From Hyphomicrobiales bacterium (GTDB lineage: Bacteria; Pseudomonadota; Alphaproteobacteria; Rhizobiales; Aestuariivirgaceae), in contig JAEUMJ010000062.1 of NCBI GenBank assembly GCA_016792865.1, positions 1 to 56,025 of the forward strand: a stretch of DNA of 56,025 nucleotides, read 5' to 3'. Numbering within the stretch: position 1 is the stretch's first letter; every line of letters begins with the position of its first letter. The translations under genes were made by a program, and so were the position numbers. The notes under the pieces were generated by a model that was given only the letters and a program-made list of their open reading frames with translations, was not told the DNA's origin and ran no database searches. Of the stretch, positions 1 through 56,025 are shown piece after piece.

Positions 1-809
1 TCGAGTGCATCGAGATTGGCCAGAAGCTTGGCTCGACCGCGCTGACCGTCTGGATCGGCGACGGCACCAATTTTCCGGGCCAGCAGAACCTCGCGAAGAT
101 GTTCGAGAACTATCTCTCGGCCTGTGAGGCCATCTACGCCGGGCTGCCGAAGAACTGGCTGATGTTCCTCGAGCACAAGATGTACGAGCCTGCATTCTAC
201 TCCACGGTGATTTCCGACTGGGGATCAAGCCTGATGGCGGCCCAGCACCTGGGTCCGCAGGCCAGGTGCCTCGTCGATCTTGGCCACCATGCTCCCAACA
301 CCAATATCGAGCAGATCGTCGCAAGGCTCATTCATGTGGGCCGGCTCGCCGGCTTCCACTTCAACGATTCGAAATATGGCGATGACGATCTCGACTCCGG
401 TGCCATCGACCCGTTCCGGCTGTTCCTCGTCTTCAACGAGCTTGTGGATGCGGAGATGCGCAAGGCCAAGGATTTCGCTCCCGCCTACATGATCGACCAG
501 TCGCACAACGTGACCGATCCCATCGAGAGCCTGATGTCGTCGGCGATGGAAATCCTCCGCAGTTACGTGCAGGCCTCGCTCATCAATCGCAAGGACCTTG
601 CCGAGGCGCAGGACGCCAACGACGTGATGGCGGCCCACCGCATGCTGAAGCTGGCCTACACCACCGATGTCTCGCCCATCCTGGCCGAAGCCCGCCTGCG
701 CAAGGGAGGTGCGCTCGCGCCGATCGAGGCCTATCGGGCTTCCGGCTACCGTGCCGCGAAGGCGAAGGAACGCCCGGCGGTGCAGGGGTCGTCCTCCGGC
801 ATCGTGTAA
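1..809 (+). CDS. L-rhamnose isomerase-like sugar isomerase, 5' end missing
   Basis: The reading frame is open from base 3 and gives 268 C-terminal residues of a TIM-barrel sugar isomerase. Metal and substrate side chains typical of xylose-isomerase-like enzymes are visible: the segment WIGDGTNFPGQQ, the Glu in FLEHKMYEPAFYS, VDLGHHAPN with paired His, and HFNDSKYGDDDLD. Overall it resembles the rhizobial L-rhamnose isomerase family (about 430 residues), so roughly 160 N-terminal residues lie outside the window. The enzyme would convert L-rhamnose to L-rhamnulose in the cytoplasm. No other rhamnose gene is seen downstream, so the substrate is inferred from family resemblance only. Confidence 0.8.
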   Translation, partial: ECIEIGQKLGSTALTVWIGDGTNFPGQQNLAKMFENYLSACEAIYAGLPKNWLMFLEHKMYEPAFYSTVISDWGSSLMAAQHLGPQARCLVDLGHHAPNTNIEQIVARLIHVGRLAGFHFNDSKYGDDDLDSGAIDPFRLFLVFNELVDAEMRKAKDFAPAYMIDQSHNVTDPIESLMSSAMEILRSYVQASLINRKDLAEAQDANDVMAAHRMLKLAYTTDVSPILAEARLRKGGALAPIEAYRASGYRAAKAKERPAVQGSSSGIV

Positions 810-894
810 GGGCAGGCCCCGCCATCCGAGGCTTGGCAAGGCCCATGGCCCATGCCAATCATTGTGCTTTCACGCGCCGAGGAAACCGCTGCCC

Positions 895-1971
895 ATGCCA
901 GTCCGCATTGATCTTGCTTCTGTCCAATTCGGTGAGAAGGAACGCCCGCTTGCAGAAGCGGCGGGATTCACGCTCTCCACCTTCCGCTATGACAGCGGCA
1001 TCGCGGCGCTGCGCGTGCGCAACCGGCGGGGCGAGATCATCGTCCTTCCCTTCAAGGGCCATCAGATCTGGCGCTGCATCTTCGATGGCCGCGACCTGAC
1101 CATGAAATCCATGTTCGACGAGCCGGTGCCCGATGTGCCCTATCTCGAAACCTATGGGGCCTTCTTCATCCACTGCGGCGCAACGGCAATCGGTGCACCC
1201 GGGCCGACAGACCGGCACCCACTGCATGGCGAGTTGCCGAACGCCCCCTTCCAGAAGGGCTGGGTGGTGATCGACGAGGAGAAGCGCACCTGCGCCATCG
1301 TCGGCACCTATGAATACACGGTGGCCTTCTCCTATCACTACCTCGCCACTTCCACCCATGTGATGGGGGCCGACAGCACCATGCTCGATGTGTCGCTTTC
1401 GGTCGAAAACCTGAAGAAGACGCCCATGGACCTGATGTATCTGGCCCATGCCAATTTCCGTCCGGTGGACAATGGCGAGCTGTTCTACTCTGCTCCGGCC
1501 AGCAAGACGGCGGTGCGGGTGCGCAAGTCGATCCCGGCCCATATCTCGCCCGCACCGGGCTACAAGGAATTCCTCGAGGAACTTGCCGAGACACCGGCAC
1601 TCCATCATGTCCTGCGGCCCGAACTGAAGTTCGATCCTGAGGTGGCCATGACCATCGACATGAAGGCGGGTGCGGATGGCTTTGCCCACGCGCTCCTCCG
1701 CCGCCCGGATGGCACCTCCGACTACATGCGATACCGCCCCGACCAGTGCAGCCAGTGCATTCGCTGGATCTGCCGCACGCCGGACCAGGACGCCATCGGC
1801 GTGGCCTTCCCCTCCACCTCGGAAGTGGAAGGTCATGCTGCCGAAAAGAAGAAGGGTCTTTACGTTTCTCTCGCCGGGGGCGCGACATGGCGTGTGGACA
1901 TGCACCTCGGCGTGCTTGCAAAGGCGGAGACGGATCAGGTCATCAGGGAGATAGCGGCCATCACGGGATGA
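895..1971 (+). CDS. DUF4432 family aldose 1-epimerase-like protein
   Basis: This 358-residue protein resembles the DUF4432 group of galactose-mutarotase-like beta-sandwich proteins. The region HCGATAIGAPGPTDRHPLHGELPN carries the conserved His and the HGE motif that in mutarotases surround the anomeric carbon. ATG 895 is chosen because the frame upstream of it has the composition of a shadow frame and the protein then starts as MPVRIDLASVQFGEKER. It lies 85 bases after the sugar isomerase and overlaps the next start by four bases (ATGA), which suggests co-transcription with a sugar catabolic operon. A role in mutarotation of the isomerase substrate is plausible but inferred. Confidence 0.75.
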   Translation: MPVRIDLASVQFGEKERPLAEAAGFTLSTFRYDSGIAALRVRNRRGEIIVLPFKGHQIWRCIFDGRDLTMKSMFDEPVPDVPYLETYGAFFIHCGATAIGAPGPTDRHPLHGELPNAPFQKGWVVIDEEKRTCAIVGTYEYTVAFSYHYLATSTHVMGADSTMLDVSLSVENLKKTPMDLMYLAHANFRPVDNGELFYSAPASKTAVRVRKSIPAHISPAPGYKEFLEELAETPALHHVLRPELKFDPEVAMTIDMKAGADGFAHALLRRPDGTSDYMRYRPDQCSQCIRWICRTPDQDAIGVAFPSTSEVEGHAAEKKKGLYVSLAGGATWRVDMHLGVLAKAETDQVIREIAAITG

Positions 1972-2678
1972 GCGGCGATCGGGTCATGCGGCTCACATGG
2001 GAGCATGTGAAGCTCTGCCACCGCGAGGTGGCGGATGCAGGCCCGGCTGCCTCTGTCGAATATCTTGCTGATGGCGACTATCGTCCCGCTGCCGAGGCCC
2101 TGCTGGCGGGGCGGAACGGAAAGCCGGTCTGGCTCTTCGCCTATGGTTCGCTCATCTGGAAGCCGGAAGTTCCCCACGAGGACATGAAGCGCGCCACCGC
2201 AAGGGGCTGGCACCGCGCCTTCTCCATGCAGATCAGGCGCTACCGCGCAACGGAAGATCAGCCCGGCTACATGATGTGCCTCGATCGTGGCGGCTGCTGC
2301 GACGGCGTTGTCCTGCGATTGCCCTCACACGGCCTTGCCGACGTGATGGAGAAGCTGCTCCGCCGGGAACTGAGCCGCCGCCACGCACTGGAAGGCGTGC
2401 GCTGGATCGATGTGGAAACGGAGGAGGGGCCGCTTCAGGCCCTTGCCTTCTATGCCGCGCCCGCGCTGCTCGACTACTATTCGCCGGGGCGGTCACTGGA
2501 TGAAGTGGCACGCGGCCTGGCGCGGGCCTGCGGTCACTGGGGTTCGGGTGCGGAATATGTCTTCAACACGGTTGTCCATCTTGAACAGCTGGGCATTCAT
2601 GATGAAGGCTTGTGGGCCCTGCAGGAGAAGCTCGCCCGCGAAATCGAAACGCTTTACGGGTTTGCGACCAAACCCTGA
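1968..2678 (+). CDS. ChaC-like gamma-glutamylcyclotransferase
   Basis: The 236-residue product carries FAYGSLIWKPE, the YGSL substrate-binding loop of the gamma-glutamylcyclotransferase fold, and fits the ChaC branch that cleaves glutathione to 5-oxoproline and Cys-Gly in the cytoplasm. The ATG at 1968 overlaps the stop of the upstream epimerase-like gene in an ATGA arrangement, favouring translational coupling. An Arg-Arg-Glu segment near residue 125 may hold the catalytic acid, but this was not aligned. The 3' end overlaps the 3' end of the opposing cytochrome gene by 25 bases. Confidence 0.8.
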   Translation: MSGDRVMRLTWEHVKLCHREVADAGPAASVEYLADGDYRPAAEALLAGRNGKPVWLFAYGSLIWKPEVPHEDMKRATARGWHRAFSMQIRRYRATEDQPGYMMCLDRGGCCDGVVLRLPSHGLADVMEKLLRRELSRRHALEGVRWIDVETEEGPLQALAFYAAPALLDYYSPGRSLDEVARGLARACGHWGSGAEYVFNTVVHLEQLGIHDEGLWALQEKLAREIETLYGFATKP

Positions 2679-3067
2679 TCGCTGCCTTCAACCTCGGTCT
2701 TCTTCATACCGGCGGGAGCAAGGCTGATGATGTAGGCGGCAAGGGCAGAAGCCTGTGCTGGCGTCATCTGCCAGTCGGGCATGGCAGGGTGTTCGGTGGG
2801 AACGCCTTCGTTCAGCGCATCCTCAAGATCGGTCTGGTCGAAATCCAGCGCCATGTCGCGGAAGGGAATGGCGGCGGCAAGCTTGCTCGGCCCTGTTTCG
2901 CCGATGGCATGGCAGACCGCGCAGTTGGCCTCGGCAAGTCGCTTGCCCTTGGCGATCAGCTCGGCATCGTCACCCCAGGCTTTGGAGGCGAGGAACATCA
3001 GCCCTACGGCCACTAGAAAAACACCTCGGGTCAGATGCGGAAGGGTGACGTGGCTCATGGCATTCAT
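2654..3067 (-). CDS. Small c-type cytochrome, exported
   Basis: The 137-residue protein begins with a hydrophobic signal sequence (about residues 12-31, ending near KAWGDD) and contains one CAVCH haem-attachment motif followed by HPAMPDW, where the Met is the probable sixth haem ligand. It is a single-haem class I cytochrome c that would act in the periplasm. Its ATG overlaps the stop of the preceding paralogous cytochrome gene by four bases, so the two are likely co-translated. The start at 3067 is kept because of that overlap; MSHVT three codons later is an alternative. The electron donor or acceptor is not evident from the neighbours. Confidence 0.85.
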   Translation of the reverse strand: MNAMSHVTLPHLTRGVFLVAVGLMFLASKAWGDDAELIAKGKRLAEANCAVCHAIGETGPSKLAAAIPFRDMALDFDQTDLEDALNEGVPTEHPAMPDWQMTPAQASALAAYIISLAPAGMKKTEVEGSDQGLVANP

Positions 3068-3438
3068 TCCAGCGTGTGGAGATAGGTAATGATGGCGCCC
3101 ACCTGTTCAGGCGGGAAGACAAATTCCGGCATGGCGGGATGGCCGGTAATCAGCCCTTCCGCCAAGGCCTCTTGCAGGGAGTCCGCGCCATAGACCTTCA
3201 TGACAACGCGGAACGGAGGCGCTTTTGTGAAGGGACTGGCTCCGGTCTGGCCGATGGCATGGCAGCGGGCGCAGTTGTCCTGCAACAGGGACTTGCCGAG
3301 TTCAGCCGTGGCGGCGTCGGCATCTGATGCTGCAAGAGGGGCGGCAGGAGGGGCTGGCAGGTCGGCAGCGCCTGCGGGCACGGTCCCCATGACAAGGGCC
3401 AAGCCCAGCAACGACAACGGAAAAAGGCGGTTCCTCAT
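3064..3438 (-). CDS. Small c-type cytochrome, exported
   Basis: The 124-residue protein has a signal peptide (MRNRLFPLSLLGLALVMG, cleaved near AGAADL), an Ala/Pro-rich linker, one CARCH haem motif and HPAMPEF as the likely Met ligand. It is paralogous to the downstream cytochrome: both share the CHAIG-TG segment after the haem site and the A-EG-x4-HPAMP spacing. ATG 3438 is preferred over an upstream ATG at 3489, because only this start places the signal sequence at the N terminus. It is first of the two-gene cytochrome unit. Confidence 0.83.
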   Translation of the reverse strand: MRNRLFPLSLLGLALVMGTVPAGAADLPAPPAAPLAASDADAATAELGKSLLQDNCARCHAIGQTGASPFTKAPPFRVVMKVYGADSLQEALAEGLITGHPAMPEFVFPPEQVGAIITYLHTLE

Positions 3439-3500
3439 GTTGCCCGTGTACTCCGGTTGCCCACACAATGCCTTGATGCAAATCAACAAAATGCGGCGGT

Positions 3501-4175
3501 TCAGCCCCCGATATGGCTTCGCCAGAACGACAGCATGCGACCCCAGGCCAGTTCGGCAGCACTCCGGTCATGCACGCTGCGTTGTTCGTTCATGAAGGCG
3601 TGATCCGCCTCGTAACGGAACACCTCCCACGCGGACGTTGATTTGCCGAGCGCGGCTTCGAGCCCGCTCACGACATCGGGCGTGCACCAATCATCCTTGG
3701 TGGCGAAATGTCCCTGGAAGGGAATGCGGATGTCTTCGGGCCTTGCGGCCTCGCGCGGCGGCACGCCATAGAAACAGCAGGCCGCCGAGATTTCCGGAAC
3801 GCGCACGGCGCCGATCACGGTCACGGCTCCGCCAAGGCAGAATCCCGTCAGGCCCACCTTGCTTCCGCCCTGCGAAAGGTAGAGGGCCGCACCGCGCACG
3901 ATGTTGTCAACCGCATCGAGGAAGTCGAGCGAGGACATTTCACGGTTGGCCTTCTGGGTGTCGTGATAGGGCACGGTCACACCCTCGTAGAGGTCCGGAG
4001 CGAGGGCTTCGTATCCGGCACGGGCAAGACGGTCGCAGATTCCCCTGATCTGGTCCTGCAAGCCCCACCATTCCTGAATGACGATGATGCCCGGTGCATG
4101 ATCGCGGCCCGCCTTGGCGAGATAGCCTTGCGTGTCCTTGCCGTCGGCGCGCTTGAAGGTGATTGCTGTACCCAT
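3501..4175 (-). CDS. Dienelactone hydrolase family protein
   Basis: The 224-residue alpha/beta-hydrolase has the family's nucleophile elbow GFCLGG with Cys as nucleophile, an Asp in KDDWCTPD and a His in EADHAFMNE, completing a Cys-Asp-His triad. The Glu in IQEWWGL matches the conserved Glu near the active site of dienelactone hydrolases. These enzymes open lactones such as 4-carboxymethylenebut-2-en-4-olide, but many members have other ester substrates and no aromatic pathway gene is nearby. The start MGTAITFKRADG at 4175 is preferred over the ATG six codons upstream by comparison with the family N terminus. Confidence 0.85.
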   Translation of the reverse strand: MGTAITFKRADGKDTQGYLAKAGRDHAPGIIVIQEWWGLQDQIRGICDRLARAGYEALAPDLYEGVTVPYHDTQKANREMSSLDFLDAVDNIVRGAALYLSQGGSKVGLTGFCLGGAVTVIGAVRVPEISAACCFYGVPPREAARPEDIRIPFQGHFATKDDWCTPDVVSGLEAALGKSTSAWEVFRYEADHAFMNEQRSVHDRSAAELAWGRMLSFWRSHIGG

Positions 4176-4281
4176 TCCGACACTCCCGCACACTGAAACA
4201 GCCTATCTTGCACCGGGGTGATTGTGGTGCAAGCCGTCAATCACCTTGCGCAACTCAAGAACGCGTGAAAGAAGGGACACC

Positions 4282-4479
4282 ATGTTTCAGGTTCCGGACC
4301 ATCCCTTTTACCGGCCGCTGTGGCGGCGCCTCGCAATCATCGCCGTATCCGGCATCTGGACGGCAACGGAAATCCTCTGGAGCGGCAACGTGCTCTGGAT
4401 CGTCATTGCGGGCGGCTTCTTCCTTTATGCGCTCTATGTTTTCCTGATTGCGTGGAAGGATCCGCCTGCCGCAACCTGA
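4282..4479 (+). CDS. Small membrane protein of unknown function
   Basis: A 65-residue protein with an N-terminal basic/aromatic stretch (FYRPLWRR) and two probable membrane segments, at about residues 17-33 and 36-58. A purine-rich GAAAGAAGGGA lies just upstream of ATG 4282, which supports this start over an earlier in-frame ATG at 4222. It is divergent from the dienelactone-hydrolase-like gene and ends exactly where the opposing Popeye-like gene ends. I do not recognise a family; the short two-helix layout resembles many uncharacterised inner-membrane proteins. Confidence 0.65.
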   Translation: MFQVPDHPFYRPLWRRLAIIAVSGIWTATEILWSGNVLWIVIAGGFFLYALYVFLIAWKDPPAAT

Positions 4480-5127
4480 TCAGGCACGGGCCACCTTGTC
4501 GGCCATGTCGGCGCTGAGCAGGGCGGCCATGGCATTCTTCAGGTCTTCGTTCTTCTTCAGAAGGGCGCGCAACTCCACCTGTTCCCAGGAGACATAGAGC
4601 GATTTCGCTGCCGTGGTCACCGTGGCGCTGGCGGCCTTGTCGCGAAGGAACGCGATCTCGCCGATGAACATCTTCGGTTCGCGTTCCAGCACGCGGCCCT
4701 GCTTCCCGATGGTCAGGTTGCCGTCGAGCACATAATAGAGCTTGTCGAGGGGCGAACCTTCCTTTGTGAGGGTCACCGGCTCGTCCGCCTCATGCCAGGT
4801 GGCGAGTTTCAGCAGCTTGCGGAACTGCCCCGGCGTCAGCGTTTCCAGACAGCGGAACAGGGTCATCTCATTGTCGGTGAGGAGCGACATGCGATGCTCG
4901 CGCAACAGCACGATGATCATGGTGACATTGATCACCACGTTGGCAAGGCTCCAGACCAGGGGGTTCCACAGGGGTTCCGGGAAGTCGAAGTAGTAGTAAC
5001 AGGAGAGCAGCAGGTCGCCCAGCGCCGCAAAGCTGCGCAGCTTGATCTGATCGCGGAAGAGGTAACACACCAGCGTGGCAATGGCAGCGAGGTGGACGAG
5101 GTAGTCGGCAGGTGCAATCGTTGGCAT
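4480..5127 (-). CDS. Popeye-like membrane protein with cyclic-nucleotide-binding fold
   Basis: The 215-residue protein has about three N-terminal membrane segments (residues 8-75, with FRDQIKLRSFAALGDLLL and WSLANVVINVTMIIVLL) followed by a cytosolic beta-roll of the cyclic-nucleotide-binding type (about 85-200). This architecture and the pattern FIGEIAFLRDKAASATV fit bacterial relatives of the animal Popeye domain proteins. The Arg that clamps the cyclic phosphate in CRP-type domains is replaced: the aligned segment reads AASAT rather than RSA. Binding of cAMP therefore cannot be assumed. It is divergent from the aldo/keto reductase gene. Confidence 0.7.
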   Translation of the reverse strand: MPTIAPADYLVHLAAIATLVCYLFRDQIKLRSFAALGDLLLSCYYYFDFPEPLWNPLVWSLANVVINVTMIIVLLREHRMSLLTDNEMTLFRCLETLTPGQFRKLLKLATWHEADEPVTLTKEGSPLDKLYYVLDGNLTIGKQGRVLEREPKMFIGEIAFLRDKAASATVTTAAKSLYVSWEQVELRALLKKNEDLKNAMAALLSADMADKVARA

Positions 5128-5155
5128 ATTTATTCAGATCGTGCGTTCTCGGTGC

Positions 5156-5173
5156 ATCGCGCGATTGCGCGAT
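5156..5173. promoter_or_regulatory. Inverted repeat in divergent intergenic region
   Basis: ATCGCGC-GATT-GCGCGAT is a perfect 7-bp dyad with a 4-bp spacer, 29 bases from the start of the Popeye-like gene and upstream of a possible -35 (TTGACC at 5180-5185) for the aldo/keto reductase gene. The position fits an operator; no regulator is suggested. Confidence 0.35.
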
Positions 5174-5234
5174 TTGCTGTTGACCATCTGCCCCTTGCAT
5201 GGCGTGATAGCTCAAAAATCGGGAGGATGACACC

Positions 5235-6299
5235 ATGGAATATCGTTCGCTGGGCCGCTCCGGCCTCAAGGTTTCGCTGCATTCGTTGGGCACCATGCAT
5301 TTCTCCAGCGAAGGCATGTTCGGCAAGATCGGTACCGTGTCGGTCAAGGATGCCGCCCGCATGGTGGACATCTGCATCGACCACGGCGTGAACCTGATCG
5401 ATACGGCGAACGTCTACACCACGGGCAAGTCGGAGGAGGCCCTTGGCGCGGCATTGAAGGGCAAGTCGGGCCAGGTGATGGTCGGCACCAAAGTGCGCTT
5501 TCCCATGGGCAAGGGGCCGAACGAGCAGGGCAACTCCCGCTGGCACATCATCAACGAGTGCGAAGCCAGCCTCAAGCGCCTGGGCCGCGATCACATCGAC
5601 ATCTACTATCTCCACGAATGGGACGGCATGACCCCGGTGGAGGAATCCATGGCCGCGCTCGACCGCCTGGTGCGCGACGGCAAGGTCCGTTACATCGGCT
5701 GCTCCAATTTCTCGGCCTGGCACATCATGAAGTGCATGATGGCCGCCGACCGCCACAACTTCGAGAAGTTCGTGGTGCAGCAGATCCATTACACGCTCGA
5801 ATCGCGCGATGCGGAATATGAACTGCTTCCGCTCTCCATGGATCAGGGCATCGGCGTGCAGGTGTGGAGTCCCATTGCCGGCGGCCTGCTCTCCGGCAAG
5901 TTCCGCAAGGGCGTGACGCCGGAACTGTCGCGCCACATCAATGACTGGGGTGAACCGCCGATCCGCGATGAAGCACGCCTCTACCGGATCATCGAGGCCA
6001 TCGTGCAGGTGGCCGAAGGCCGGGGCGTATCGGGGGCCCAGGTGGCGCTCTCCTGGCTGGCGGGCCGTCCGGGTGTCTGCAACATCATCGTCGGTGCCCG
6101 CAACGAGGCGCAGTTGAAGGACAACCTTGCGGCATCGTCGCTGGTGCTGACGGCGGAAGAACGCAAGCTGCTGGACGATGTCAGTCTCCAGCCGCTCATC
6201 TATCCCTACTGGCACCAGTTGAATGCGGCCTCGCGCCTCGGCCCCGCCGACCTCACCCTCATGGCCCCGCATGTGGCGGCGATGAAGCCGCGCATGTGA
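5235..6299 (+). CDS. Aldo/keto reductase
   Basis: The 354-residue TIM-barrel oxidoreductase shows the AKR catalytic set: Asp56 and Tyr61 in DTANVYTTGKSEE, Lys86 in GTKVRFP and His127 in YYLHEWD. The C-terminal NADPH-binding signature is present as NIIVGARNEAQLKDNL. A strong GGGAGGATGACACC ribosome-binding region precedes ATG 5235. Such enzymes reduce aldehydes and ketones with NADPH; the substrate is not predictable. It may serve the aldehydes produced by the amine-degrading genes downstream, but it is separated from them by a possible promoter. Confidence 0.9.
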   Translation: MEYRSLGRSGLKVSLHSLGTMHFSSEGMFGKIGTVSVKDAARMVDICIDHGVNLIDTANVYTTGKSEEALGAALKGKSGQVMVGTKVRFPMGKGPNEQGNSRWHIINECEASLKRLGRDHIDIYYLHEWDGMTPVEESMAALDRLVRDGKVRYIGCSNFSAWHIMKCMMAADRHNFEKFVVQQIHYTLESRDAEYELLPLSMDQGIGVQVWSPIAGGLLSGKFRKGVTPELSRHINDWGEPPIRDEARLYRIIEAIVQVAEGRGVSGAQVALSWLAGRPGVCNIIVGARNEAQLKDNLAASSLVLTAEERKLLDDVSLQPLIYPYWHQLNAASRLGPADLTLMAPHVAAMKPRM

Positions 6300-6349
6300 C
6301 GCTGCGCCAGCGACGGCACTTGACGGGAACGGGTCGCCTCGGCCTATTC

Positions 6350-6365
6350 TTGACCAAACGTTCAA
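6350..6365. promoter_or_regulatory. RutR/PydR-like candidate operator upstream of the carbamoylase gene
   Basis: TTGACCAAACGTTCAA matches the RutR box TTGACCA-NN-TGGTCAA at 12 of 14 fixed positions as I recall that consensus. It also overlaps a second dyad, CCAAAC-N8-GTTTGG (6354-6373). The site lies 21 bases before the start of a carbamoyl-amide hydrolase of the type used in pyrimidine degradation, which makes a pyrimidine-responsive repressor plausible. Confidence 0.35.
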
Positions 6366-6386
6366 AAGTTTGGGAGCACCGCCGCC

Positions 6387-7640
6387 ATGGCCGCCACATC
6401 GTCGAGAACCAACCTCACCATCAATCCGGCCCGGTTGTGGGACACGCTGATGGAGACGGCGAAGTTCGGCGGCACGCCGAAAGGCGGCATCAAGCGCCTC
6501 ACCGTTTCGGATGAGGACAAGAAGGTGCGCGACTGGTTCAAGGCCCAGTGCGAGGCGCTGGGCTGCACCGTGGAGGTGGATGAAGTGGGCAACATGTTTG
6601 CTACCCGCCCCGGCAAGCGCAAGGATCTCCTCCCCATCGCCATGGGCTCTCATCTCGACACGCAGCCCACCGGCGGCAAGTTCGACGGCGTGCTCGGCGT
6701 GCTTGGGCCGCTGGAGGCGCTGCGCACCATGGTGGACATGGGCTACGAGAGCAACGCACCCATCATGATCGTCAACTGGACCAATGAGGAAGGCTCGCGC
6801 TTTGCACCTGCGATGCTCTGTTCCGGTGTCTATGCCGGTGTGTTCACGCCGGAATTTGCCTACAGCCGCGAGGACCGTCAGGGCATCAAGCTCGGTGATG
6901 AGCTGGAGCGCATCGGCTACAAGGGCAAGCACAAGGCGGGGTCGATCCGGTTCGGTGCCATGTTCGAGCTGCACATCGAGCAGGGGCCCATCCTTGAAGC
7001 CGAAGGCAAGATGATCGGCGTTGTCACGGGCGTGCAGGGCATGCGCTGGTATGAGGTGACGGTGCGTGGCCAGGAAAGCCATACGGGCGCCACGCCCATG
7101 GGCCTGCGCAAGAATGCCCTGCTCGGTGCCTCGCGGATGATCGAGGCCATCCATCAGGTCGGCATGGCCAACCTGCCGGGCGTGGCGTCGGTCGGCCTGA
7201 TCGAGAACCGTCCCAACAGCCGCAACGTGGTGCCGGGTGAGGTGTTCTTCACCGTCGATCTCCGCCATCCCGACGAAGGCGTTCTCGACAGGATGGAGAA
7301 GGCCTATCAGGAGGCCCTGCCGAAGATCGCCGCCGACCTCAATGTGGAGGTGGAAGAAAAACGCATCTGGAAATCGCCTGCCGTGAAGTTCGCGCCGGAC
7401 CTGATCAGGTGCGTGCAGCAAGGTGCGGACCAGGCGGGCCTTGCCTCGCGCGAGATGGCCTCCGGCGCCGGTCATGATGCAGCCTATATCGCGCGGGTGG
7501 CGCCGACGACGATGATCTTCGTGCCGTGCCTTGGCGGCATCTCGCACAACGAGGCGGAATCGACCACGCTGGAAGAATGCGGTGCAGGCGCACAGGTGCT
7601 CCTCAACGCAGTGCTCGCCCATGATGCCGGGCTGGCCTGA
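6387..7640 (+). CDS. M20 family N-carbamoyl amidohydrolase (hydantoinase/carbamoylase family)
   Basis: The 417-residue enzyme belongs to the Zn-dependent amidase family that includes beta-ureidopropionase, L-carbamoylase and allantoate amidohydrolase. Metal ligands visible are His89 (GSHLDTQPTGG), Asp100 (GKFDG), Glu134/Glu135 (NEEGSRF) and His196 (ELHIEQGP), with a C-terminal His in GISHNEAES. The family's dimerisation segment with Asn and Arg is seen as NRPNSRNVVPGEV. It would hydrolyse an N-carbamoyl amino acid or a similar ureido compound to amine, CO2 and ammonia. Seven bases separate it from the next M20 gene, so the two form an operon. The precise substrate is open. Confidence 0.88.
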   Translation: MAATSSRTNLTINPARLWDTLMETAKFGGTPKGGIKRLTVSDEDKKVRDWFKAQCEALGCTVEVDEVGNMFATRPGKRKDLLPIAMGSHLDTQPTGGKFDGVLGVLGPLEALRTMVDMGYESNAPIMIVNWTNEEGSRFAPAMLCSGVYAGVFTPEFAYSREDRQGIKLGDELERIGYKGKHKAGSIRFGAMFELHIEQGPILEAEGKMIGVVTGVQGMRWYEVTVRGQESHTGATPMGLRKNALLGASRMIEAIHQVGMANLPGVASVGLIENRPNSRNVVPGEVFFTVDLRHPDEGVLDRMEKAYQEALPKIAADLNVEVEEKRIWKSPAVKFAPDLIRCVQQGADQAGLASREMASGAGHDAAYIARVAPTTMIFVPCLGGISHNEAESTTLEECGAGAQVLLNAVLAHDAGLA

Positions 7641-7646
7641 TCCCTG

Positions 7647-9110
7647 ATGGCAGCCATTGCGGACCGCGCGCGGGAACTTGCGCTTCTCCTCACCTCCTGG
7701 CCCTCGGTCACCGGCACGGCAGATGAGGCGCAGTTTCCCCATCGCCTCCACGGTTATCTCCGGCACTTCGACACGGCCTGGGTTTCACCCATTGCCGGTG
7801 ATCCTTTCGGGCGCAGCACCTTCTTCGCGCTGAAACGCGGCAGGAGCCGTCGCACCGTCGTGCTCACCGGACATTTCGATACCGTGACCACGAGCGATTA
7901 CGGCAACCTGCAATCGCTGGCGCTGGATGCGCTCAGGCTTGGGCCCGCCCTTGTCCCGGAGTTGCGCAGGAGTGGCGAAAATCCCCAGGCGCTGGCCGAT
8001 CTGGAAAGCGGGGATTTCATTCCGGGCCGCGGTTTGCTCGACATGAAGGCCGGATTGGCCGCAGGTCTTGCCGCAATGGAAGCCCACGCGGGCGAGGCCA
8101 CGCTTCTTTTCCTTGCGGTGCCGGATGAGGAGGAACGCTCGGCAGGTGCGCGGGCGGCCATCCCGCAACTGAAGCAGGCGGCGGCGGACCATGGGCTGGA
8201 CATCGCGCTGGTGATCAATCTCGATTCCATTTCCGATCAGGGCGACGGCTCCCGGGGGCGTATCGTCACCTACGGGTCCATCGGCAAGCAGTTGCTGTGT
8301 GCCCATGTGGAGGGAAAGCCCGCCCATGCCGGCTATCCGCAGGACGGCGTCAATGCTGCTTACGTGATGGCAGAGCTGGTGCGCGCCATCGAGCTGTCAC
8401 CGCGGCTTTCCGAGGAAACAGGCGATGAGAAGGCGGCACCTCCGGCCACGCTCTACGCCAAGGACGGCAAGCAGGGATACAACGTGACGACGCCGTCATC
8501 GGCCTTTGCCTACTGGAATACCATGCAGCACCGGCAGGGCGGGGCGGAGGTCCTGGCCATTGCGAAGGAACTCGCCGCACAGGCGGTGGCGGCGGCATCG
8601 GAGCGCACCGGACACGCCATTGCGCTTTACACGGCGGATGCCTTCCCGCGTCCGCGACTTGACTCCGATCATGCGCTGGCGCTCCCGGACCAGTCGCTTC
8701 TCGCCTTCCGTCAGATGGTGAAGGAGAATGACATCAAGGGCCCGGCGGTGATCCTCGGCTTCGCCTCGATCCCCTATCCGGCCGTGATGTTGCGGGAGGG
8801 GCCGCTGCGGAACGCCATCTCGCAGGCGGTCCGCGCCCATGGGCTGGCCGAGGTCAACTATTTCGCTGGCATCTCCGACATGAGTTTCTTCGGCGAGGCG
8901 GCGGGCGATCTCGACACCGTTGCCGCCAACACGCCCATCTGGGGGCAGGGCTTCACCATGCCGGAGGCGGGCGGCTTCCCCTGCGTCAACATCGGTCCCT
9001 GGGGACGCGACTATCACACGCGGCTTGAGCGGCTTCATGCAGCCTATGCCTTCGACACCCTGCCCCGTGTCCTGCTGTCAGTGATTGAAGCGGTGATGAA
9101 ACTTGGCTAG
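7647..9110 (+). CDS. M20 peptidase, RocB-like
   Basis: The 487-residue protein is an M20 metallopeptidase with metal-ligand motifs TGHFDTV (about residue 74), RGLLDMKAGLA (about 131) and VPDEEERSAGA (about 156). Its length and the inserted stretch between the first two motifs fit the arginine-utilisation protein RocB of Bacillus better than a standard deacetylase. RocB has no settled reaction. The gene follows the carbamoylase gene by seven bases, and the surrounding polyamine and arginine genes agree with a role in releasing an amino acid or amine from an amide. Confidence 0.82.
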   Translation: MAAIADRARELALLLTSWPSVTGTADEAQFPHRLHGYLRHFDTAWVSPIAGDPFGRSTFFALKRGRSRRTVVLTGHFDTVTTSDYGNLQSLALDALRLGPALVPELRRSGENPQALADLESGDFIPGRGLLDMKAGLAAGLAAMEAHAGEATLLFLAVPDEEERSAGARAAIPQLKQAAADHGLDIALVINLDSISDQGDGSRGRIVTYGSIGKQLLCAHVEGKPAHAGYPQDGVNAAYVMAELVRAIELSPRLSEETGDEKAAPPATLYAKDGKQGYNVTTPSSAFAYWNTMQHRQGGAEVLAIAKELAAQAVAAASERTGHAIALYTADAFPRPRLDSDHALALPDQSLLAFRQMVKENDIKGPAVILGFASIPYPAVMLREGPLRNAISQAVRAHGLAEVNYFAGISDMSFFGEAAGDLDTVAANTPIWGQGFTMPEAGGFPCVNIGPWGRDYHTRLERLHAAYAFDTLPRVLLSVIEAVMKLG

Positions 9111-9139
9111 AGGCCCGGTGTCATCACTGGAGAACCGAC

Positions 9140-9586
9140 ATGGCATTGAAGCGAATTGAACCCGGCAAGCGCATGAGCGCTGCCGTCATCCACAACGGCA
9201 TGGTCTATCTCGCCGGTTTCGTGGCCGAGAAGGCGGCGGGCAAGTCCGTCGCCGAGCAGACCGCCGACATCCTCGCCCAGATCGACGAGACGCTCAAGCA
9301 GGCAGGCACCGACAAGACCAACATCGTCAAGGCCAACATCTGGCTCACCGACATCGGCACCTGGGCTGAGATGAACACGGAATGGGACAAGTGGGTTGTG
9401 CCCGGCCAGACTCCCGCCCGCGCAACGGTGGAATCGAAGCTCGCGGCTCCCGGCCTCGACGTTGAAATCATGGTGGAAGCCGCCATCGTCGCCAAGGCCC
9501 GCAAGGCCGCCAAGGCTGCGCGCCCCGCAAAGAAGTCGGCAAGGAAGCCGGCACGGAAGCCGGCCAAGAAAGCCCGCCGCAAGTAA
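9140..9586 (+). CDS. RidA family protein with a lysine/alanine-rich tail
   Basis: Residues 1-113 form a YjgF/RidA domain: NGMVYLAGFVAEKA, QTADILAQIDETLKQAG, and ARATVES, in which the Arg contacts the carboxylate of imine substrates. RidA enzymes hydrolyse reactive enamines and imines released by PLP and flavin enzymes, which suits the neighbouring oxidases. Residues about 114-148 are an added tail of Lys, Arg, Ala and Pro with repeated KPARKPAKK-like units, resembling histone H1-type tails; ordinary RidA proteins end near residue 128 without it. The gene has a good upstream AGAACCGAC spacer after a 29-base gap and ends at an intrinsic terminator. Confidence 0.85.
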   Translation: MALKRIEPGKRMSAAVIHNGMVYLAGFVAEKAAGKSVAEQTADILAQIDETLKQAGTDKTNIVKANIWLTDIGTWAEMNTEWDKWVVPGQTPARATVESKLAAPGLDVEIMVEAAIVAKARKAAKAARPAKKSARKPARKPAKKARRK

Positions 9587-9609
9587 ACGGCACAGCGAGA
9601 CACATTGGG

Positions 9610-9638
9610 AAAGGCCCGGTTCTTCGCCGGGCCTTTTT
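9610..9638 (+). terminator. Intrinsic terminator after the RidA gene
   Basis: GGCCCGG (9613-9619) pairs with CCGGGCC (9627-9633) around a 7-base loop and is followed by five Ts. It closes the M20-M20-ridA operon before the opposing oxidase gene. Confidence 0.88.
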
Positions 9639-9686
9639 GCGTCTTCCGGTCAAGCGGCGACCCGTGACCCTGCCCCGCCGCGCCTC

Positions 9687-11024
9687 CTAGTGGCGGTCCT
9701 GCCACCCGAACCACACATAGGCGCCCTTGAGATAAAGCGGGCGGAAGGCGGGAAGGGGAAAGCGCGCAAGGCGGCGCGTGACCACACCGGGCATGGCGGC
9801 CCTGGCCCCCTCATCCAGCATCATGCGGGCGACGGCCCGGCCACTCCACGACCCCATGGCAACGCCGTTGCCGTGATAGGCAAGCGCGGTCCACACGGTT
9901 TTCCTGTCGTCGAGAGCGCCCACATACGGCACGCGGTCATGGGCCAGGCAAACGAAGCCCCGCCAGTAGTGGGTGATCTCGGCATGTTTCCACGCCGGGA
10001 ACATGCGGTGGAAGGTCTCGGTCATGAAGGCGCGGTAGGCCGGCGCGGCGGCAGCGGACGAGTCGGTTCCGCCCCGTCCGCCGAAGAGAAAGCGCCCGCC
10101 CGGCAGCAGGCGGAAGTAATGCAACAGGTTGCGGCTGTCATAGGCCAGTGTCTCGGTGGTCCAGCCCTGCGCCTTCAATTCGTCCTGGCTCAGGGGCCGT
10201 GTCACGATGATGCTGGAGAGGGCAGGGATGATGCGCCCCGCATGGCGGGTGGATACATCTTCCGGCGTATAGCCGTTGGTGCAGACGATGACGCGCCTGG
10301 CCGCAAGGGTTCCTCCGGCAGTGACGAGGCGGTGGCCGCCGACGCTTTCCTCCCAGCGCAGGAGCCGCGAGCGGGGGTGAAGCCCGGCGCCGGCCGCGTG
10401 GGCGGCACGGGCGAGGCCGCGCACATAGTTCAGGGGATGGACGCCGAAACCCACAGGCCCCAGCAACCCGCCGTGGAACTCCGGCCCTGCCAGCCCGCGC
10501 TCCACAAGCTCGCCGCGCGAGAGCACCTCGTTCTCTTCGCCGAAGGTCTCGCGGTAGAAGCGCTGGTCGTCGCGGAACTCGTCCATCCGGTTGGGCAGGT
10601 GGGCGAGCGTGACCTCGCCTGAAACGGTTTTCCAGATGTCGATGCCGTGGCGCTCGGCGTTCTCGGCCACCAGGGCCACGCTGTCCTTCATGGCGTTGTA
10701 GAATGCAATTGTCGCTTCCAGGCCATAGCGGCTGATCATGGTGCCGTAGGAAAGCTTGTGCGAGCCGATGCAGGCAAAGCCGCCGTTTCGCCCGGAGGCG
10801 CCCCAGCCGATGTGGCCCGCTTCCAGAAGTCGCACATCGACGCCCCGCCCGGCCAGTTCCAGTGCCGCGGAAAGTCCGGTGAAGCCACCGCCGATCACTG
10901 CCACGTCGCAACTGGCATCACCGGCAAGGGGAGAAAGCGAAAGGCCCAGGGGATCGGCGGAAGCCTCCCAGTAACTCTCGACCGGGGTTTCGAAATGAAG
11001 GGCGTCGGGATGAACAAGCTGCAT
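9687..11024 (-). CDS. FAD-dependent amine oxidoreductase, PuuB-like (DAO family)
   Basis: The 445-residue flavoprotein has the N-terminal dinucleotide site DVAVIGGGFTGLSAALELA followed by a Glu (LLEAGHIGWGASGRNGG), typical of the D-amino-acid-oxidase fold and of gamma-glutamylputrescine oxidases. The C-terminal flavin segment is ALAYHGNGVAMGSWSGRAVA. It would oxidise a primary or secondary amine to an imine, giving an aldehyde and ammonia. ATG 11024 starts the conserved sequence; the frame continues upstream without homology. It is divergent from the acetylpolyamine amidohydrolase gene across 102 bases, supporting a polyamine substrate. No glutamyl-putrescine synthetase is in the window, so PuuB function is not certain. 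Confidence 0.82.
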   Translation of the reverse strand: MQLVHPDALHFETPVESYWEASADPLGLSLSPLAGDASCDVAVIGGGFTGLSAALELAGRGVDVRLLEAGHIGWGASGRNGGFACIGSHKLSYGTMISRYGLEATIAFYNAMKDSVALVAENAERHGIDIWKTVSGEVTLAHLPNRMDEFRDDQRFYRETFGEENEVLSRGELVERGLAGPEFHGGLLGPVGFGVHPLNYVRGLARAAHAAGAGLHPRSRLLRWEESVGGHRLVTAGGTLAARRVIVCTNGYTPEDVSTRHAGRIIPALSSIIVTRPLSQDELKAQGWTTETLAYDSRNLLHYFRLLPGGRFLFGGRGGTDSSAAAAPAYRAFMTETFHRMFPAWKHAEITHYWRGFVCLAHDRVPYVGALDDRKTVWTALAYHGNGVAMGSWSGRAVARMMLDEGARAAMPGVVTRRLARFPLPAFRPLYLKGAYVWFGWQDRH

Positions 11025-11126
11025 GACCGGCTTTTGCCATGGCGGCGCCGTGGTTCCAAGTGCTTGAAGCCGCTGGAATTGATCTGTCCCGGTGAGTTGT
11101 GACAGTCTGGCGGAAAGGAGAGCTTC

Positions 11127-12155
11127 ATGCGCATCGTTTTTTCCGAGGACCACCGCAAGCATTTCGCCCAGGGCGAGGTCTATGGCGGCGAGCTGGTGAC
11201 GCCCTTCGAGCGACCCTCGCGCATGGAATACATCCTGCGGGAACTGAAGCGCCGCAAGATGACCGACATCGTGCCGCCCGCAAGACTCGACATGAAGGCG
11301 GTGAAGCGCGTGCATGATGCGGGCTTCCTCGATTTCCTCCGCACCGCCTGGGATGAGTGGCAGAAGGCCGGATATCGCGGCGAGATCCTGCCCACCGCCA
11401 TTCCCAACCGCTCCCTGCAACAGCGCATTCCCCGCTGGATCGACGGCAAGGTGGGCTATTACATCCATTCCGTTGAGACGGCGATCACCGCCGGAACCTG
11501 GGAGGCCGCCTGTGCCTCTGCGGCGGTGGCGCTCACGGCGCAGCGGCTCGTGGCAGGTGGCGCAGGTGCCGCCTTCGCGCTCTGCCGCCCGCCCGGCCAT
11601 CATGCCCATGACGATCTCTATGGCGGCTACTGCTTCCTCAACAATGCGGCCATCGCGGCGCAGGCCTTCCGCGATCAGGGCGCGGCGCGTGTCGCCATCC
11701 TCGACGTGGACTTCCATCACGGCAACGGCACGCAGGACATTTTCTACGACCGTGCCGATGTGCTGTTCTGTTCGCTGCACGGCAACCCGGAGGATTGCTA
11801 TCCGCACTTCCTCGGCTACAAGGACGAGACCGGAAAGGGAAAGGGCGAAGGCTTCAACGTCAACTATCCCATGGGGCCGGGAACGGGCTTCGACACCTGG
11901 GGTTCCGCCCTCCGCAAGGCCCTCGCCCGGATCAAGGCCTACAAGCCCGATGCACTTGTGGTGTCGCTCGGTGTCGATGCCTTCAAGGATGATCCGATCA
12001 GCTTCTTCAAGCTGACGAGCGCGGATTTCACCCGCGCCGGCGAGGCCATTGCCAGGCTCCGTCTGCCGACACTTTTCGTGATGGAAGGGGGCTATGCCAT
12101 CGAGGCCATCGGCGTGAACACGGTCAATGTGCTGGAAGGCTTCGAGAATGCGTGA
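11127..12155 (+). CDS. Histone-deacetylase-fold acetylpolyamine amidohydrolase
   Basis: The 342-residue enzyme has the class II deacetylase core: the charge-relay pair in RPPGHHAHDD (His158, His159), GGYCFLNNAAIAA, Zn ligands in LDVDFHHGNGTQD (Asp195, His197), an Asp in LGVDAFKDDP and the transition-state Tyr in MEGGY. The N-terminal motif MRIVFSEDHRKHF with a long loop is characteristic of bacterial acetylpolyamine amidohydrolases, which remove acetyl groups from acetylputrescine, acetylcadaverine and acetylated spermidine. GGAAAGGAGAG precedes the ATG. It overlaps the downstream amine dehydrogenase by eight bases, indicating coupled expression, so the deacetylated product may be handed to that enzyme. 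Confidence 0.88.
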   Translation: MRIVFSEDHRKHFAQGEVYGGELVTPFERPSRMEYILRELKRRKMTDIVPPARLDMKAVKRVHDAGFLDFLRTAWDEWQKAGYRGEILPTAIPNRSLQQRIPRWIDGKVGYYIHSVETAITAGTWEAACASAAVALTAQRLVAGGAGAAFALCRPPGHHAHDDLYGGYCFLNNAAIAAQAFRDQGAARVAILDVDFHHGNGTQDIFYDRADVLFCSLHGNPEDCYPHFLGYKDETGKGKGEGFNVNYPMGPGTGFDTWGSALRKALARIKAYKPDALVVSLGVDAFKDDPISFFKLTSADFTRAGEAIARLRLPTLFVMEGGYAIEAIGVNTVNVLEGFENA

Positions 12156-14217
12156 CCCGCGCTATGACATCCTGTTCGAGCCGGTGAGGCTGGGGCCGCT
12201 CACCGCGAAGAACCGCTTCTACCAGGTGCCGCACTGCAATGGCGGCGGCTATCGCGATCCCTCGGCGGTTGCGGAAATGCGCCGGGTGAAATCGGAAGGC
12301 GGCTGGGGCGTGATCTTCACCGAACAGGTGGAAATCCATCACACCTCCGAAATCACGCCTTTCATCGAGTTGCGACTGTGGGAAGAGAAGGACATGCCTT
12401 CCTTCGTGAAGATGGCCGATGCCATTCACGAACATGGTGCGCTGGCGGGCGTCGAGCTTGCCTATCCGGGGGTGAACGGCCCCAATCTCTACAGCCGCGA
12501 AGTGCCCATGGCACCCATGAACATGCCGATCCTCACCTTCACCAGTGATCCGGTGCAGGCCCGCGCCATGGACAGGCAGGACATCCGCAACCTGCGGGAC
12601 TGGCACAGGCAATCGTTCCGCCGCGCCAAGCGGGCGGGCTTCGACATCCTTTGCCTCTATGGCGCCCACGGCTTCGGGGTAATCCAGCATTTCCTCTCGC
12701 CGCGCATCAATCAGCGCAACGATGAGTATGGCGGGTCGCTGAAGAACCGGGCGCGATTGCTGGCCGAGCTTGTCTCGGACGCCCGCGATGTGGCGGGTGA
12801 CACCTGCGCCATTGCGGTCCGGCTGTCGCTCGATGAAATGGCAGGCCCGGACGGCTTCACCAACGCGGAACTGCGCGAGCTTGTGGCCATGCATTCCGAA
12901 CTGCCGGACATCTGGGACTTTGCCCACGGTACATGGGAAGCCTGCTCCGGCACCTCGCGCTTCAAGGAGGAGGCGGCCCAGGAAGACCTGATCCGGGGAC
13001 TGAAGCAACTCACGCCAAGGCCCGTTGTGGGCGTGGGCCGCTTCACCAGCGCCGACCAGATGGTGCGGCAGGTGAAACAGGGGCTGCTCGATTTCATCGG
13101 CGCGGCGCGGCCCTCGATTGCCGATCCCTTCCTGCCGAAGAAGATCGATGCAGGCCGCAGCGAGGACATCCGGGAATGCATCGGCTGCAACATCTGCGTC
13201 ACCGGCGACATGACCATGGGCCTGTCGCGCTGCACGCAGAATTCCTCCTTCATGGAGGAATGGCGCAAGGGCTGGCACCCGGAACGCATGCGGAAGACCG
13301 CGCCGGAGAAGAAGGTGCTGGTTGTCGGTTCCGGCCCGGCCGGGCTTTCGGCGGCGCATCGCCTGGGGCTGCGCGGCTATGAGGTGGCGCTTGCGGAAGC
13401 GCGGCGCGAGGTGGGCGGCCGCGTGACCCTGGAATCCGCCTTGCCCGGCCTGTCCGCCTGGGCACGGGTACGTGACTACCGCATGGGCCAGATCGGCAAG
13501 ATGACGAACGTGGAAGTCTATCGTGAATCGCAGCTCTCGCCGGAAGATGTGCTGGCCTTCGGCGCGCAACATGTTTGCGTGGCCACTGGATCCTTGTGGC
13601 GGCGCGATGCCGTGGCCCGCTTCCACCTGAAGCCCGTGCCGATGGCGGAAGGCGTGCGCGTGCTGACACCCGATGACATCATGGCGGGGGTCACGATTGC
13701 GGGGCATGTCCTGATCTATGACGATGACCACTATTACATGGGCGGCGTCATGGCCGAGGCCCTGCTCAGGATGGGCTGCACGGTGACGCTTGCCACGCCA
13801 TCGGTGAAGGTGTCGGAATGGGCCACGAACACGCTGGAGCAGGGTTTCATCCAGAAGCGGTTGCTGGAAAGCGGCGTGGATATCCGGGTTTCTCGGGCGC
13901 TCATGTCGGCGGCGAGGGGTGAGGCCGTGATCGGCTGCACCTATACGGGCCGGGAGGAGCGTGTCGCCTGCGATGCGGTGATGATGGTCACGGCGCGGGT
14001 GCCCGTCGATGGCTTGCTGCATGACTTGCGGCACCTTGAGGCCGCCTGGGCCGACCACGGCATTGAAAGCGTGAAGGCGATCGGCGATGCGGAAGCCCCG
14101 TCATCCGCCATTGCATGGTCAACCTATGCCGGGCATCGTTATGCCGAGGAACTTGATGAGCCGGAGCGTGGCGATGAATTGCCCTTCCGGCGCGAGATTG
14201 CGGAGATACTGACATGA
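12148..14217 (+). CDS. Amine dehydrogenase of the trimethylamine/histamine dehydrogenase family
   Basis: The 689-residue protein has an FMN TIM barrel (1-340), a [4Fe-4S] motif C344-x2-C347-x2-C350-x11-C362 and a C-terminal nucleotide-binding region (VLVVGSGPAGLSAAHRLG, about 389-406). Cys30 in FYQVPHCNG occupies the position of the Cys that carries covalent 6-S-cysteinyl FMN in trimethylamine dehydrogenase. The methylamine-binding aromatics of that enzyme are not kept: residue 60 is Gln instead of Tyr and residue 354 is Asp at the site of Trp355. That pattern matches histamine dehydrogenase, as I recall it. Overlaps with both neighbours (8 and 4 bases) tie it to acetylpolyamine deacetylation and AguB. 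Electrons would go to an electron-transfer flavoprotein, not seen here. Confidence 0.85.
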   Translation: MRDPRYDILFEPVRLGPLTAKNRFYQVPHCNGGGYRDPSAVAEMRRVKSEGGWGVIFTEQVEIHHTSEITPFIELRLWEEKDMPSFVKMADAIHEHGALAGVELAYPGVNGPNLYSREVPMAPMNMPILTFTSDPVQARAMDRQDIRNLRDWHRQSFRRAKRAGFDILCLYGAHGFGVIQHFLSPRINQRNDEYGGSLKNRARLLAELVSDARDVAGDTCAIAVRLSLDEMAGPDGFTNAELRELVAMHSELPDIWDFAHGTWEACSGTSRFKEEAAQEDLIRGLKQLTPRPVVGVGRFTSADQMVRQVKQGLLDFIGAARPSIADPFLPKKIDAGRSEDIRECIGCNICVTGDMTMGLSRCTQNSSFMEEWRKGWHPERMRKTAPEKKVLVVGSGPAGLSAAHRLGLRGYEVALAEARREVGGRVTLESALPGLSAWARVRDYRMGQIGKMTNVEVYRESQLSPEDVLAFGAQHVCVATGSLWRRDAVARFHLKPVPMAEGVRVLTPDDIMAGVTIAGHVLIYDDDHYYMGGVMAEALLRMGCTVTLATPSVKVSEWATNTLEQGFIQKRLLESGVDIRVSRALMSAARGEAVIGCTYTGREERVACDAVMMVTARVPVDGLLHDLRHLEAAWADHGIESVKAIGDAEAPSSAIAWSTYAGHRYAEELDEPERGDELPFRREIAEILT

Positions 14218-15104
14218 GAAACGTCACCGTCGCCATCACCCAGATGGCGTCCCGCCAGGATTGGGCGAAGAACTGCGATGCGGCAGAGGCACTGGTGCGT
14301 GAGGCAGCGAAAGGTGGGGCCGGGCTCATCCTGCTTCAGGAGCTTTTTGATGGCGACTATTTCTGCATCGAGCAACATGCGCGGTTTCTCGCCGGTGCCG
14401 AGGAGCTGTCCCGCCACCGCACGGTCAAGCGCTTTGCCGCGCTGGCGAAGGAGCTTGGCGTCGTGCTTCCGGTCAGCGTCTTCGAGCGCGCCAACACCGC
14501 ACACTACAACACCACGGTCATTGTCGATGCCGATGGCCGCGAGCTTGGGTTCTATCGCAAGACCCATATTCCGGATGGCCGCGGTTATCAGGAGAAGTTC
14601 TATTTCTCTCCGGGCGATACCGGCTTCAAGGTGTGGGAGACGGCGGCGGGCAGGATCGGCCTTGCCATCTGCTGGGACCAGTGGTTCCCGGAAACCGCCC
14701 GCGCCATGGCCTTGATGGGGGCGGAAATCCTGCTCTATCCGACGGCGATCGGCTCCGAGCCGCCGAACCCCGGCTATGATTCCTCCAGCCACTGGCAGAA
14801 CGTGATGCGCGGCCACGCCGCCGCCAACATCATGCCGCTCATGGCGTCCAACCGCGTCGGCAGGGAAGTGGCGCCCGATGGCCGACACGACATCTTCTAT
14901 GGCCGCTCCTTCATCGCCGACCACCAGGGCGAGAAGGTGCAGGAGATGGACCGCAGCGAAGAAGGCGTGCGCCTGCACAGCTTCGACCTCGATGCGGTGC
15001 AGGAGTTGCGCCGGAGCTGGGGCCTGTTCCGGGATCGCAGGCCGGAGATGTATGGCGCGCTGATGACCCTGGACGGTCGCACCCGCAGTGCGGCGGCAAG
15101 CTGA
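14214..15104 (+). CDS. aguB: N-carbamoylputrescine amidase
   Basis: The 296-residue nitrilase-superfamily enzyme has the full triad: Glu43 (LQELFDGDYF), Lys116 (FYRKTHIPDG) and Cys153 (AICWDQWFPE). The flanking sequence HIPDGRGYQEKFYFSPGD and the substrate-site segment GSEPPNPGYDSSSHWQ are those of plant and bacterial N-carbamoylputrescine amidases, which give putrescine, CO2 and ammonia. Its ATG overlaps the stop of the amine dehydrogenase by four bases. Agmatine deiminase (AguA), which normally supplies the substrate, is not in the window, so either it lies elsewhere or carbamoylputrescine comes from another source. The gene ends three bases before the opposing amidase gene. Confidence 0.9.
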   Translation: MRNVTVAITQMASRQDWAKNCDAAEALVREAAKGGAGLILLQELFDGDYFCIEQHARFLAGAEELSRHRTVKRFAALAKELGVVLPVSVFERANTAHYNTTVIVDADGRELGFYRKTHIPDGRGYQEKFYFSPGDTGFKVWETAAGRIGLAICWDQWFPETARAMALMGAEILLYPTAIGSEPPNPGYDSSSHWQNVMRGHAAANIMPLMASNRVGREVAPDGRHDIFYGRSFIADHQGEKVQEMDRSEEGVRLHSFDLDAVQELRRSWGLFRDRRPEMYGALMTLDGRTRSAAAS

Positions 15105-15107
15105 GGC

Positions 15108-16547
15108 TCAAAGCCTGGGGCGCTTCTTCCTGTCGCCGTACCAGCCGCCCACGGCCTTTTCGTAGGCAAGGCCGATGGCGAAGACGCGGGCGTCATCCCA
15201 GGTGCGGCCCACGATCTGGATGCCGGTCGGCACGCCGCTCTTGGCGAAGCCGGAGGGCAGCGACAGCACCGGGCAATTGTGCAGCATGTTGAACTGATGC
15301 GTCATCACCCAGCCGTATTCCGGATCGGCCGTCCTGCCGTTCACGGTGAAGGTCGTGTCCCAGGGGTCATGATCGGCCTTCACGCCCGGCACGTTGTTGG
15401 TGGGGCAGATCAGCGCGTCGAATGTCGCCAGCACCGGCCCCAGCGACTGGTACATGCTGTGGGCCCGCTCCCACGGCTTGTGGACATCATCGAGGGTGGA
15501 ATTGCGGTTCACCGCTTCGGCCATCCTGATGGAATAGTCGCTCATCAGGTGGGCATGGGTCCTGGCATGCCAAGCCGTCTGCCTGCCGAAGTGCATCATG
15601 TTGTACCAATGCAGGCAGTCGCTGTCGGTCTCCGGGGTCCAGCCCAGATCGACCTCCTCCACCACCGCGCCGAGGTCGCGCAGGTGATCGACGGCCAGCA
15701 GCGTGTTGCGGCGCACGTCCGCGTCGAGGTTCACGTAGCCGAAATCGAGGGAGAACGCGATCTTCATGCCCTTGATTGCCCCCGCCTTGCCGGGCAGCTT
15801 CACCCTGGCGCGGATGGAATCATGATCGAGCGGGTGCGGGCCGGCAGTGACCGACTGCATCAGGGCAGCGTCGGCAAGGCTGCGCGTCATGGGGCCGCAA
15901 TGGTTGAAGCGGTCGAAGCTGGCCGGAGGCCCATCGGGGTTGCGGCCATGGGGCGGCTTGAAGCCGACCACGCCGCAACAGCCGGCGGGAATGCGGATCG
16001 AGCCTCCGATGTCGGTTCCGGTGGCCAGCGTGGTGAGGCCCGCCGCAAGCGCAGCCCCCGATCCCCCCGAAGACCCGCCCGGCCCCCATTCGGGTGCCCA
16101 GGGGTTCCGGGTAATGCCCCAGGCGCGGGAATGGGTGCTGCCCGTCAGGCAGAATTCCGGCGTGGTGGTGCGGGCAAAAATGATGGCGCCGGCCTTTTCC
16201 AGCCTCTCGATCATCGGGTCGGAGTGCTCGTCCGGCGGCGCGTCCATGAAGATCAGCGAGCCGTGGGTGGTGCGCTTGCCCTTGACGCGCTGCGCATCCT
16301 TCACGGCGAGGGGGACTCCTTCCAGGGCCCTCACCCGGCCACCTCTCCTGGCATAGGCCGCATCGGCGGCCAGCGACTTTTCCATCGCCTCGTCCCAATA
16401 CTGGTCGGCAAGGCAGTTGATGACGGGATTGACCCTGGCCGCCCTTCGCTTCAGGGCAGAGAGCAGGGTGGACGGCTTCAGGCTCCGCTTGCGGAAAAGG
16501 GCGATGGCCTCGCTGGCTGAAAGGTAGCAGAGATCGTCATCGGTCAT
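15108..16547 (-). CDS. Amidase, signature family
   Basis: The 479-residue enzyme has the Ser-cisSer-Lys machinery of the amidase signature family: Lys in GVPLAVKDAQRVKG, the Gly/Ser-rich GPGGSSGGSGAALAAG and the nucleophile region TGTDIGGSIRIPAG. It resembles GatA in layout, but the gatB and gatC partners are absent and the neighbours are catabolic, so a small-amide hydrolase is more likely than glutamyl-tRNA amidotransferase. It is transcribed against aguB and divergently from the DHRS6-like dehydrogenase, with only 64 bases between the latter two starts. The substrate is unknown. Confidence 0.87.
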   Translation of the reverse strand: MTDDDLCYLSASEAIALFRKRSLKPSTLLSALKRRAARVNPVINCLADQYWDEAMEKSLAADAAYARRGGRVRALEGVPLAVKDAQRVKGKRTTHGSLIFMDAPPDEHSDPMIERLEKAGAIIFARTTTPEFCLTGSTHSRAWGITRNPWAPEWGPGGSSGGSGAALAAGLTTLATGTDIGGSIRIPAGCCGVVGFKPPHGRNPDGPPASFDRFNHCGPMTRSLADAALMQSVTAGPHPLDHDSIRARVKLPGKAGAIKGMKIAFSLDFGYVNLDADVRRNTLLAVDHLRDLGAVVEEVDLGWTPETDSDCLHWYNMMHFGRQTAWHARTHAHLMSDYSIRMAEAVNRNSTLDDVHKPWERAHSMYQSLGPVLATFDALICPTNNVPGVKADHDPWDTTFTVNGRTADPEYGWVMTHQFNMLHNCPVLSLPSGFAKSGVPTGIQIVGRTWDDARVFAIGLAYEKAVGGWYGDRKKRPRL

Positions 16548-16611
16548 GGTGAGTGGACAGGCTTCGCTTTTATTGGCTAGAGAACATCAACACTTCAAGG
16601 GAACAAAGTCC

Positions 16612-17355
16612 ATGGGCGGAAGACTCGCAGGAAAAACGGCATTGGTCACCTCGGCGGCGCAGGGCATTGGCCGCGCCACGGTGCTGGCCATGGTGGCGGA
16701 AGGGGCCACGGTGATGGCGACCGACATCAATGTCGCCGCCCTTGAGGCGCTGGGGCGGGACTCTTCCTCGATCTCCATCCACCGGCTCGATGTGACACGG
16801 CAGGACGAGGTCGATGCCCTCGCCGCCAAGGTCGATGCGCCCGATGTGCTGTTCAATTGCTCCGGCTACGTCCATGCCGGAACCATCATGGATGTGGTGG
16901 ACAAGGATTGGGACTTCGCCTTCGAGCTGAATGTGCGCGCCCATTACCGCATGATGCGGGCCTTCACGCCGCGCTGGCTGGAACGGGGCAAGGCTTCGGT
17001 CATCAACATGGCGTCGCTCGCCTCCTCGGTGAAGGGCGTTCCCAACCGCTTCCTCTACGGCACCAGCAAGGCGGCGGTGATCGGCATGACCAAGGCCATG
17101 GCGGCGGACTACCTCGCCAAGGGCATCCGCGTGAATGCCATCTGCCCCGGCACGGTGGATACCCCGTCCCTCCACGACCGCATGCGGGCGACGGGGGATT
17201 ACGAGGCCGCCCACAAGGCCTTTGTTGCCCGCCAGCCCATGGGACGCCTTGGCCGTGCTGAAGAAATCGCCGCTCTGGTGGTTTATCTGGCAAGCGATGA
17301 GAGTGCTTTCATCACCGGGCAGGCGATCAACATCGACGGCGGCTGGTCTGTCTAG
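16612..17355 (+). CDS. Short-chain dehydrogenase/reductase, DHRS6/BDH2-like
   Basis: The 247-residue SDR has a cofactor loop TSAAQGIG (13-20), Asp38 at the end of beta 2 indicating NAD(H), and the catalytic Ser135, Tyr149 and Lys153 (YGTSK). The run [14 protein letters not shown] and the C terminus [19 protein letters not shown] closely match type-2 (R)-3-hydroxybutyrate dehydrogenase, also described as a 4-oxoproline reductase. ATG 16612 is preferred over the frame opening at 16546, because the SDR fold starts directly and CAAGGGAAC lies upstream. Its link to the surrounding amine genes is inferred from position only. Confidence 0.87.
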
Positions 17356-17373
17356 GCCCGGCAACTGATCCCA

Positions 17374-17403
17374 TTGGCAAGGCTGATGTTTTCAGCCTAG
17401 TAT
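17374..17403 (+). promoter_or_regulatory. Candidate potA promoter with a dyad filling the spacer
   Basis: TTGGCA (17374-17379) and TAGTAT (17398-17403) are separated by 18 bases, and the inverted repeat AGGCTGA-TGTTT-TCAGCCT (17380-17398) occupies that spacer almost exactly. The elements lie 48 bases before the potA start. The layout suggests a regulator that binds between the -35 and -10 boxes. Confidence 0.45.
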
Positions 17404-17450
17404 CCGGCATCACAGGTGTCCGCGAGAGATACCGAGGGGAGAGTCTTATC

Positions 17451-18548
17451 TTGGCTTCAGCAGCAAGCGCGATCGATGCGCGTGGCGTCAGCAAGGTTTT
17501 CAAGGGTGCAGGACAGGACGAGGTCCGGGCGCTCGACAATGTATCTGTCGCAATTCGCGAGAACGAGTTCTTCACGCTGCTGGGGCCATCGGGGTGCGGC
17601 AAGACCACGCTTCTCCGCCTCATCGCGGGTTTCGACTTTCCGACCGAGGGTGAGATCCTGCTTCATGGCGAGAACATCGCCTTGCTTCCGCCCTACAAGC
17701 GTCCCGTGAACACGGTCTTCCAGAACTACGCGCTGTTTCCCCACATGACGGTGGGCCAGAACATCGCCTTCGGCCTTGAAATGCTGGGCAAGCCCAGGGA
17801 CGAGATCAACGCGCGCGTCACGGAAATGCTGAAGCTTGTCCGGATGGAGGACTTGCGCGACCGCCGCACCTCACAGATTTCCGGTGGCCAGCAGCAGCGC
17901 GTGGCCCTGGCCCGTGCGCTGGCACCCCGCCCGAAAGTGCTGTTGCTCGACGAGCCGCTCTCGGCGCTGGACTACAAGCTCCGCAAGGACATGCAGATCG
18001 AACTCAAGCGCCTGCAGCACGACACCGGCATCACCTTCATCTTCGTCACCCATGACCAGGAAGAAGCGCTCACCATGTCGGATCGCATCGCGGTGATGAG
18101 CAAGGGCAAGATCCTTCAGGTGGGTGCGCCGCACGACATCTACGTACGCCCTGCCGATCGTTTTGTCGCAAACTTCATCGGCGAGACGAATTTTCTCGTG
18201 GGCAGGATTGCCTCGGAGAAGGCCGGAAAGGCCAAGGTCGAACTCGCCGCCGGCGGAACGCTCTCGGCCGATGCGCCGGACCGGGGCGCGCCCAGAGGCA
18301 GCGAAGTGACGATTGTGGTGCGTCCCGAAAACGCCACGCTTGTTCCTTCGGGCAAGGGCGATATCGCGGGCGTGGTGGAGAACGTCGTCTATTTCGGCAC
18401 CGACACGCATGTTCACCTCAAGCTTGCGGATGGCTCACAGTTCATCGTGCGCCAGCAGAACGCCACGCTTGCGAGTGACGATTACAAGCCCGGCCAGAAG
18501 GCGGGCATTGCCGTGGCGCCGGGCACCCCCCGCATCCTCAAGGATTGA
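17451..18548 (+). CDS. potA: Polyamine ABC transporter ATP-binding protein
   Basis: The 365-residue ATPase shows Walker [10 protein letters not shown] (45-53), signature [15 protein letters not shown], Walker [13 protein letters not shown], the switch His in [11 protein letters not shown] and a C-terminal TOBE-type regulatory domain (about 285-362), as in PotA. The start is TTG 17451: no in-frame ATG exists before the Walker A motif, and GAGGGGAGAG lies about ten bases upstream. It is the first gene of potA-potB-potC-potD. The ATPase sits on the cytoplasmic face and drives uptake of putrescine or spermidine-type substrates. Confidence 0.9.
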
Positions 18549-18550
18549 CG

Positions 18551-19477
18551 ATGTCAGATGCAGCCCGCATTGCCGAAGAGGCCCGCCGCGCCGACATCCG
18601 GACCCGCTGGTGGCTGACGGCGCCCGCACTGTTCATCCTCTTCATCGCGGCGGTGGGCCCGCTCTTCGTGGTGCTGCTTTTCTCGCTCATGGTGAAGGGC
18701 GACTATGGCGACGTGAAGTACTGGCAGTTCTCCACCGATGGCTGGTTCAGCGTCTTCTTCGAACGCGACATCTTCGACGACACGGTCGGGCTGGCGCAGG
18801 CGCACATGGAAATCCTCTGGCGCTCGGTGAAGCTCTCGCTCATCACCACGCTGCTCACCCTGCTGGTCGGATTCCCCACCGCCTACTACATTTCGATCCA
18901 GCCGCCGAAGAAGCGTGATCTCCTCGTCTTCATGATCACGATCCCGTTCTGGACCAACATCCTGATCCGCACCTTCGCCATGCAGGAGGTGATCCGCAAC
19001 GAGGGCGTCATCAACACATTGCTGATCTGGGCCGGTTTCATCGAAAGGCCGATCCAGATCATGTATACCGACTGGGCCATCTTCTTCGGCATGGTCTATG
19101 TCTACCTGCCGCTCATGGTGCTGCCGCTCTATGCCAGCATGGAAAAGATCGATTTCCGCCTGGTGGAAGCGGGTTACGACCTTTATGCGGGACGCTTCCA
19201 GGTCTTGCGCCGCGTCATCATTCCGCTGGTCAAGCCCGGCATCGTCGCGGGGTCCATCCTGGTGTTCATTCCCTCCCTCGGTGCATATGTCACGCCGCGC
19301 GTTCTGGGGGGCGGCAAGAACCTCATGCTCGGCAACCTGATCGACCTCCAGTTCGGCCAGGGCAAGAACTGGCCCCTGGGTGCGGCGCTCTCCATCACGT
19401 TGCTTGTGATCGTGACCGTGGCGCTGCTCGTCTATGTCCGGAACGCCAGCAGGCAGGGAGGCGGGCATGGCCACTAA
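18551..19477 (+). CDS. potB: Polyamine ABC transporter permease
   Basis: The 308-residue membrane protein has a long N terminus, a first membrane helix at about 20-43 and five further helices, with the EAA coupling loop VEAGYDLYAGRFQVLRRVIIP that contacts the ATPase. ATG 18551 is chosen because AAGGA lies six bases upstream; a TTG two codons earlier is possible. The gene follows the potA stop by two bases and overlaps potC by 11 bases. Size and order fit the PotB/PotH subunit. Confidence 0.9.
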   Translation: MSDAARIAEEARRADIRTRWWLTAPALFILFIAAVGPLFVVLLFSLMVKGDYGDVKYWQFSTDGWFSVFFERDIFDDTVGLAQAHMEILWRSVKLSLITTLLTLLVGFPTAYYISIQPPKKRDLLVFMITIPFWTNILIRTFAMQEVIRNEGVINTLLIWAGFIERPIQIMYTDWAIFFGMVYVYLPLMVLPLYASMEKIDFRLVEAGYDLYAGRFQVLRRVIIPLVKPGIVAGSILVFIPSLGAYVTPRVLGGGKNLMLGNLIDLQFGQGKNWPLGAALSITLLVIVTVALLVYVRNASRQGGGHGH

Positions 19478-20276
19478 ACTCCGTACCTTCGACGTGAAGG
19501 CCCAGCCCGGCTTCGGCACCGTGGCGATGATCTGCTTCTTCATGCTTTACCTGCCGATCGCCATTCTTGTCATCTATGCCTTCAATGCGGGCGAGAACAT
19601 CGCGATCTGGGAAGGCCTTTCGCTGCGCTGGTTCGTTTCCGCCTGGCATAATGACACGGTGCAGGAAGCGGCCTTCCGTTCGCTTTTCCTGGCAACGGTC
19701 GCTTCCACCATCGCCACTGTGGTTGCGGCCATGGCGGCCATCGCCACAACGCGCACGCCGCCCTACCGCGGCCTCACCTTCAAGTATGCGATGATCAACC
19801 AGCCGCTGATGGTGCCTGAAATCGTCACGGCGGTGTCGCTCCTCATCGTCTTCTCGCGCTTCAAGGTGTGGACGGGTTACAACGGCCTCGGCTACATGGT
19901 GCTGGCGCACACGGCCTTCTGCATTCCCTTTGCCTACCTGCCGATCCGTGCGCGCCTCGAAAACATGGACCTGACGCTGGAACGGGCCGCTGCGGACCTC
20001 TACGCCACGCCCTGGCAGGCCTTCCGCCGTGTCACGCTGCCGTTGCTGGTGCCCGGCATCATCGCCGGCTTCATGCTCGCATTCGTGATCTCGCTCGACG
20101 ACGTGGTGATCACCGAATTCGTGAAGTCGGGCGGGCAGGAAACCCTGCCGACCTACATGCTGGGGCAGTTGCGCCGCACCGTGACGCCTGAAATCAACGC
20201 CATAGCGACCGTGTTCCTGGCGCTTTCCGTTCTGCTGGTGACACTGTTCTATCTCGTGAACCGAAAGAAAACCTGA
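19467..20276 (+). CDS. potC: Polyamine ABC transporter permease
   Basis: The 269-residue permease has six predicted membrane helices and an EAA loop, LERAAADLYATPWQAFRRVTLPLL. The motif ISLDDVVITEFVKSGGQETLP is the PotC/PotI signature. ATG 19467 lies behind a GGGAGGCGGG ribosome-binding stretch that is itself inside the end of potB. Together with potB it forms the channel of the transporter. Confidence 0.9.
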   Translation: MATKLRTFDVKAQPGFGTVAMICFFMLYLPIAILVIYAFNAGENIAIWEGLSLRWFVSAWHNDTVQEAAFRSLFLATVASTIATVVAAMAAIATTRTPPYRGLTFKYAMINQPLMVPEIVTAVSLLIVFSRFKVWTGYNGLGYMVLAHTAFCIPFAYLPIRARLENMDLTLERAAADLYATPWQAFRRVTLPLLVPGIIAGFMLAFVISLDDVVITEFVKSGGQETLPTYMLGQLRRTVTPEINAIATVFLALSVLLVTLFYLVNRKKT

Positions 20277-20303
20277 ACCCAAGATGTCCCCAAGGAGGAT
20301 CAC

Positions 20304-21338
20304 ATGAAAAGACTCTTGAAAGCGGCCATTGCCGGCGCCGCCCTGCTGATGAGCGCAGGTGCTGCACTTGCCGATGGCGAACTGAACATCTTCAACTGGG
20401 GTGATTACACCAGCCCGGAGATGATCAAGAAGTTCGAGGAGAAGTATAAGGTCAAGGTGACGATCACCGACTACGACTCCAACGACACGGCCCTGGCCAA
20501 GGTGCGTGCCGGCGGCCACGGCTTCGATGTCGTGGTGCCGTCTGCCAACTTCGTGCCGATCTGGATCAAGGAAGGCTTGCTGCTTGAGGCCCGCCCCGAC
20601 CAGATGGAGAACTTCAAGAACGTGGATGAGCGCTGGGTCAATGTCGACTGGGATCCGGGCCGCCGCTACACGGTTCCGTGGCAGTGGGGCCTGACCGGCA
20701 TCGGCGTGAACAAGACGGTCTATTCGGGCGATCCGAACACCTCCGCCATCTTCCTCGATCCGCCGCCGGAACTGCAGGGCAAGATCAACGTTGCGCCGGA
20801 AATGAACGACGTGATGTATGCCGCGATCCGCTATCTCGGCGGCAAGTGGTGCACCGACGACAAGGAACTGCTGAAGAAGGTGCATGACAAGCTGAAGGAA
20901 GCCAAGCCGAAGTGGCTCGCCATGGACTACAGCGCCTATGAAAAGATGGCGGCCCGCGAATACAGCGCCGTGTACTACTGGAACGGCGCCATGCTGCGCG
21001 CCCGGCTGAAGAATGCGGAAGTCACTTTCGGTTTCCCCAAGGAAGGCTATCCCTTCTTCATGGACAGCGTCGCCATCCTCAAGGATGCGAAGAACGTGGA
21101 GAACGCCAAGCTGTTCATGAACTTCATCATGGACCCGGAAAACGCCGCCATGATCTCGAACTTCGCCAAGTATGCCAATGGCATCAAGGGTTCGGACAAG
21201 TTCATGGACAAGGAACTGCAGGACGCGCCTGAAATCCACCCGACGGCCGAGCAGGTTGCGGCAGGTGAATTCATGCTGCCCTGCGCTCCGGAAGTGAATG
21301 ACATCTACACCAAGATCTGGACGGACGTGCTGAAGTAA
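20304..21338 (+). CDS. potD: Periplasmic polyamine-binding protein
   Basis: The 344-residue protein has a clear signal peptide (residues 1-23, MKRLLKAAIAGAALLMSAG, cleaved after ALA) and the mature start DGELNIFNWGDYTSPEMI, in which Trp and Tyr belong to the aromatic polyamine box of PotD/PotF. Further binding-site candidates are VVVPSANFV and YYWNGAMLRAR. AAGGAGGATCAC precedes the ATG. Which polyamine is bound cannot be read from these residues. The gene is the last of the pot operon and is followed by a strong terminator. Confidence 0.9.
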   Translation: MKRLLKAAIAGAALLMSAGAALADGELNIFNWGDYTSPEMIKKFEEKYKVKVTITDYDSNDTALAKVRAGGHGFDVVVPSANFVPIWIKEGLLLEARPDQMENFKNVDERWVNVDWDPGRRYTVPWQWGLTGIGVNKTVYSGDPNTSAIFLDPPPELQGKINVAPEMNDVMYAAIRYLGGKWCTDDKELLKKVHDKLKEAKPKWLAMDYSAYEKMAAREYSAVYYWNGAMLRARLKNAEVTFGFPKEGYPFFMDSVAILKDAKNVENAKLFMNFIMDPENAAMISNFAKYANGIKGSDKFMDKELQDAPEIHPTAEQVAAGEFMLPCAPEVNDIYTKIWTDVLK

Positions 21339-21358
21339 GCGTCCCTTCCCGCAAACGG

Positions 21359-21395
21359 AAAACCCCGCGAACGGCATGCCGCTCGCGGGGTTTTT
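21359..21395. terminator. Bidirectional intrinsic terminator between potD and cysNC
   Basis: CCCCGCGA (21363-21370) pairs with TCGCGGGG (21383-21390), with an inner CGGC-AT-GCCG helix. Five Ts follow on the + strand and four As precede it, so it can end both converging transcripts. Confidence 0.9.
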
Positions 21396-21416
21396 CCTTG
21401 CAGGGGAGGGGTCAGG

Positions 21417-23315
21417 TCAGAGTCTGCCTGTCCTCTTGAGGTAGGTGACGATCTCGCCCGCCGCATCGGCCGCACTGGCCCTGGCGGTGTCGATCCGGAC
21501 CTCCGGATTTTCCGGGGCCTCGTAGGGTGAGGATATGCCGGTGAAGTTCTTGAGTTCGCCGCGGCGGGCCTTGGCATAGAGTCCCTTCACGTCGCGCTTC
21601 TCGGCCTCGGCAAGGGATGTATCGACGAAGACCTCGACGAATTCGCCGTCGCCGATCCGTTCGCGCGCCATCAGGCGCTCGGCACGGAAAGGGGAGATGA
21701 ACGAGACAAGCACGATCAATCCGGCGTCCGCCATGAGGCGGGCCACTTCACTGACGCGCCGGATGTTCTCCACCCGGTCGGCATCGGTGAAGCCCAGGTC
21801 GCGGTTGAGGCCATGACGCACATTGTCGCCATCGAGCAGATAGGTTAGGTGCCCGTCGGCGTGGAGCTTCTTCTCCACCAGGTTGGCGATGGTGGATTTG
21901 CCTGCCCCCGAAAGCCCGGTGAACCAGAGCACAGCAGGCTTCTGCTTCAGCAGGCGGCCACGGGAGTCCTTGTTCACGTCGGTGGCCTGCCAATGGATGT
22001 TGGCGGCGCGGCGCAGGGCAAAGTGGATGAGGCCCATGCCCACCGTTGCATTGGTGAAGCGGTCGATGATGATGAAGGAACCCAGCGCACGGTTCTGCTC
22101 GTAAGGGGCAAAGGCAATGCTGGCGTCGAGTTCGAGGGCGCAGACGGCAATCTCGTTCAGCGTCAGCGTCGAGGCCGCCACATGCTCCATGGTGTTGACG
22201 TTCACCTTGTACTTGAGCTTGTCGAGCGTGCCGGTGATCGTCTTGCTTCCGGCCTTGATGATGTAGGGGCGTCCCGGCAACATTTCCTGGTCGCCCATCC
22301 ACAGCACCTGAACCTCGAACTGGTCAGAGACTTCCACAGGCTCGCCCGCCGCGCACAGCACATCGCCTCGGCTTACATCAATCTCGTCGGCAAGGGTGAT
22401 GGTGACGGCCTGATCGGGAATGCCGGCGGTGAGGTCGCCGTCGGCGGTGACGATGCGCGTCACGGTGGATTGCCGTCCGGACGGAAGAACCTTCAGCGCG
22501 TCACCCGGCCTGACCATGCCAGAGGCAATGGTCCCGGCAAAACCCCGGAAATTCTGGTTGGGGCGCGACACCCATTGCACCGGCATGCGGAAGGGGAGGT
22601 CGCGCAGGTCTTCGCCCACCGGCACGGTTTCCAGATGGGCCATCAGGGTTGGCCCCTGATACCAGGGCATCCTGGCGGACCGGTCGATGATGTTGTCTCC
22701 CACCAGTGCGGACGCGGGAATGACGGTGATGTCGCCGGCACCCACCGACTTTGCGAAGGCGCGATAATCGGCCTCGATCTTCTCGAAGGTCTCGCGTGAG
22801 TAGTTCACGAGGTCCATCTTGTTCACGCAGACGACGAGCTTGCGGATGCCGAGCAGGGTGCAGATGTAGGTGTGGCGGCGGGTCTGCGTGAGGACGCCCT
22901 TTCGTGCGTCGATGAGGATGATGGCAAGCTCGGCGGTGGAGGCGCCGGTGGCCATGTTGCGGGTGTATTGCTCGTGGCCGGGCGTGTCGGCGACGATGAA
23001 CTTGCGCCGCGCCGTGGTGAAGGCCCGGTAGGCCACGTCGATGGTGATGCCCTGTTCGCGTTCGGCGGCAAGGCCATCCACCAGAAGGGCGAAATCGAGA
23101 TTCCCGCCTTGCGTTCCCAGCTTCTTGGAATCCGCCTCAAGGGCCGAAAGCTGGTCTTCGAACAGCATTTTCGACTCATAGAGCAGGCGTCCGATGAGGG
23201 TGGACTTGCCATCATCCACCGAACCGCAGGTGATGAAGCGCAGCATGTCCTTGCGCTCCTGGGCCTGAAGGTAGGCTTCGACGTCGCCGCCGGAAAACTC
23301 GATGAAGCGTGACAT
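21417..23315 (-). CDS. cysNC: Bifunctional sulfate adenylyltransferase subunit 1 / adenylylsulfate kinase
   Basis: The 632-residue fusion has a GTPase domain (P-loop GSVDDGKST 31-39, [12 protein letters not shown]), its beta-barrel domains, and from about residue 440 an APS kinase domain with P-loop GLSGAGKST and [15 protein letters not shown]. Subunit 1 uses GTP hydrolysis to drive APS formation with CysD, and the kinase makes PAPS. The start codon overlaps the cysD stop by one base (TGATG), so the two subunits are translationally coupled. The fusion is common in alphaproteobacteria, often under the name nodQ in rhizobia. Confidence 0.93.
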
Positions 23316-24460
23316 CAGAAATATCCCTCCTGCTTCTTCTTCTCCATGGAGGCAGAGGCATCCTTGTCGATGACGCGGCCCTGGCGTTCGGAGGAGGTGG
23401 TCACCAGCATCTCCTCGATGATGTCGAGCAAGGTCTCGGCATTGCTGTCGATGCCGCCGGTGAGCGGATAACAGCCCAGCGTGCGGAACCGGACCTTGCG
23501 CATCTCGGGCGTCTCGCCGGGCAGGAGCTTCATGCGGTCGTCATCGACCATGATGATCTGGCCGTCGCGCCAGACGATCGGGCGTTCCTTGGCAAAGTAC
23601 AGCGGCACGATCTCGATGTTCTCGCGGTGGATGTATTGCCAGATGTCGAGTTCGGTCCAGTTGGACAGCGGGAAGACGCGGATCGACTCGCCCTTGTTCT
23701 TGCGGGCATTGTAGATGTTCCACAGTTCGGGGCGCTGGTTCTTCGGATCCCAGCGATGCTTGCTGTCGCGGAACGAGAAGATGCGCTCCTTGGCGCGGGA
23801 TTTTTCCTCATCACGGCGGGCACCGCCGAATGCGGCATCGAAGCCGTATTTGTCGAGGGCCTGCTTCAGCCCTTCGGTTTTCATGATGTGGGTGTGCAGC
23901 GCCGAGCCATGGTCAAACGGGTTGATGTTCTTCTCGATCCCTTCCGGATTGACATGGACGATCAGGTCAAGGCCGAGCTTCTTCGCGGTCGTGTCGCGCA
24001 GGTCGTACATGTCGCGGAACTTCCAGCGGGTATCCACATGCATCAGCGGGAAGGGCGGCTTGGCGGGATAGAACGCCTTCATGGCGAGATGCAGCATCAC
24101 CGCCGAGTCCTTGCCGATGGAATAGAGCATCACCGGCTTCTCGCACTCGGCAGCCACCTCACGGATGATGTGGATCGATTCCGCTTCCAGCCGCTCCAGA
24201 TGGCTGAGGCGTTCAGGCGAAGCGATGAGCGTCGCGGCGGCGCTGCCGGTGGCGGCTGCTGCGGCGGCAGGAACGGCAGGAGCGGCCATGAAGGCGCGCA
24301 CCTTGTCCATGGTGCGGGTCGAGGGAGAGCGGCCCTTGCGCAGGTCGAACACGAAGTTGGGGTCGCCCAGGGCAAGCTTGCCGAAGGCGGAAGCCTCGAT
24401 GTTCTTCTGCGTGAGATGGCGCTCGATCTCGGCCAGGAAGGTTTGTGCGATGGTGTCCAT
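23315..24460 (-). CDS. cysD: Sulfate adenylyltransferase subunit 2 with an extra N-terminal domain
   Basis: Residues about 84-381 are a complete CysD: PP-loop SIGKDSAVM (114-122), [34 protein letters not shown] in part, and the conserved C terminus QGRVIDKD. The usual CysD is about 300 residues and starts just before [14 protein letters not shown]. Here 83 residues precede it: a helical module (1-58, with [11 protein letters not shown] and [13 protein letters not shown]) and an Ala-rich linker (59-80). The module resembles short helix-turn-helix-like domains of alphaproteobacterial small proteins. No start codon lies immediately before the catalytic part; Met58 is the nearest. The enzyme makes APS from sulfate and ATP. 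Confidence 0.92.
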
Positions 24461-24529
24461 GGCTACTTATTGGCGCCACAGATTGCATCTCGTCAAGGGA
24501 AAATCCTATAAACACCCTCTTTCGGGTGG

Positions 24530-25918
24530 TCAGTATAGGCTATTTCCTTCGTTGTCCCCCTGATCGGCTGATTCCGGCAGGATCACAGCCTTCTTCTTCT
24601 GCTTCTTGGGGATGGGGCCCTCCGCCGGAAGATCGGGAAGCGGCTCACCGGTCGCCTCATCGGTGATCTGCTCCACTCCGGCGTCCGACTCCGTGGCTTC
24701 CGGCGGCAGGTGGCCATGCACCTTGCTCTTGAGGATGGCTGCAATCACTTCCACGCTGGGATAGGAATCCGGCGGCAGCTTGAGCTTGAGCTGCTGGTCC
24801 TTCACCGCCATGCGGGTGCCCTTGCCGATCTTGCCGTCGAGCTTGCCCACGTCATAGCCGAGACCCTGCAACTTGGTCTGCAACTCCACGATCTGCTCGT
24901 AGGACGGATGGTTCACGGTGCCGCGTCCAGGGCTGACCGGCGGTGCCCCGGCGATACGGGTGGCGAGGTAGGCCGCCGTCAGCGAATAGACCAGGCTTTC
25001 GTTCCACTTCAGATAGGAGGTGGTGAAATTGTGGTAGGCAAGGAAGGCAGGGCCATTGCGCCCCATGGGCAGCAGCAATGAAGCTTCCATGGTGTCGGCC
25101 TTGATCGGATTGCCGGACACGGCCGTCACCCCCCATTTCGCCCACTGGCTGCGGGAATGCTTGATGGCAATGTCGGCTTCCTTCCAGGGCAATTCCACCG
25201 GAACCTTCACCTCCTGGAGCCAGGGCTGGTTCGGCTGCCAGCCGTGCTTGCGCAGGAGGTTTGCGGTGGAGGCAAGGACATCCGGAACGGAGTTGCGCAG
25301 GTCGCGCTTGCCGTCGCCGTCGTAGTCCACGGCGCTCTCATTGTAGTCATAGGCCATGAACTGCGTCTGGCCGATCTCGCCCGCCCATGCGCCCTTGAAT
25401 TCGGCCAGGGTCAGGTCGCCCTTGTCGAGCAGTTGCAGGGCGGCCAGGAGCTGCGGGCGGAATTTTTCCGGGCGACGGCAGTCCCATGCGAGGGTGGCAA
25501 TGGACTGGATCGTCGGGAAGTCGCCCGTCACGGCACCGAAGTCCGTCTCCAGCGCCCAGAAGGCGGCAATGACGGCGGGCGGCACGCCATATTGCTTCTG
25601 CACCTTGTCGAAGACCGCCTGGTGTTTCTCGATCTGGGACTTGGCGCGGTTGAGGCGTCCGGCCGAGATCATCTTCTTCTGGAAGGTGAGGAAACTGTCG
25701 GAGAAAATGCTCTGCCCGCGGTCGCGCTTGATGATGGCGTTGTCGTAGGAGACGGTGTCGAGAACGGCGATCGAGCGTTTGCTCACCCCCGCCGCTGCCG
25801 CTTCGCGCTTCATCTCCTGGATAAAGGGGCCGAAGCCGTCGGAGGTGTTGCCGCAGGTCTGGGCCACGGCTGCCGTGGCCGTGAGGGCGAACGCGAGACT
25901 GGCAAAGGCAATGCGCAT
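24530..25918 (-). CDS. Lytic murein transglycosylase, MltB type, with peptidoglycan-binding domain
   Basis: The 462-residue exported protein has a signal peptide (MRIAFASLAFALTATAAVAQ), an MltB-like catalytic domain with Glu124 in FWALETDFGAVTG and the conserved EIGQTQFM, and a C-terminal peptidoglycan-binding repeat at about 335-395 (LQTKLQGLGYDVGKLDGKIGK). The last 60 residues are acidic, then Lys-rich (PKKQKKKA). It cleaves glycan strands to 1,6-anhydromuropeptides in the periplasm. The missing lipobox Cys after the signal suggests a soluble form. It stands alone between the cys genes and the SulP gene. Confidence 0.88.
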   Translation of the reverse strand: MRIAFASLAFALTATAAVAQTCGNTSDGFGPFIQEMKREAAAAGVSKRSIAVLDTVSYDNAIIKRDRGQSIFSDSFLTFQKKMISAGRLNRAKSQIEKHQAVFDKVQKQYGVPPAVIAAFWALETDFGAVTGDFPTIQSIATLAWDCRRPEKFRPQLLAALQLLDKGDLTLAEFKGAWAGEIGQTQFMAYDYNESAVDYDGDGKRDLRNSVPDVLASTANLLRKHGWQPNQPWLQEVKVPVELPWKEADIAIKHSRSQWAKWGVTAVSGNPIKADTMEASLLLPMGRNGPAFLAYHNFTTSYLKWNESLVYSLTAAYLATRIAGAPPVSPGRGTVNHPSYEQIVELQTKLQGLGYDVGKLDGKIGKGTRMAVKDQQLKLKLPPDSYPSVEVIAAILKSKVHGHLPPEATESDAGVEQITDEATGEPLPDLPAEGPIPKKQKKKAVILPESADQGDNEGNSLY

Positions 25919-25981
25919 GGTCAGCCGAATCCTTCTTTCAAATCCCCCGGCGGACAGGGCTACCGGGAAGGCGTGGCAAGA

Positions 25982-27232
25982 TCAAGGTTTGCGCTGCTTC
26001 AACAGCCAATTGAGCAGGAGCGAGAGAATGATGCCGGCGGCAATGCCCTCGATCAGGTCGCGGAAGATGGTAATGAGGAAGGTGACCAGCAGCACCGCAA
26101 GGGGCGCCCAGTGCCCCAGCTTCATGATCTCCTTCCTTTCCACCATGTTCCAGGCCACGAGGGCGAGGATGCCGGCAAGGGCCGCCAGTGGAATGAGGCT
26201 CATCAGCGGTGCAGCCACCAGCATGAACACCAGGACATAAAGCGCATGCATCATGCCTGACACGGGACCATGGGCACCCGCTTTCACATTGGTTGCCGTG
26301 CGGGCGATGGTGCCCGTGACGGTGATGCCGCCGAAGAGGGGCGTGATCACGTTGGCGGCGCCCTGTGCCACAAGTTCGGCGTTGGACCGGTGCATGCGCC
26401 CGGTCATGCTGTCGGCGACCACGGCCGACAGGAGGCTTTCAATGCTGCCCAGCACCGCCAGCGACAGGGCGCTGGGCAGGAGGGCGATCACCTTGTCGAG
26501 GCTGACGGCGGGAAAGGACGGCAACGGCAGGGTGGAGGGGATGGCGCCGAAACGCGAGCCGATGGTTTCGACCGGAAGCTGAAAGGCCCAGGCCACGACG
26601 GAGGCCAGCACCACCGCAATGAGCAGTGACGGCCAGAGCGGACGCCAGCTCCGGATGAGGGAGATGACTGCGATCGTCGCTGCCGCGAGCAGTGCGGCAG
26701 GCCAGTTGATCGTGGTGCGCGCAGCCCAGAGAGTTTCAAGCTTGTGCAGCAGTTCGCCCGGCTCCGGCCCCGACAGGGTGAGGCCCAGAAGGTCGTGGAT
26801 CTGGCTGGCGAAGATGATGACGGCGATGCCGGCGGTGAAACCCACGGTGACGGCATGGGGCACATGCCGCACCAGTGAACCCAGGCGCAGCAGCCCGCCG
26901 ATGATCATGATCAGTCCCGCCATCATGGTGGCGATCATCAGGCCGTCCATGCCGTGGGTATCGATGATCGAGGAGACGAGGACGATGAATGCACCTGCCG
27001 GGCCGCCGATCTGGAAGCGGCTGCCGCCCAGGGCCGAGATCAGGAACCCGCCCACAATGGCGGTGAACAATCCGGCGGCGGGAGGGGCATGCGAGGCAAT
27101 GGCGATGGCCATGGACAGGGGCAGGGCCACGATGGCGACCGTGAGCCCGGCGAGTGCGTCCTTGCGGAAAAAGGCAAGCGAATAGCCCTCGCGCAACTGC
27201 GTGACGAGCTTTGGCGTGAAGGGAAACTGCAT
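25982..27232 (-). CDS. SulP family anion transporter without STAS domain
   Basis: The 416-residue membrane protein has the SulP core: DALAGLTVAIVALPLSMA near the N terminus, the substrate-site segment IGGPAGAFIVLV, and the late motif IESLLSAVVADSMTGRMHRSNAELVAQGAAN. About 10-12 membrane helices are visible. It ends after LLLNWLLKQRKP, so the cytosolic STAS domain of typical 550-residue members is missing. The nearby cysD-cysNC genes on the same strand make sulfate the first guess, but bicarbonate or other anions are possible. Its leader of about 300 bases contains a strong hairpin. Confidence 0.85.
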   Translation of the reverse strand: MQFPFTPKLVTQLREGYSLAFFRKDALAGLTVAIVALPLSMAIAIASHAPPAAGLFTAIVGGFLISALGGSRFQIGGPAGAFIVLVSSIIDTHGMDGLMIATMMAGLIMIIGGLLRLGSLVRHVPHAVTVGFTAGIAVIIFASQIHDLLGLTLSGPEPGELLHKLETLWAARTTINWPAALLAAATIAVISLIRSWRPLWPSLLIAVVLASVVAWAFQLPVETIGSRFGAIPSTLPLPSFPAVSLDKVIALLPSALSLAVLGSIESLLSAVVADSMTGRMHRSNAELVAQGAANVITPLFGGITVTGTIARTATNVKAGAHGPVSGMMHALYVLVFMLVAAPLMSLIPLAALAGILALVAWNMVERKEIMKLGHWAPLAVLLVTFLITIFRDLIEGIAAGIILSLLLNWLLKQRKP

Positions 27233-27544
27233 GGGTCCGGCGATGCTGTTCGAGGAGGTGAGTCGCCCTGTGATACCACGCCGGGCAGGTTATTCCGAAA
27301 TGACGGTACGAATACGGGAGCGGCACTTTCGCACCGCTCCCGCCCAAGACCACTCATGCAGAGACCATGCTCATCGCGAGGTCATCGAACCGGGGGCGAT
27401 GCCGATGATCTGCCAGCACGAACTCACGTCATGCCCGGTCCCAGCCCGGCATTCGCAAATCCACGCCCCCGTGGAAGTTCGTCACCTTATAGCGAAAGCG
27501 ACAGAAATTTCAATTTGACCGGGAAAATATCACAGACAATCGCC
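27233..27544. other. 312-base intergenic region with a strong hairpin
   Basis: No coding sequence is apparent between hisG and the SulP gene. CGGGAGCGG (27315-27323) pairs perfectly with CCGCTCCCG (27334-27342) around a 10-base loop, and no T-tract follows on either strand, so it is more a leader or operator structure than a terminator. The part near hisG (27490-27535) is AT-rich and could hold the SulP promoter, but I see no convincing -35/-10 pair. Confidence 0.45.
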
Positions 27545-28240
27545 TCAAAGGGCTTTGGACAAGGCGCGAATTAACACCTGGACGCGAGCTTCCGACAGGA
27601 CTTCCCGCCGTGCGGCCAGAACGGCGCAGGATTCGAGGATAACGCCGTCTTCCAGGATGCGGAGATGGTTGGCCTTCAGCGTCGACCCTGTTGTGGTGAT
27701 ATCAACGATCAATTCCGCCAATCCGGCAGCGGGTGCGCCCTCGGTCGCCCCCGAACTGTCAACAATGCGGTAGCCGGTCACGCCATGGGCCGCGAACCAG
27801 CGCCGCGTGAGGTGAACATACTTGGTGGCGACGCGGATGCGGCGGCCATGGCTGCGGTAGAACTGCTCGGCCACCTCTTCAAGGTCGGCCATGGCGGCAA
27901 CATCGAGCCAGCATTCCGGAACTGCGACCACGACATTGGCCGGGCCGAAGCCCAGGCGCAGTGCCACATCGGCACAATCGTCCGTGGGCGGAATATTCTC
28001 GCGCAGCAGGTCCTCGCCGGTCACGCCCAGCGCAATCTTGCCTTCGCGCAACTGCCCCGCAATCTCGGAGGCTGAAAGGAAGGCAACCTCGATGCCGTCG
28101 AGGCCGGAAAGGCGGCCACGATAACCACGATCATTGCCGACCCGTTCGAGGCCGTGCCCGGCCTTGGCGAAAAGTGCCGCGGTGGCCTCCATCAGCCGGC
28201 CCTTGGAGGGAATGCCGAGGGTGAGTGTTGTCGCCGTCAT
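27545..28240 (-). CDS. hisG: ATP phosphoribosyltransferase, short form
   Basis: The 231-residue protein is the short catalytic HisG, which lacks the C-terminal regulatory domain and works with HisZ. Recognisable parts are [14 protein letters not shown] at the N terminus, [11 protein letters not shown], and the PRPP-binding segment [21 protein letters not shown]. It makes phosphoribosyl-ATP, the first step of histidine synthesis. Its start overlaps hisZ by four bases and it is the last gene of hisS-hisZ-hisG. Confidence 0.93.
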
Positions 28241-29376
28241 GCCAGCACCGCCTTCACCCGTTCGGTGTGGATGGCGCAGCCAACGGCCGGCACGCGCCGG
28301 GGCGCACCGAGGTCGAGAAGAAGATCGTTGTAGCGACCTCCGCCCGCCACCACGAGCGGCGCATTGCGGGCCTCCACCTCGATCTGGAAGACAAGCCCGG
28401 TGTAGTACTCAAGTTCGCGGCCGAAATTGGCGCTGAAGTGGAAGCGGCGGGGATTGAGGCCCTGGTCTTCCAGCGCCTCGATGCGGGCCTCGAACCAGCG
28501 CCGTGCGCCGTCGAGTGCTGGAGACGACGGCAGTCGCGCGAGGTCGGCCACAACGTCGGTAACGCTTCCTTCAATGGCGAGGTAGGTCTCGATGACGCGG
28601 ACCATGTCGGCGGCGAGCGGCGCCTCCGACCGATCGGCCAGCTTTTCCGAAAGCCGGGCCGCAATTTCGGCGACGCTGCGGTCGGTGACGTGCGGCAAGC
28701 CCAGTTCCGAGATCAGCGCGCCAGCAGCCTGTTCCGGGTCCTTTCCGGCCATGGCATCGACGTGGGCGGATATGGCCGTGCGCTTCACCGCCGAGGGTCG
28801 GGTGAACCTCTCCAGAAGGGCGCGGAAGGCAGCGGGCCGCCAGAACTGGTGCTTCAGGCGGCGGCGCCAGCGGTCCGGCATGTCCATGCTGTTGATGAGG
28901 GCGTTGAAAAGGCCGAGGTCGCCCATGGTCACCTTGAGGCGTGCAAGCCCCGCAGCCTCCAGCGCGGCAATGGTGAGCTTCATCACCCTCGCCTCCGCCC
29001 CGACCGGATCGCTGTCGCCGAACCACTCGATGCCCGCCTGGTTGAATTCCTGCGGCGAGAGCAATTCGTCCGGAAAGCGGAAGGCGGTGCCGAGATAGCA
29101 ATAGCGCGCTTCCGCCGACACGTCGCCTGCATGGCTGAGGTGATAGCGGCAGGCGGGAACGGTCAGGTCCGGCCGCAAGCACAATTCGTTGCCGTCGGGA
29201 TCGCTGAACACAAACGTCCGTGCACGGATGTCTTCGCCGGACCTCTCAAGGAAGATGTCAGCCGGCTGGATGATGTCCGGGGCGATGTGATCGAAGCCCG
29301 CACGTTCGAACACCGCCATGATGGCGGCGTTCTGGCGGGCCAGCGCCTCGCGTTCTGCCGAGGAGCGCCCCGCCAT
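28237..29376 (-). CDS. hisZ: ATP phosphoribosyltransferase regulatory subunit
   Basis: The 379-residue protein is a histidyl-tRNA-synthetase paralogue: it has class II motif-like sequences ([25 protein letters not shown]) but no anticodon-binding domain. HisZ proteins form a hetero-octamer with short HisG and confer histidine feedback. The neighbouring short hisG, with which it overlaps, supports the assignment over a second HisRS. It starts two bases after hisS ends. Confidence 0.92.
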
Positions 29377-29378
29377 GC

Positions 29379-30854
29379 TCAGGCCAGCGCCTTCTTCACG
29401 GCGGCCACAAGTTCTGCTTCCGGAACCGACTGCTGGGCAAGCCTCTGGCTTGCGTATTCCTCGCGTGAGGCGTTTTCGGCCAATTCGGATCCAAGGCGCA
29501 GGTCCTTGATCTGCACCTCGCCCCTGGCCTTCTCGTCGCTGCCCTGAATGATCACAAGGGGGCTGCCGCGCTTGTCGGCGTACTTCATCTGCGCCTTCAT
29601 GCCTGCCGTGCCCATGTACATTTCGGCACGGATGCCCGCCGCCCGCAGGGTCATCACCATGCGCCAGTAATCAACCTGCCGCTCCTTGTCCATCACCAGC
29701 ACGACAACGGGAGCCAGCACGTTTGCTTCCTTCGCCTGCCCCACCAGCTTGAGTGCGGAATAGAGCCGCGACACGCCGATGGAGAAGCCCGTCGCCGGAA
29801 CCTTCTGGCCGGTGAACCGCGCAACCAGATCGTCATAGCGGCCACCGCCGCCCACGGACCCGAAGCGCACGGTCCTGCCGTCCTCGTCCTTGGCCTCGAT
29901 GAGCAGTTCGCATTCGAAAACCGGGCCGGTGTAATATTCAAGGCCGCGGACAATGGAAGGATCGATGCGGATGCGATCAGGACCATAACCGGCAGCCGTG
30001 ACGAGGGCGTTGATCTGGTCCAGCTCTGCAAAACCTTCCCGGTAGAGGGCGTTGCTTTCCAGAACGCTCGTATCAACCGCATGCTGCGATCCAGTTTGGG
30101 CGTAGGGCTGATTGAGAAGAACCGCCATGACGTGCTCGATCTGCACGTCATTCAGGTCCGCGCCCTTGGTGAAGTCGCCGCTTTCATCCTTGCGACCCTT
30201 GCCGAGAAGCAGGCGCACCCCGTAGGCCCCGAATTTGTCCAGCTTGTCCATGGCGCGAAGGACCGTCAGCTTCCGGCCTGCCGATTCTTCGCCCTCAATG
30301 CCCAGCACCTGCAGAAGGCCATCAAGGATCTTCCTGTTGTTCACCTTCATCACATACTGGCCGCGGGCGATGCCAAGGGCCTCCATGGTGTCGGCGGCCA
30401 TCATGCAGACCTCGGCGTCGGCGGCGGGAGAGGCAGAGCCTACCGTGTCGGCATCGAATTGCATGAACTGGCGGAAGCGGCCCGGACCCGGCTTCTCGTT
30501 GCGGAAGACCCAGCCATTGCGATAGCTGCGGTAGGGCGTGGGCAGTTGCCCCTGGGTGTTCTCGGCCACATAGCGGGCCAGCGGGGCGGTCAGGTCATAG
30601 CGCAGGGAGAGCCATTGTCCGTCTTCGTCCTGGAAGGAGAAGACGCCCGCATTCGGGCGCTCCTGATCGGGCAGGAACTTGCCCAGCGCATCGGTGTATT
30701 CGATGAAGGGCTGCTCGACCGGTTCGAAGCCGTAGCCCTCGTACACCTGCTGGATCGTTGCCAGCATGCTGCGAAGGCCACGGATCTCATCCGGGCCGAC
30801 ATCGCGAAAACCCTTGGCCACGCGGGCCTTTGGCCGAAGTTCCTTGCTCATCAT
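29379..30854 (-). CDS. hisS: Histidyl-tRNA synthetase
   Basis: The 491-residue class II synthetase has motif 2 ([20 protein letters not shown]), the histidine-binding sequences [14 protein letters not shown] and [13 protein letters not shown], and motif 3 ([13 protein letters not shown]), followed by the anticodon-binding domain (about 395-491). Two adjacent ATGs (30854 and 30851) are possible starts. It charges tRNA-His and heads the hisS-hisZ-hisG unit, an arrangement common in Hyphomicrobiales. Confidence 0.94.
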
Positions 30855-30881
30855 TCACTCGTTGTCAGGCGCGCCGACAAT

Positions 30882-30899
30882 GCCGGGCTCTTGCCCGGC
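30882..30899 (-). terminator. Hairpin between aruH-like gene and hisS
   Basis: GCCGGGC-TCTT-GCCCGGC is a perfect 7-bp stem-loop in the 81-base gap downstream of the transaminase gene. It lacks a T-tract on the minus strand, so termination is only a possibility. Confidence 0.35.
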
Positions 30900-30935
30900 T
30901 CATAACGAAGGTGAATGGATTTGACCAGACCGGTG

Positions 30936-32108
30936 TCAGAGACGATTTGCCAGCCTGGTTATGCGCGCAGCGGCTTCGCCCATGATGGCCTCGTCAACGG
31001 TCAGCGCCACCCGGCAGTGCCCGGCGCCGCGTGCGCCGAAGCTCTCGCCCGGCATGGTCACGACGGCTTCCTCGTCCAGAAGGCGGCGGGCGAAGTCCTC
31101 GCCCGAAAGGCCGGTGCCGCGCACGTCCAGCATCAGGAACATGCCGCCTTCCGGCAGGTGGGTGGTGACACCCCTGGCCGATTTCACGCCGTTCATCAGC
31201 ACCCGGGCCCGGGCGAGATAGGCCCGCTTCATGGCATCCGTCTCGTCGAAATGGTTGTCGAGGGCAAAGGCGGTGGCATCTTCCAGGAAGGGCTGGCAGC
31301 CGAAGAGCAGCGTTTCCGAAACCGGCAGCAGGTGGTCGCAGAAATCTGCCGAACCGGCTACCCAACCGGCGCGAAAGCCGGGCAGGGCGTGGGACTTCGA
31401 GATGGATGACACCACGATGGTGCGCTCCTCCAGCTCTTTCTCGAAGAATGGGGAATGGAAGGTGTGGTTGCCGTGGATCATCGAGGCATAGACCTCGTCG
31501 GACACCATCCAGAGGTCATGACGCCTGGCGATCTCCCCGATGGCGAGGTTCTCGGCCCGGGTGAAGACCGCTCCCGTGGGGTTGGAGGGGGAGTTGAGCA
31601 GGATGGCCCTGGTCCGGGGCGTCACGGCCCTTTCGATCGCGTCCAGGTCGGGATGGAAGCCACGGTCGGGGTCCAGCGGCACGGGAACGGGAATGCCCCC
31701 CGGCGCCGTCACGACCGCTTCATAGGTTGCGTAGTAGGGATCGAGCAGCAGCACTTCATTGCCCGGCTCGATGATCGCCATGAAGGTGACGGCAAGCGCC
31801 GCCTGGGTTCCGGGCAGGAAGAGGAACTGGTCGGCGCCGATCGTGCGCCCGGTCTGCCGGGTGTAGTGGCGGGCCAGCGCCTCGCGCAGGTGAAGCTCGC
31901 CGCGCCCTGCCGAATAGCGCAGGCGACCCGCCCGCATCTGCCGGTCCGCCACATCGATGATCGCCATGGGCGGCGCAAGGTCAGGCTCACCGATCGACAG
32001 GAAGATCAGTTTCTCGCCCCTGGCAGCCCGCTGGCGGCCTGCAATGTGAATTGCCCACTTGGCGGAACCGAGATGGGCAAGGCGATCGACGGCAGAAGCA
32101 TATCTCAT
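30936..32108 (-). CDS. Class I/II aminotransferase, arginine:pyruvate transaminase-like
   Basis: The 390-residue PLP enzyme has the substrate/PLP segments LSIGEPDLAPP, LNSPSNPTGAVF, the Schiff-base Lys in SSISKSHALPGFRAGW, and the carboxylate-binding Arg in GHCRVALTVDEA. The N terminus MRYASAVDRLAHLGSAKWAIH and the late stretch GGMFLMLDVRGTGLSGEDFARRLLD are strongly reminiscent of AruH of Pseudomonas aeruginosa, which converts L-arginine and pyruvate to 2-ketoarginine and alanine. An aruI-like decarboxylase four kilobases upstream on the same strand supports this. ATG 32108 is preferred over 32147 from that comparison. Other aromatic or basic amino acid substrates are not excluded. Confidence 0.82.
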   Translation of the reverse strand: MRYASAVDRLAHLGSAKWAIHIAGRQRAARGEKLIFLSIGEPDLAPPMAIIDVADRQMRAGRLRYSAGRGELHLREALARHYTRQTGRTIGADQFLFLPGTQAALAVTFMAIIEPGNEVLLLDPYYATYEAVVTAPGGIPVPVPLDPDRGFHPDLDAIERAVTPRTRAILLNSPSNPTGAVFTRAENLAIGEIARRHDLWMVSDEVYASMIHGNHTFHSPFFEKELEERTIVVSSISKSHALPGFRAGWVAGSADFCDHLLPVSETLLFGCQPFLEDATAFALDNHFDETDAMKRAYLARARVLMNGVKSARGVTTHLPEGGMFLMLDVRGTGLSGEDFARRLLDEEAVVTMPGESFGARGAGHCRVALTVDEAIMGEAAARITRLANRL

Positions 32109-32168
32109 GATGGCTGGCGGGATACACGGAAGGCCGTCGATACTCAACTGCGCTCCGGCGGAGGGCTG

Positions 32169-35100
32169 CTATTCCGTCACCCGCTCCCGCGCCATGCGAT
32201 TGATGCTCACATAATCGATCTTCCCGGACCCCAGGATGGGCAGGCTCGCAATGCTGAAGATGTTCCGGGGAACGGCCAGTTCGGCCAGGCCGCGCTTCTT
32301 CAGCCCGGCGGCGATCTCCTTGCGGTCCGGATCCTTCAGCGTGGTGAACATCACAAGCTGCTCGCCCTTCTTCTTGTCGGGCACCGCAACGACCGCATGG
32401 GCCGCGTCGGGGTAAAGCTCCATCAGTCTTGTTTCGATGGCATTGAGCGAGACCATTTCACCCGCGATCTTGCAGAAGCGCTTGGCGCGGCCAAGGATGG
32501 TGATGAAGCGGCGCTCATCCACCGAGACGATATCACCCGTGTCGTACCAGCCATCGGGCGGCGGTTCGAGCACGCCGGGATTGTCGGCGCGCAGGTAGCC
32601 CAGCATGATGTTGGGGCCTTTCACATGCAGCCTGCCGCCGCCTTCGATGCCGGGCACCTCTTCCAGCCGGTAGTCCATGCCGTCGAGAAGCCGGCCCACG
32701 GAACCGGCGCGATAGTGCATCGGCGTGTTCACCGAAACCACGGGCGAGCACTCGGTCGCGCCATAGCCTTCGAGGATGCGAAGGCCGAAGCGGTTCATCC
32801 AGATCTCGCGGGTTTCGGGCTTCAGCCGTTCTGCCCCCGCAACGACAAGGCGCATCTTGTAGAAATCATAGGGGTGGGCATTCTTGGCATAGCCCGAAAG
32901 GAATGTATCGGTGCCGAAGATCACGGTGGCGCCGGTGTCGTAGCACATCTCCGGAATGATCTTGTAGTGCAGCGGCGAGGGATACATGAAGGTGTAGATG
33001 CCCGACAGCAGCGGCAGCATCAGCCCGCCGGTGAGGCCGAAGGCATGGAACACGGGCAGCGCATTGAACACCAGGTCTTCCGGTGTGAAGGCGATGCGGG
33101 CCGCAGCCTGGAGGCGGTTGGAATTGATGTTGCGGTGGGAGAGCACCACCCCCTTGGGCACGCCTTCCGATCCTGAGGTGAAGAGAATGACGGCGGGGCT
33201 GTTGGGATCCTGCGAGGCGCCCATGGCCTTGAGGGCTGCATTCGGAAACGCCTTGTGCAAGAGGGCGCGCAGCTTGTCGCCGGCACTCACGCTCTCGCGC
33301 AGGTCTTCGAGGAAAACGATCTTGCAGCGTTCTGCCAGCAGCTTGAGGTCGGCTTCCATCTCGCCCGCCTCGATGAACTTGCGCGAGGTGAGGATGGTGC
33401 GCACTTCCGCCGCCATGCAGGCTGCGGCCATGTTCACGGCACCGGTCGAGAAATTCAGCATGGCGGGGACGCGGCCCGAAGCCTGCACCGCGAAGATGGT
33501 CACGGCCGTGGCCGTGGCATTGGGCAGCAGCACGCCCACATTCCTCTCGCCGGGCGTCAGGGCGGCAATCTTGCGGCCGAGGATGAAGCTGCCGAGAATG
33601 ATGCGGTTGTAGGTGACGGGCGTGCGCTGGATATCCTCGAGGATCCTGCTGTTGCCGCCAAAGAGGTGGCGGGCATCGAGCAGGGACTGCCAGAGCGTCT
33701 CGTTGATGGGCGCGGTCTTGAACTGGGAGTCCGTCATCACGTCATAGAGATGCTCGGCCTGGTATTCACGCAGGGCCGCGCCTTTCAGCTCGTCGGGCGC
33801 CTTCCATTGGATGGGCGGCATGAAGGTGATGGTGATCCTGGGGAAAAGCACGGTGGGCAACTTGCCCGCAAGCCGCGAGAAGGGCGTGAGGTGTGCGCCG
33901 TCGATGCGCACCGGAACCACATGGCCCCGCGCCATTTGCGCCACGGCTGCCGGTCCCTCGTAGATCTTCATCAGACCACCTGTCACCGTGATGCGCCCTT
34001 CCGGGAAGATCACCACCCGGCGTCCCCTCCGCATCATGTCCACGAGGCCGCGCAACGCCATGGCATTGCCGGGATCGATGGGGCAGAGATCGAACAGCGC
34101 GAAGGCGGGCTTCACCCACCAGCGCTTCGCCATTTGCGTGTTGATGGCAAACCCGGCGCGCTCCGGCAGGAAGGCCGAGAGCAGCGGCCCGTCGAGGAAG
34201 GAGGTGTGATTGGCGACAATGAGCGAGCGGCGACCCTTAGCTGTCAGGTTCTCAAGCCCCTTCACCTCGACCCGATAGAGCAGGCGGAACAGGCTGCGGG
34301 CAATTCCGGCGAGGGCCTCATGCGGCAGGATGCGCACCACATAGAGTGCGGCCATCAGGTTGGCGAGGCCAAGGGTCAGGAATAGGCCGCGGGCCGAAAG
34401 ACCAGCCGAGAGCAGCGCACCGGAGAGCACCGTTGCCACGATCATGAAGATGGCATTGATGATGTTGTTCGCACCCACGATGCGGGCGCGGAGATAATAG
34501 GCCGTGCGCGACTGCATCACCGCAAAGAGAGGCACCACGTAGAGGCCTGCGAGGAAGGCGATGGCCGCAAGGTCGAACAGCACGCGCCAGGCCTGCCAGT
34601 GGGTGAGCATGGCGCCGAGGCCCATCACCCTGTCGCCGGAGGCCGTGGTGGTGGTGGCAACCGTGCCGCCGGAGATTGCTGCGGTAAGTGCGCCCTGGGC
34701 GCTTCCGGCGGCAAAGTAGAGTTCCACCATGAAGACGCTCATCAGGAAGGCGGCAACGGGAACGAAGCGGACGCTCACCTTGCCGCCGAGCAGCTTGTTG
34801 CAGAAGACCGACCCCGCCGCGATGCCGATCGAGAACAGTGCGAAGATGAGCGATGCCGCAGTCTCCGAACCTTTCAGGCTGTCGAATGTGAAGAGCGGGA
34901 TCTGGGTGACGAAGACCACGCCGAGGAACCAGAACCACGAGACGCCGAGAATGGACTGGAAGACTTCCGCCTTGCGGCGGGCCAGCTTGATGACATTCCA
35001 GGTCTCGCCGAAAATGTTCCAGTTCAGCCTGAGGTCCGGCTGGGCCGAGGGCGCGGGCGGAATCTGGAGGGCGGTGAAGAAGGAGATGACGCCGATGCCG

Positions 35101-35642
35101 ATCATGACGGCGGCAACGAGGCCGTGGCCACCCTCCATGTTGATGACGACGGAGCCGAAGATCGTGCCGAGCAGGATGGCGATGAAGGTTGCCATCTCCA
35201 CCATGCCGTTTCCGCCCAGCAGTTCATCCTTGGTGAGGTGCTGGGGCAGGATGCCGTATTTGATCGGGCCGAAGAAAGCCGCCTGACAGCCCGCCAGGAA
35301 AACGCAGAACTGCTGCAGGTGAACATGGCCGGAGAACAGCGAGTAGGCCGAGATCGCCACAATGAAGATTTCGGCAAAACGCACCCGCCGGGCCACGAAG
35401 GCCTTGTCGAACTTGTCGGCCAGTTGCCCGGCAAAGGCCGAGAACAGAAAGAACGGCAGGATGAACAGGGCTGCCGAAATGGTGTTGAGCACGCCCCCCT
35501 GTTCCTTGCCCAGCGTGGTGAGGAAGAGAATGGACAGGGCATAGCGGAAAACATTGTCGTTGAAGGCACTCATCGCCTGGGTGACGAAAAGCGGCAGGAA
35601 GCGCCTGGTCTTCAACAATGCAAACTGGCTGTGGGCCGCCAT
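32169..35642 (-). CDS. MFS transporter / acyltransferase / acyl-ACP synthetase fusion (Aas-like)
   Basis: The 1157-residue protein has three parts: an LplT-like MFS transporter (about 1-420), a PlsC acyltransferase domain (NHTSFLD, HX4D motif; FPEGRITVTGG) at about 430-640, and an AMP-forming acyl ligase (LFTSGSEGVPKGVVLSHRN; YGATECSPVVS; YDTGDIVSVDERRF). In E. coli the transporter LplT and the two-domain Aas are separate proteins that retrieve and re-acylate lysophospholipids at the inner membrane; here they are one chain, as in a number of alphaproteobacteria. The start MAAHSQFALLKTRRF at 35642 fits the transporter N terminus. It lies between two arginine-catabolic genes but has no evident tie to them. 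Confidence 0.88.
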   Translation of the reverse strand: MAAHSQFALLKTRRFLPLFVTQAMSAFNDNVFRYALSILFLTTLGKEQGGVLNTISAALFILPFFLFSAFAGQLADKFDKAFVARRVRFAEIFIVAISAYSLFSGHVHLQQFCVFLAGCQAAFFGPIKYGILPQHLTKDELLGGNGMVEMATFIAILLGTIFGSVVINMEGGHGLVAAVMIGIGVISFFTALQIPPAPSAQPDLRLNWNIFGETWNVIKLARRKAEVFQSILGVSWFWFLGVVFVTQIPLFTFDSLKGSETAASLIFALFSIGIAAGSVFCNKLLGGKVSVRFVPVAAFLMSVFMVELYFAAGSAQGALTAAISGGTVATTTTASGDRVMGLGAMLTHWQAWRVLFDLAAIAFLAGLYVVPLFAVMQSRTAYYLRARIVGANNIINAIFMIVATVLSGALLSAGLSARGLFLTLGLANLMAALYVVRILPHEALAGIARSLFRLLYRVEVKGLENLTAKGRRSLIVANHTSFLDGPLLSAFLPERAGFAINTQMAKRWWVKPAFALFDLCPIDPGNAMALRGLVDMMRRGRRVVIFPEGRITVTGGLMKIYEGPAAVAQMARGHVVPVRIDGAHLTPFSRLAGKLPTVLFPRITITFMPPIQWKAPDELKGAALREYQAEHLYDVMTDSQFKTAPINETLWQSLLDARHLFGGNSRILEDIQRTPVTYNRIILGSFILGRKIAALTPGERNVGVLLPNATATAVTIFAVQASGRVPAMLNFSTGAVNMAAACMAAEVRTILTSRKFIEAGEMEADLKLLAERCKIVFLEDLRESVSAGDKLRALLHKAFPNAALKAMGASQDPNSPAVILFTSGSEGVPKGVVLSHRNINSNRLQAAARIAFTPEDLVFNALPVFHAFGLTGGLMLPLLSGIYTFMYPSPLHYKIIPEMCYDTGATVIFGTDTFLSGYAKNAHPYDFYKMRLVVAGAERLKPETREIWMNRFGLRILEGYGATECSPVVSVNTPMHYRAGSVGRLLDGMDYRLEEVPGIEGGGRLHVKGPNIMLGYLRADNPGVLEPPPDGWYDTGDIVSVDERRFITILGRAKRFCKIAGEMVSLNAIETRLMELYPDAAHAVVAVPDKKKGEQLVMFTTLKDPDRKEIAAGLKKRGLAELAVPRNIFSIASLPILGSGKIDYVSINRMARERVTE

Positions 35643-35714
35643 CAGATCCTCCGAAATGCCTTGCGGACCGTTTCCCGGCCTTTTCTGTCCGATTCTCACG
35701 GGGAAGTGGCAGGG

Positions 35715-36383
35715 TCAAGCACTCAAAGCGGAACGGACGAGGACAAGCGTTTCATCATGACTGCCCGTGCAGCGGGTGGCGCCCGCCGCCATCAGGCTGG
35801 CCCGCCGCTCCGGCGAGGTCGAGAAGCCGATGAAGTGGACCGCATTCCTGATGCCCGCCTCCACATCATTGAGATTGTCGCCGATGTAGACGATGCGGGA
35901 GGGGGCAAGCCCTGAAGCGGCAATGGCACGGGCCAGGATCTCGTGCTTGTGGCCGCCGCCATCGGCACCGCAGGCGAGGCCCGCCACATGATGCCACAGC
36001 CCCGCCTTGCCGAGGCGCAGCCTTGCGGCTTCGCGGAAGTTGGCGGTGGCGATGCCAAGCCGGGCTTCGCCCGCCAGTGCCGAAAGCAGATCCTCCGCCC
36101 CCGCAATGACCGGGCACCGGAGGCTTCCCGACGAGAGCTTCTCCTCCAGCATCCGGTGGTAGGCCGACACGAGGCCCGGCTTCTCGCGCAGCGGTATGCG
36201 CCAGCGCTCCATGATCTCATCGACGATGTTGTCGTCGTTGCGGATCCGGTAGCTGTTCCAGTCGCGCGGCAGGCTTGCGGGATCGCCCCAGGGCGCAAAG
36301 GCAGCGAAGAACACGTCTTCTTCCGCTTCGCTCAGGTCAAGCAGGACGCCATCGACATCGAAGATGACCGCGCGGCTGGTCAC
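35715..36383 (-). CDS. HAD superfamily phosphatase
   Basis: The 222-residue protein has HAD motif I (VIFDVDGVLLD), motif II around GIATANF, the Lys in HKHEILARAI and motif IV (IVYIGDNLNDVEAG), with an alpha-helical cap at about residues 18-85. It is a phosphoglycolate-phosphatase-like hydrolase of unknown substrate. Its start overlaps the end of the aruI-like gene by four bases, so it is probably translated with it. No phosphorylated intermediate is expected in the arginine transaminase route, so its role there is unclear. Confidence 0.82.
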   Translation of the reverse strand: MTSRAVIFDVDGVLLDLSEAEEDVFFAAFAPWGDPASLPRDWNSYRIRNDDNIVDEIMERWRIPLREKPGLVSAYHRMLEEKLSSGSLRCPVIAGAEDLLSALAGEARLGIATANFREAARLRLGKAGLWHHVAGLACGADGGGHKHEILARAIAASGLAPSRIVYIGDNLNDVEAGIRNAVHFIGFSTSPERRASLMAAGATRCTGSHDETLVLVRSALSA

Positions 36384-37951
36384 AGGCCGGCCATGCGTGG
36401 CGTCATCTCGATGATGGTCGGGCCATCGGCCTTCAGCGCCGCCGCAATCGCCCTGGCAAGTGCGGCAAGCGAGTCCGGCCTTTCACCACGGGCGCCATAG
36501 GCCTTCGCCAGTGCGATGAAATCCGGGTTCAGCAGTGTCACGGCATTGGGCTGGATGCCGCTGTCCGCCATGTTGTCACGGATCTGCCCCAGCGCCTCGT
36601 TGTTCCAGAGCAGGACGGGCAGCGGCAGCCTGTGTTCCACCGCCGTGCCCAGCTCGTTGATGGTGTATTGCAGGCCATAGTCCCCGGCGAGGGCGGCGAC
36701 GGGCGTTGCGCCCACGGCAAACTTCGCGCCGATGGCGGCGGGGAGGGCGAAGCCCAGTGTGCCGAAGCCGACGGGATGCAGCCAGGTGCGCGGCAGCGAG
36801 CAGGGAAAGATCTCGTTTGCCGCATAGGCAATCTGGGTCATGTCCGAGGCGATCACCGTTTCCATGGGCAGGCTGTCACGGATCACTCCCAGCACCTTCG
36901 CCAGCATCTTCCGCAGGGGAGATTCATCCGTGGGCGGAGCAATATGCGAGGTCGGCTTCCTGCCGCTGAAGCCTGCCGCAATGGCTGCAAGGGCGGGGGC
37001 GGCATCGGCGAGAATGGCAAGACGCGCCGCATGGGGCCGGGTCAGCGAGGCCGGATCGATGTCGATGCGGATGAGGTTCTCAAGCAGGCAGTCGCTGTTC
37101 CAGAAATCGGTTTCGGAAAGCTCGGTGCCTGCGGCAAGCACGCAGTCGCAATGCTTCAGCATCTCCTGCAAGGCCGGGCTTCCGAGGCGGTAGCCCCAGC
37201 AGAGCGGGTGATCGGCGGGCACGGCGCCCTTGCCCGCGGTGGTGGTGATGATGGGCGCGCCGATTGCCTCGGCAATCCGCAAGGCGGCGCGGCCTCCGTC
37301 CAGGGCGCCTCCACCGAGGATGATGGCGGGGTTGCGCGCCGCCGACAGCATGGCAATCGCCTCGGTGATCTCGCCTTCGCCGTGGTGGGCGCGGGTGGCG
37401 GTGCGGCGTGCCTTCCAGCCTTCGCCCGCCGGTTCGGACAGGAGGTCGAGGGGGATTTCAAGATAGGCCGGCCGCGGCCGCGCCGAGGCAAAGCCGGAGA
37501 AGGCGCGGGCAATGCCGTCCTGGATGTCCTTTGGCGTGTAGGCGCGCATCGCTGTTGCGGTCACGGAACCGGCGGCCTGCACCTGGCTGATCATCTCGTG
37601 CAGGCGGCCCCGGCCCTGCGCCGAATCCCTGATATCGAGCGCGGATGAAATCACCAGGATGCTGGAACTGTCCGACCATGCCTGTCCCATGGGCGTGAGG
37701 ATATTGGTGAGGCCGGGTCCGGTGATGGTGAAGCACACACCCGGCTTGCCGGAGGCGCGGGCATAGCCATCGGCCATGAAACCCGCGCCCTGTTCATGGC
37801 GCGTGAGGACATGCCGGATGCCGGAGCGGGGGAGGGCACGATACATTTCGATGTTGTGCACGCCGGGAATGCCGAAGATCGTATCGACACCATGGGCCTC
37901 CAGCAGGCTGACCAGTGCTTCGCCTGCGGAAAGTTCGGGTCTCTTGCTCAT
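36380..37951 (-). CDS. ThDP-dependent 5-guanidino-2-oxopentanoate decarboxylase-like enzyme
   Basis: The 523-residue enzyme has the acetolactate-synthase fold: catalytic Glu in LTRHEQGAGFMADGYARASG, and the ThDP/Mg site AGDYGLQYTINELG with WNNEALGQI. The sequences SAGEALVSLLEAHGVDTIFGIPGVHN, TWLHPVGFGTLGFALPAAIGAK and LLWNNEALGQIRDNM closely follow AruI, which decarboxylates 2-ketoarginine to 4-guanidinobutyraldehyde. The gene overlaps the flavoprotein upstream and the HAD gene downstream by four bases each. The metal motif reads GDY instead of GDG, which also occurs in related active enzymes. The assignment rests on remembered similarity plus the guanidinobutyrase-like gene nearby. Confidence 0.83.
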   Translation of the reverse strand: MSKRPELSAGEALVSLLEAHGVDTIFGIPGVHNIEMYRALPRSGIRHVLTRHEQGAGFMADGYARASGKPGVCFTITGPGLTNILTPMGQAWSDSSSILVISSALDIRDSAQGRGRLHEMISQVQAAGSVTATAMRAYTPKDIQDGIARAFSGFASARPRPAYLEIPLDLLSEPAGEGWKARRTATRAHHGEGEITEAIAMLSAARNPAIILGGGALDGGRAALRIAEAIGAPIITTTAGKGAVPADHPLCWGYRLGSPALQEMLKHCDCVLAAGTELSETDFWNSDCLLENLIRIDIDPASLTRPHAARLAILADAAPALAAIAAGFSGRKPTSHIAPPTDESPLRKMLAKVLGVIRDSLPMETVIASDMTQIAYAANEIFPCSLPRTWLHPVGFGTLGFALPAAIGAKFAVGATPVAALAGDYGLQYTINELGTAVEHRLPLPVLLWNNEALGQIRDNMADSGIQPNAVTLLNPDFIALAKAYGARGERPDSLAALARAIAAALKADGPTIIEMTPRMAGL

Positions 37952-39063
37952 TTGTATGCCAGCCGCCTTGGAGAAATGTCGTTGAGGTCAAGCCCCTCTG
38001 CCACAACACCATCGGGCAGGGGATTGCCGAGGATGATCGCGGCCGCCGTTTCCGACAGCGCCGGAGACGACTGGATGCCATAGCCACCCTGTCCGGCAAG
38101 CCAGAAAAACCCCTCCGCGTCTGGTGCAAAACCGACAACGGGATGGCCGTCGCGGACGAAGCTGCGCAAACCGCCCCAACTGTGGTCGAGGCGGTCAACG
38201 GTGAGGGTTGTGGCCTGCATCATGCGGTCGATGCCGGTGGCGATTGCCATGTCATCGGCATAGGCGTCATGGGGATCGACGGGTGTTGCGTCCGCCGAGG
38301 ACACGATCAGCTTTCCGCTCTGCGGCTTGCAATACCAGGTCTCGCCCGCATCGGTGACGAGGGGCCATTCCGCCGTGTTGTGGTCCGCCACCGGCACCAC
38401 GCCGATGGAGCGGCGCTTGGGCTGGAGGCCGACCGGAGCCACGCCGCCCAGTTTCGCAACCGTATCGGCCCATGCACCGGAGGCGTTCACGATCACCGGG
38501 CTTGTATAAATGCCGTGGGGCGTTGCGACCTGCCATTTCCAGTCGCGATAGAGCAGTCCCTTCACCTGATGGTCGGTGAAGATCTCGCCGCCCCGCTCCC
38601 GCAAGAGGCGGAGATAGCCCTGATGGATCAGGTCCACGTCAAGGTCGCCGGTGTTGGGGTCGAGAAGCACGCGCTTCACATGCCCCTCGCGCAGCACCGG
38701 GAAGATCTCGCGGGCGGCGCGTTCCGACAATTCGCCGAGATCGACGGCCTTGGCGATCAGGCGCTCGCAAGCCTCTTCCTGGCCATCCGTCACCAGGAAA
38801 AGGGTTTCGCGCGGGGTGAGCAACGGCACCTCGGCAAAGCCCTTGGGCGGTTCCAGGAAGAAACGCTCGCTGGCGCGCGTGAAGGCGAGCATCGGGGGCG
38901 GGCCATAATTGGGTTCGAAACTGGCAGCGGAACGCCCGGTGCTGTGGACGCCCGGCCGGTTTTCCATTTCGAGAACCGCGACACGGCGCGATGCGGCAAG
39001 GTGGGCGGCCACGGATGCGCCCGCTATTCCTGCCCCGATCACGATGATGTCGTAGCTTTTCAT
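37948..39063 (-). CDS. FAD-dependent D-amino acid dehydrogenase, D-arginine dehydrogenase-like
   Basis: The 371-residue flavoprotein has the FAD motif IIVIGAGIAGASVAAHLA with Glu32, then PGVHSTGRSAAS and the C-terminal flavin segment AGQGGYGIQSSPALSE. It aligns without gaps at its N terminus to D-arginine dehydrogenase (DauA) of P. aeruginosa as I recall it. Probable carboxylate-binding residues are kept (Arg in QPKRRS, Tyr in WYCKP, Arg in GLRSFVRDG), as is Tyr53. The residues that hold the guanidinium side are not: position 48 is Ser rather than His, and position 87 is Thr, with Glu at 86. It would deliver a 2-oxo acid to the overlapping decarboxylase. Confidence 0.8.
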   Translation of the reverse strand: MKSYDIIVIGAGIAGASVAAHLAASRRVAVLEMENRPGVHSTGRSAASFEPNYGPPPMLAFTRASERFFLEPPKGFAEVPLLTPRETLFLVTDGQEEACERLIAKAVDLGELSERAAREIFPVLREGHVKRVLLDPNTGDLDVDLIHQGYLRLLRERGGEIFTDHQVKGLLYRDWKWQVATPHGIYTSPVIVNASGAWADTVAKLGGVAPVGLQPKRRSIGVVPVADHNTAEWPLVTDAGETWYCKPQSGKLIVSSADATPVDPHDAYADDMAIATGIDRMMQATTLTVDRLDHSWGGLRSFVRDGHPVVGFAPDAEGFFWLAGQGGYGIQSSPALSETAAAIILGNPLPDGVVAEGLDLNDISPRRLAYK

Positions 39064-39123
39064 AAGCGGAGCCTAGATCACAATCGGCAGTCTCGGCAAT
39101 GCGACTCTCGCTATGTGCCTATT

Positions 39124-39142
39124 ATTCATGGTCAATATGAAT
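39124..39142. promoter_or_regulatory. Inverted repeat between the divergent arginine genes
   Basis: ATTCAT-N7-ATGAAT is a perfect 6-bp dyad in the AT-rich part of the 143-base gap between the flavoprotein and ureohydrolase genes. Its T-N11-A form would suit a LysR-type regulator acting on both genes; no such regulator is encoded nearby. Confidence 0.35.
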
Positions 39143-39206
39143 GTCGCGGGCTGGCGGTTGCGGGCCCCGGCGGCCATGGTAGCCTTCCTGCCGAGAGGAG
39201 AATTCC

Positions 39207-40163
39207 ATGCCCAACCACCATCCCGTTTCCGGACTCGTGACCCCCCGTTTTGGCGGCATTGCCACCTTTTTCCGCTTGCCCCATGTCGCGCCGGATGCGG
39301 CCAGGGGCATCGATATCGGCATCGTCGGCATTCCGTGGGATGGCGGCACCACCAACCGGCCCGGCCCCCGCCATGCGCCGCGCCAGATGCGCGACCAGTC
39401 CTCGATGGTCAGGCCGATGCACCAGACCACCCATGTCGTTCCCTACAAGCTCGCCAATATCGCGGACCTCGGTGACTGCTCGGTGAACCCGGCCAGTGTC
39501 GATGACACGCTGAAGCGCGTCGAGAACCATTTCTCCGCCCTGATCGCGCAAGGCATCCGTCCGCTCTCGGCAGGCGGGGATCATCTCTGCTCGCTTCCGG
39601 TGCTGCGCGCCGTGGCGAAGAAGAAGCCGGTGGGCATGATTCACTTCGACGCCCACACGGACCTGTACGACAGCTATTTCGGCGGCTTCAAATACACTCA
39701 CGGAACACCCTTCCGCCGCGCCATCGAGGAAGGACTGCTTGACCCGAAGCGCGTGATCCAGATCGGCCTGCGCGGCTCGATGTATGATCTTGATGATTTC
39801 GAATGGGGCCAGAAGATGGGCGTCCGCCTCATGCGCATCGAAGAGGCCATGGAACTCGGGCCCCGGAAGGTGATGGAAGAGGCGCGCCGCATTGCCGGTG
39901 AGGGCGAAACCTACGTGAGCTTCGACATCGACATGCTCGATCCGGTCTATGCGCCGGGCACGGGGACGCCTGAAATCGGCGGCTTCACGACCTTCCAGGC
40001 GCAGCAGATGTTGCGCGGATTGCGCGGTGTGAACATCGTCGGCGCGGATGTCGTGGAAGTCTCCCCGCCCTTCGATCCATCGGGCATCACGGCATATGCC
40101 GGTGCGGTGATGATGTTCGAGATCCTCTGCAACATGGCGGAGGCGGTGGCGAAGCGGGCGTGA
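39207..40163 (+). CDS. Guanidino-acid ureohydrolase (guanidinobutyrase/agmatinase family)
   Basis: The 318-residue manganese enzyme has the ureohydrolase motifs SAGGDHLCSLP, HFDAHTDLYD and SFDIDMLDPVYAPGTGTPE, which bind the binuclear Mn cluster. The N terminus TPRFGGIATFFRLPHV and the segment GTPFRRAIEEGLLDP resemble guanidinobutyrase (GbuA) and guanidinopropionase more than SpeB agmatinase. GAGAGGAGAATTCC precedes the start. With the AruI-like enzyme it would complete the arginine transaminase route: 4-guanidinobutyrate to GABA and urea. Agmatine remains an alternative substrate given the polyamine genes. Confidence 0.87.
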   Translation: MPNHHPVSGLVTPRFGGIATFFRLPHVAPDAARGIDIGIVGIPWDGGTTNRPGPRHAPRQMRDQSSMVRPMHQTTHVVPYKLANIADLGDCSVNPASVDDTLKRVENHFSALIAQGIRPLSAGGDHLCSLPVLRAVAKKKPVGMIHFDAHTDLYDSYFGGFKYTHGTPFRRAIEEGLLDPKRVIQIGLRGSMYDLDDFEWGQKMGVRLMRIEEAMELGPRKVMEEARRIAGEGETYVSFDIDMLDPVYAPGTGTPEIGGFTTFQAQQMLRGLRGVNIVGADVVEVSPPFDPSGITAYAGAVMMFEILCNMAEAVAKRA

Positions 40164-40235
40164 TGCGGGGGGACAGGCGACGCCCCTTGAACGCAGCCCT
40201 TGCGGGCGGTTGAAATCCCCGTCAAGGGACCGGCC

Positions 40236-41762
40236 ATGAGCAACGTCACGTCAAAGCCCAGGCTGCCGGGCCTTCCTGCGCTCTTTCTCGCGGGGCTGAT
40301 CTCCGGCCTCGCGCTTCCGCCCGTGGGGCAGTGGTGGGTGCTGGCATTCACCCTGCCGGTCTATCTCTGGCGCATGGAAACCGTGGCGGACAGGGCGTGG
40401 GGCAAGGGCTTCACGAGCGGGCTTTGCTTCGGCACCGGCTATTTCATGGCCGCCTTCCACTGGATCGCCTTTGCCTTCTTCATCAACCCTGCCGACATCT
40501 GGATGATGCCCTTCGCGGTGGGCGGGCTGGCGCTTTTCATGGCCGGATACTGGGGAATCGCCTCGGCGCTGGTTCTGGCCGTGCCTGCCGTCGTGGCGCC
40601 GCGCTGGCTCCTGTCCGTGCTGTTCCTGTCGGTGGCGGAATGGTTGCGCGGGCACCTGCTCACCGGCTTTCCCTGGTCGGTTCCGGGCCTGGTGGCGGAT
40701 GGCATGGGGGCCGTCGCGCAACTTGCAAGCCTCGTGGGCATGAACGGCCTCACCCTGCTCGTTCTCCTCTGGGCTGCACTTCCTGCGGTGGTGTGGTGGC
40801 AATGGCGCTACACCAGGCGCCTGCATGTGTCGGCCCTCGCGGTGCTGCTGCTGCTGCCGCTGTCGGAAGCCTGGGGCCTCTGGCGCCTGCAACAGAACCC
40901 CACGGACTACAGCACTGTCATGGTGCGACTGGTGCAGCCCAACATCTCGCAGGACGACAAATGGCGGGCCGACAATGCCGCCGACATATTCAGTACACTG
41001 ACGGAGTTGTCGCGGGACGGGGCGGCGGGGGCCGCGGGGCTGATCGTCTGGCCGGAATCATCGGTACCCTTCCTGCTTGATGAAGACAGGCCGGCGCTCG
41101 CCCGGATTGCCGGGCTGCTGTCGCCCGACCGCACCTTGCTGGCCGGGGCGATTCGGAGGGACAGGGCGGCGGACGGGGCCGAACGGTATTACACCAGCGT
41201 CATCGCGGTGAACGCACAGGGTGAAGTGTCAGGCCGCTACGACAAGTGGCGGCTGGTGCCCGGCGGCGAATTTCTCCCGTGGGAAGACTTCCTCACGCGC
41301 CTGGGGTTCCGCAAGGTTGTTTCGCTGCCGGAGAGTTTCACGGCCGGGCCGGGGCCGCAAAACCTAGAGGTGCCGGGGCTGGGGCTGGTTGCACCGCTGG
41401 TCTGCTATGAAGTGATCTTCCCCAATCGACTGGTCAGCGAACCCCGGCCCAGGTTGCTGGTCAATGTCACCAATGACGGCTGGTTTGGCCGTTCCACAGG
41501 TCCTTTCCAGCATTTGGCCCAGGCGCGTCTGCGCAGCATCGAGCAGGGCCTCCCCCTCGTCAGGGCCGCGAACACCGGGATTTCGGCGGTGATCGATCCA
41601 CTCGGAAGAATTGTTGCGAGCACGGAACTTCTCGCCCGCAGCGTCGTTGACAACCTTGCACCACTGCCGCTTGCAGCGACAGCCTATGCACGTATCGGTG
41701 ACCTGATGCTCGTCCTGCTTCTGGTCATCGCATTGCTGGCGTTGCGAAAAGCGTGGTCATAA
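40236..41762 (+). CDS. lnt: Apolipoprotein N-acyltransferase
   Basis: The 508-residue inner-membrane enzyme has six to eight N-terminal helices and a periplasmic nitrilase-like domain with the triad Glu in VWPESSVPF, Lys in YDKWRLVPGGEFLPW and Cys in VCYEVIFPN. It transfers the third acyl chain to lipoproteins. ATG 40236 follows CAAGGGAC; a TTG at 40200 is in frame but adds only unrelated residues. In related genomes lnt precedes xre and metK, as here. Confidence 0.92.
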   Translation: MSNVTSKPRLPGLPALFLAGLISGLALPPVGQWWVLAFTLPVYLWRMETVADRAWGKGFTSGLCFGTGYFMAAFHWIAFAFFINPADIWMMPFAVGGLALFMAGYWGIASALVLAVPAVVAPRWLLSVLFLSVAEWLRGHLLTGFPWSVPGLVADGMGAVAQLASLVGMNGLTLLVLLWAALPAVVWWQWRYTRRLHVSALAVLLLLPLSEAWGLWRLQQNPTDYSTVMVRLVQPNISQDDKWRADNAADIFSTLTELSRDGAAGAAGLIVWPESSVPFLLDEDRPALARIAGLLSPDRTLLAGAIRRDRAADGAERYYTSVIAVNAQGEVSGRYDKWRLVPGGEFLPWEDFLTRLGFRKVVSLPESFTAGPGPQNLEVPGLGLVAPLVCYEVIFPNRLVSEPRPRLLVNVTNDGWFGRSTGPFQHLAQARLRSIEQGLPLVRAANTGISAVIDPLGRIVASTELLARSVVDNLAPLPLAATAYARIGDLMLVLLLVIALLALRKAWS

Positions 41763-41964
41763 TGGGCCGATTATATGATCTGGTGTGATGACATGCTGAT
41801 AAACCTTCTGGTGAATTTTGTATCTCGTGACAGATTTCTGATTGTTCCTCGAAACGACATGGCTTAATTGAAGCCTATCATTGACCAGGCCACTTGCCTT
41901 TGCTGGGAAATCGCTAAGTGCCTGATCGTAAAAAGCATCAGACTGGGGGCAAGGGTCTGAGGGA

Positions 41965-42375
41965 ATGGCTAGACGCGATCCGAACTACATAGACGTCCAC
42001 GTCGGCACACGCATCCGCATGCGCCGCCAACTCATCAACATGAGTCAGGAACGGCTTGGGGAATTGCTGGGAATTACTTTCCAGCAAGTACAGAAATACG
42101 AAAAAGGCGCGAACAGGATCAGTGCAAGCCGCCTGTTCTACGCCGCCAAGACTTTGGGCGTGCCGATCAACTTCTTCTTCGAGGGCCTCCCCGGTCTCGA
42201 AGCCGAAGGCGGCATGAAGGAAGGCGGGCAGCCCGACGAGTTCATGACGTCGCTCATGACAGCCGAGGGCATACAGCTCGCCAAGGCCTTCCGCGATGCC
42301 AACAGCCCGCAAAAGCGCAAGCTCATCGCGGCTCTGGCCCGGCAGGTGGCAGACAGCAAGGAACCCGCCGTCTGA
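41965..42375 (+). CDS. XRE family transcriptional regulator (PhrR-like)
   Basis: The 136-residue protein has an HTH_3 domain at about 12-70: VGTRIRMRRQLINMSQERLG followed by ITFQQVQKYEKGANRISASRL. The C-terminal half (about 75-130) is a conserved extension with LPGLEAEGGMK and SPQKRKLIAALARQ. The position between lnt and metK is conserved in Hyphomicrobiales, where the homologue is known as PhrR or an unnamed Xre protein. The 202-base AT-rich region upstream (41763-41964) probably holds its promoter and contains a small dyad, GGCTT-AATTG-AAGCC (41861-41875). Its targets are unknown. Confidence 0.88.
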   Translation: MARRDPNYIDVHVGTRIRMRRQLINMSQERLGELLGITFQQVQKYEKGANRISASRLFYAAKTLGVPINFFFEGLPGLEAEGGMKEGGQPDEFMTSLMTAEGIQLAKAFRDANSPQKRKLIAALARQVADSKEPAV

Positions 42376-42417
42376 GGCGGTTCCGGTTTTCTGACGGCAG
42401 AATTCAGCGTGGCGGGA

Positions 42418-42443
42418 GGGGCTGCATCAACAGATGCGGCCCC
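42418..42443. terminator. Strong hairpin between xre and metK
   Basis: GGGGCTGCATC pairs with GATGCGGCCCC (11 pairs, one G-U) around an AACA loop, 42 bases after the xre stop. No T-tract follows, so it is a probable but not certain terminator or a processing signal. Confidence 0.5.
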
Positions 42444-42491
42444 TTCGCACTTGACCCGTTGCGGCAGTGCTGCCATTAACGCTTCCGATAC

Positions 42492-42511
42492 ACATAAAGA
42501 TATCTTTATGT
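42492..42511. promoter_or_regulatory. 20-bp perfect palindrome upstream of metK
   Basis: ACATAAAGATATCTTTATGT is fully self-complementary and ends 19 bases before the metK start, just ahead of the GGAAGGGG ribosome-binding site. In this GC-rich genome such an AT-rich perfect palindrome is very unlikely by chance. It resembles sites that I associate with SAH/methionine regulation (SahR, ArsR family) in alphaproteobacteria; that link is from memory. Confidence 0.75.
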
Positions 42512-42530
42512 CGCTTGGAAGGGGTCGCTG

Positions 42531-43721
42531 ATGGCGCGCAAGAACTTTGTTTTCACCAGTGAGGCAGTGTCTGAAGGTCACCCGGACAAGGTGTGCGACC
42601 GAATTTCCGACGAAGTGGTGGACCTGTTCTTCCGCGAGGCGCTGGCCCAGGGCATGGACCCGTGGCAGGTGCGCGTGGCCTGCGAAACACTGGCCACCAC
42701 CAATCGCGTGGTGATCGCGGGCGAATATCGCGGCCCATCCTCCGTGACCAAGGAGAAGATCGAAGCCACCGCCCGCCAGGCGATCAAGGACATCGGCTAC
42801 GAGCAGGACGGTTTCCACTGGAACACGGCGAAGGTCGAAATCCTCCTGCACGGGCAGTCTGCCGACATTGCCGTGGGCGTGGATTCGACGGCCGGCAAGG
42901 ATGAAGGCGCCGGCGACCAGGGCATCATGTTCGGTTATGCCTGTGACGAGACGCCCGATCTCCTGCCCGCCCCGCTCTATTATTCGCAGCGCATCCTGCA
43001 GCTTCTCGCCGAAGCGCGCCACAAGGGCGAAAAGCGCCTCGGACCGGATTCCAAGAGCCAGGTCTCGGTGCAGTACAAGAACGGCAAGCCGGTTGCCGCC
43101 ACCCAGATCGTCGTTTCGCACCAGCATCTCGACGAGAACATGACCTCGAAGGACGTTCTCGAGCTGGTGAAGCCCTATGTGAAGAAGGCCCTGCCCAAGG
43201 GCTGGATCACCAAGGACACGGTGTGGCATGTGAACCCCACCGGCAAGTTCTACATCGGTGGCCCCGATGGTGACTGCGGCCTCACCGGACGCAAGATCAT
43301 CGTCGATACCTATGGCGGTGCCGCGCCCCATGGCGGCGGTGCCTTCTCCGGCAAGGATCCGACCAAGGTTGACCGTTCCGCCGCCTATGCCGCCCGCTAT
43401 CTCGCCAAGAACATCGTCGCGGCAAAGCTGGCCTCGCGCTGCACCATCCAGCTCTCCTATGCCATCGGCGTGTCGCAGCCGCTGTCGGTCTATGTGGATA
43501 CCCACGGCACCGGCAAGGTGAAGGAGGAAAAGCTCGAAAAGGCGATCCGCAAGGTGATGGACCTCTCGCCGCGCGGCATCCGCAGCCATCTCGATCTCAA
43601 CCGCCCCATCTATGCCCGCACCTCGTCCTACGGCCACTTCGGCCGCAAGCCGGAGAAGGACGGCGGCTTCTCGTGGGAGCGCACCGACCTCGTGAAGCAG
43701 ATCAAAGCGGCGGTGAAGTGA
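42531..43721 (+). CDS. metK: S-adenosylmethionine synthetase
   Basis: The 396-residue enzyme has all family signatures: [15 protein letters not shown] at the N terminus, [12 protein letters not shown], and the Gly-rich loop [19 protein letters not shown]. It makes SAM from methionine and ATP in the cytoplasm. A GGAAGGGG site lies seven bases before ATG, and a 20-bp palindrome just upstream probably controls transcription. The stop overlaps the GTG start of trmB. Confidence 0.96.
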
Positions 43722-44371
43722 GCGCACTGCCGCCGAAATTCCTGTTCTACGGACGGCGCAAGGGGAAACCCTTGCGCCGCCGTCATTCCGGGTTGATGGA
43801 AACATACCTGCCGCAGGTGCGGCTTGATCTTGCGCAGCCCCTGGCAGGATCGGGCGGGCGGCGCTGGCTGGAAATCGGCTTTGGCGGCGGCGAGCATCTC
43901 GCCCACCAGGCGGCCCTCCATCCCGACGTCTCGTTCATCGGCGCGGAAGCCTTCCTGAACGGTGTCGCCAAGCTGCTGGCGCATCTGGAAAGGCTGGCCG
44001 CGAGCAACGTGCGGGTCTTCCATGGCGACGCCCGCGACCTGCTCGAAGCATTGCCGGACAGGTCGCTGGAGCGCATCTACCTGCTCTATCCCGATCCCTG
44101 GCCGAAGGAGCGGCAGAAGAAGCGCCGCTTCGTCAGCCCCGCCACCCTGGGACAGTTCCATCGCCTCCTGCAGGACGACGGCCTCTTCCGTTTTGCCAGT
44201 GACATTCCCGACTATGTCCAGTGGACGCGGGACCACGTTGCCGCCCACGGCGGCTTTGCCGAAGAGGGCGACCCCGCCCTGCCGTATGACAACTGGACCA
44301 CCACCCGTTACGAGGCAAAGGCCCTGCGGGAAGGCCGCACGCCGGCCTATCTCACCTTCAGAAAGCGGTGA
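43718..44371 (+). CDS. trmB: tRNA (guanine-N7)-methyltransferase
   Basis: The 217-residue methyltransferase has the SAM loop [11 protein letters not shown] and the TrmB signature [16 protein letters not shown], with the C-terminal [11 protein letters not shown] and the [12 protein letters not shown] segment that binds tRNA. It makes m7G46. The start is GTG 43718, which overlaps the metK stop (GTGA); this gives an N terminus [16 protein letters not shown] and fits the family better than an in-frame ATG inside metK. SAM supply and use are thus coupled by translation. Confidence 0.92.
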
Positions 44372-44408
44372 ATCGCGGCAAATCGGCTCTTTCGACGGCT
44401 GCTCCGGC

Positions 44409-44437
44409 CTGTCATATGACTGTCATCTAATTGTCAT
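44409..44437. promoter_or_regulatory. Triple Pho box upstream of the DUF47-pit operon
   Basis: CTGTCAT (44409-44415), CTGTCAT (44420-44426) and TTGTCAT (44431-44437) repeat at exact 11-bp intervals, the PhoB half-site pattern. The last repeat ends 15 bases before the ATG of the DUF47 gene, leaving no room for a promoter downstream. Confidence 0.85.
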
Positions 44438-44452
44438 GACCGGAGTCCGGCG

Positions 44453-45097
44453 ATGTTCCACTTCATCAAGTCACTCATGCCCAGGGAAGAGAAGTTCTTC
44501 GATCTCTTCGAGGCCCAGGCCGCCAAGGCCGAGGAGGCGGCGCAATCGCTGCGCAAGGTTCTCGACGGCGGCAAGACCATCGCCGACAATTGTGCCCTGC
44601 TTTCGCGGCAGGAAGAGGAAGCCGATCACATCTCATACGAGGTGATGCAGGCCATCCGCCGCGCCTTCATCACCCCCTTCGACCGCAGCGACATCAAGGC
44701 ACTGTCCGCGAGCCTCGATGACGCCATCGACCAGATGAACAAGACCGCCAAGGTGGTGATGCTCTATGGCGTGAAGGAATTCGAACCCAACATGCGGGCC
44801 ATGGCCGACCGCGTCATCATGCTGGCCAAGCTCACCTCCGAGGCGCTGCCGCTCCTTCGCAATGTCGGGCAGAACTCCTCGAAGCTGCATACGCTGACGG
44901 GCGAGATCACCAAGATCGAGGAGCAGTCGGACCAGCTCAACGACGAGGGCCTTCGCGCCCTTTTTTTGGGCCGCGCCCGCAAGGATCCGCTCGCCTTCGT
45001 GATCGGTTCCGAACTCTACGACCATCTCGAAAAGGTCTGCGACCGCTTCGAGGATGTGGCTCATGTGATGAGCGACATCGTGATTGAACACGCCTGA
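44453..45097 (+). CDS. DUF47 family protein, PhoU-like accessory of phosphate transport
   Basis: The 214-residue all-helical protein belongs to the DUF47/PhoU-like family that pairs with Pit transporters: EEKFFDLFEAQAAKAEEAA, the middle FITPFDRSDIKALSASLDDAID and DHLEKVCDRFEDVAHVMSDIVIEHA near the C terminus. In Sinorhizobium meliloti the equivalent orfA precedes pit and the pair is repressed by PhoB under phosphate limitation. Here too it lies 14 bases before pit and behind a Pho box. Confidence 0.9.
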   Translation: MFHFIKSLMPREEKFFDLFEAQAAKAEEAAQSLRKVLDGGKTIADNCALLSRQEEEADHISYEVMQAIRRAFITPFDRSDIKALSASLDDAIDQMNKTAKVVMLYGVKEFEPNMRAMADRVIMLAKLTSEALPLLRNVGQNSSKLHTLTGEITKIEEQSDQLNDEGLRALFLGRARKDPLAFVIGSELYDHLEKVCDRFEDVAHVMSDIVIEHA

Positions 45098-45111
45098 GGG
45101 AGCGCACGCGC

Positions 45112-46113
45112 ATGGACATGGGCGCCTTCAACGCGACGCTGGTCTTCCTGATCTTCGTGGCGCTCTTCTTCGACTTCATCAACGGCATGCACGACAGTGC
45201 CAATGCCATCGCCACCGTCGTTTCGACCCGCGTGCTCAAGCCCTTCCATGCGGTGCTGTGGGCGGGCTTCTTCAACTTCGCCGCCTTCTTCGTCTTCGAG
45301 GCCCATGTGGCGGCAACCATCGGCAAGGGCATCGTCCAGCCAGACCTGATCGACAACGCCGTCGTCTGTGGTGCACTTGCCGGCGCCATCGCCTGGAACC
45401 TCATCACCTGGTGGGGCGGCATACCCTCATCATCGTCGCATGCCCTGGTGGGCGGCATCGTGGGGGCGGGCGTGGCGAAAGCGGGCTTCGACAGCATCGA
45501 GTGGAGCGGCCTTTCCAAGACCATCTACGCCATCGTGCTTTCGCCCTTCACCGGATTCGTGCTCGCCATCCTGCTCATGATCCTGATGAGCTGGCTTTTC
45601 GTGCGCGCCCATCCCTCTTGGGCCGACGGCGTGATGCGCAAGTTGCAGCTTGTGGCCTCGGCGCTTTATTCCCTCGGCCATGGCAGCAACGACGCACAGA
45701 AGACAGCGGGCATCATTGCCGTGCTGCTCTACTCGAATGGTGTGTACAAGGAATTCACCGTTCCTGATTGGGCCATCTTCTCGTGCTATGTCGTCATGGG
45801 GCTGGGGACGATGATGGGAGGATGGCGCATCGTGCACACGATGGGATCGAGAATCACCAAGCTGACGCCGATGCAGGGCGCCTGCGCGAACACGGCAGGT
45901 GCCGTGACCCTGTTTGCCGCGACCAATCTCGGCATTCCCGTCTCGACCACGCACACCATCACGGGCGCGATTGTCGGTGCGGGAACGGCGCGCCGTGCCA
46001 ACTCGGTGCGCTGGGGCATTGCCTCCAGCATCGTCTGGGCCTGGGTCGTCACCATTCCTTCGGCGGCCATCCTCTCCGCCCTCTCGTATTACGTGGCGGC
46101 GCTCTTCCTGTGA
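45112..46113 (+). CDS. pit: Low-affinity inorganic phosphate transporter, PiT family
   Basis: The 333-residue membrane protein has the two inverted PiT signatures: FDFINGMHDSANAIATVVSTRVL near the N terminus and LYSLGHGSNDAQKTAGIIA in the second half. Also visible are GGIPSSSSHALVGGIVG and its repeat GIPVSTTHTITGAIVG. About ten membrane helices are expected. It carries metal-phosphate with protons. It is co-transcribed with the DUF47 gene and ends in GTGA, where the NUDIX gene begins. Confidence 0.92.
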   Translation: MDMGAFNATLVFLIFVALFFDFINGMHDSANAIATVVSTRVLKPFHAVLWAGFFNFAAFFVFEAHVAATIGKGIVQPDLIDNAVVCGALAGAIAWNLITWWGGIPSSSSHALVGGIVGAGVAKAGFDSIEWSGLSKTIYAIVLSPFTGFVLAILLMILMSWLFVRAHPSWADGVMRKLQLVASALYSLGHGSNDAQKTAGIIAVLLYSNGVYKEFTVPDWAIFSCYVVMGLGTMMGGWRIVHTMGSRITKLTPMQGACANTAGAVTLFAATNLGIPVSTTHTITGAIVGAGTARRANSVRWGIASSIVWAWVVTIPSAAILSALSYYVAALFL

Positions 46114-46523
46114 GGGAACTGGCGCCATTGCAGCAAGTGGCGGCGCTGTGCTGGCGCAAGCGCAAGGGCGTGGTCGAGGTGTTGCTTGTCACCTCGCGGG
46201 AAACGCGCCGCTGGGTGATCCCCAAGGGCTGGCCCATGGAAGGGTTGGCCGATTACAACGCCGCCCGCCGGGAAGCATTCGAGGAGGCGGGTGTCGAAGG
46301 TCACATGCGGCGCGAACCCGTGGGGCAGTTCTTCTATGAAAAGCGCGGCAAGAAGGAAGTCCTGCCGGTCACCGTCACGGTCTATGCCCTCGAAGTCGTG
46401 AAGAAGCTCAAGTCGTGGCCGGAAGTGAAGGAGCGGGAACGGAGCTGGTTCTCGCCCCACGACGCCATGCTGCGTGTGGCCGAACCCGGCCTCAAGGAAA
46501 TCCTCCGCCGCTTCCGGGGCTAG
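46110..46523 (+). CDS. NUDIX hydrolase
   Basis: The 137-residue protein has a Nudix box, G-x14-REAFEEAGV, preceded by RRWVIPKGWPME, as in diphosphoinositol/diadenosine polyphosphate hydrolases. The first Glu of the canonical GX5E part is replaced by Leu, while the metal-binding REUXEEXGU part is intact. The start is GTG 46110 overlapping the pit stop, which gives VRELAPLQQVAALCWRK. Coupling to phosphate uptake suggests a role with polyphosphorylated nucleotides or inositol phosphates, but this is inference. Its end overlaps the opposing amine oxidase gene by four bases. Confidence 0.85.
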   Translation: MRELAPLQQVAALCWRKRKGVVEVLLVTSRETRRWVIPKGWPMEGLADYNAARREAFEEAGVEGHMRREPVGQFFYEKRGKKEVLPVTVTVYALEVVKKLKSWPEVKERERSWFSPHDAMLRVAEPGLKEILRRFRG

Positions 46524-48346
46524 CCGGCAGCGGCCCGGCCGGCGCTTTGCCTCACCGCCTGCCCGAACAGCACCATCATCGACTCCGGGAAGACCATCAG
46601 GAACTTGCGGAATTTCCCGTAGTCCAGTTCCAGCACCTCAACGTCGGTGCGGGCCTGCAGCGTGGCGGAACGGCGGGGCAGGAAGAGGCCGTATTCCCCG
46701 GCCACATCACCGCGCGTCTTTTGCGCCACCGGCTCCGGGAGGTTCGGCAGGATCACGTCCAGCACGCCCGACATGACGGCAAAGACGCAGCCCGCTTCAT
46801 CGCCCGCCCGGCAAAGAACCTCGCCGGATCTCAGGCTCCGGCGTGAATGGAGAGCGGCCAGCACCCGCAGGTCCTGGGCGGGAATGGCCTCGAACACCGG
46901 GCTTCGCTGCATCATCGCCAGGCGTGCGTCGATCTCGGCGGGATCGAGCGACTTGTGGGCGGCATTGAACAGGCGTTCCGCCCGTTTCAACTGCTCGCGC
47001 CACCGGCGCGTCTCGGTGAAACGCCGGTTGGGCAAGACCGAGGTGTCGCCGGTGAGGCGGGCAGCCTCGCGCAGGCCGGAGTGATAGCCCGACTGCATGG
47101 TGGCCCAGTGGATGCGCAGCGTATGCTCGCCCGCGAAGAACAGGCTGTTGCCGACAGGCTCCGCCATCACGTCGAGTTCCTCCGAGGTCACGCCCGGCGG
47201 AAGGTACATGTAGGCTCCGGCAGAGAAGGGATCGCCCTCCCACGACGTGATCTGTACACGGACGGGTTCTTCCGTGCCCGCGCCGAAGACATTGCGCAGG
47301 GCTTCCATGGCAACGACGCGGGCCGCGGCACTGCCTTGGCTCTCGACGGCGCGCCCGGCTGCACCGCCATAAAGCATCACCAGAATGGGCCGCCGGTGAC
47401 TCTTCCACATGTTGATGATCGCCGTCGGGCCGAAAGGGCTGGTTTGGGGAATGCTGGCGAAGACATACTGGTTCTGCGGCCAGAAGGGCCGTTCAAAGTG
47501 CAGGATGAGTTTCGTCAGCGAACCGACGCCGAGCTTCCTGATGGCATCCTGCTTCCGGGCCGGAAGGGGAGGCTCGAATGTGATCGTCCCCGACTTCAGG
47601 ACGCCCAGCGGCACCGTCACGATGGCCGCATCGGCAGTGAAGGTTTCATCGCCCGCCGTTACGGTCACGCCGTCGGGTCCGTGGGCAATGCGTGAGACAG
47701 GCAGGGAGTAGCGAAGGTCCAGACCCTCCACGAGTTTGGCAATCAGGCTGCCGCTGCCGCCTGCAATCAGGCTGTCACCGGGACCGTAGACCTCATATCC
47801 CTCATCCCAATGCAGGAACGACATTTCCGCTGCGCCCGCACCGGCATCGTCCCGCGCCACCAGTTCCTGATGCCAGTCCACGTCGTGGGCAAGAGCCGGA
47901 TCGATGGGCATGCCCTTCGTCACATGGGCGGCGGCATCGGCCAGCGACATGTCGGCCCCGCCATCGAGAAGAAACGAGCGGCGCAGAGTGTCCATCGCAT
48001 CATGCACCTCATCCATGAGCGTGATGCTGGCTTCCTTGCGTTCCGGTGAAAGCCCGATGCCGTTCTGGTGCAGGGCAAGGTCTTCCCAGCCTCCGGTGTA
48101 ACTGCTGTCGCCCCCCACGAAGATCGTCGGCACACCAAGCTCGCGGCAGATCGATGTCATGGGATTGCCGTCGGTGCCGTGAATCCAGTGTGCACCGAGA
48201 TCGATGCCGTCCTCCGTCCAGACGCGACCTCCGGCCCGCTCGCGGGCTTCAAGCACGATGACCTTTATTCCCGCTGCACCAAGCGCACGCGCGGCGGCCA
48301 GTCCCGCCAGGCCGGCCCCAATCACAAGCACGCTCCTGCTGCGCAT
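46520..48346 (-). CDS. Flavin amine oxidase fused to a cyclic-nucleotide-binding domain
   Basis: The 608-residue protein starts with VLVIGAGLAGLAAARALGAA and EARERAGGRVWT, the FAD site of monoamine/polyamine oxidases, keeps the conserved Lys (SLTKLILHF) and ends that domain with FFAGEHT and GYHSGLREAARL. After a linker (about 440-485), residues about 490-600 form a CRP-like beta-roll with the phosphate cassette GEYGLFLPRRSAT, including the Arg-Ser-Ala that binds the cyclic phosphate. The combination implies an amine oxidase whose activity may respond to cAMP or cGMP. ATG 48346 is preferred over 48394, because it places the FAD motif at the N terminus. Substrate unknown; polyamines fit the window. 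Confidence 0.87.
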   Translation of the reverse strand: MRSRSVLVIGAGLAGLAAARALGAAGIKVIVLEARERAGGRVWTEDGIDLGAHWIHGTDGNPMTSICRELGVPTIFVGGDSSYTGGWEDLALHQNGIGLSPERKEASITLMDEVHDAMDTLRRSFLLDGGADMSLADAAAHVTKGMPIDPALAHDVDWHQELVARDDAGAGAAEMSFLHWDEGYEVYGPGDSLIAGGSGSLIAKLVEGLDLRYSLPVSRIAHGPDGVTVTAGDETFTADAAIVTVPLGVLKSGTITFEPPLPARKQDAIRKLGVGSLTKLILHFERPFWPQNQYVFASIPQTSPFGPTAIINMWKSHRRPILVMLYGGAAGRAVESQGSAAARVVAMEALRNVFGAGTEEPVRVQITSWEGDPFSAGAYMYLPPGVTSEELDVMAEPVGNSLFFAGEHTLRIHWATMQSGYHSGLREAARLTGDTSVLPNRRFTETRRWREQLKRAERLFNAAHKSLDPAEIDARLAMMQRSPVFEAIPAQDLRVLAALHSRRSLRSGEVLCRAGDEAGCVFAVMSGVLDVILPNLPEPVAQKTRGDVAGEYGLFLPRRSATLQARTDVEVLELDYGKFRKFLMVFPESMMVLFGQAVRQSAGRAAAG

Positions 48347-48479
48347 GATGTCGTGTTCCCCAGAGCCCCGTGCCGAAGACGCTAGCCCGTGCAACCTGGG
48401 ATGAAAAGCCTTGGCGTGCGTATCCTCCCGGCTGTGGCGCTTGACGGAGCATGCGATTGCCGGTCAAGAGCAGCGGGAG

Positions 48480-49229
48480 ATGGCTTCCCTTCTTCCTGAT
48501 GTATCGCTGCACCTCTTCCTGCTGCTTGCCCTGACCGCCTTCGTGGCGGGAATGGCCCGCGGCTTTTCGGGATTTGGTGCGGCCCTGATCTTCGTTCCGT
48601 TTGCATCGCGCCTGCTGGGGCCGCAGGCGGCAGCGCCGCTTCTGCTGCTCACCGACGGTTTCGTGGCCCTGCCGCTGATCTGGTCGGCCTGGGAGAAGGC
48701 GCGGAAAAGCGAAGTGGGCCTGATGGCCGTGGGAGGGCTGATCGGCATCCCGCTCGGCACATACGCGCTCTCGGCGGGCGATCCCTCGCTGTTGCGCTGG
48801 ATCATCAGCATCATCGTCGCCCTGATGCTGCTGCTGCTGGTGTCAGGCTGGCGCTATGCGGGAAAGCCGCACGGCGGCGTGACGGTGGGCGTGGGGGCGA
48901 TGTCGGGGGTGTTCGGCGGCCTTGCGCAACTCTCCGGGCCGCCGGTCGTCGCCTATTGGCTGGGCGGCAATCACGATCACCGCGAAATGCGGGCCTCGAC
49001 CATTCTCTACTTTGCCTTTTCGACGCTGATTGCCTTCTTCAGCTATCTCATCGGCAAGCTGCTGACGCTGACGATCTTCAAGCTCGCCGTACTTCTGGCG
49101 CCCTTCTTTGCCGGGGGGCTTTTCCTGGGAAGCAGGATTTTCCACCTCGCCTCGCCCGAGACGTTCCGCAAGATCTGCCTCGGGCTGATTGCGCTGTCGC
49201 TTGGCCTGAGCCTGCCGGTCTGGGGCTAG
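48480..49229 (+). CDS. TauE/SafE family transporter
   Basis: The 249-residue membrane protein has about eight helices and the family's two glycine-rich half-repeats: FVAGMARGFSGFGAALIFVP and GAMSGVFGGLAQLSGPPVVAYWLGG. Members export sulfite, sulfoacetate or other organic anions. ATG 48480 follows AGCGGGAG; the earlier in-frame ATG at 48411 adds a polar stretch unlike the family. It is divergent from the amine oxidase gene over 133 bases. The substrate cannot be predicted. Confidence 0.85.
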   Translation: MASLLPDVSLHLFLLLALTAFVAGMARGFSGFGAALIFVPFASRLLGPQAAAPLLLLTDGFVALPLIWSAWEKARKSEVGLMAVGGLIGIPLGTYALSAGDPSLLRWIISIIVALMLLLLVSGWRYAGKPHGGVTVGVGAMSGVFGGLAQLSGPPVVAYWLGGNHDHREMRASTILYFAFSTLIAFFSYLIGKLLTLTIFKLAVLLAPFFAGGLFLGSRIFHLASPETFRKICLGLIALSLGLSLPVWG

Positions 49230-49241
49230 GCCCAATGGCAA

Positions 49242-49263
49242 ACAGGGCGTCGAGGCGCCCTGT
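49242..49263. terminator. Hairpin between convergent genes
   Basis: ACAGGGCG pairs perfectly with CGCCCTGT around a 6-base loop in the 63-base gap between the TauE-like gene and the small minus-strand gene. Only a short T-run (TTT) follows on the minus strand. Confidence 0.5.
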
Positions 49264-49292
49264 CATTCACCGCTTGCGATGGCGGGGCCGGA

Positions 49293-49478
49293 TCACTCCA
49301 GCCACTGCCACTGCTTGGGGTCGTTCAGGTCGTTCTCATCGACCAGATGGCGATCAAACACATCGCTGTCGCGGCACAGCAGCCACTGATGCACCTTCCC
49401 GGACCTGCCGTGGTTATGCACGCTGTAGGTGTGGCCCTGGTTGGGTTCGGCCATTTTGCGATATTTCTTGTGCAACAT
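49293..49478 (-). CDS. Small hydrophilic protein of unknown function
   Basis: A 61-residue protein rich in His, Trp, Asp and Asn, without membrane segments: it begins MLHKKYRKMAEPNQGHTY, has HNHGRSGKVHQWLLC in the middle and ends DLNDPKQWQWLE. GGAGAAAAAAAG directly precedes the ATG, and the upstream region carries two inverted repeats that could be its operators. I do not recognise a family. The good ribosome-binding site and regular composition make it a probable gene. Confidence 0.6.
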   Translation of the reverse strand: MLHKKYRKMAEPNQGHTYSVHNHGRSGKVHQWLLCRDSDVFDRHLVDENDLNDPKQWQWLE

Positions 49479-49540
49479 CTTTTTTTCTCCGTTCGGACCG
49501 GAGCAATTGTAAGCGCCTGTCCTTACACGAAAGTCTACAT

Positions 49541-49581
49541 ATCTCGCAGTTGCGAAATCTTCAATCTCGCAAGTGCGAGAT
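49541..49581. promoter_or_regulatory. Two tandem inverted repeats, likely operators
   Basis: ATCTCGCA-GT-TGCGAAAT (49541-49558) and ATCTCGCA-AG-TGCGAGAT (49564-49581) are near-identical 8-2-8 dyads, 23 bases apart from start to start. The second is perfect and the first has one mismatch. They lie in the 298-base gene-free gap (49479-49776), 63 bases from the small minus-strand gene and 195 bases before rimP, so they may serve either. The rest of the gap holds the rimP leader. Confidence 0.7.
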
Positions 49582-49731
49582 GACCGGGGGCAAATTGCCG
49601 CTCCCGGCGAAGGATGGTCAACGCAGCGTTAACGGCCAGAAATGCCCTTTCCACTTGCTCTTTGTGGCCAAAAAGACTATGGCAAGGGCCAAGAATTCAC
49701 TCATCAGACCCGGGAAACCGGAATTGGGAGT

Positions 49732-49758
49732 GGGTCCCGAAAGGGGCCCGCTTTTTTT
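49732..49758 (+). terminator. Intrinsic terminator in the rimP-nusA leader
   Basis: GGGTCCC (49732-49738) pairs with GGGCCC plus one G-U (49743-49749) around GAAA and is followed after GC by seven Ts. It ends 18 bases before the rimP start, so it can only act on the leader of the rimP operon, as an attenuator, or on a small transcript from upstream. Confidence 0.8.
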
Positions 49759-49776
49759 ATTGCCCAAAAGGACCAC

Positions 49777-50412
49777 ATGACCGAGCAACTGCCCAGCACC
49801 CGACTGGCCCGCGAAACGGGGCCTGCCGCACGGATCGCGGCACTGGCCGAACCCGTGCTGGAAGGCATGGGCTTCCGTCTGGTGCGCGTGAAGCTGTTCG
49901 GCGGCACGGTGCAGGTGATGGCCGAGCGCCCCGACGGCACGTTCACCATCGATGATTGCGAGCAGTTCAGCCGCGCCTTTTCTCCGGTGCTTGATGTCAA
50001 CGACATCATGAGCGGGCGCTATCACCTTGAGGTGTCGTCGCCCGGAATTGACCGCCCGCTGGTGCGTGCGCAGGATTTCGAAGACTGGGCCGGCCACGAG
50101 GTGAAGCTCGAAATGGCGGTGCCGCAGGCGGGGCGCAAGCGCTTCAAGGGCGAGCTGGAAGGCTTTGCCGACGGCGAGGTGCGGCTCTTCATCGAAAACC
50201 CGGAAGGCGCCAGCAAGGAACCGGTGCTGATCGGTGTTCCCTTCGCCGACATCGGCGAGGCGAAACTCACCCTCACTGACGAGCTGATCGAGGCCGCCAA
50301 GGCGCGGCTCAAGAACAACCCCAATGCCGTGTCGGATGCCTCGGACTTCGACGATGGCGATATCAACCCCCTCGATGACGAGGACGACGAAGAAGGAAAC
50401 GACAATGGCTAA
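49777..50412 (+). CDS. rimP: Ribosome maturation factor
   Basis: The 211-residue protein has the two RimP domains: an N-terminal alpha/beta domain with [37 protein letters not shown] and the signature [14 protein letters not shown], and a C-terminal SH3-like domain (about 95-165). The last 35 residues are acidic ([15 protein letters not shown]), beyond the usual length. It assists 30S maturation. AAAAGGACCAC precedes the ATG. Its stop lies eight bases inside nusA. Confidence 0.92.
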
Positions 50413-52006
50413 CACTGCTGTCAGCGCCAACCGGCTTGAGCTCCTGCAGATCGCAGACGCCGTGGCGCGCGAAAAGTCGATCGACAAGCGGATCGTGCTG
50501 GAGGCCATGGAAGAAGCCATGACCCGCGCCGCCAAGCAGCGTTACGGCCTGGAAAACGACATCCGCGCCGAAATTGACCCGCGCACCGGCGAGACCCGCC
50601 TCAATCGCCTGTTGCAGGTGGCCGAGGTGGTGGAGAACGATGCCACGCAGATACTCCTTGCCGATGCCGCAAAGCGCAATCCTGCCGCCCAGGTGGGAGA
50701 CTTCATTGCCGAGGCCCTTCCGCCCATCGAGTTCGGCCGCATCGCCGCCCAGTCGGCCAAGCAGGTGATCGTGCAGAAGGTGCGCGATGCCGAGCGTGAC
50801 CGCGTCTACGAAGAGTTCAAGGACCGTATCGGCGACATCATCAACGGCGTGGTGAAGCGCGCCGAATATGGCAACGTGATCGTGGACCTCGGCCGCGGCG
50901 AAGGCATTGTCCGCCGTGACGAAACCCTGCCGCGCGAGACGTTCCGTCCCGGTGACCGGATTCGTGCCTATATCTACGACGTGCGCCGCGAACAGCGGGG
51001 TCCGCAGATCTTCCTGTCACGCACGCATCCGCAGTTCATGGCGAAGCTCTTCGGCCAGGAAGTGCCGGAAATCTATGACGGTGTTGTCGAGGTCGTCTCC
51101 GTCGCCCGCGATCCGGGCTCCCGCGCCAAGATCGGCGTCCGCTCGAAGGACGGCTCCATCGATCCGGTCGGCGCATGCGTGGGCATGCGCGGCTCGCGTG
51201 TGCAGGCCGTGGTGAACGAACTGCAGGGCGAGAAGATCGACATCATCCAGTGGTCGCCGGATGTCGCCACCTTCGTGGTGAATGCGCTGGCGCCCGCCGA
51301 GGTCTCCAAGGTTGTGCTCGACGAGGAAGCCGAGCGCATCGAAGTGGTGGTGCCCGACGAGCAGCTTTCGCTGGCCATCGGCCGCCGCGGCCAGAACGTG
51401 CGCCTGGCCTCGCAGCTCACCGGCTGGGACATCGACATCATGACGGAAGCCGAGGAATCGGAACGCCGCCAGAAGGAATTCGCCGCCCGCACCAAGCTCT
51501 TTGTCGATGCGCTTGATGTGGACGAGACCCTCGCCCAGTTGCTCGCGTCGGAAGGTTTTGCCGAAGTCGAGGAACTGGCGCTGGTGGAGCCGCGCGAGAT
51601 CGCCTCCATCGAGGGCCTCGACGAGCAGACCGCCGAGGAACTCCAGAACCGCGCCAAGGTATTCCTGGAGCGGGAAGCGGCTGAGATGGAAGAGAAGCGC
51701 AAGGCCCTCGGTGTCGCCGATGATCTTGCGGGCTTTGAGGGCCTGAGCCCCCGCATGGTGGTGGCGCTGGGCGAGGCGGGCGTGAAGTCCCTGGAAGACT
51801 TCGCCGATCTCGCCACCGACGAACTGACGGGCTGGAACGAGCGCAAGAACGGCGAGACCGTGAAGCACAAGGGCTATCTCTCGGAATACGGCGTCGGCGC
51901 CGCCGAGGCCGAGGCCCTGATCCTTCAGGCCCGCGTCCAGCTCGGCTGGATCGAGGCACCGGCCGTCGAAACGGGTGAAGAGGCAGAAACGGAGCAGGAC
52001 GCCTGA
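50405..52006 (+). CDS. nusA: Transcription termination/antitermination factor
   Basis: The 533-residue protein has the NusA N-terminal RNA-polymerase-binding domain (1-125), S1 domain (about 135-200), two KH domains ([19 protein letters not shown] and [19 protein letters not shown]), and two helix-hairpin-helix-type acidic repeats near the C terminus. It binds RNA polymerase and controls pausing and termination, and in other bacteria also regulates its own operon. The start at 50405 overlaps the rimP end. The following gene starts 74 bases after its stop. Confidence 0.95.
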
Positions 52007-52080
52007 GCACACACTCACACCCCGGCCCTGAAAACGGCCCTGAAGGCGGCTCCGAAAGCGGCCAGACAGGAGAGGACGAT

Positions 52081-52677
52081 TTGCCGGAGCGCATGTGCAT
52101 CGTGACCCGTGAGGTCATGGATGAGGCAGAGCTTGTGCGGTTCGTCCGCTCGCCGGACGGCGAGGTGGTGCCCGACCTGATGCGGAAGCTGCCGGGGAGG
52201 GGCGTCTGGGTCACGGCATCCCGCGAGAAGATTGCCGAGGCGGCAGCCAAGGGATTGTTTGCGCGGGGTTTTAAGGCGCAAACCCGTCCGGATCCCGATC
52301 TGGCGGGGCGCGTCGGGGTGTTGCTGCGCCAGCAGGTGGTGTCGCATCTTTCGCTTGCCCGCAAGGCCGGCGTGGCACTGGCTGGCTTCTTCAAGGTCGA
52401 GGAGGCGCTGCGGCGCGGACCGGTCAGGTTACTGTTTCACGCCGCCGGCGCCGGCAGCGATGGCAGCGCCAAGTTGAATCGCCTGCGTCAGGCGCGGACC
52501 GTGGTATGCGATTTCCTGACGCCGGTTGATTTGGATTTGGCATTTGGGCGCACAAATGTGGTACACGCTGCCGTGGCTGAGGGCGGGCTGGCGGAGCGCC
52601 TGTTGTTTCATGTGGCGCGCCTGGCGCGTTACGAGGGTATGAGTTTCAAGGTTTTTGGGTCAGAAGACGAGAGATGA
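52081..52677 (+). CDS. YlxR (DUF448) and L7Ae-like fusion RNA-binding protein
   Basis: The 198-residue protein has a YlxR domain ([30 protein letters not shown]) followed from about residue 85 by an L7Ae/YlxQ-like domain ([20 protein letters not shown]). In Bacillus these are two proteins encoded between nusA and infB; alphaproteobacteria often fuse them. No ATG fits: TTG 52081 is preceded by AGGAGAGGACGA, a strong site, and is taken as the start. The frame is open further upstream (Gly/Glu-rich), so a longer N terminus from a rare start cannot be excluded. Confidence 0.85.
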
Positions 52678-55274
52678 ACGATACAACGGATAACAAGGAC
52701 AAGACCGGTGGCAACAGGCCCGGCGGAACGCTGACGCTCAAGCGCCCTGCGGTGGAGCAGTCGCGCGTGAAGCAGAGCTTCTCGCACGGCCGCACCAAGA
52801 CCGTTGTTGTCGAGACCAAGCGCAAGCGTTTTGGCGACGACAAGCCAGCCGCAGCGCCCGCGCCGGAGGCGAAGCCCGCCTTCCAGCAGCAGCCGCGCGT
52901 GGCCCCGTCGCCGCCGTCGCAAACCCAGCGCCCGTCACCGCCGCAGGGCACGCGCTCGGGTGTGGTGCTCCGCACACTGACGACCGACGAACGCGAAGCC
53001 CGCGAAAAGGCGCTGGCAGATGCCCGCCTGCGTGAGGCCGATGAGCGCAAGCGCCAGGAAGAAGAGCTGGTGCGCCGCAAGGCCCAGGACGAACGCGACC
53101 GGATCGAGCGTGAAGCGGCAGCCAAGCGCAAGGCCGAGGATGATGCACGCCATCAGGCGGAAGAACAGGGCCGTCGCAAGGCCGAGGAAGCAGCCAAGAA
53201 GCTCGCTCCCAAGACCGCGACGCGCGAAGATGACGACGAGGACGAAGGCAGCCGCCGCCGTCCGTCCTCCGGTGGTGGCCCGCGTCCTGCGGCTGCCCGC
53301 CCCGGCAGCATTGCCGCCAAGGTGACGACCAAGCCGGTTGCGGTGCCGACCCGCACCAAGGCCGACATCGTCAAGAAGGAAAACCGTGGCCGCCTCACCG
53401 TCTCCAACGCGATGGACGAGGACGAGACGGATCGTGGCCGTTCCATCGCCGCTTTCCGCCGCCGCACCGAGCGCCTGAAGAACAAGGCCCACGGATTCCA
53501 GATGCCGACGGAAAAGGCCTCGCGCGAAATCGTCATTCCGGAAGCGATCACGATCCAGGAACTGTCGAACCGCATGGCCGAGCGCGCCGTGGACATCATC
53601 AAGTTCCTGATGAAACAGGGCCAGATGCATACGATCAACGACGTGATCGATGCCGACACGGCCCAGCTCATCGCCGAAGAAATGGGCCACAAGGTCAAGC
53701 GCGTTTCGGAAGCCGACGTGGTGGAAGGTCTCGACGCCGATACCGACAGCCCCGAATCGATGCAGCCGCGCCCGCCCGTGGTCACCATCATGGGCCACGT
53801 CGATCACGGCAAGACCTCGCTGCTTGATGCGATCCGCAAGACCAATGTTGTCTCGGGCGAAGCCGGCGGCATCACCCAGCACATCGGTGCCTATCAGGTT
53901 TCGACGCCGCGCGGCCTCATCACCTTCATCGACACGCCCGGCCACGAGGCCTTCACCTCGATGCGTGCCCGTGGCGCCAAGGCGACCGACATTGCCATTC
54001 TGGTGGTTGCCGCCGATGACGGCGTGATGCCCCAGACGGTGGAATCGATCAACCACGCCAAGGCGGCGGAGGTGCCGATCATCGTTGCCATCAACAAGAT
54101 GGACAAGCCCAACGTGAACCCCACGCGCGTGCGCACCGACCTGTTGCAGCACGATATCGTGGTGGAAAGCATGGGCGGTGACGTGCTCGACGTGGAAGTG
54201 TCCGCATTGAAGGGCACCAATCTCGACAAGCTTCTGGAAACGATCCTGTTGCAGGCCGAAGTGCTCGACCTCAAGGCAAATCCCGTGCGTGAAGCATCGG
54301 GCCTCGTCATTGAAGCACAGCTCGACAAGGGCCGCGGCCCGGTTGCAACGGTCCTCGTGCAGCGCGGCACGCTCAAGCACGGCGACATCTTCGTGGCCGG
54401 CTCGTCCTGGGGCCGCGTGCGCGCCCTGGTCAATGAAAAGGGCGAGCAGCTCAAGTCGGCAGGCCCCTCCGTTCCGGTGGAAGTGCTGGGCCTCAACTCC
54501 GCGCCGGAAGCGGGCGACCGCTTCGACGTGGTGCCGACGGAAGCCCGCGCCCGTGAGATCACCGATTACCGCGAGCGCCAGCGCCGCGAGAAGCGCGGTG
54601 CAGCCGTGGCGCGTGCCTCGCTGGAAAGCATGATGAGCCAGATGGCACAGGCGGGCCGCAAGGAATTCCCGATCCTCGTCAAGGCCGACGTGCAAGGCTC
54701 TGCGGAAGCCATCGTCCAGGCCCTTGAAAAGGTCGGCAACGATGAAATCCGCGCCCGCGTGGTTCACTATGCGGTGGGCGGCATTTCCGAAAGCGACATT
54801 TCTCTCGCCGCTGCCTCAGGTGCCGTGGTGCTGGGCTTCAACGTCCGCGCCAACGGCCAGGCCCGTGATGCGGCGCAGCAGCAGGGGATCGAGATCCGCT
54901 ACTACAACATCATCTACGACCTGGTGGATGACATCAAGGCGGCGATGGCCGGCAAGCTGGCGCCGGAACTGCGCGAAACCTTCATCGGCAACGCCCGCAT
55001 CCTGGAGGTGTTCAACATCACCAAGGTGGGCAAGGTGGCCGGCTGCCTCGTCACCGAAGGCAAGGTGGAGCGCGGTGCCAAGGTCCGCCTCATCCGCGAC
55101 AATGTGGTCATTCACGAAGGGACGCTGTCCACCCTCAAGCGCTTCAAGGACGAAGTCCGCGAAGTGGTGTCGGGGCAGGAGTGCGGCATGGCCTTCGAGA
55201 ACTATCAGGACATGCGCAAGGACGATGTCATCGAGTGCTTCCGCGTGGAGAAGGTCGCCCGCACGCTCGCCTGA
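52674..55274 (+). CDS. infB: Translation initiation factor IF-2
   Basis: The 866-residue GTPase has a long charged N-terminal region (about 1-280, with a Glu/Lys/Arg helix at 105-180), the IF-2 N domain ([20 protein letters not shown]), the G domain from about residue 365 ([27 protein letters not shown]) and the C-terminal domains ending [12 protein letters not shown]. It recruits initiator tRNA to the 30S subunit. Its ATG overlaps the stop of the YlxR gene (ATGA). The operon ends here at a terminator; rbfA and truB, which usually follow, do not. Confidence 0.95.
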
Positions 55275-55298
55275 TCTTCCTGCACTGACGAATTGCAA

Positions 55299-55325
55299 GG
55301 CCGGGTCGCAATGCCCGGCCTTTTT
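55299..55325 (+). terminator. Intrinsic terminator after infB
   Basis: GGCCGGG (55299-55305) pairs with CCCGGCC (55314-55320) around an 8-base loop and is followed by five Ts, 24 bases after the infB stop. Confidence 0.88.
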
Positions 55326-55387
55326 CGTTTGCGAACAGGGTGATCGTTCCGCTTGCCCCCGGCTCGCTTGTGCTTAATGTCGGTGCC

Positions 55388-55801
55388 GTGATCGAGGGCC
55401 TTTCACATATCACCTTCATTGTTCGCAACCTGGACAGGATGAGTCGCATCCTCGTGGACGTTCTGGGGGCGAAGGAGGTTTACGCCTCCGGCAGCCGGAC
55501 ATTCTCCACCGCGCCGGAGAAGTTCTTCCTGGCCGGTGGCGTCTGGATTGCCATCATGGAGGGAGACAGCCCGGTCCCCCGCAGTTACAATCATGTGGCC
55601 TTCAAGGTCTCTGACGGACAGCTGGAGCAGGCACGCCTGGCGATCGGGCAACTGGGGCTTGAGATGCGCCCGCCGCGGCCGAGGGTGGAAGGCGAAGGGC
55701 AATCGCTCTACTTCTACGACCACGACAACCACCTGTTCGAACTGCATACGGGAACACTGGACGAGCGGCTGGCACGTTATGGAGCAGGCATGGATGGCTG
55801 A
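55388..55801 (+). CDS. fosX: FosX-like fosfomycin epoxide hydrolase (VOC family)
   Basis: The 137-residue protein keeps FosX numbering: metal ligands His7 (GLSHITF), a His in SYNHVAFKV and a Glu in HLFELHTG, and the catalytic general base Glu44 (PEKFFL). The run MRPPRPRVEGEGQSLYFYD is the FosX signature shared with Mesorhizobium and Listeria proteins. It is a Mn-dependent enzyme that hydrates the fosfomycin epoxide; in environmental bacteria the natural substrate may differ. The start is GTG 55388, which gives VIEGLSH like the family; GTG 55340 is also in frame. Confidence 0.88.
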   Translation: MIEGLSHITFIVRNLDRMSRILVDVLGAKEVYASGSRTFSTAPEKFFLAGGVWIAIMEGDSPVPRSYNHVAFKVSDGQLEQARLAIGQLGLEMRPPRPRVEGEGQSLYFYDHDNHLFELHTGTLDERLARYGAGMDG

Positions 55802-56025
55802 CATCGTTCCCGCAGAGGTGATGGCCGGGGGCAGGGTGGTGGCCCGGTTCCAAACCCGGTCTTCGGAAATCTTTGCCACAGGCACCCCCTTCCATCCCGC
55901 ACCTCCCCTGGCGGGAGCCTGGGCCAAGCCCTTGTTGTTCGCGGCGGGGCTGGTGATCGGGGTCATCATCGCCTTTGGCGGCGACATCCTGCCGGGCTGG
56001 CCCTGGTGGCTGAATTGGGTGCTGC
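55794..56025 (+). CDS. Membrane protein, unrecognised, 3' end missing
   Basis: An open frame from ATG 55794, overlapping the fosX end by eight bases, runs to the end of the window (77 codons). It has a polar N terminus with FQTRSSEIFATGTPFHPAPP and then a hydrophobic helix (about residues 46-65, PLLFAAGLVIGVIIAFGG), followed by a Trp-rich PGWPWWLNWVL. The family cannot be told from this fragment. The coupling with fosX makes it a likely real gene. Confidence 0.5.
   Translation, partial: MADIVPAEVMAGGRVVARFQTRSSEIFATGTPFHPAPPLAGAWAKPLLFAAGLVIGVIIAFGGDILPGWPWWLNWVL

Follow-up and report, generated by a model that had tools for sequence, protein, structure and literature searches.

A single-chain fusion of an amine oxidase with a CRP-like cyclic-nucleotide-binding domain in Aestuariivirga

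The fused gene and its joint

The window analyzed here, a stretch of 56,025 nucleotides, encodes at 46520..48346 on the reverse strand a 608-aa protein in which an amine oxidase is fused to a cyclic-nucleotide-binding domain (CNBD). The open reading frame starts with ATG at 48346, ends with a stop at 46520-46522, and translates with no internal stops; an alternative in-frame TTG upstream would add 16 residues. Both domains match Pfam models above curated cutoffs: Amino_oxidase (PF01593) over aa 13-431 and profile positions 1-442 of 443 (E 2.4e-71; 241.8 bits versus a cutoff of 19.8) and cNMP_binding (PF00027) over aa 503-584 (E 2.7e-14). Among the 25 NCBIfam models listed of 139 matched, none reached its own cutoff for the fused protein, and the CNBD matched the CRP model weakly (34.7 bits; cutoff, 266). 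The amine-oxidase domain (aa 1-431; 47054..48346, -) contains FAD-binding GxGxxG at aa 10-15, E33, and GGR at 39-41. It is followed by a helical linker (aa 432-500; 46847..47053, -), drawn from DSSP of the full-length model and from segment identity, and by the CNBD, a beta-roll with B and C helices (aa 501-602; 46541..46846, -). In the models, the protein terminates at the C helix or no more than 6 residues past it. The analysis thus confirms a single protein in which a helical linker connects a complete oxidase of the LSD1/polyamine-oxidase type to a CRP-like CNBD at the C terminus. The first-pass annotation, made from the letters of the window, had described a complete flavin amine oxidase and a CRP-like domain in one chain; its coordinates, strand, and frame proved correct by open reading frame and translation, and the motifs it quoted were all found (GAGLAG near the N terminus, K279 in SLTKLILHF, FAGEHT, and GEYGLFLPRRSAT). 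Third-position GC is high in oxidase (0.76), linker (0.88), and CNBD (0.83), as coding sequence would have it, with metK, nusA, potA, and infB of the window at 0.79 to 0.83. The fused gene is single in the window's genome (G000), where three other query matches were short, local, and of ~26 bits. It converges on a NUDIX-type gene (46113..46523, +; start approximate), the two stops overlapping on the palindrome CTAG, and diverges on its other flank from a TauE/SafE-like gene (48480..49229, +); both neighbors were named from sequence.

The same fusion was found in a second species, an Aestuariivirga (Hyphomicrobiales) MAG (G010) of the genus in which the window is placed, at ~50% identity across the joint. 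Its reading frame is unbroken from oxidase through linker to CNBD, with identities by segment of 51% in the oxidase (aa 224-431), 41% in the linker (aa 432-495), and 52% in the CNBD. The G010 copy is split, with aa 224-605 on one contig (49% identity) and aa 5-210 on another (55%), and the gene runs off the ends of both. However, the hypothetical gene on the contig with the N-terminal part and the isopentenyl-diphosphate isomerase gene on the contig with the C-terminal part are neighbors in a third genome (G025), linking the two contigs as parts of a single gene. That oxidase and CNBD might be separate proteins, joined by a sequencing error, had been named as the case that would undo the fusion; given the continuous joint in G010, the synteny with G025, and the flanking PiT and TauE genes found in 18 and 16 of 37 genus genomes, respectively, we reject sequencing or assembly error, and a frame error, misassembly, or contamination is hardly credible even with the window's assembly in 214 contigs and the G010 copy divided between two.

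The oxidase half and its candidate substrate

The closest solved structures to the oxidase half are LSD1/LSD2, followed by polyamine oxidases; only aa 2-434 align with these proteins, so that linker and CNBD go unmatched in the alignment. The FAD GxGxxG motif, GGR, and the flavin-site Lys are all present in the domain. The last of these, K279 (codon at 47510..47512, -), aligns with a Lys of LSD2 and is the flavin-site lysine of the amine-oxidase superfamily. In our alignment, which used 29 of 43 unfused oxidase ORFs, its column holds Lys in 28 of 31 lettered rows, fused pair included. The fused pair differs from most relatives at T-[VA]-H-G-A, which reads M-Q-S-G or M-Q-G-A instead. SWIRM and tower domains are hallmarks of LSD1 histone demethylases. 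SWIRM is absent from the Pfam matches of the fused protein, and the tower insert has no room, since positions 277-828 of LSD1 are covered in the alignment by 421 residues of the fused protein, ~130 fewer.

Kinship to these solved structures gives family support to the suggestion in the first-pass annotation that polyamines may be oxidized. The window itself carries polyamine uptake and catabolism genes (9690-21338 and 39207-40163); a histone-deacetylase-fold hydrolase and an OYE-type flavoprotein are encoded there as well. N-carbamoylputrescine amidase (AguB, 14214-15104), a PotA-type ATPase (17451-18548), and agmatinase (39207-40163) match NCBIfam models above cutoff, and a PotD/F-like binding protein matches below it. 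We considered whether the fused gene is part of these polyamine operons and rejected this, as it does not adjoin them and two relatives (G030 and G028) have no such gene at the corresponding site. A shared window therefore lends weak support to a polyamine substrate.

Rarity, relatives, and genomic sites

A search of 69 family genomes returned G010 as the sole other genome matching both domains, and unfused matches ended at residue 448 or before. Wider draws were made from the order (297 genomes, E 1e-30), the class (385 genomes, E 1e-50), the phylum (398 genomes, E 1e-50), and the class of genome G942 (369 genomes, E 1e-40); these draws overlap, 3 or 4 candidates were scored per genome, and in each the listed matches besides the window all ended at query residue 455 or before. 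The spread of the domain pair, which the first-pass annotation had marked for a database search, thus takes in a second species, with the other listed matches lacking the CNBD from family to phylum. A profile of the joined region gave some match in 24 of 37 genus genomes; matches to the full region were confined to G000 and G010, and the rest were oxidase-only or CNBD-only. Searching 49 loci for the C-terminal domain (E 1e-3) yielded no further oxidase ORF with a CNBD beyond these two genomes. An initial scan of genome contigs for the fusion found nothing, and a second, with two short peptide patterns, recovered the G010 contig alone, a weak negative. The oxidase-CNBD fusion looks rare.

When 31 oxidase rows were placed in a maximum-likelihood tree, with one fragment (L015) omitted, the fused pair grouped together with support of 100/98, the G010 row spanning half the columns. 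The pair lies beside a group of the 23 nearest unfused oxidases, a group whose own fork is drawn open (88/93). Elsewhere, in genome G330, the gene of an unfused amine oxidase (~35% identical) has next to it, downstream on its own strand and no more than ~50 bases away, one for a YgjV-type CNBD protein (PF10688, PF00027); the two genes (locus L034, 745-1428 and 1474-2892, both -) are neighbors, not fused.

The two fused genes occupy different sites. In both G030 and G028, PiT, NUDIX, and TauE genes stand in one row, the last two as immediate neighbors, and blastn with window positions 45001-49400 omitted the fused gene from the match; the G030 TauE match is 76% identical and its PiT 89%. The G010 gene is preceded on the same strand by BchZ, PufL, PufM, PufC, a PucC-like transporter, and a hypothetical protein, and faces the isopentenyl-diphosphate isomerase gene. 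PufL, PufM, and PufC matched above cutoff, BchZ is a fragment under cutoff, and the transporter was named from sequence. In G025 the same hypothetical gene directly adjoins the isomerase, leaving the site empty. The stretches examined in G034 and G012 hold puf genes and the hypothetical gene, without an isomerase match or a fused-gene match, and lacking the isomerase they cannot decide site occupancy. Since the sites differ between G000 and G010 and are empty in comparable relatives (two and one, respectively), we argue for separate gains or movement of the fused gene, with loss in relatives as the alternative, and the gene looks like a recent single-gene addition. At L099 600-1060 and L100 1100-1700, a 208-bp inverted repeat with arms 90% identical flanks the G010 copy; it includes GC-rich palindromes as well as the 3' end of the isomerase gene, copied in inverse orientation. 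Around the window copy, no repeats were found in the two flank regions searched, and short ones across the gene were chance-like. A phage origin was rejected, as a viral scan gave five loci that matched the oxidase part only, ending at query residues 208-211 of 385. At E 1e-20, 72 plasmid records matched, and no place in any of them spanned 80% of the query.

The cyclic-nucleotide-binding half and its possible role

Modeled alone, the C-terminal half takes a CNBD fold (pLDDT 85.7) with a cassette helix starting at E551, and in structure it most resembles the CNBDs of channels, CRP, GlxR, and PKG. The closest PDB sequences are E. coli CRP and an M. loti channel CNBD. In the full-length model the blocks of the CNBD have a pLDDT of 44 to 81, and aa 548-558, where the cassette begins, fall below 50; with the CNBD at such low confidence domain contacts cannot be read from that model. 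The structure prediction that the first-pass annotation had called for upheld the fold and cassette helix in the domain model, whereas the full-length one gave the cassette low confidence. The phosphate-binding cassette, GEYGLFLPRRSATLQA (aa 550-565; 46652..46699, -), keeps G550, E551, R559, S560, and A561, with G, E, R, T, and A in G010. In both fused proteins it has 16 residues with Arg at Glu+8, against the usual 17 with Arg at Glu+9. When aligned with the 11 best-scoring of 23 other CNBDs (10 from G000/G010 and one from G330), it was shorter than all 11, whose Glu-to-Arg spacing is 9 or 10; likewise, 29 of 30 published family consensuses have a 17-letter cassette. This shortening is a detail that the first-pass annotation had missed. 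The earlier claim that the domain is competent to bind is favored by the retained Gly, Glu, Arg, and Ser and by the fold and cassette helix of the domain model, while the short cassette and the spacing of 8 speak against it; from its sequence, we regard binding competence as plausible, which falls short of the earlier claim.

A source of signal can be pointed to in the window's genome, where a profile search for PF00211 gave one cyclase match, in a CHASE2 protein, and where 12 PF00027 matches occur, the fused one counted. This class III cyclase contains KYIGD and FDYSVLGETVN, with a Lys/Asp pair that presumably marks it as adenylyl type. A cyclase with this pair likely makes cAMP, and its presence in the genome would make cAMP the likeliest ligand of the fused CNBD.

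We give about an even chance to a CNBD-gated amine oxidase with cAMP as its likeliest ligand, a reading in which we infer the ligand, its binding, the direction of regulation, and the substrate. The protein would be a soluble two-domain enzyme whose oxidase, of the polyamine-oxidase/LSD1 type, attacks an amine C-N bond; electrons would pass from FAD to O2, and the imine would hydrolyze to give an aldehyde and an amine, with H2O2 as the other product. A cyclic nucleotide, most likely cAMP, would be held between the cassette (Glu551, Arg559, and Ser560) and the CNBD's own C helix. The C helix and the N-terminal linker helices (within aa 445-499; the full-length model predicts them at aa 445-466, 469-480, and 490-499) might then move and reshape the oxidase active site or change how it is reached, and amine oxidation would thereby track the level of the second messenger.

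It is rather unlikely, though worth weighing, that the CNBD keeps its fold while a nonstandard ligand (a nucleoside, another nucleotide, or a metabolite) fits the short cassette and regulates the oxidase. The 16-residue length shared by both fused proteins would suit such a ligand, and two papers report CNBDs that bind heme or chlorophenols (PMC2246266) and nucleosides as CNB ligands (PMC10959531). Against this, the cassette Gly, Glu, Arg, and Ser/Thr are all kept in both fused proteins, and the fused CNBD is closest in sequence to E. coli CRP. We think it just as unlikely that the CNBD is purely structural or dimerizing, binding nothing and leaving catalysis uncontrolled. The cassette Arg is replaced by Tyr or His in 4 of the 11 other aligned CNBDs, so the fold can persist without a canonical cassette; the long terminal C helix of the domain model could pair two subunits, and the poorly modeled cassette of the full-length prediction is consistent with this too. 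However, the cassette residues are kept in both fused proteins at only ~50% overall identity. If the CNBD bound nothing, the finding would be a rare domain fusion. If instead it gates the oxidase, as we favor, the protein would be, going by the matches listed in the open PMC literature, the first of its kind to have amine oxidation directly controlled by a cyclic nucleotide, and polyamine or amine catabolism and H2O2 output would be linked to cAMP without transcription. The protein would also show whether a CNBD with a cassette one residue shorter still binds, and what. As a single chain of two usually soluble domain types, it lends itself to a direct test.

Both carriers of the fusion encode PufL/M (on L099, contig C92 of G010, and on L113, contig C198 of G000), and PufL matches occur in 13 of the 37 genomes of the genus and 15 of the 69 of the family, which indicates by gene content that phototrophy is patchy in the family. 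We tried a link between fusion and phototrophy and rejected it, as 13 of 37 genus genomes are also Puf-positive and the association was not significant (one-sided Fisher p 0.12). In G000 the puf genes sit on a different contig from the fused gene, and the position behind photosynthesis genes in G010, alone, is suggestive of such a link. In a fuller scenario, for which we see only a slim chance, the fusion would be a mobile single gene that phototrophic Aestuariivirga acquired independently at two sites, in one case directly behind photosynthesis genes. Its product, a second-messenger-gated, H2O2-making amine oxidase reading a cyclic nucleotide through a shortened and ligand-shifted cassette, could there tie amine turnover or redox signaling to the light-growth program. 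The terms polyamine, amine oxidase, and photosynthesis are absent from the main text of PMC8555084.

Enzymes joined to CNBDs are known, and the amine-oxidase partner appears new; it is this partner and the short cassette that set the fused protein apart. Mycobacterial Pat is a cAMP-controlled acetyltransferase, and its logic of a CNBD-gated enzyme resembles that proposed here. The Pat model matches the fused CNBD weakly (E 1.6e-4, aa 484-584 to positions 3-106; 20.6 bits versus a cutoff of 460), and Pat differs in being an acetyltransferase with an N-terminal CNBD. E. coli CRP shares the Gly-Glu and Arg-Ser-Ala of the cassette, which is two residues longer in CRP by pairwise alignment, whereas the fused protein lacks the DNA-binding domain of CRP/FNR proteins, with no HTH among its 19 Pfam matches. 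Two flavoenzymes are also joined to CRP-type CNBDs in single bacterial chains: TrxR-CNBD (ATII-TrxR), a thioredoxin reductase in which the CNBD is N-terminal (PMC6544261), and Bact_Pyrredox, a pyridine nucleotide-disulfide oxidoreductase fused to CNBDs (Kannan et al. 2007; PMC2246266). In the latter the oxidoreductase is N-terminal, like the fused oxidase; it differs in that its CNBs are in tandem and its cassette has 17 residues, R standing at +9 (GEMGLISGRRRGATVRA). A flavoenzyme-CNBD arrangement is therefore already known, although both precedents belong to another FAD family with other chemistry. Among the matches listed in the open PMC literature (titles and abstract beginnings), no paper on an oxidase-CNBD pair was found; the remark in the first-pass annotation that no known amine oxidase is regulated in this way is not contradicted within that scope. 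Two further proteins were observed. At 4480-5127 (-), the window encodes a 215-aa protein with POPDC1-3 (PF04831, E 6.6e-10) and cNMP_binding (E 2.5e-8) matches, which by its domain content is a bacterial Popeye-like cyclic-nucleotide protein; a second POPDC1-3 match, under cutoff, lies on L055 of the same genome. In G010, a 557-aa ORF (contig C520; L054 1399-3069, -) combines a C-terminal CNBD with an N-terminal part that reads as glutaminase-like, possibly another enzyme-CNBD fusion.
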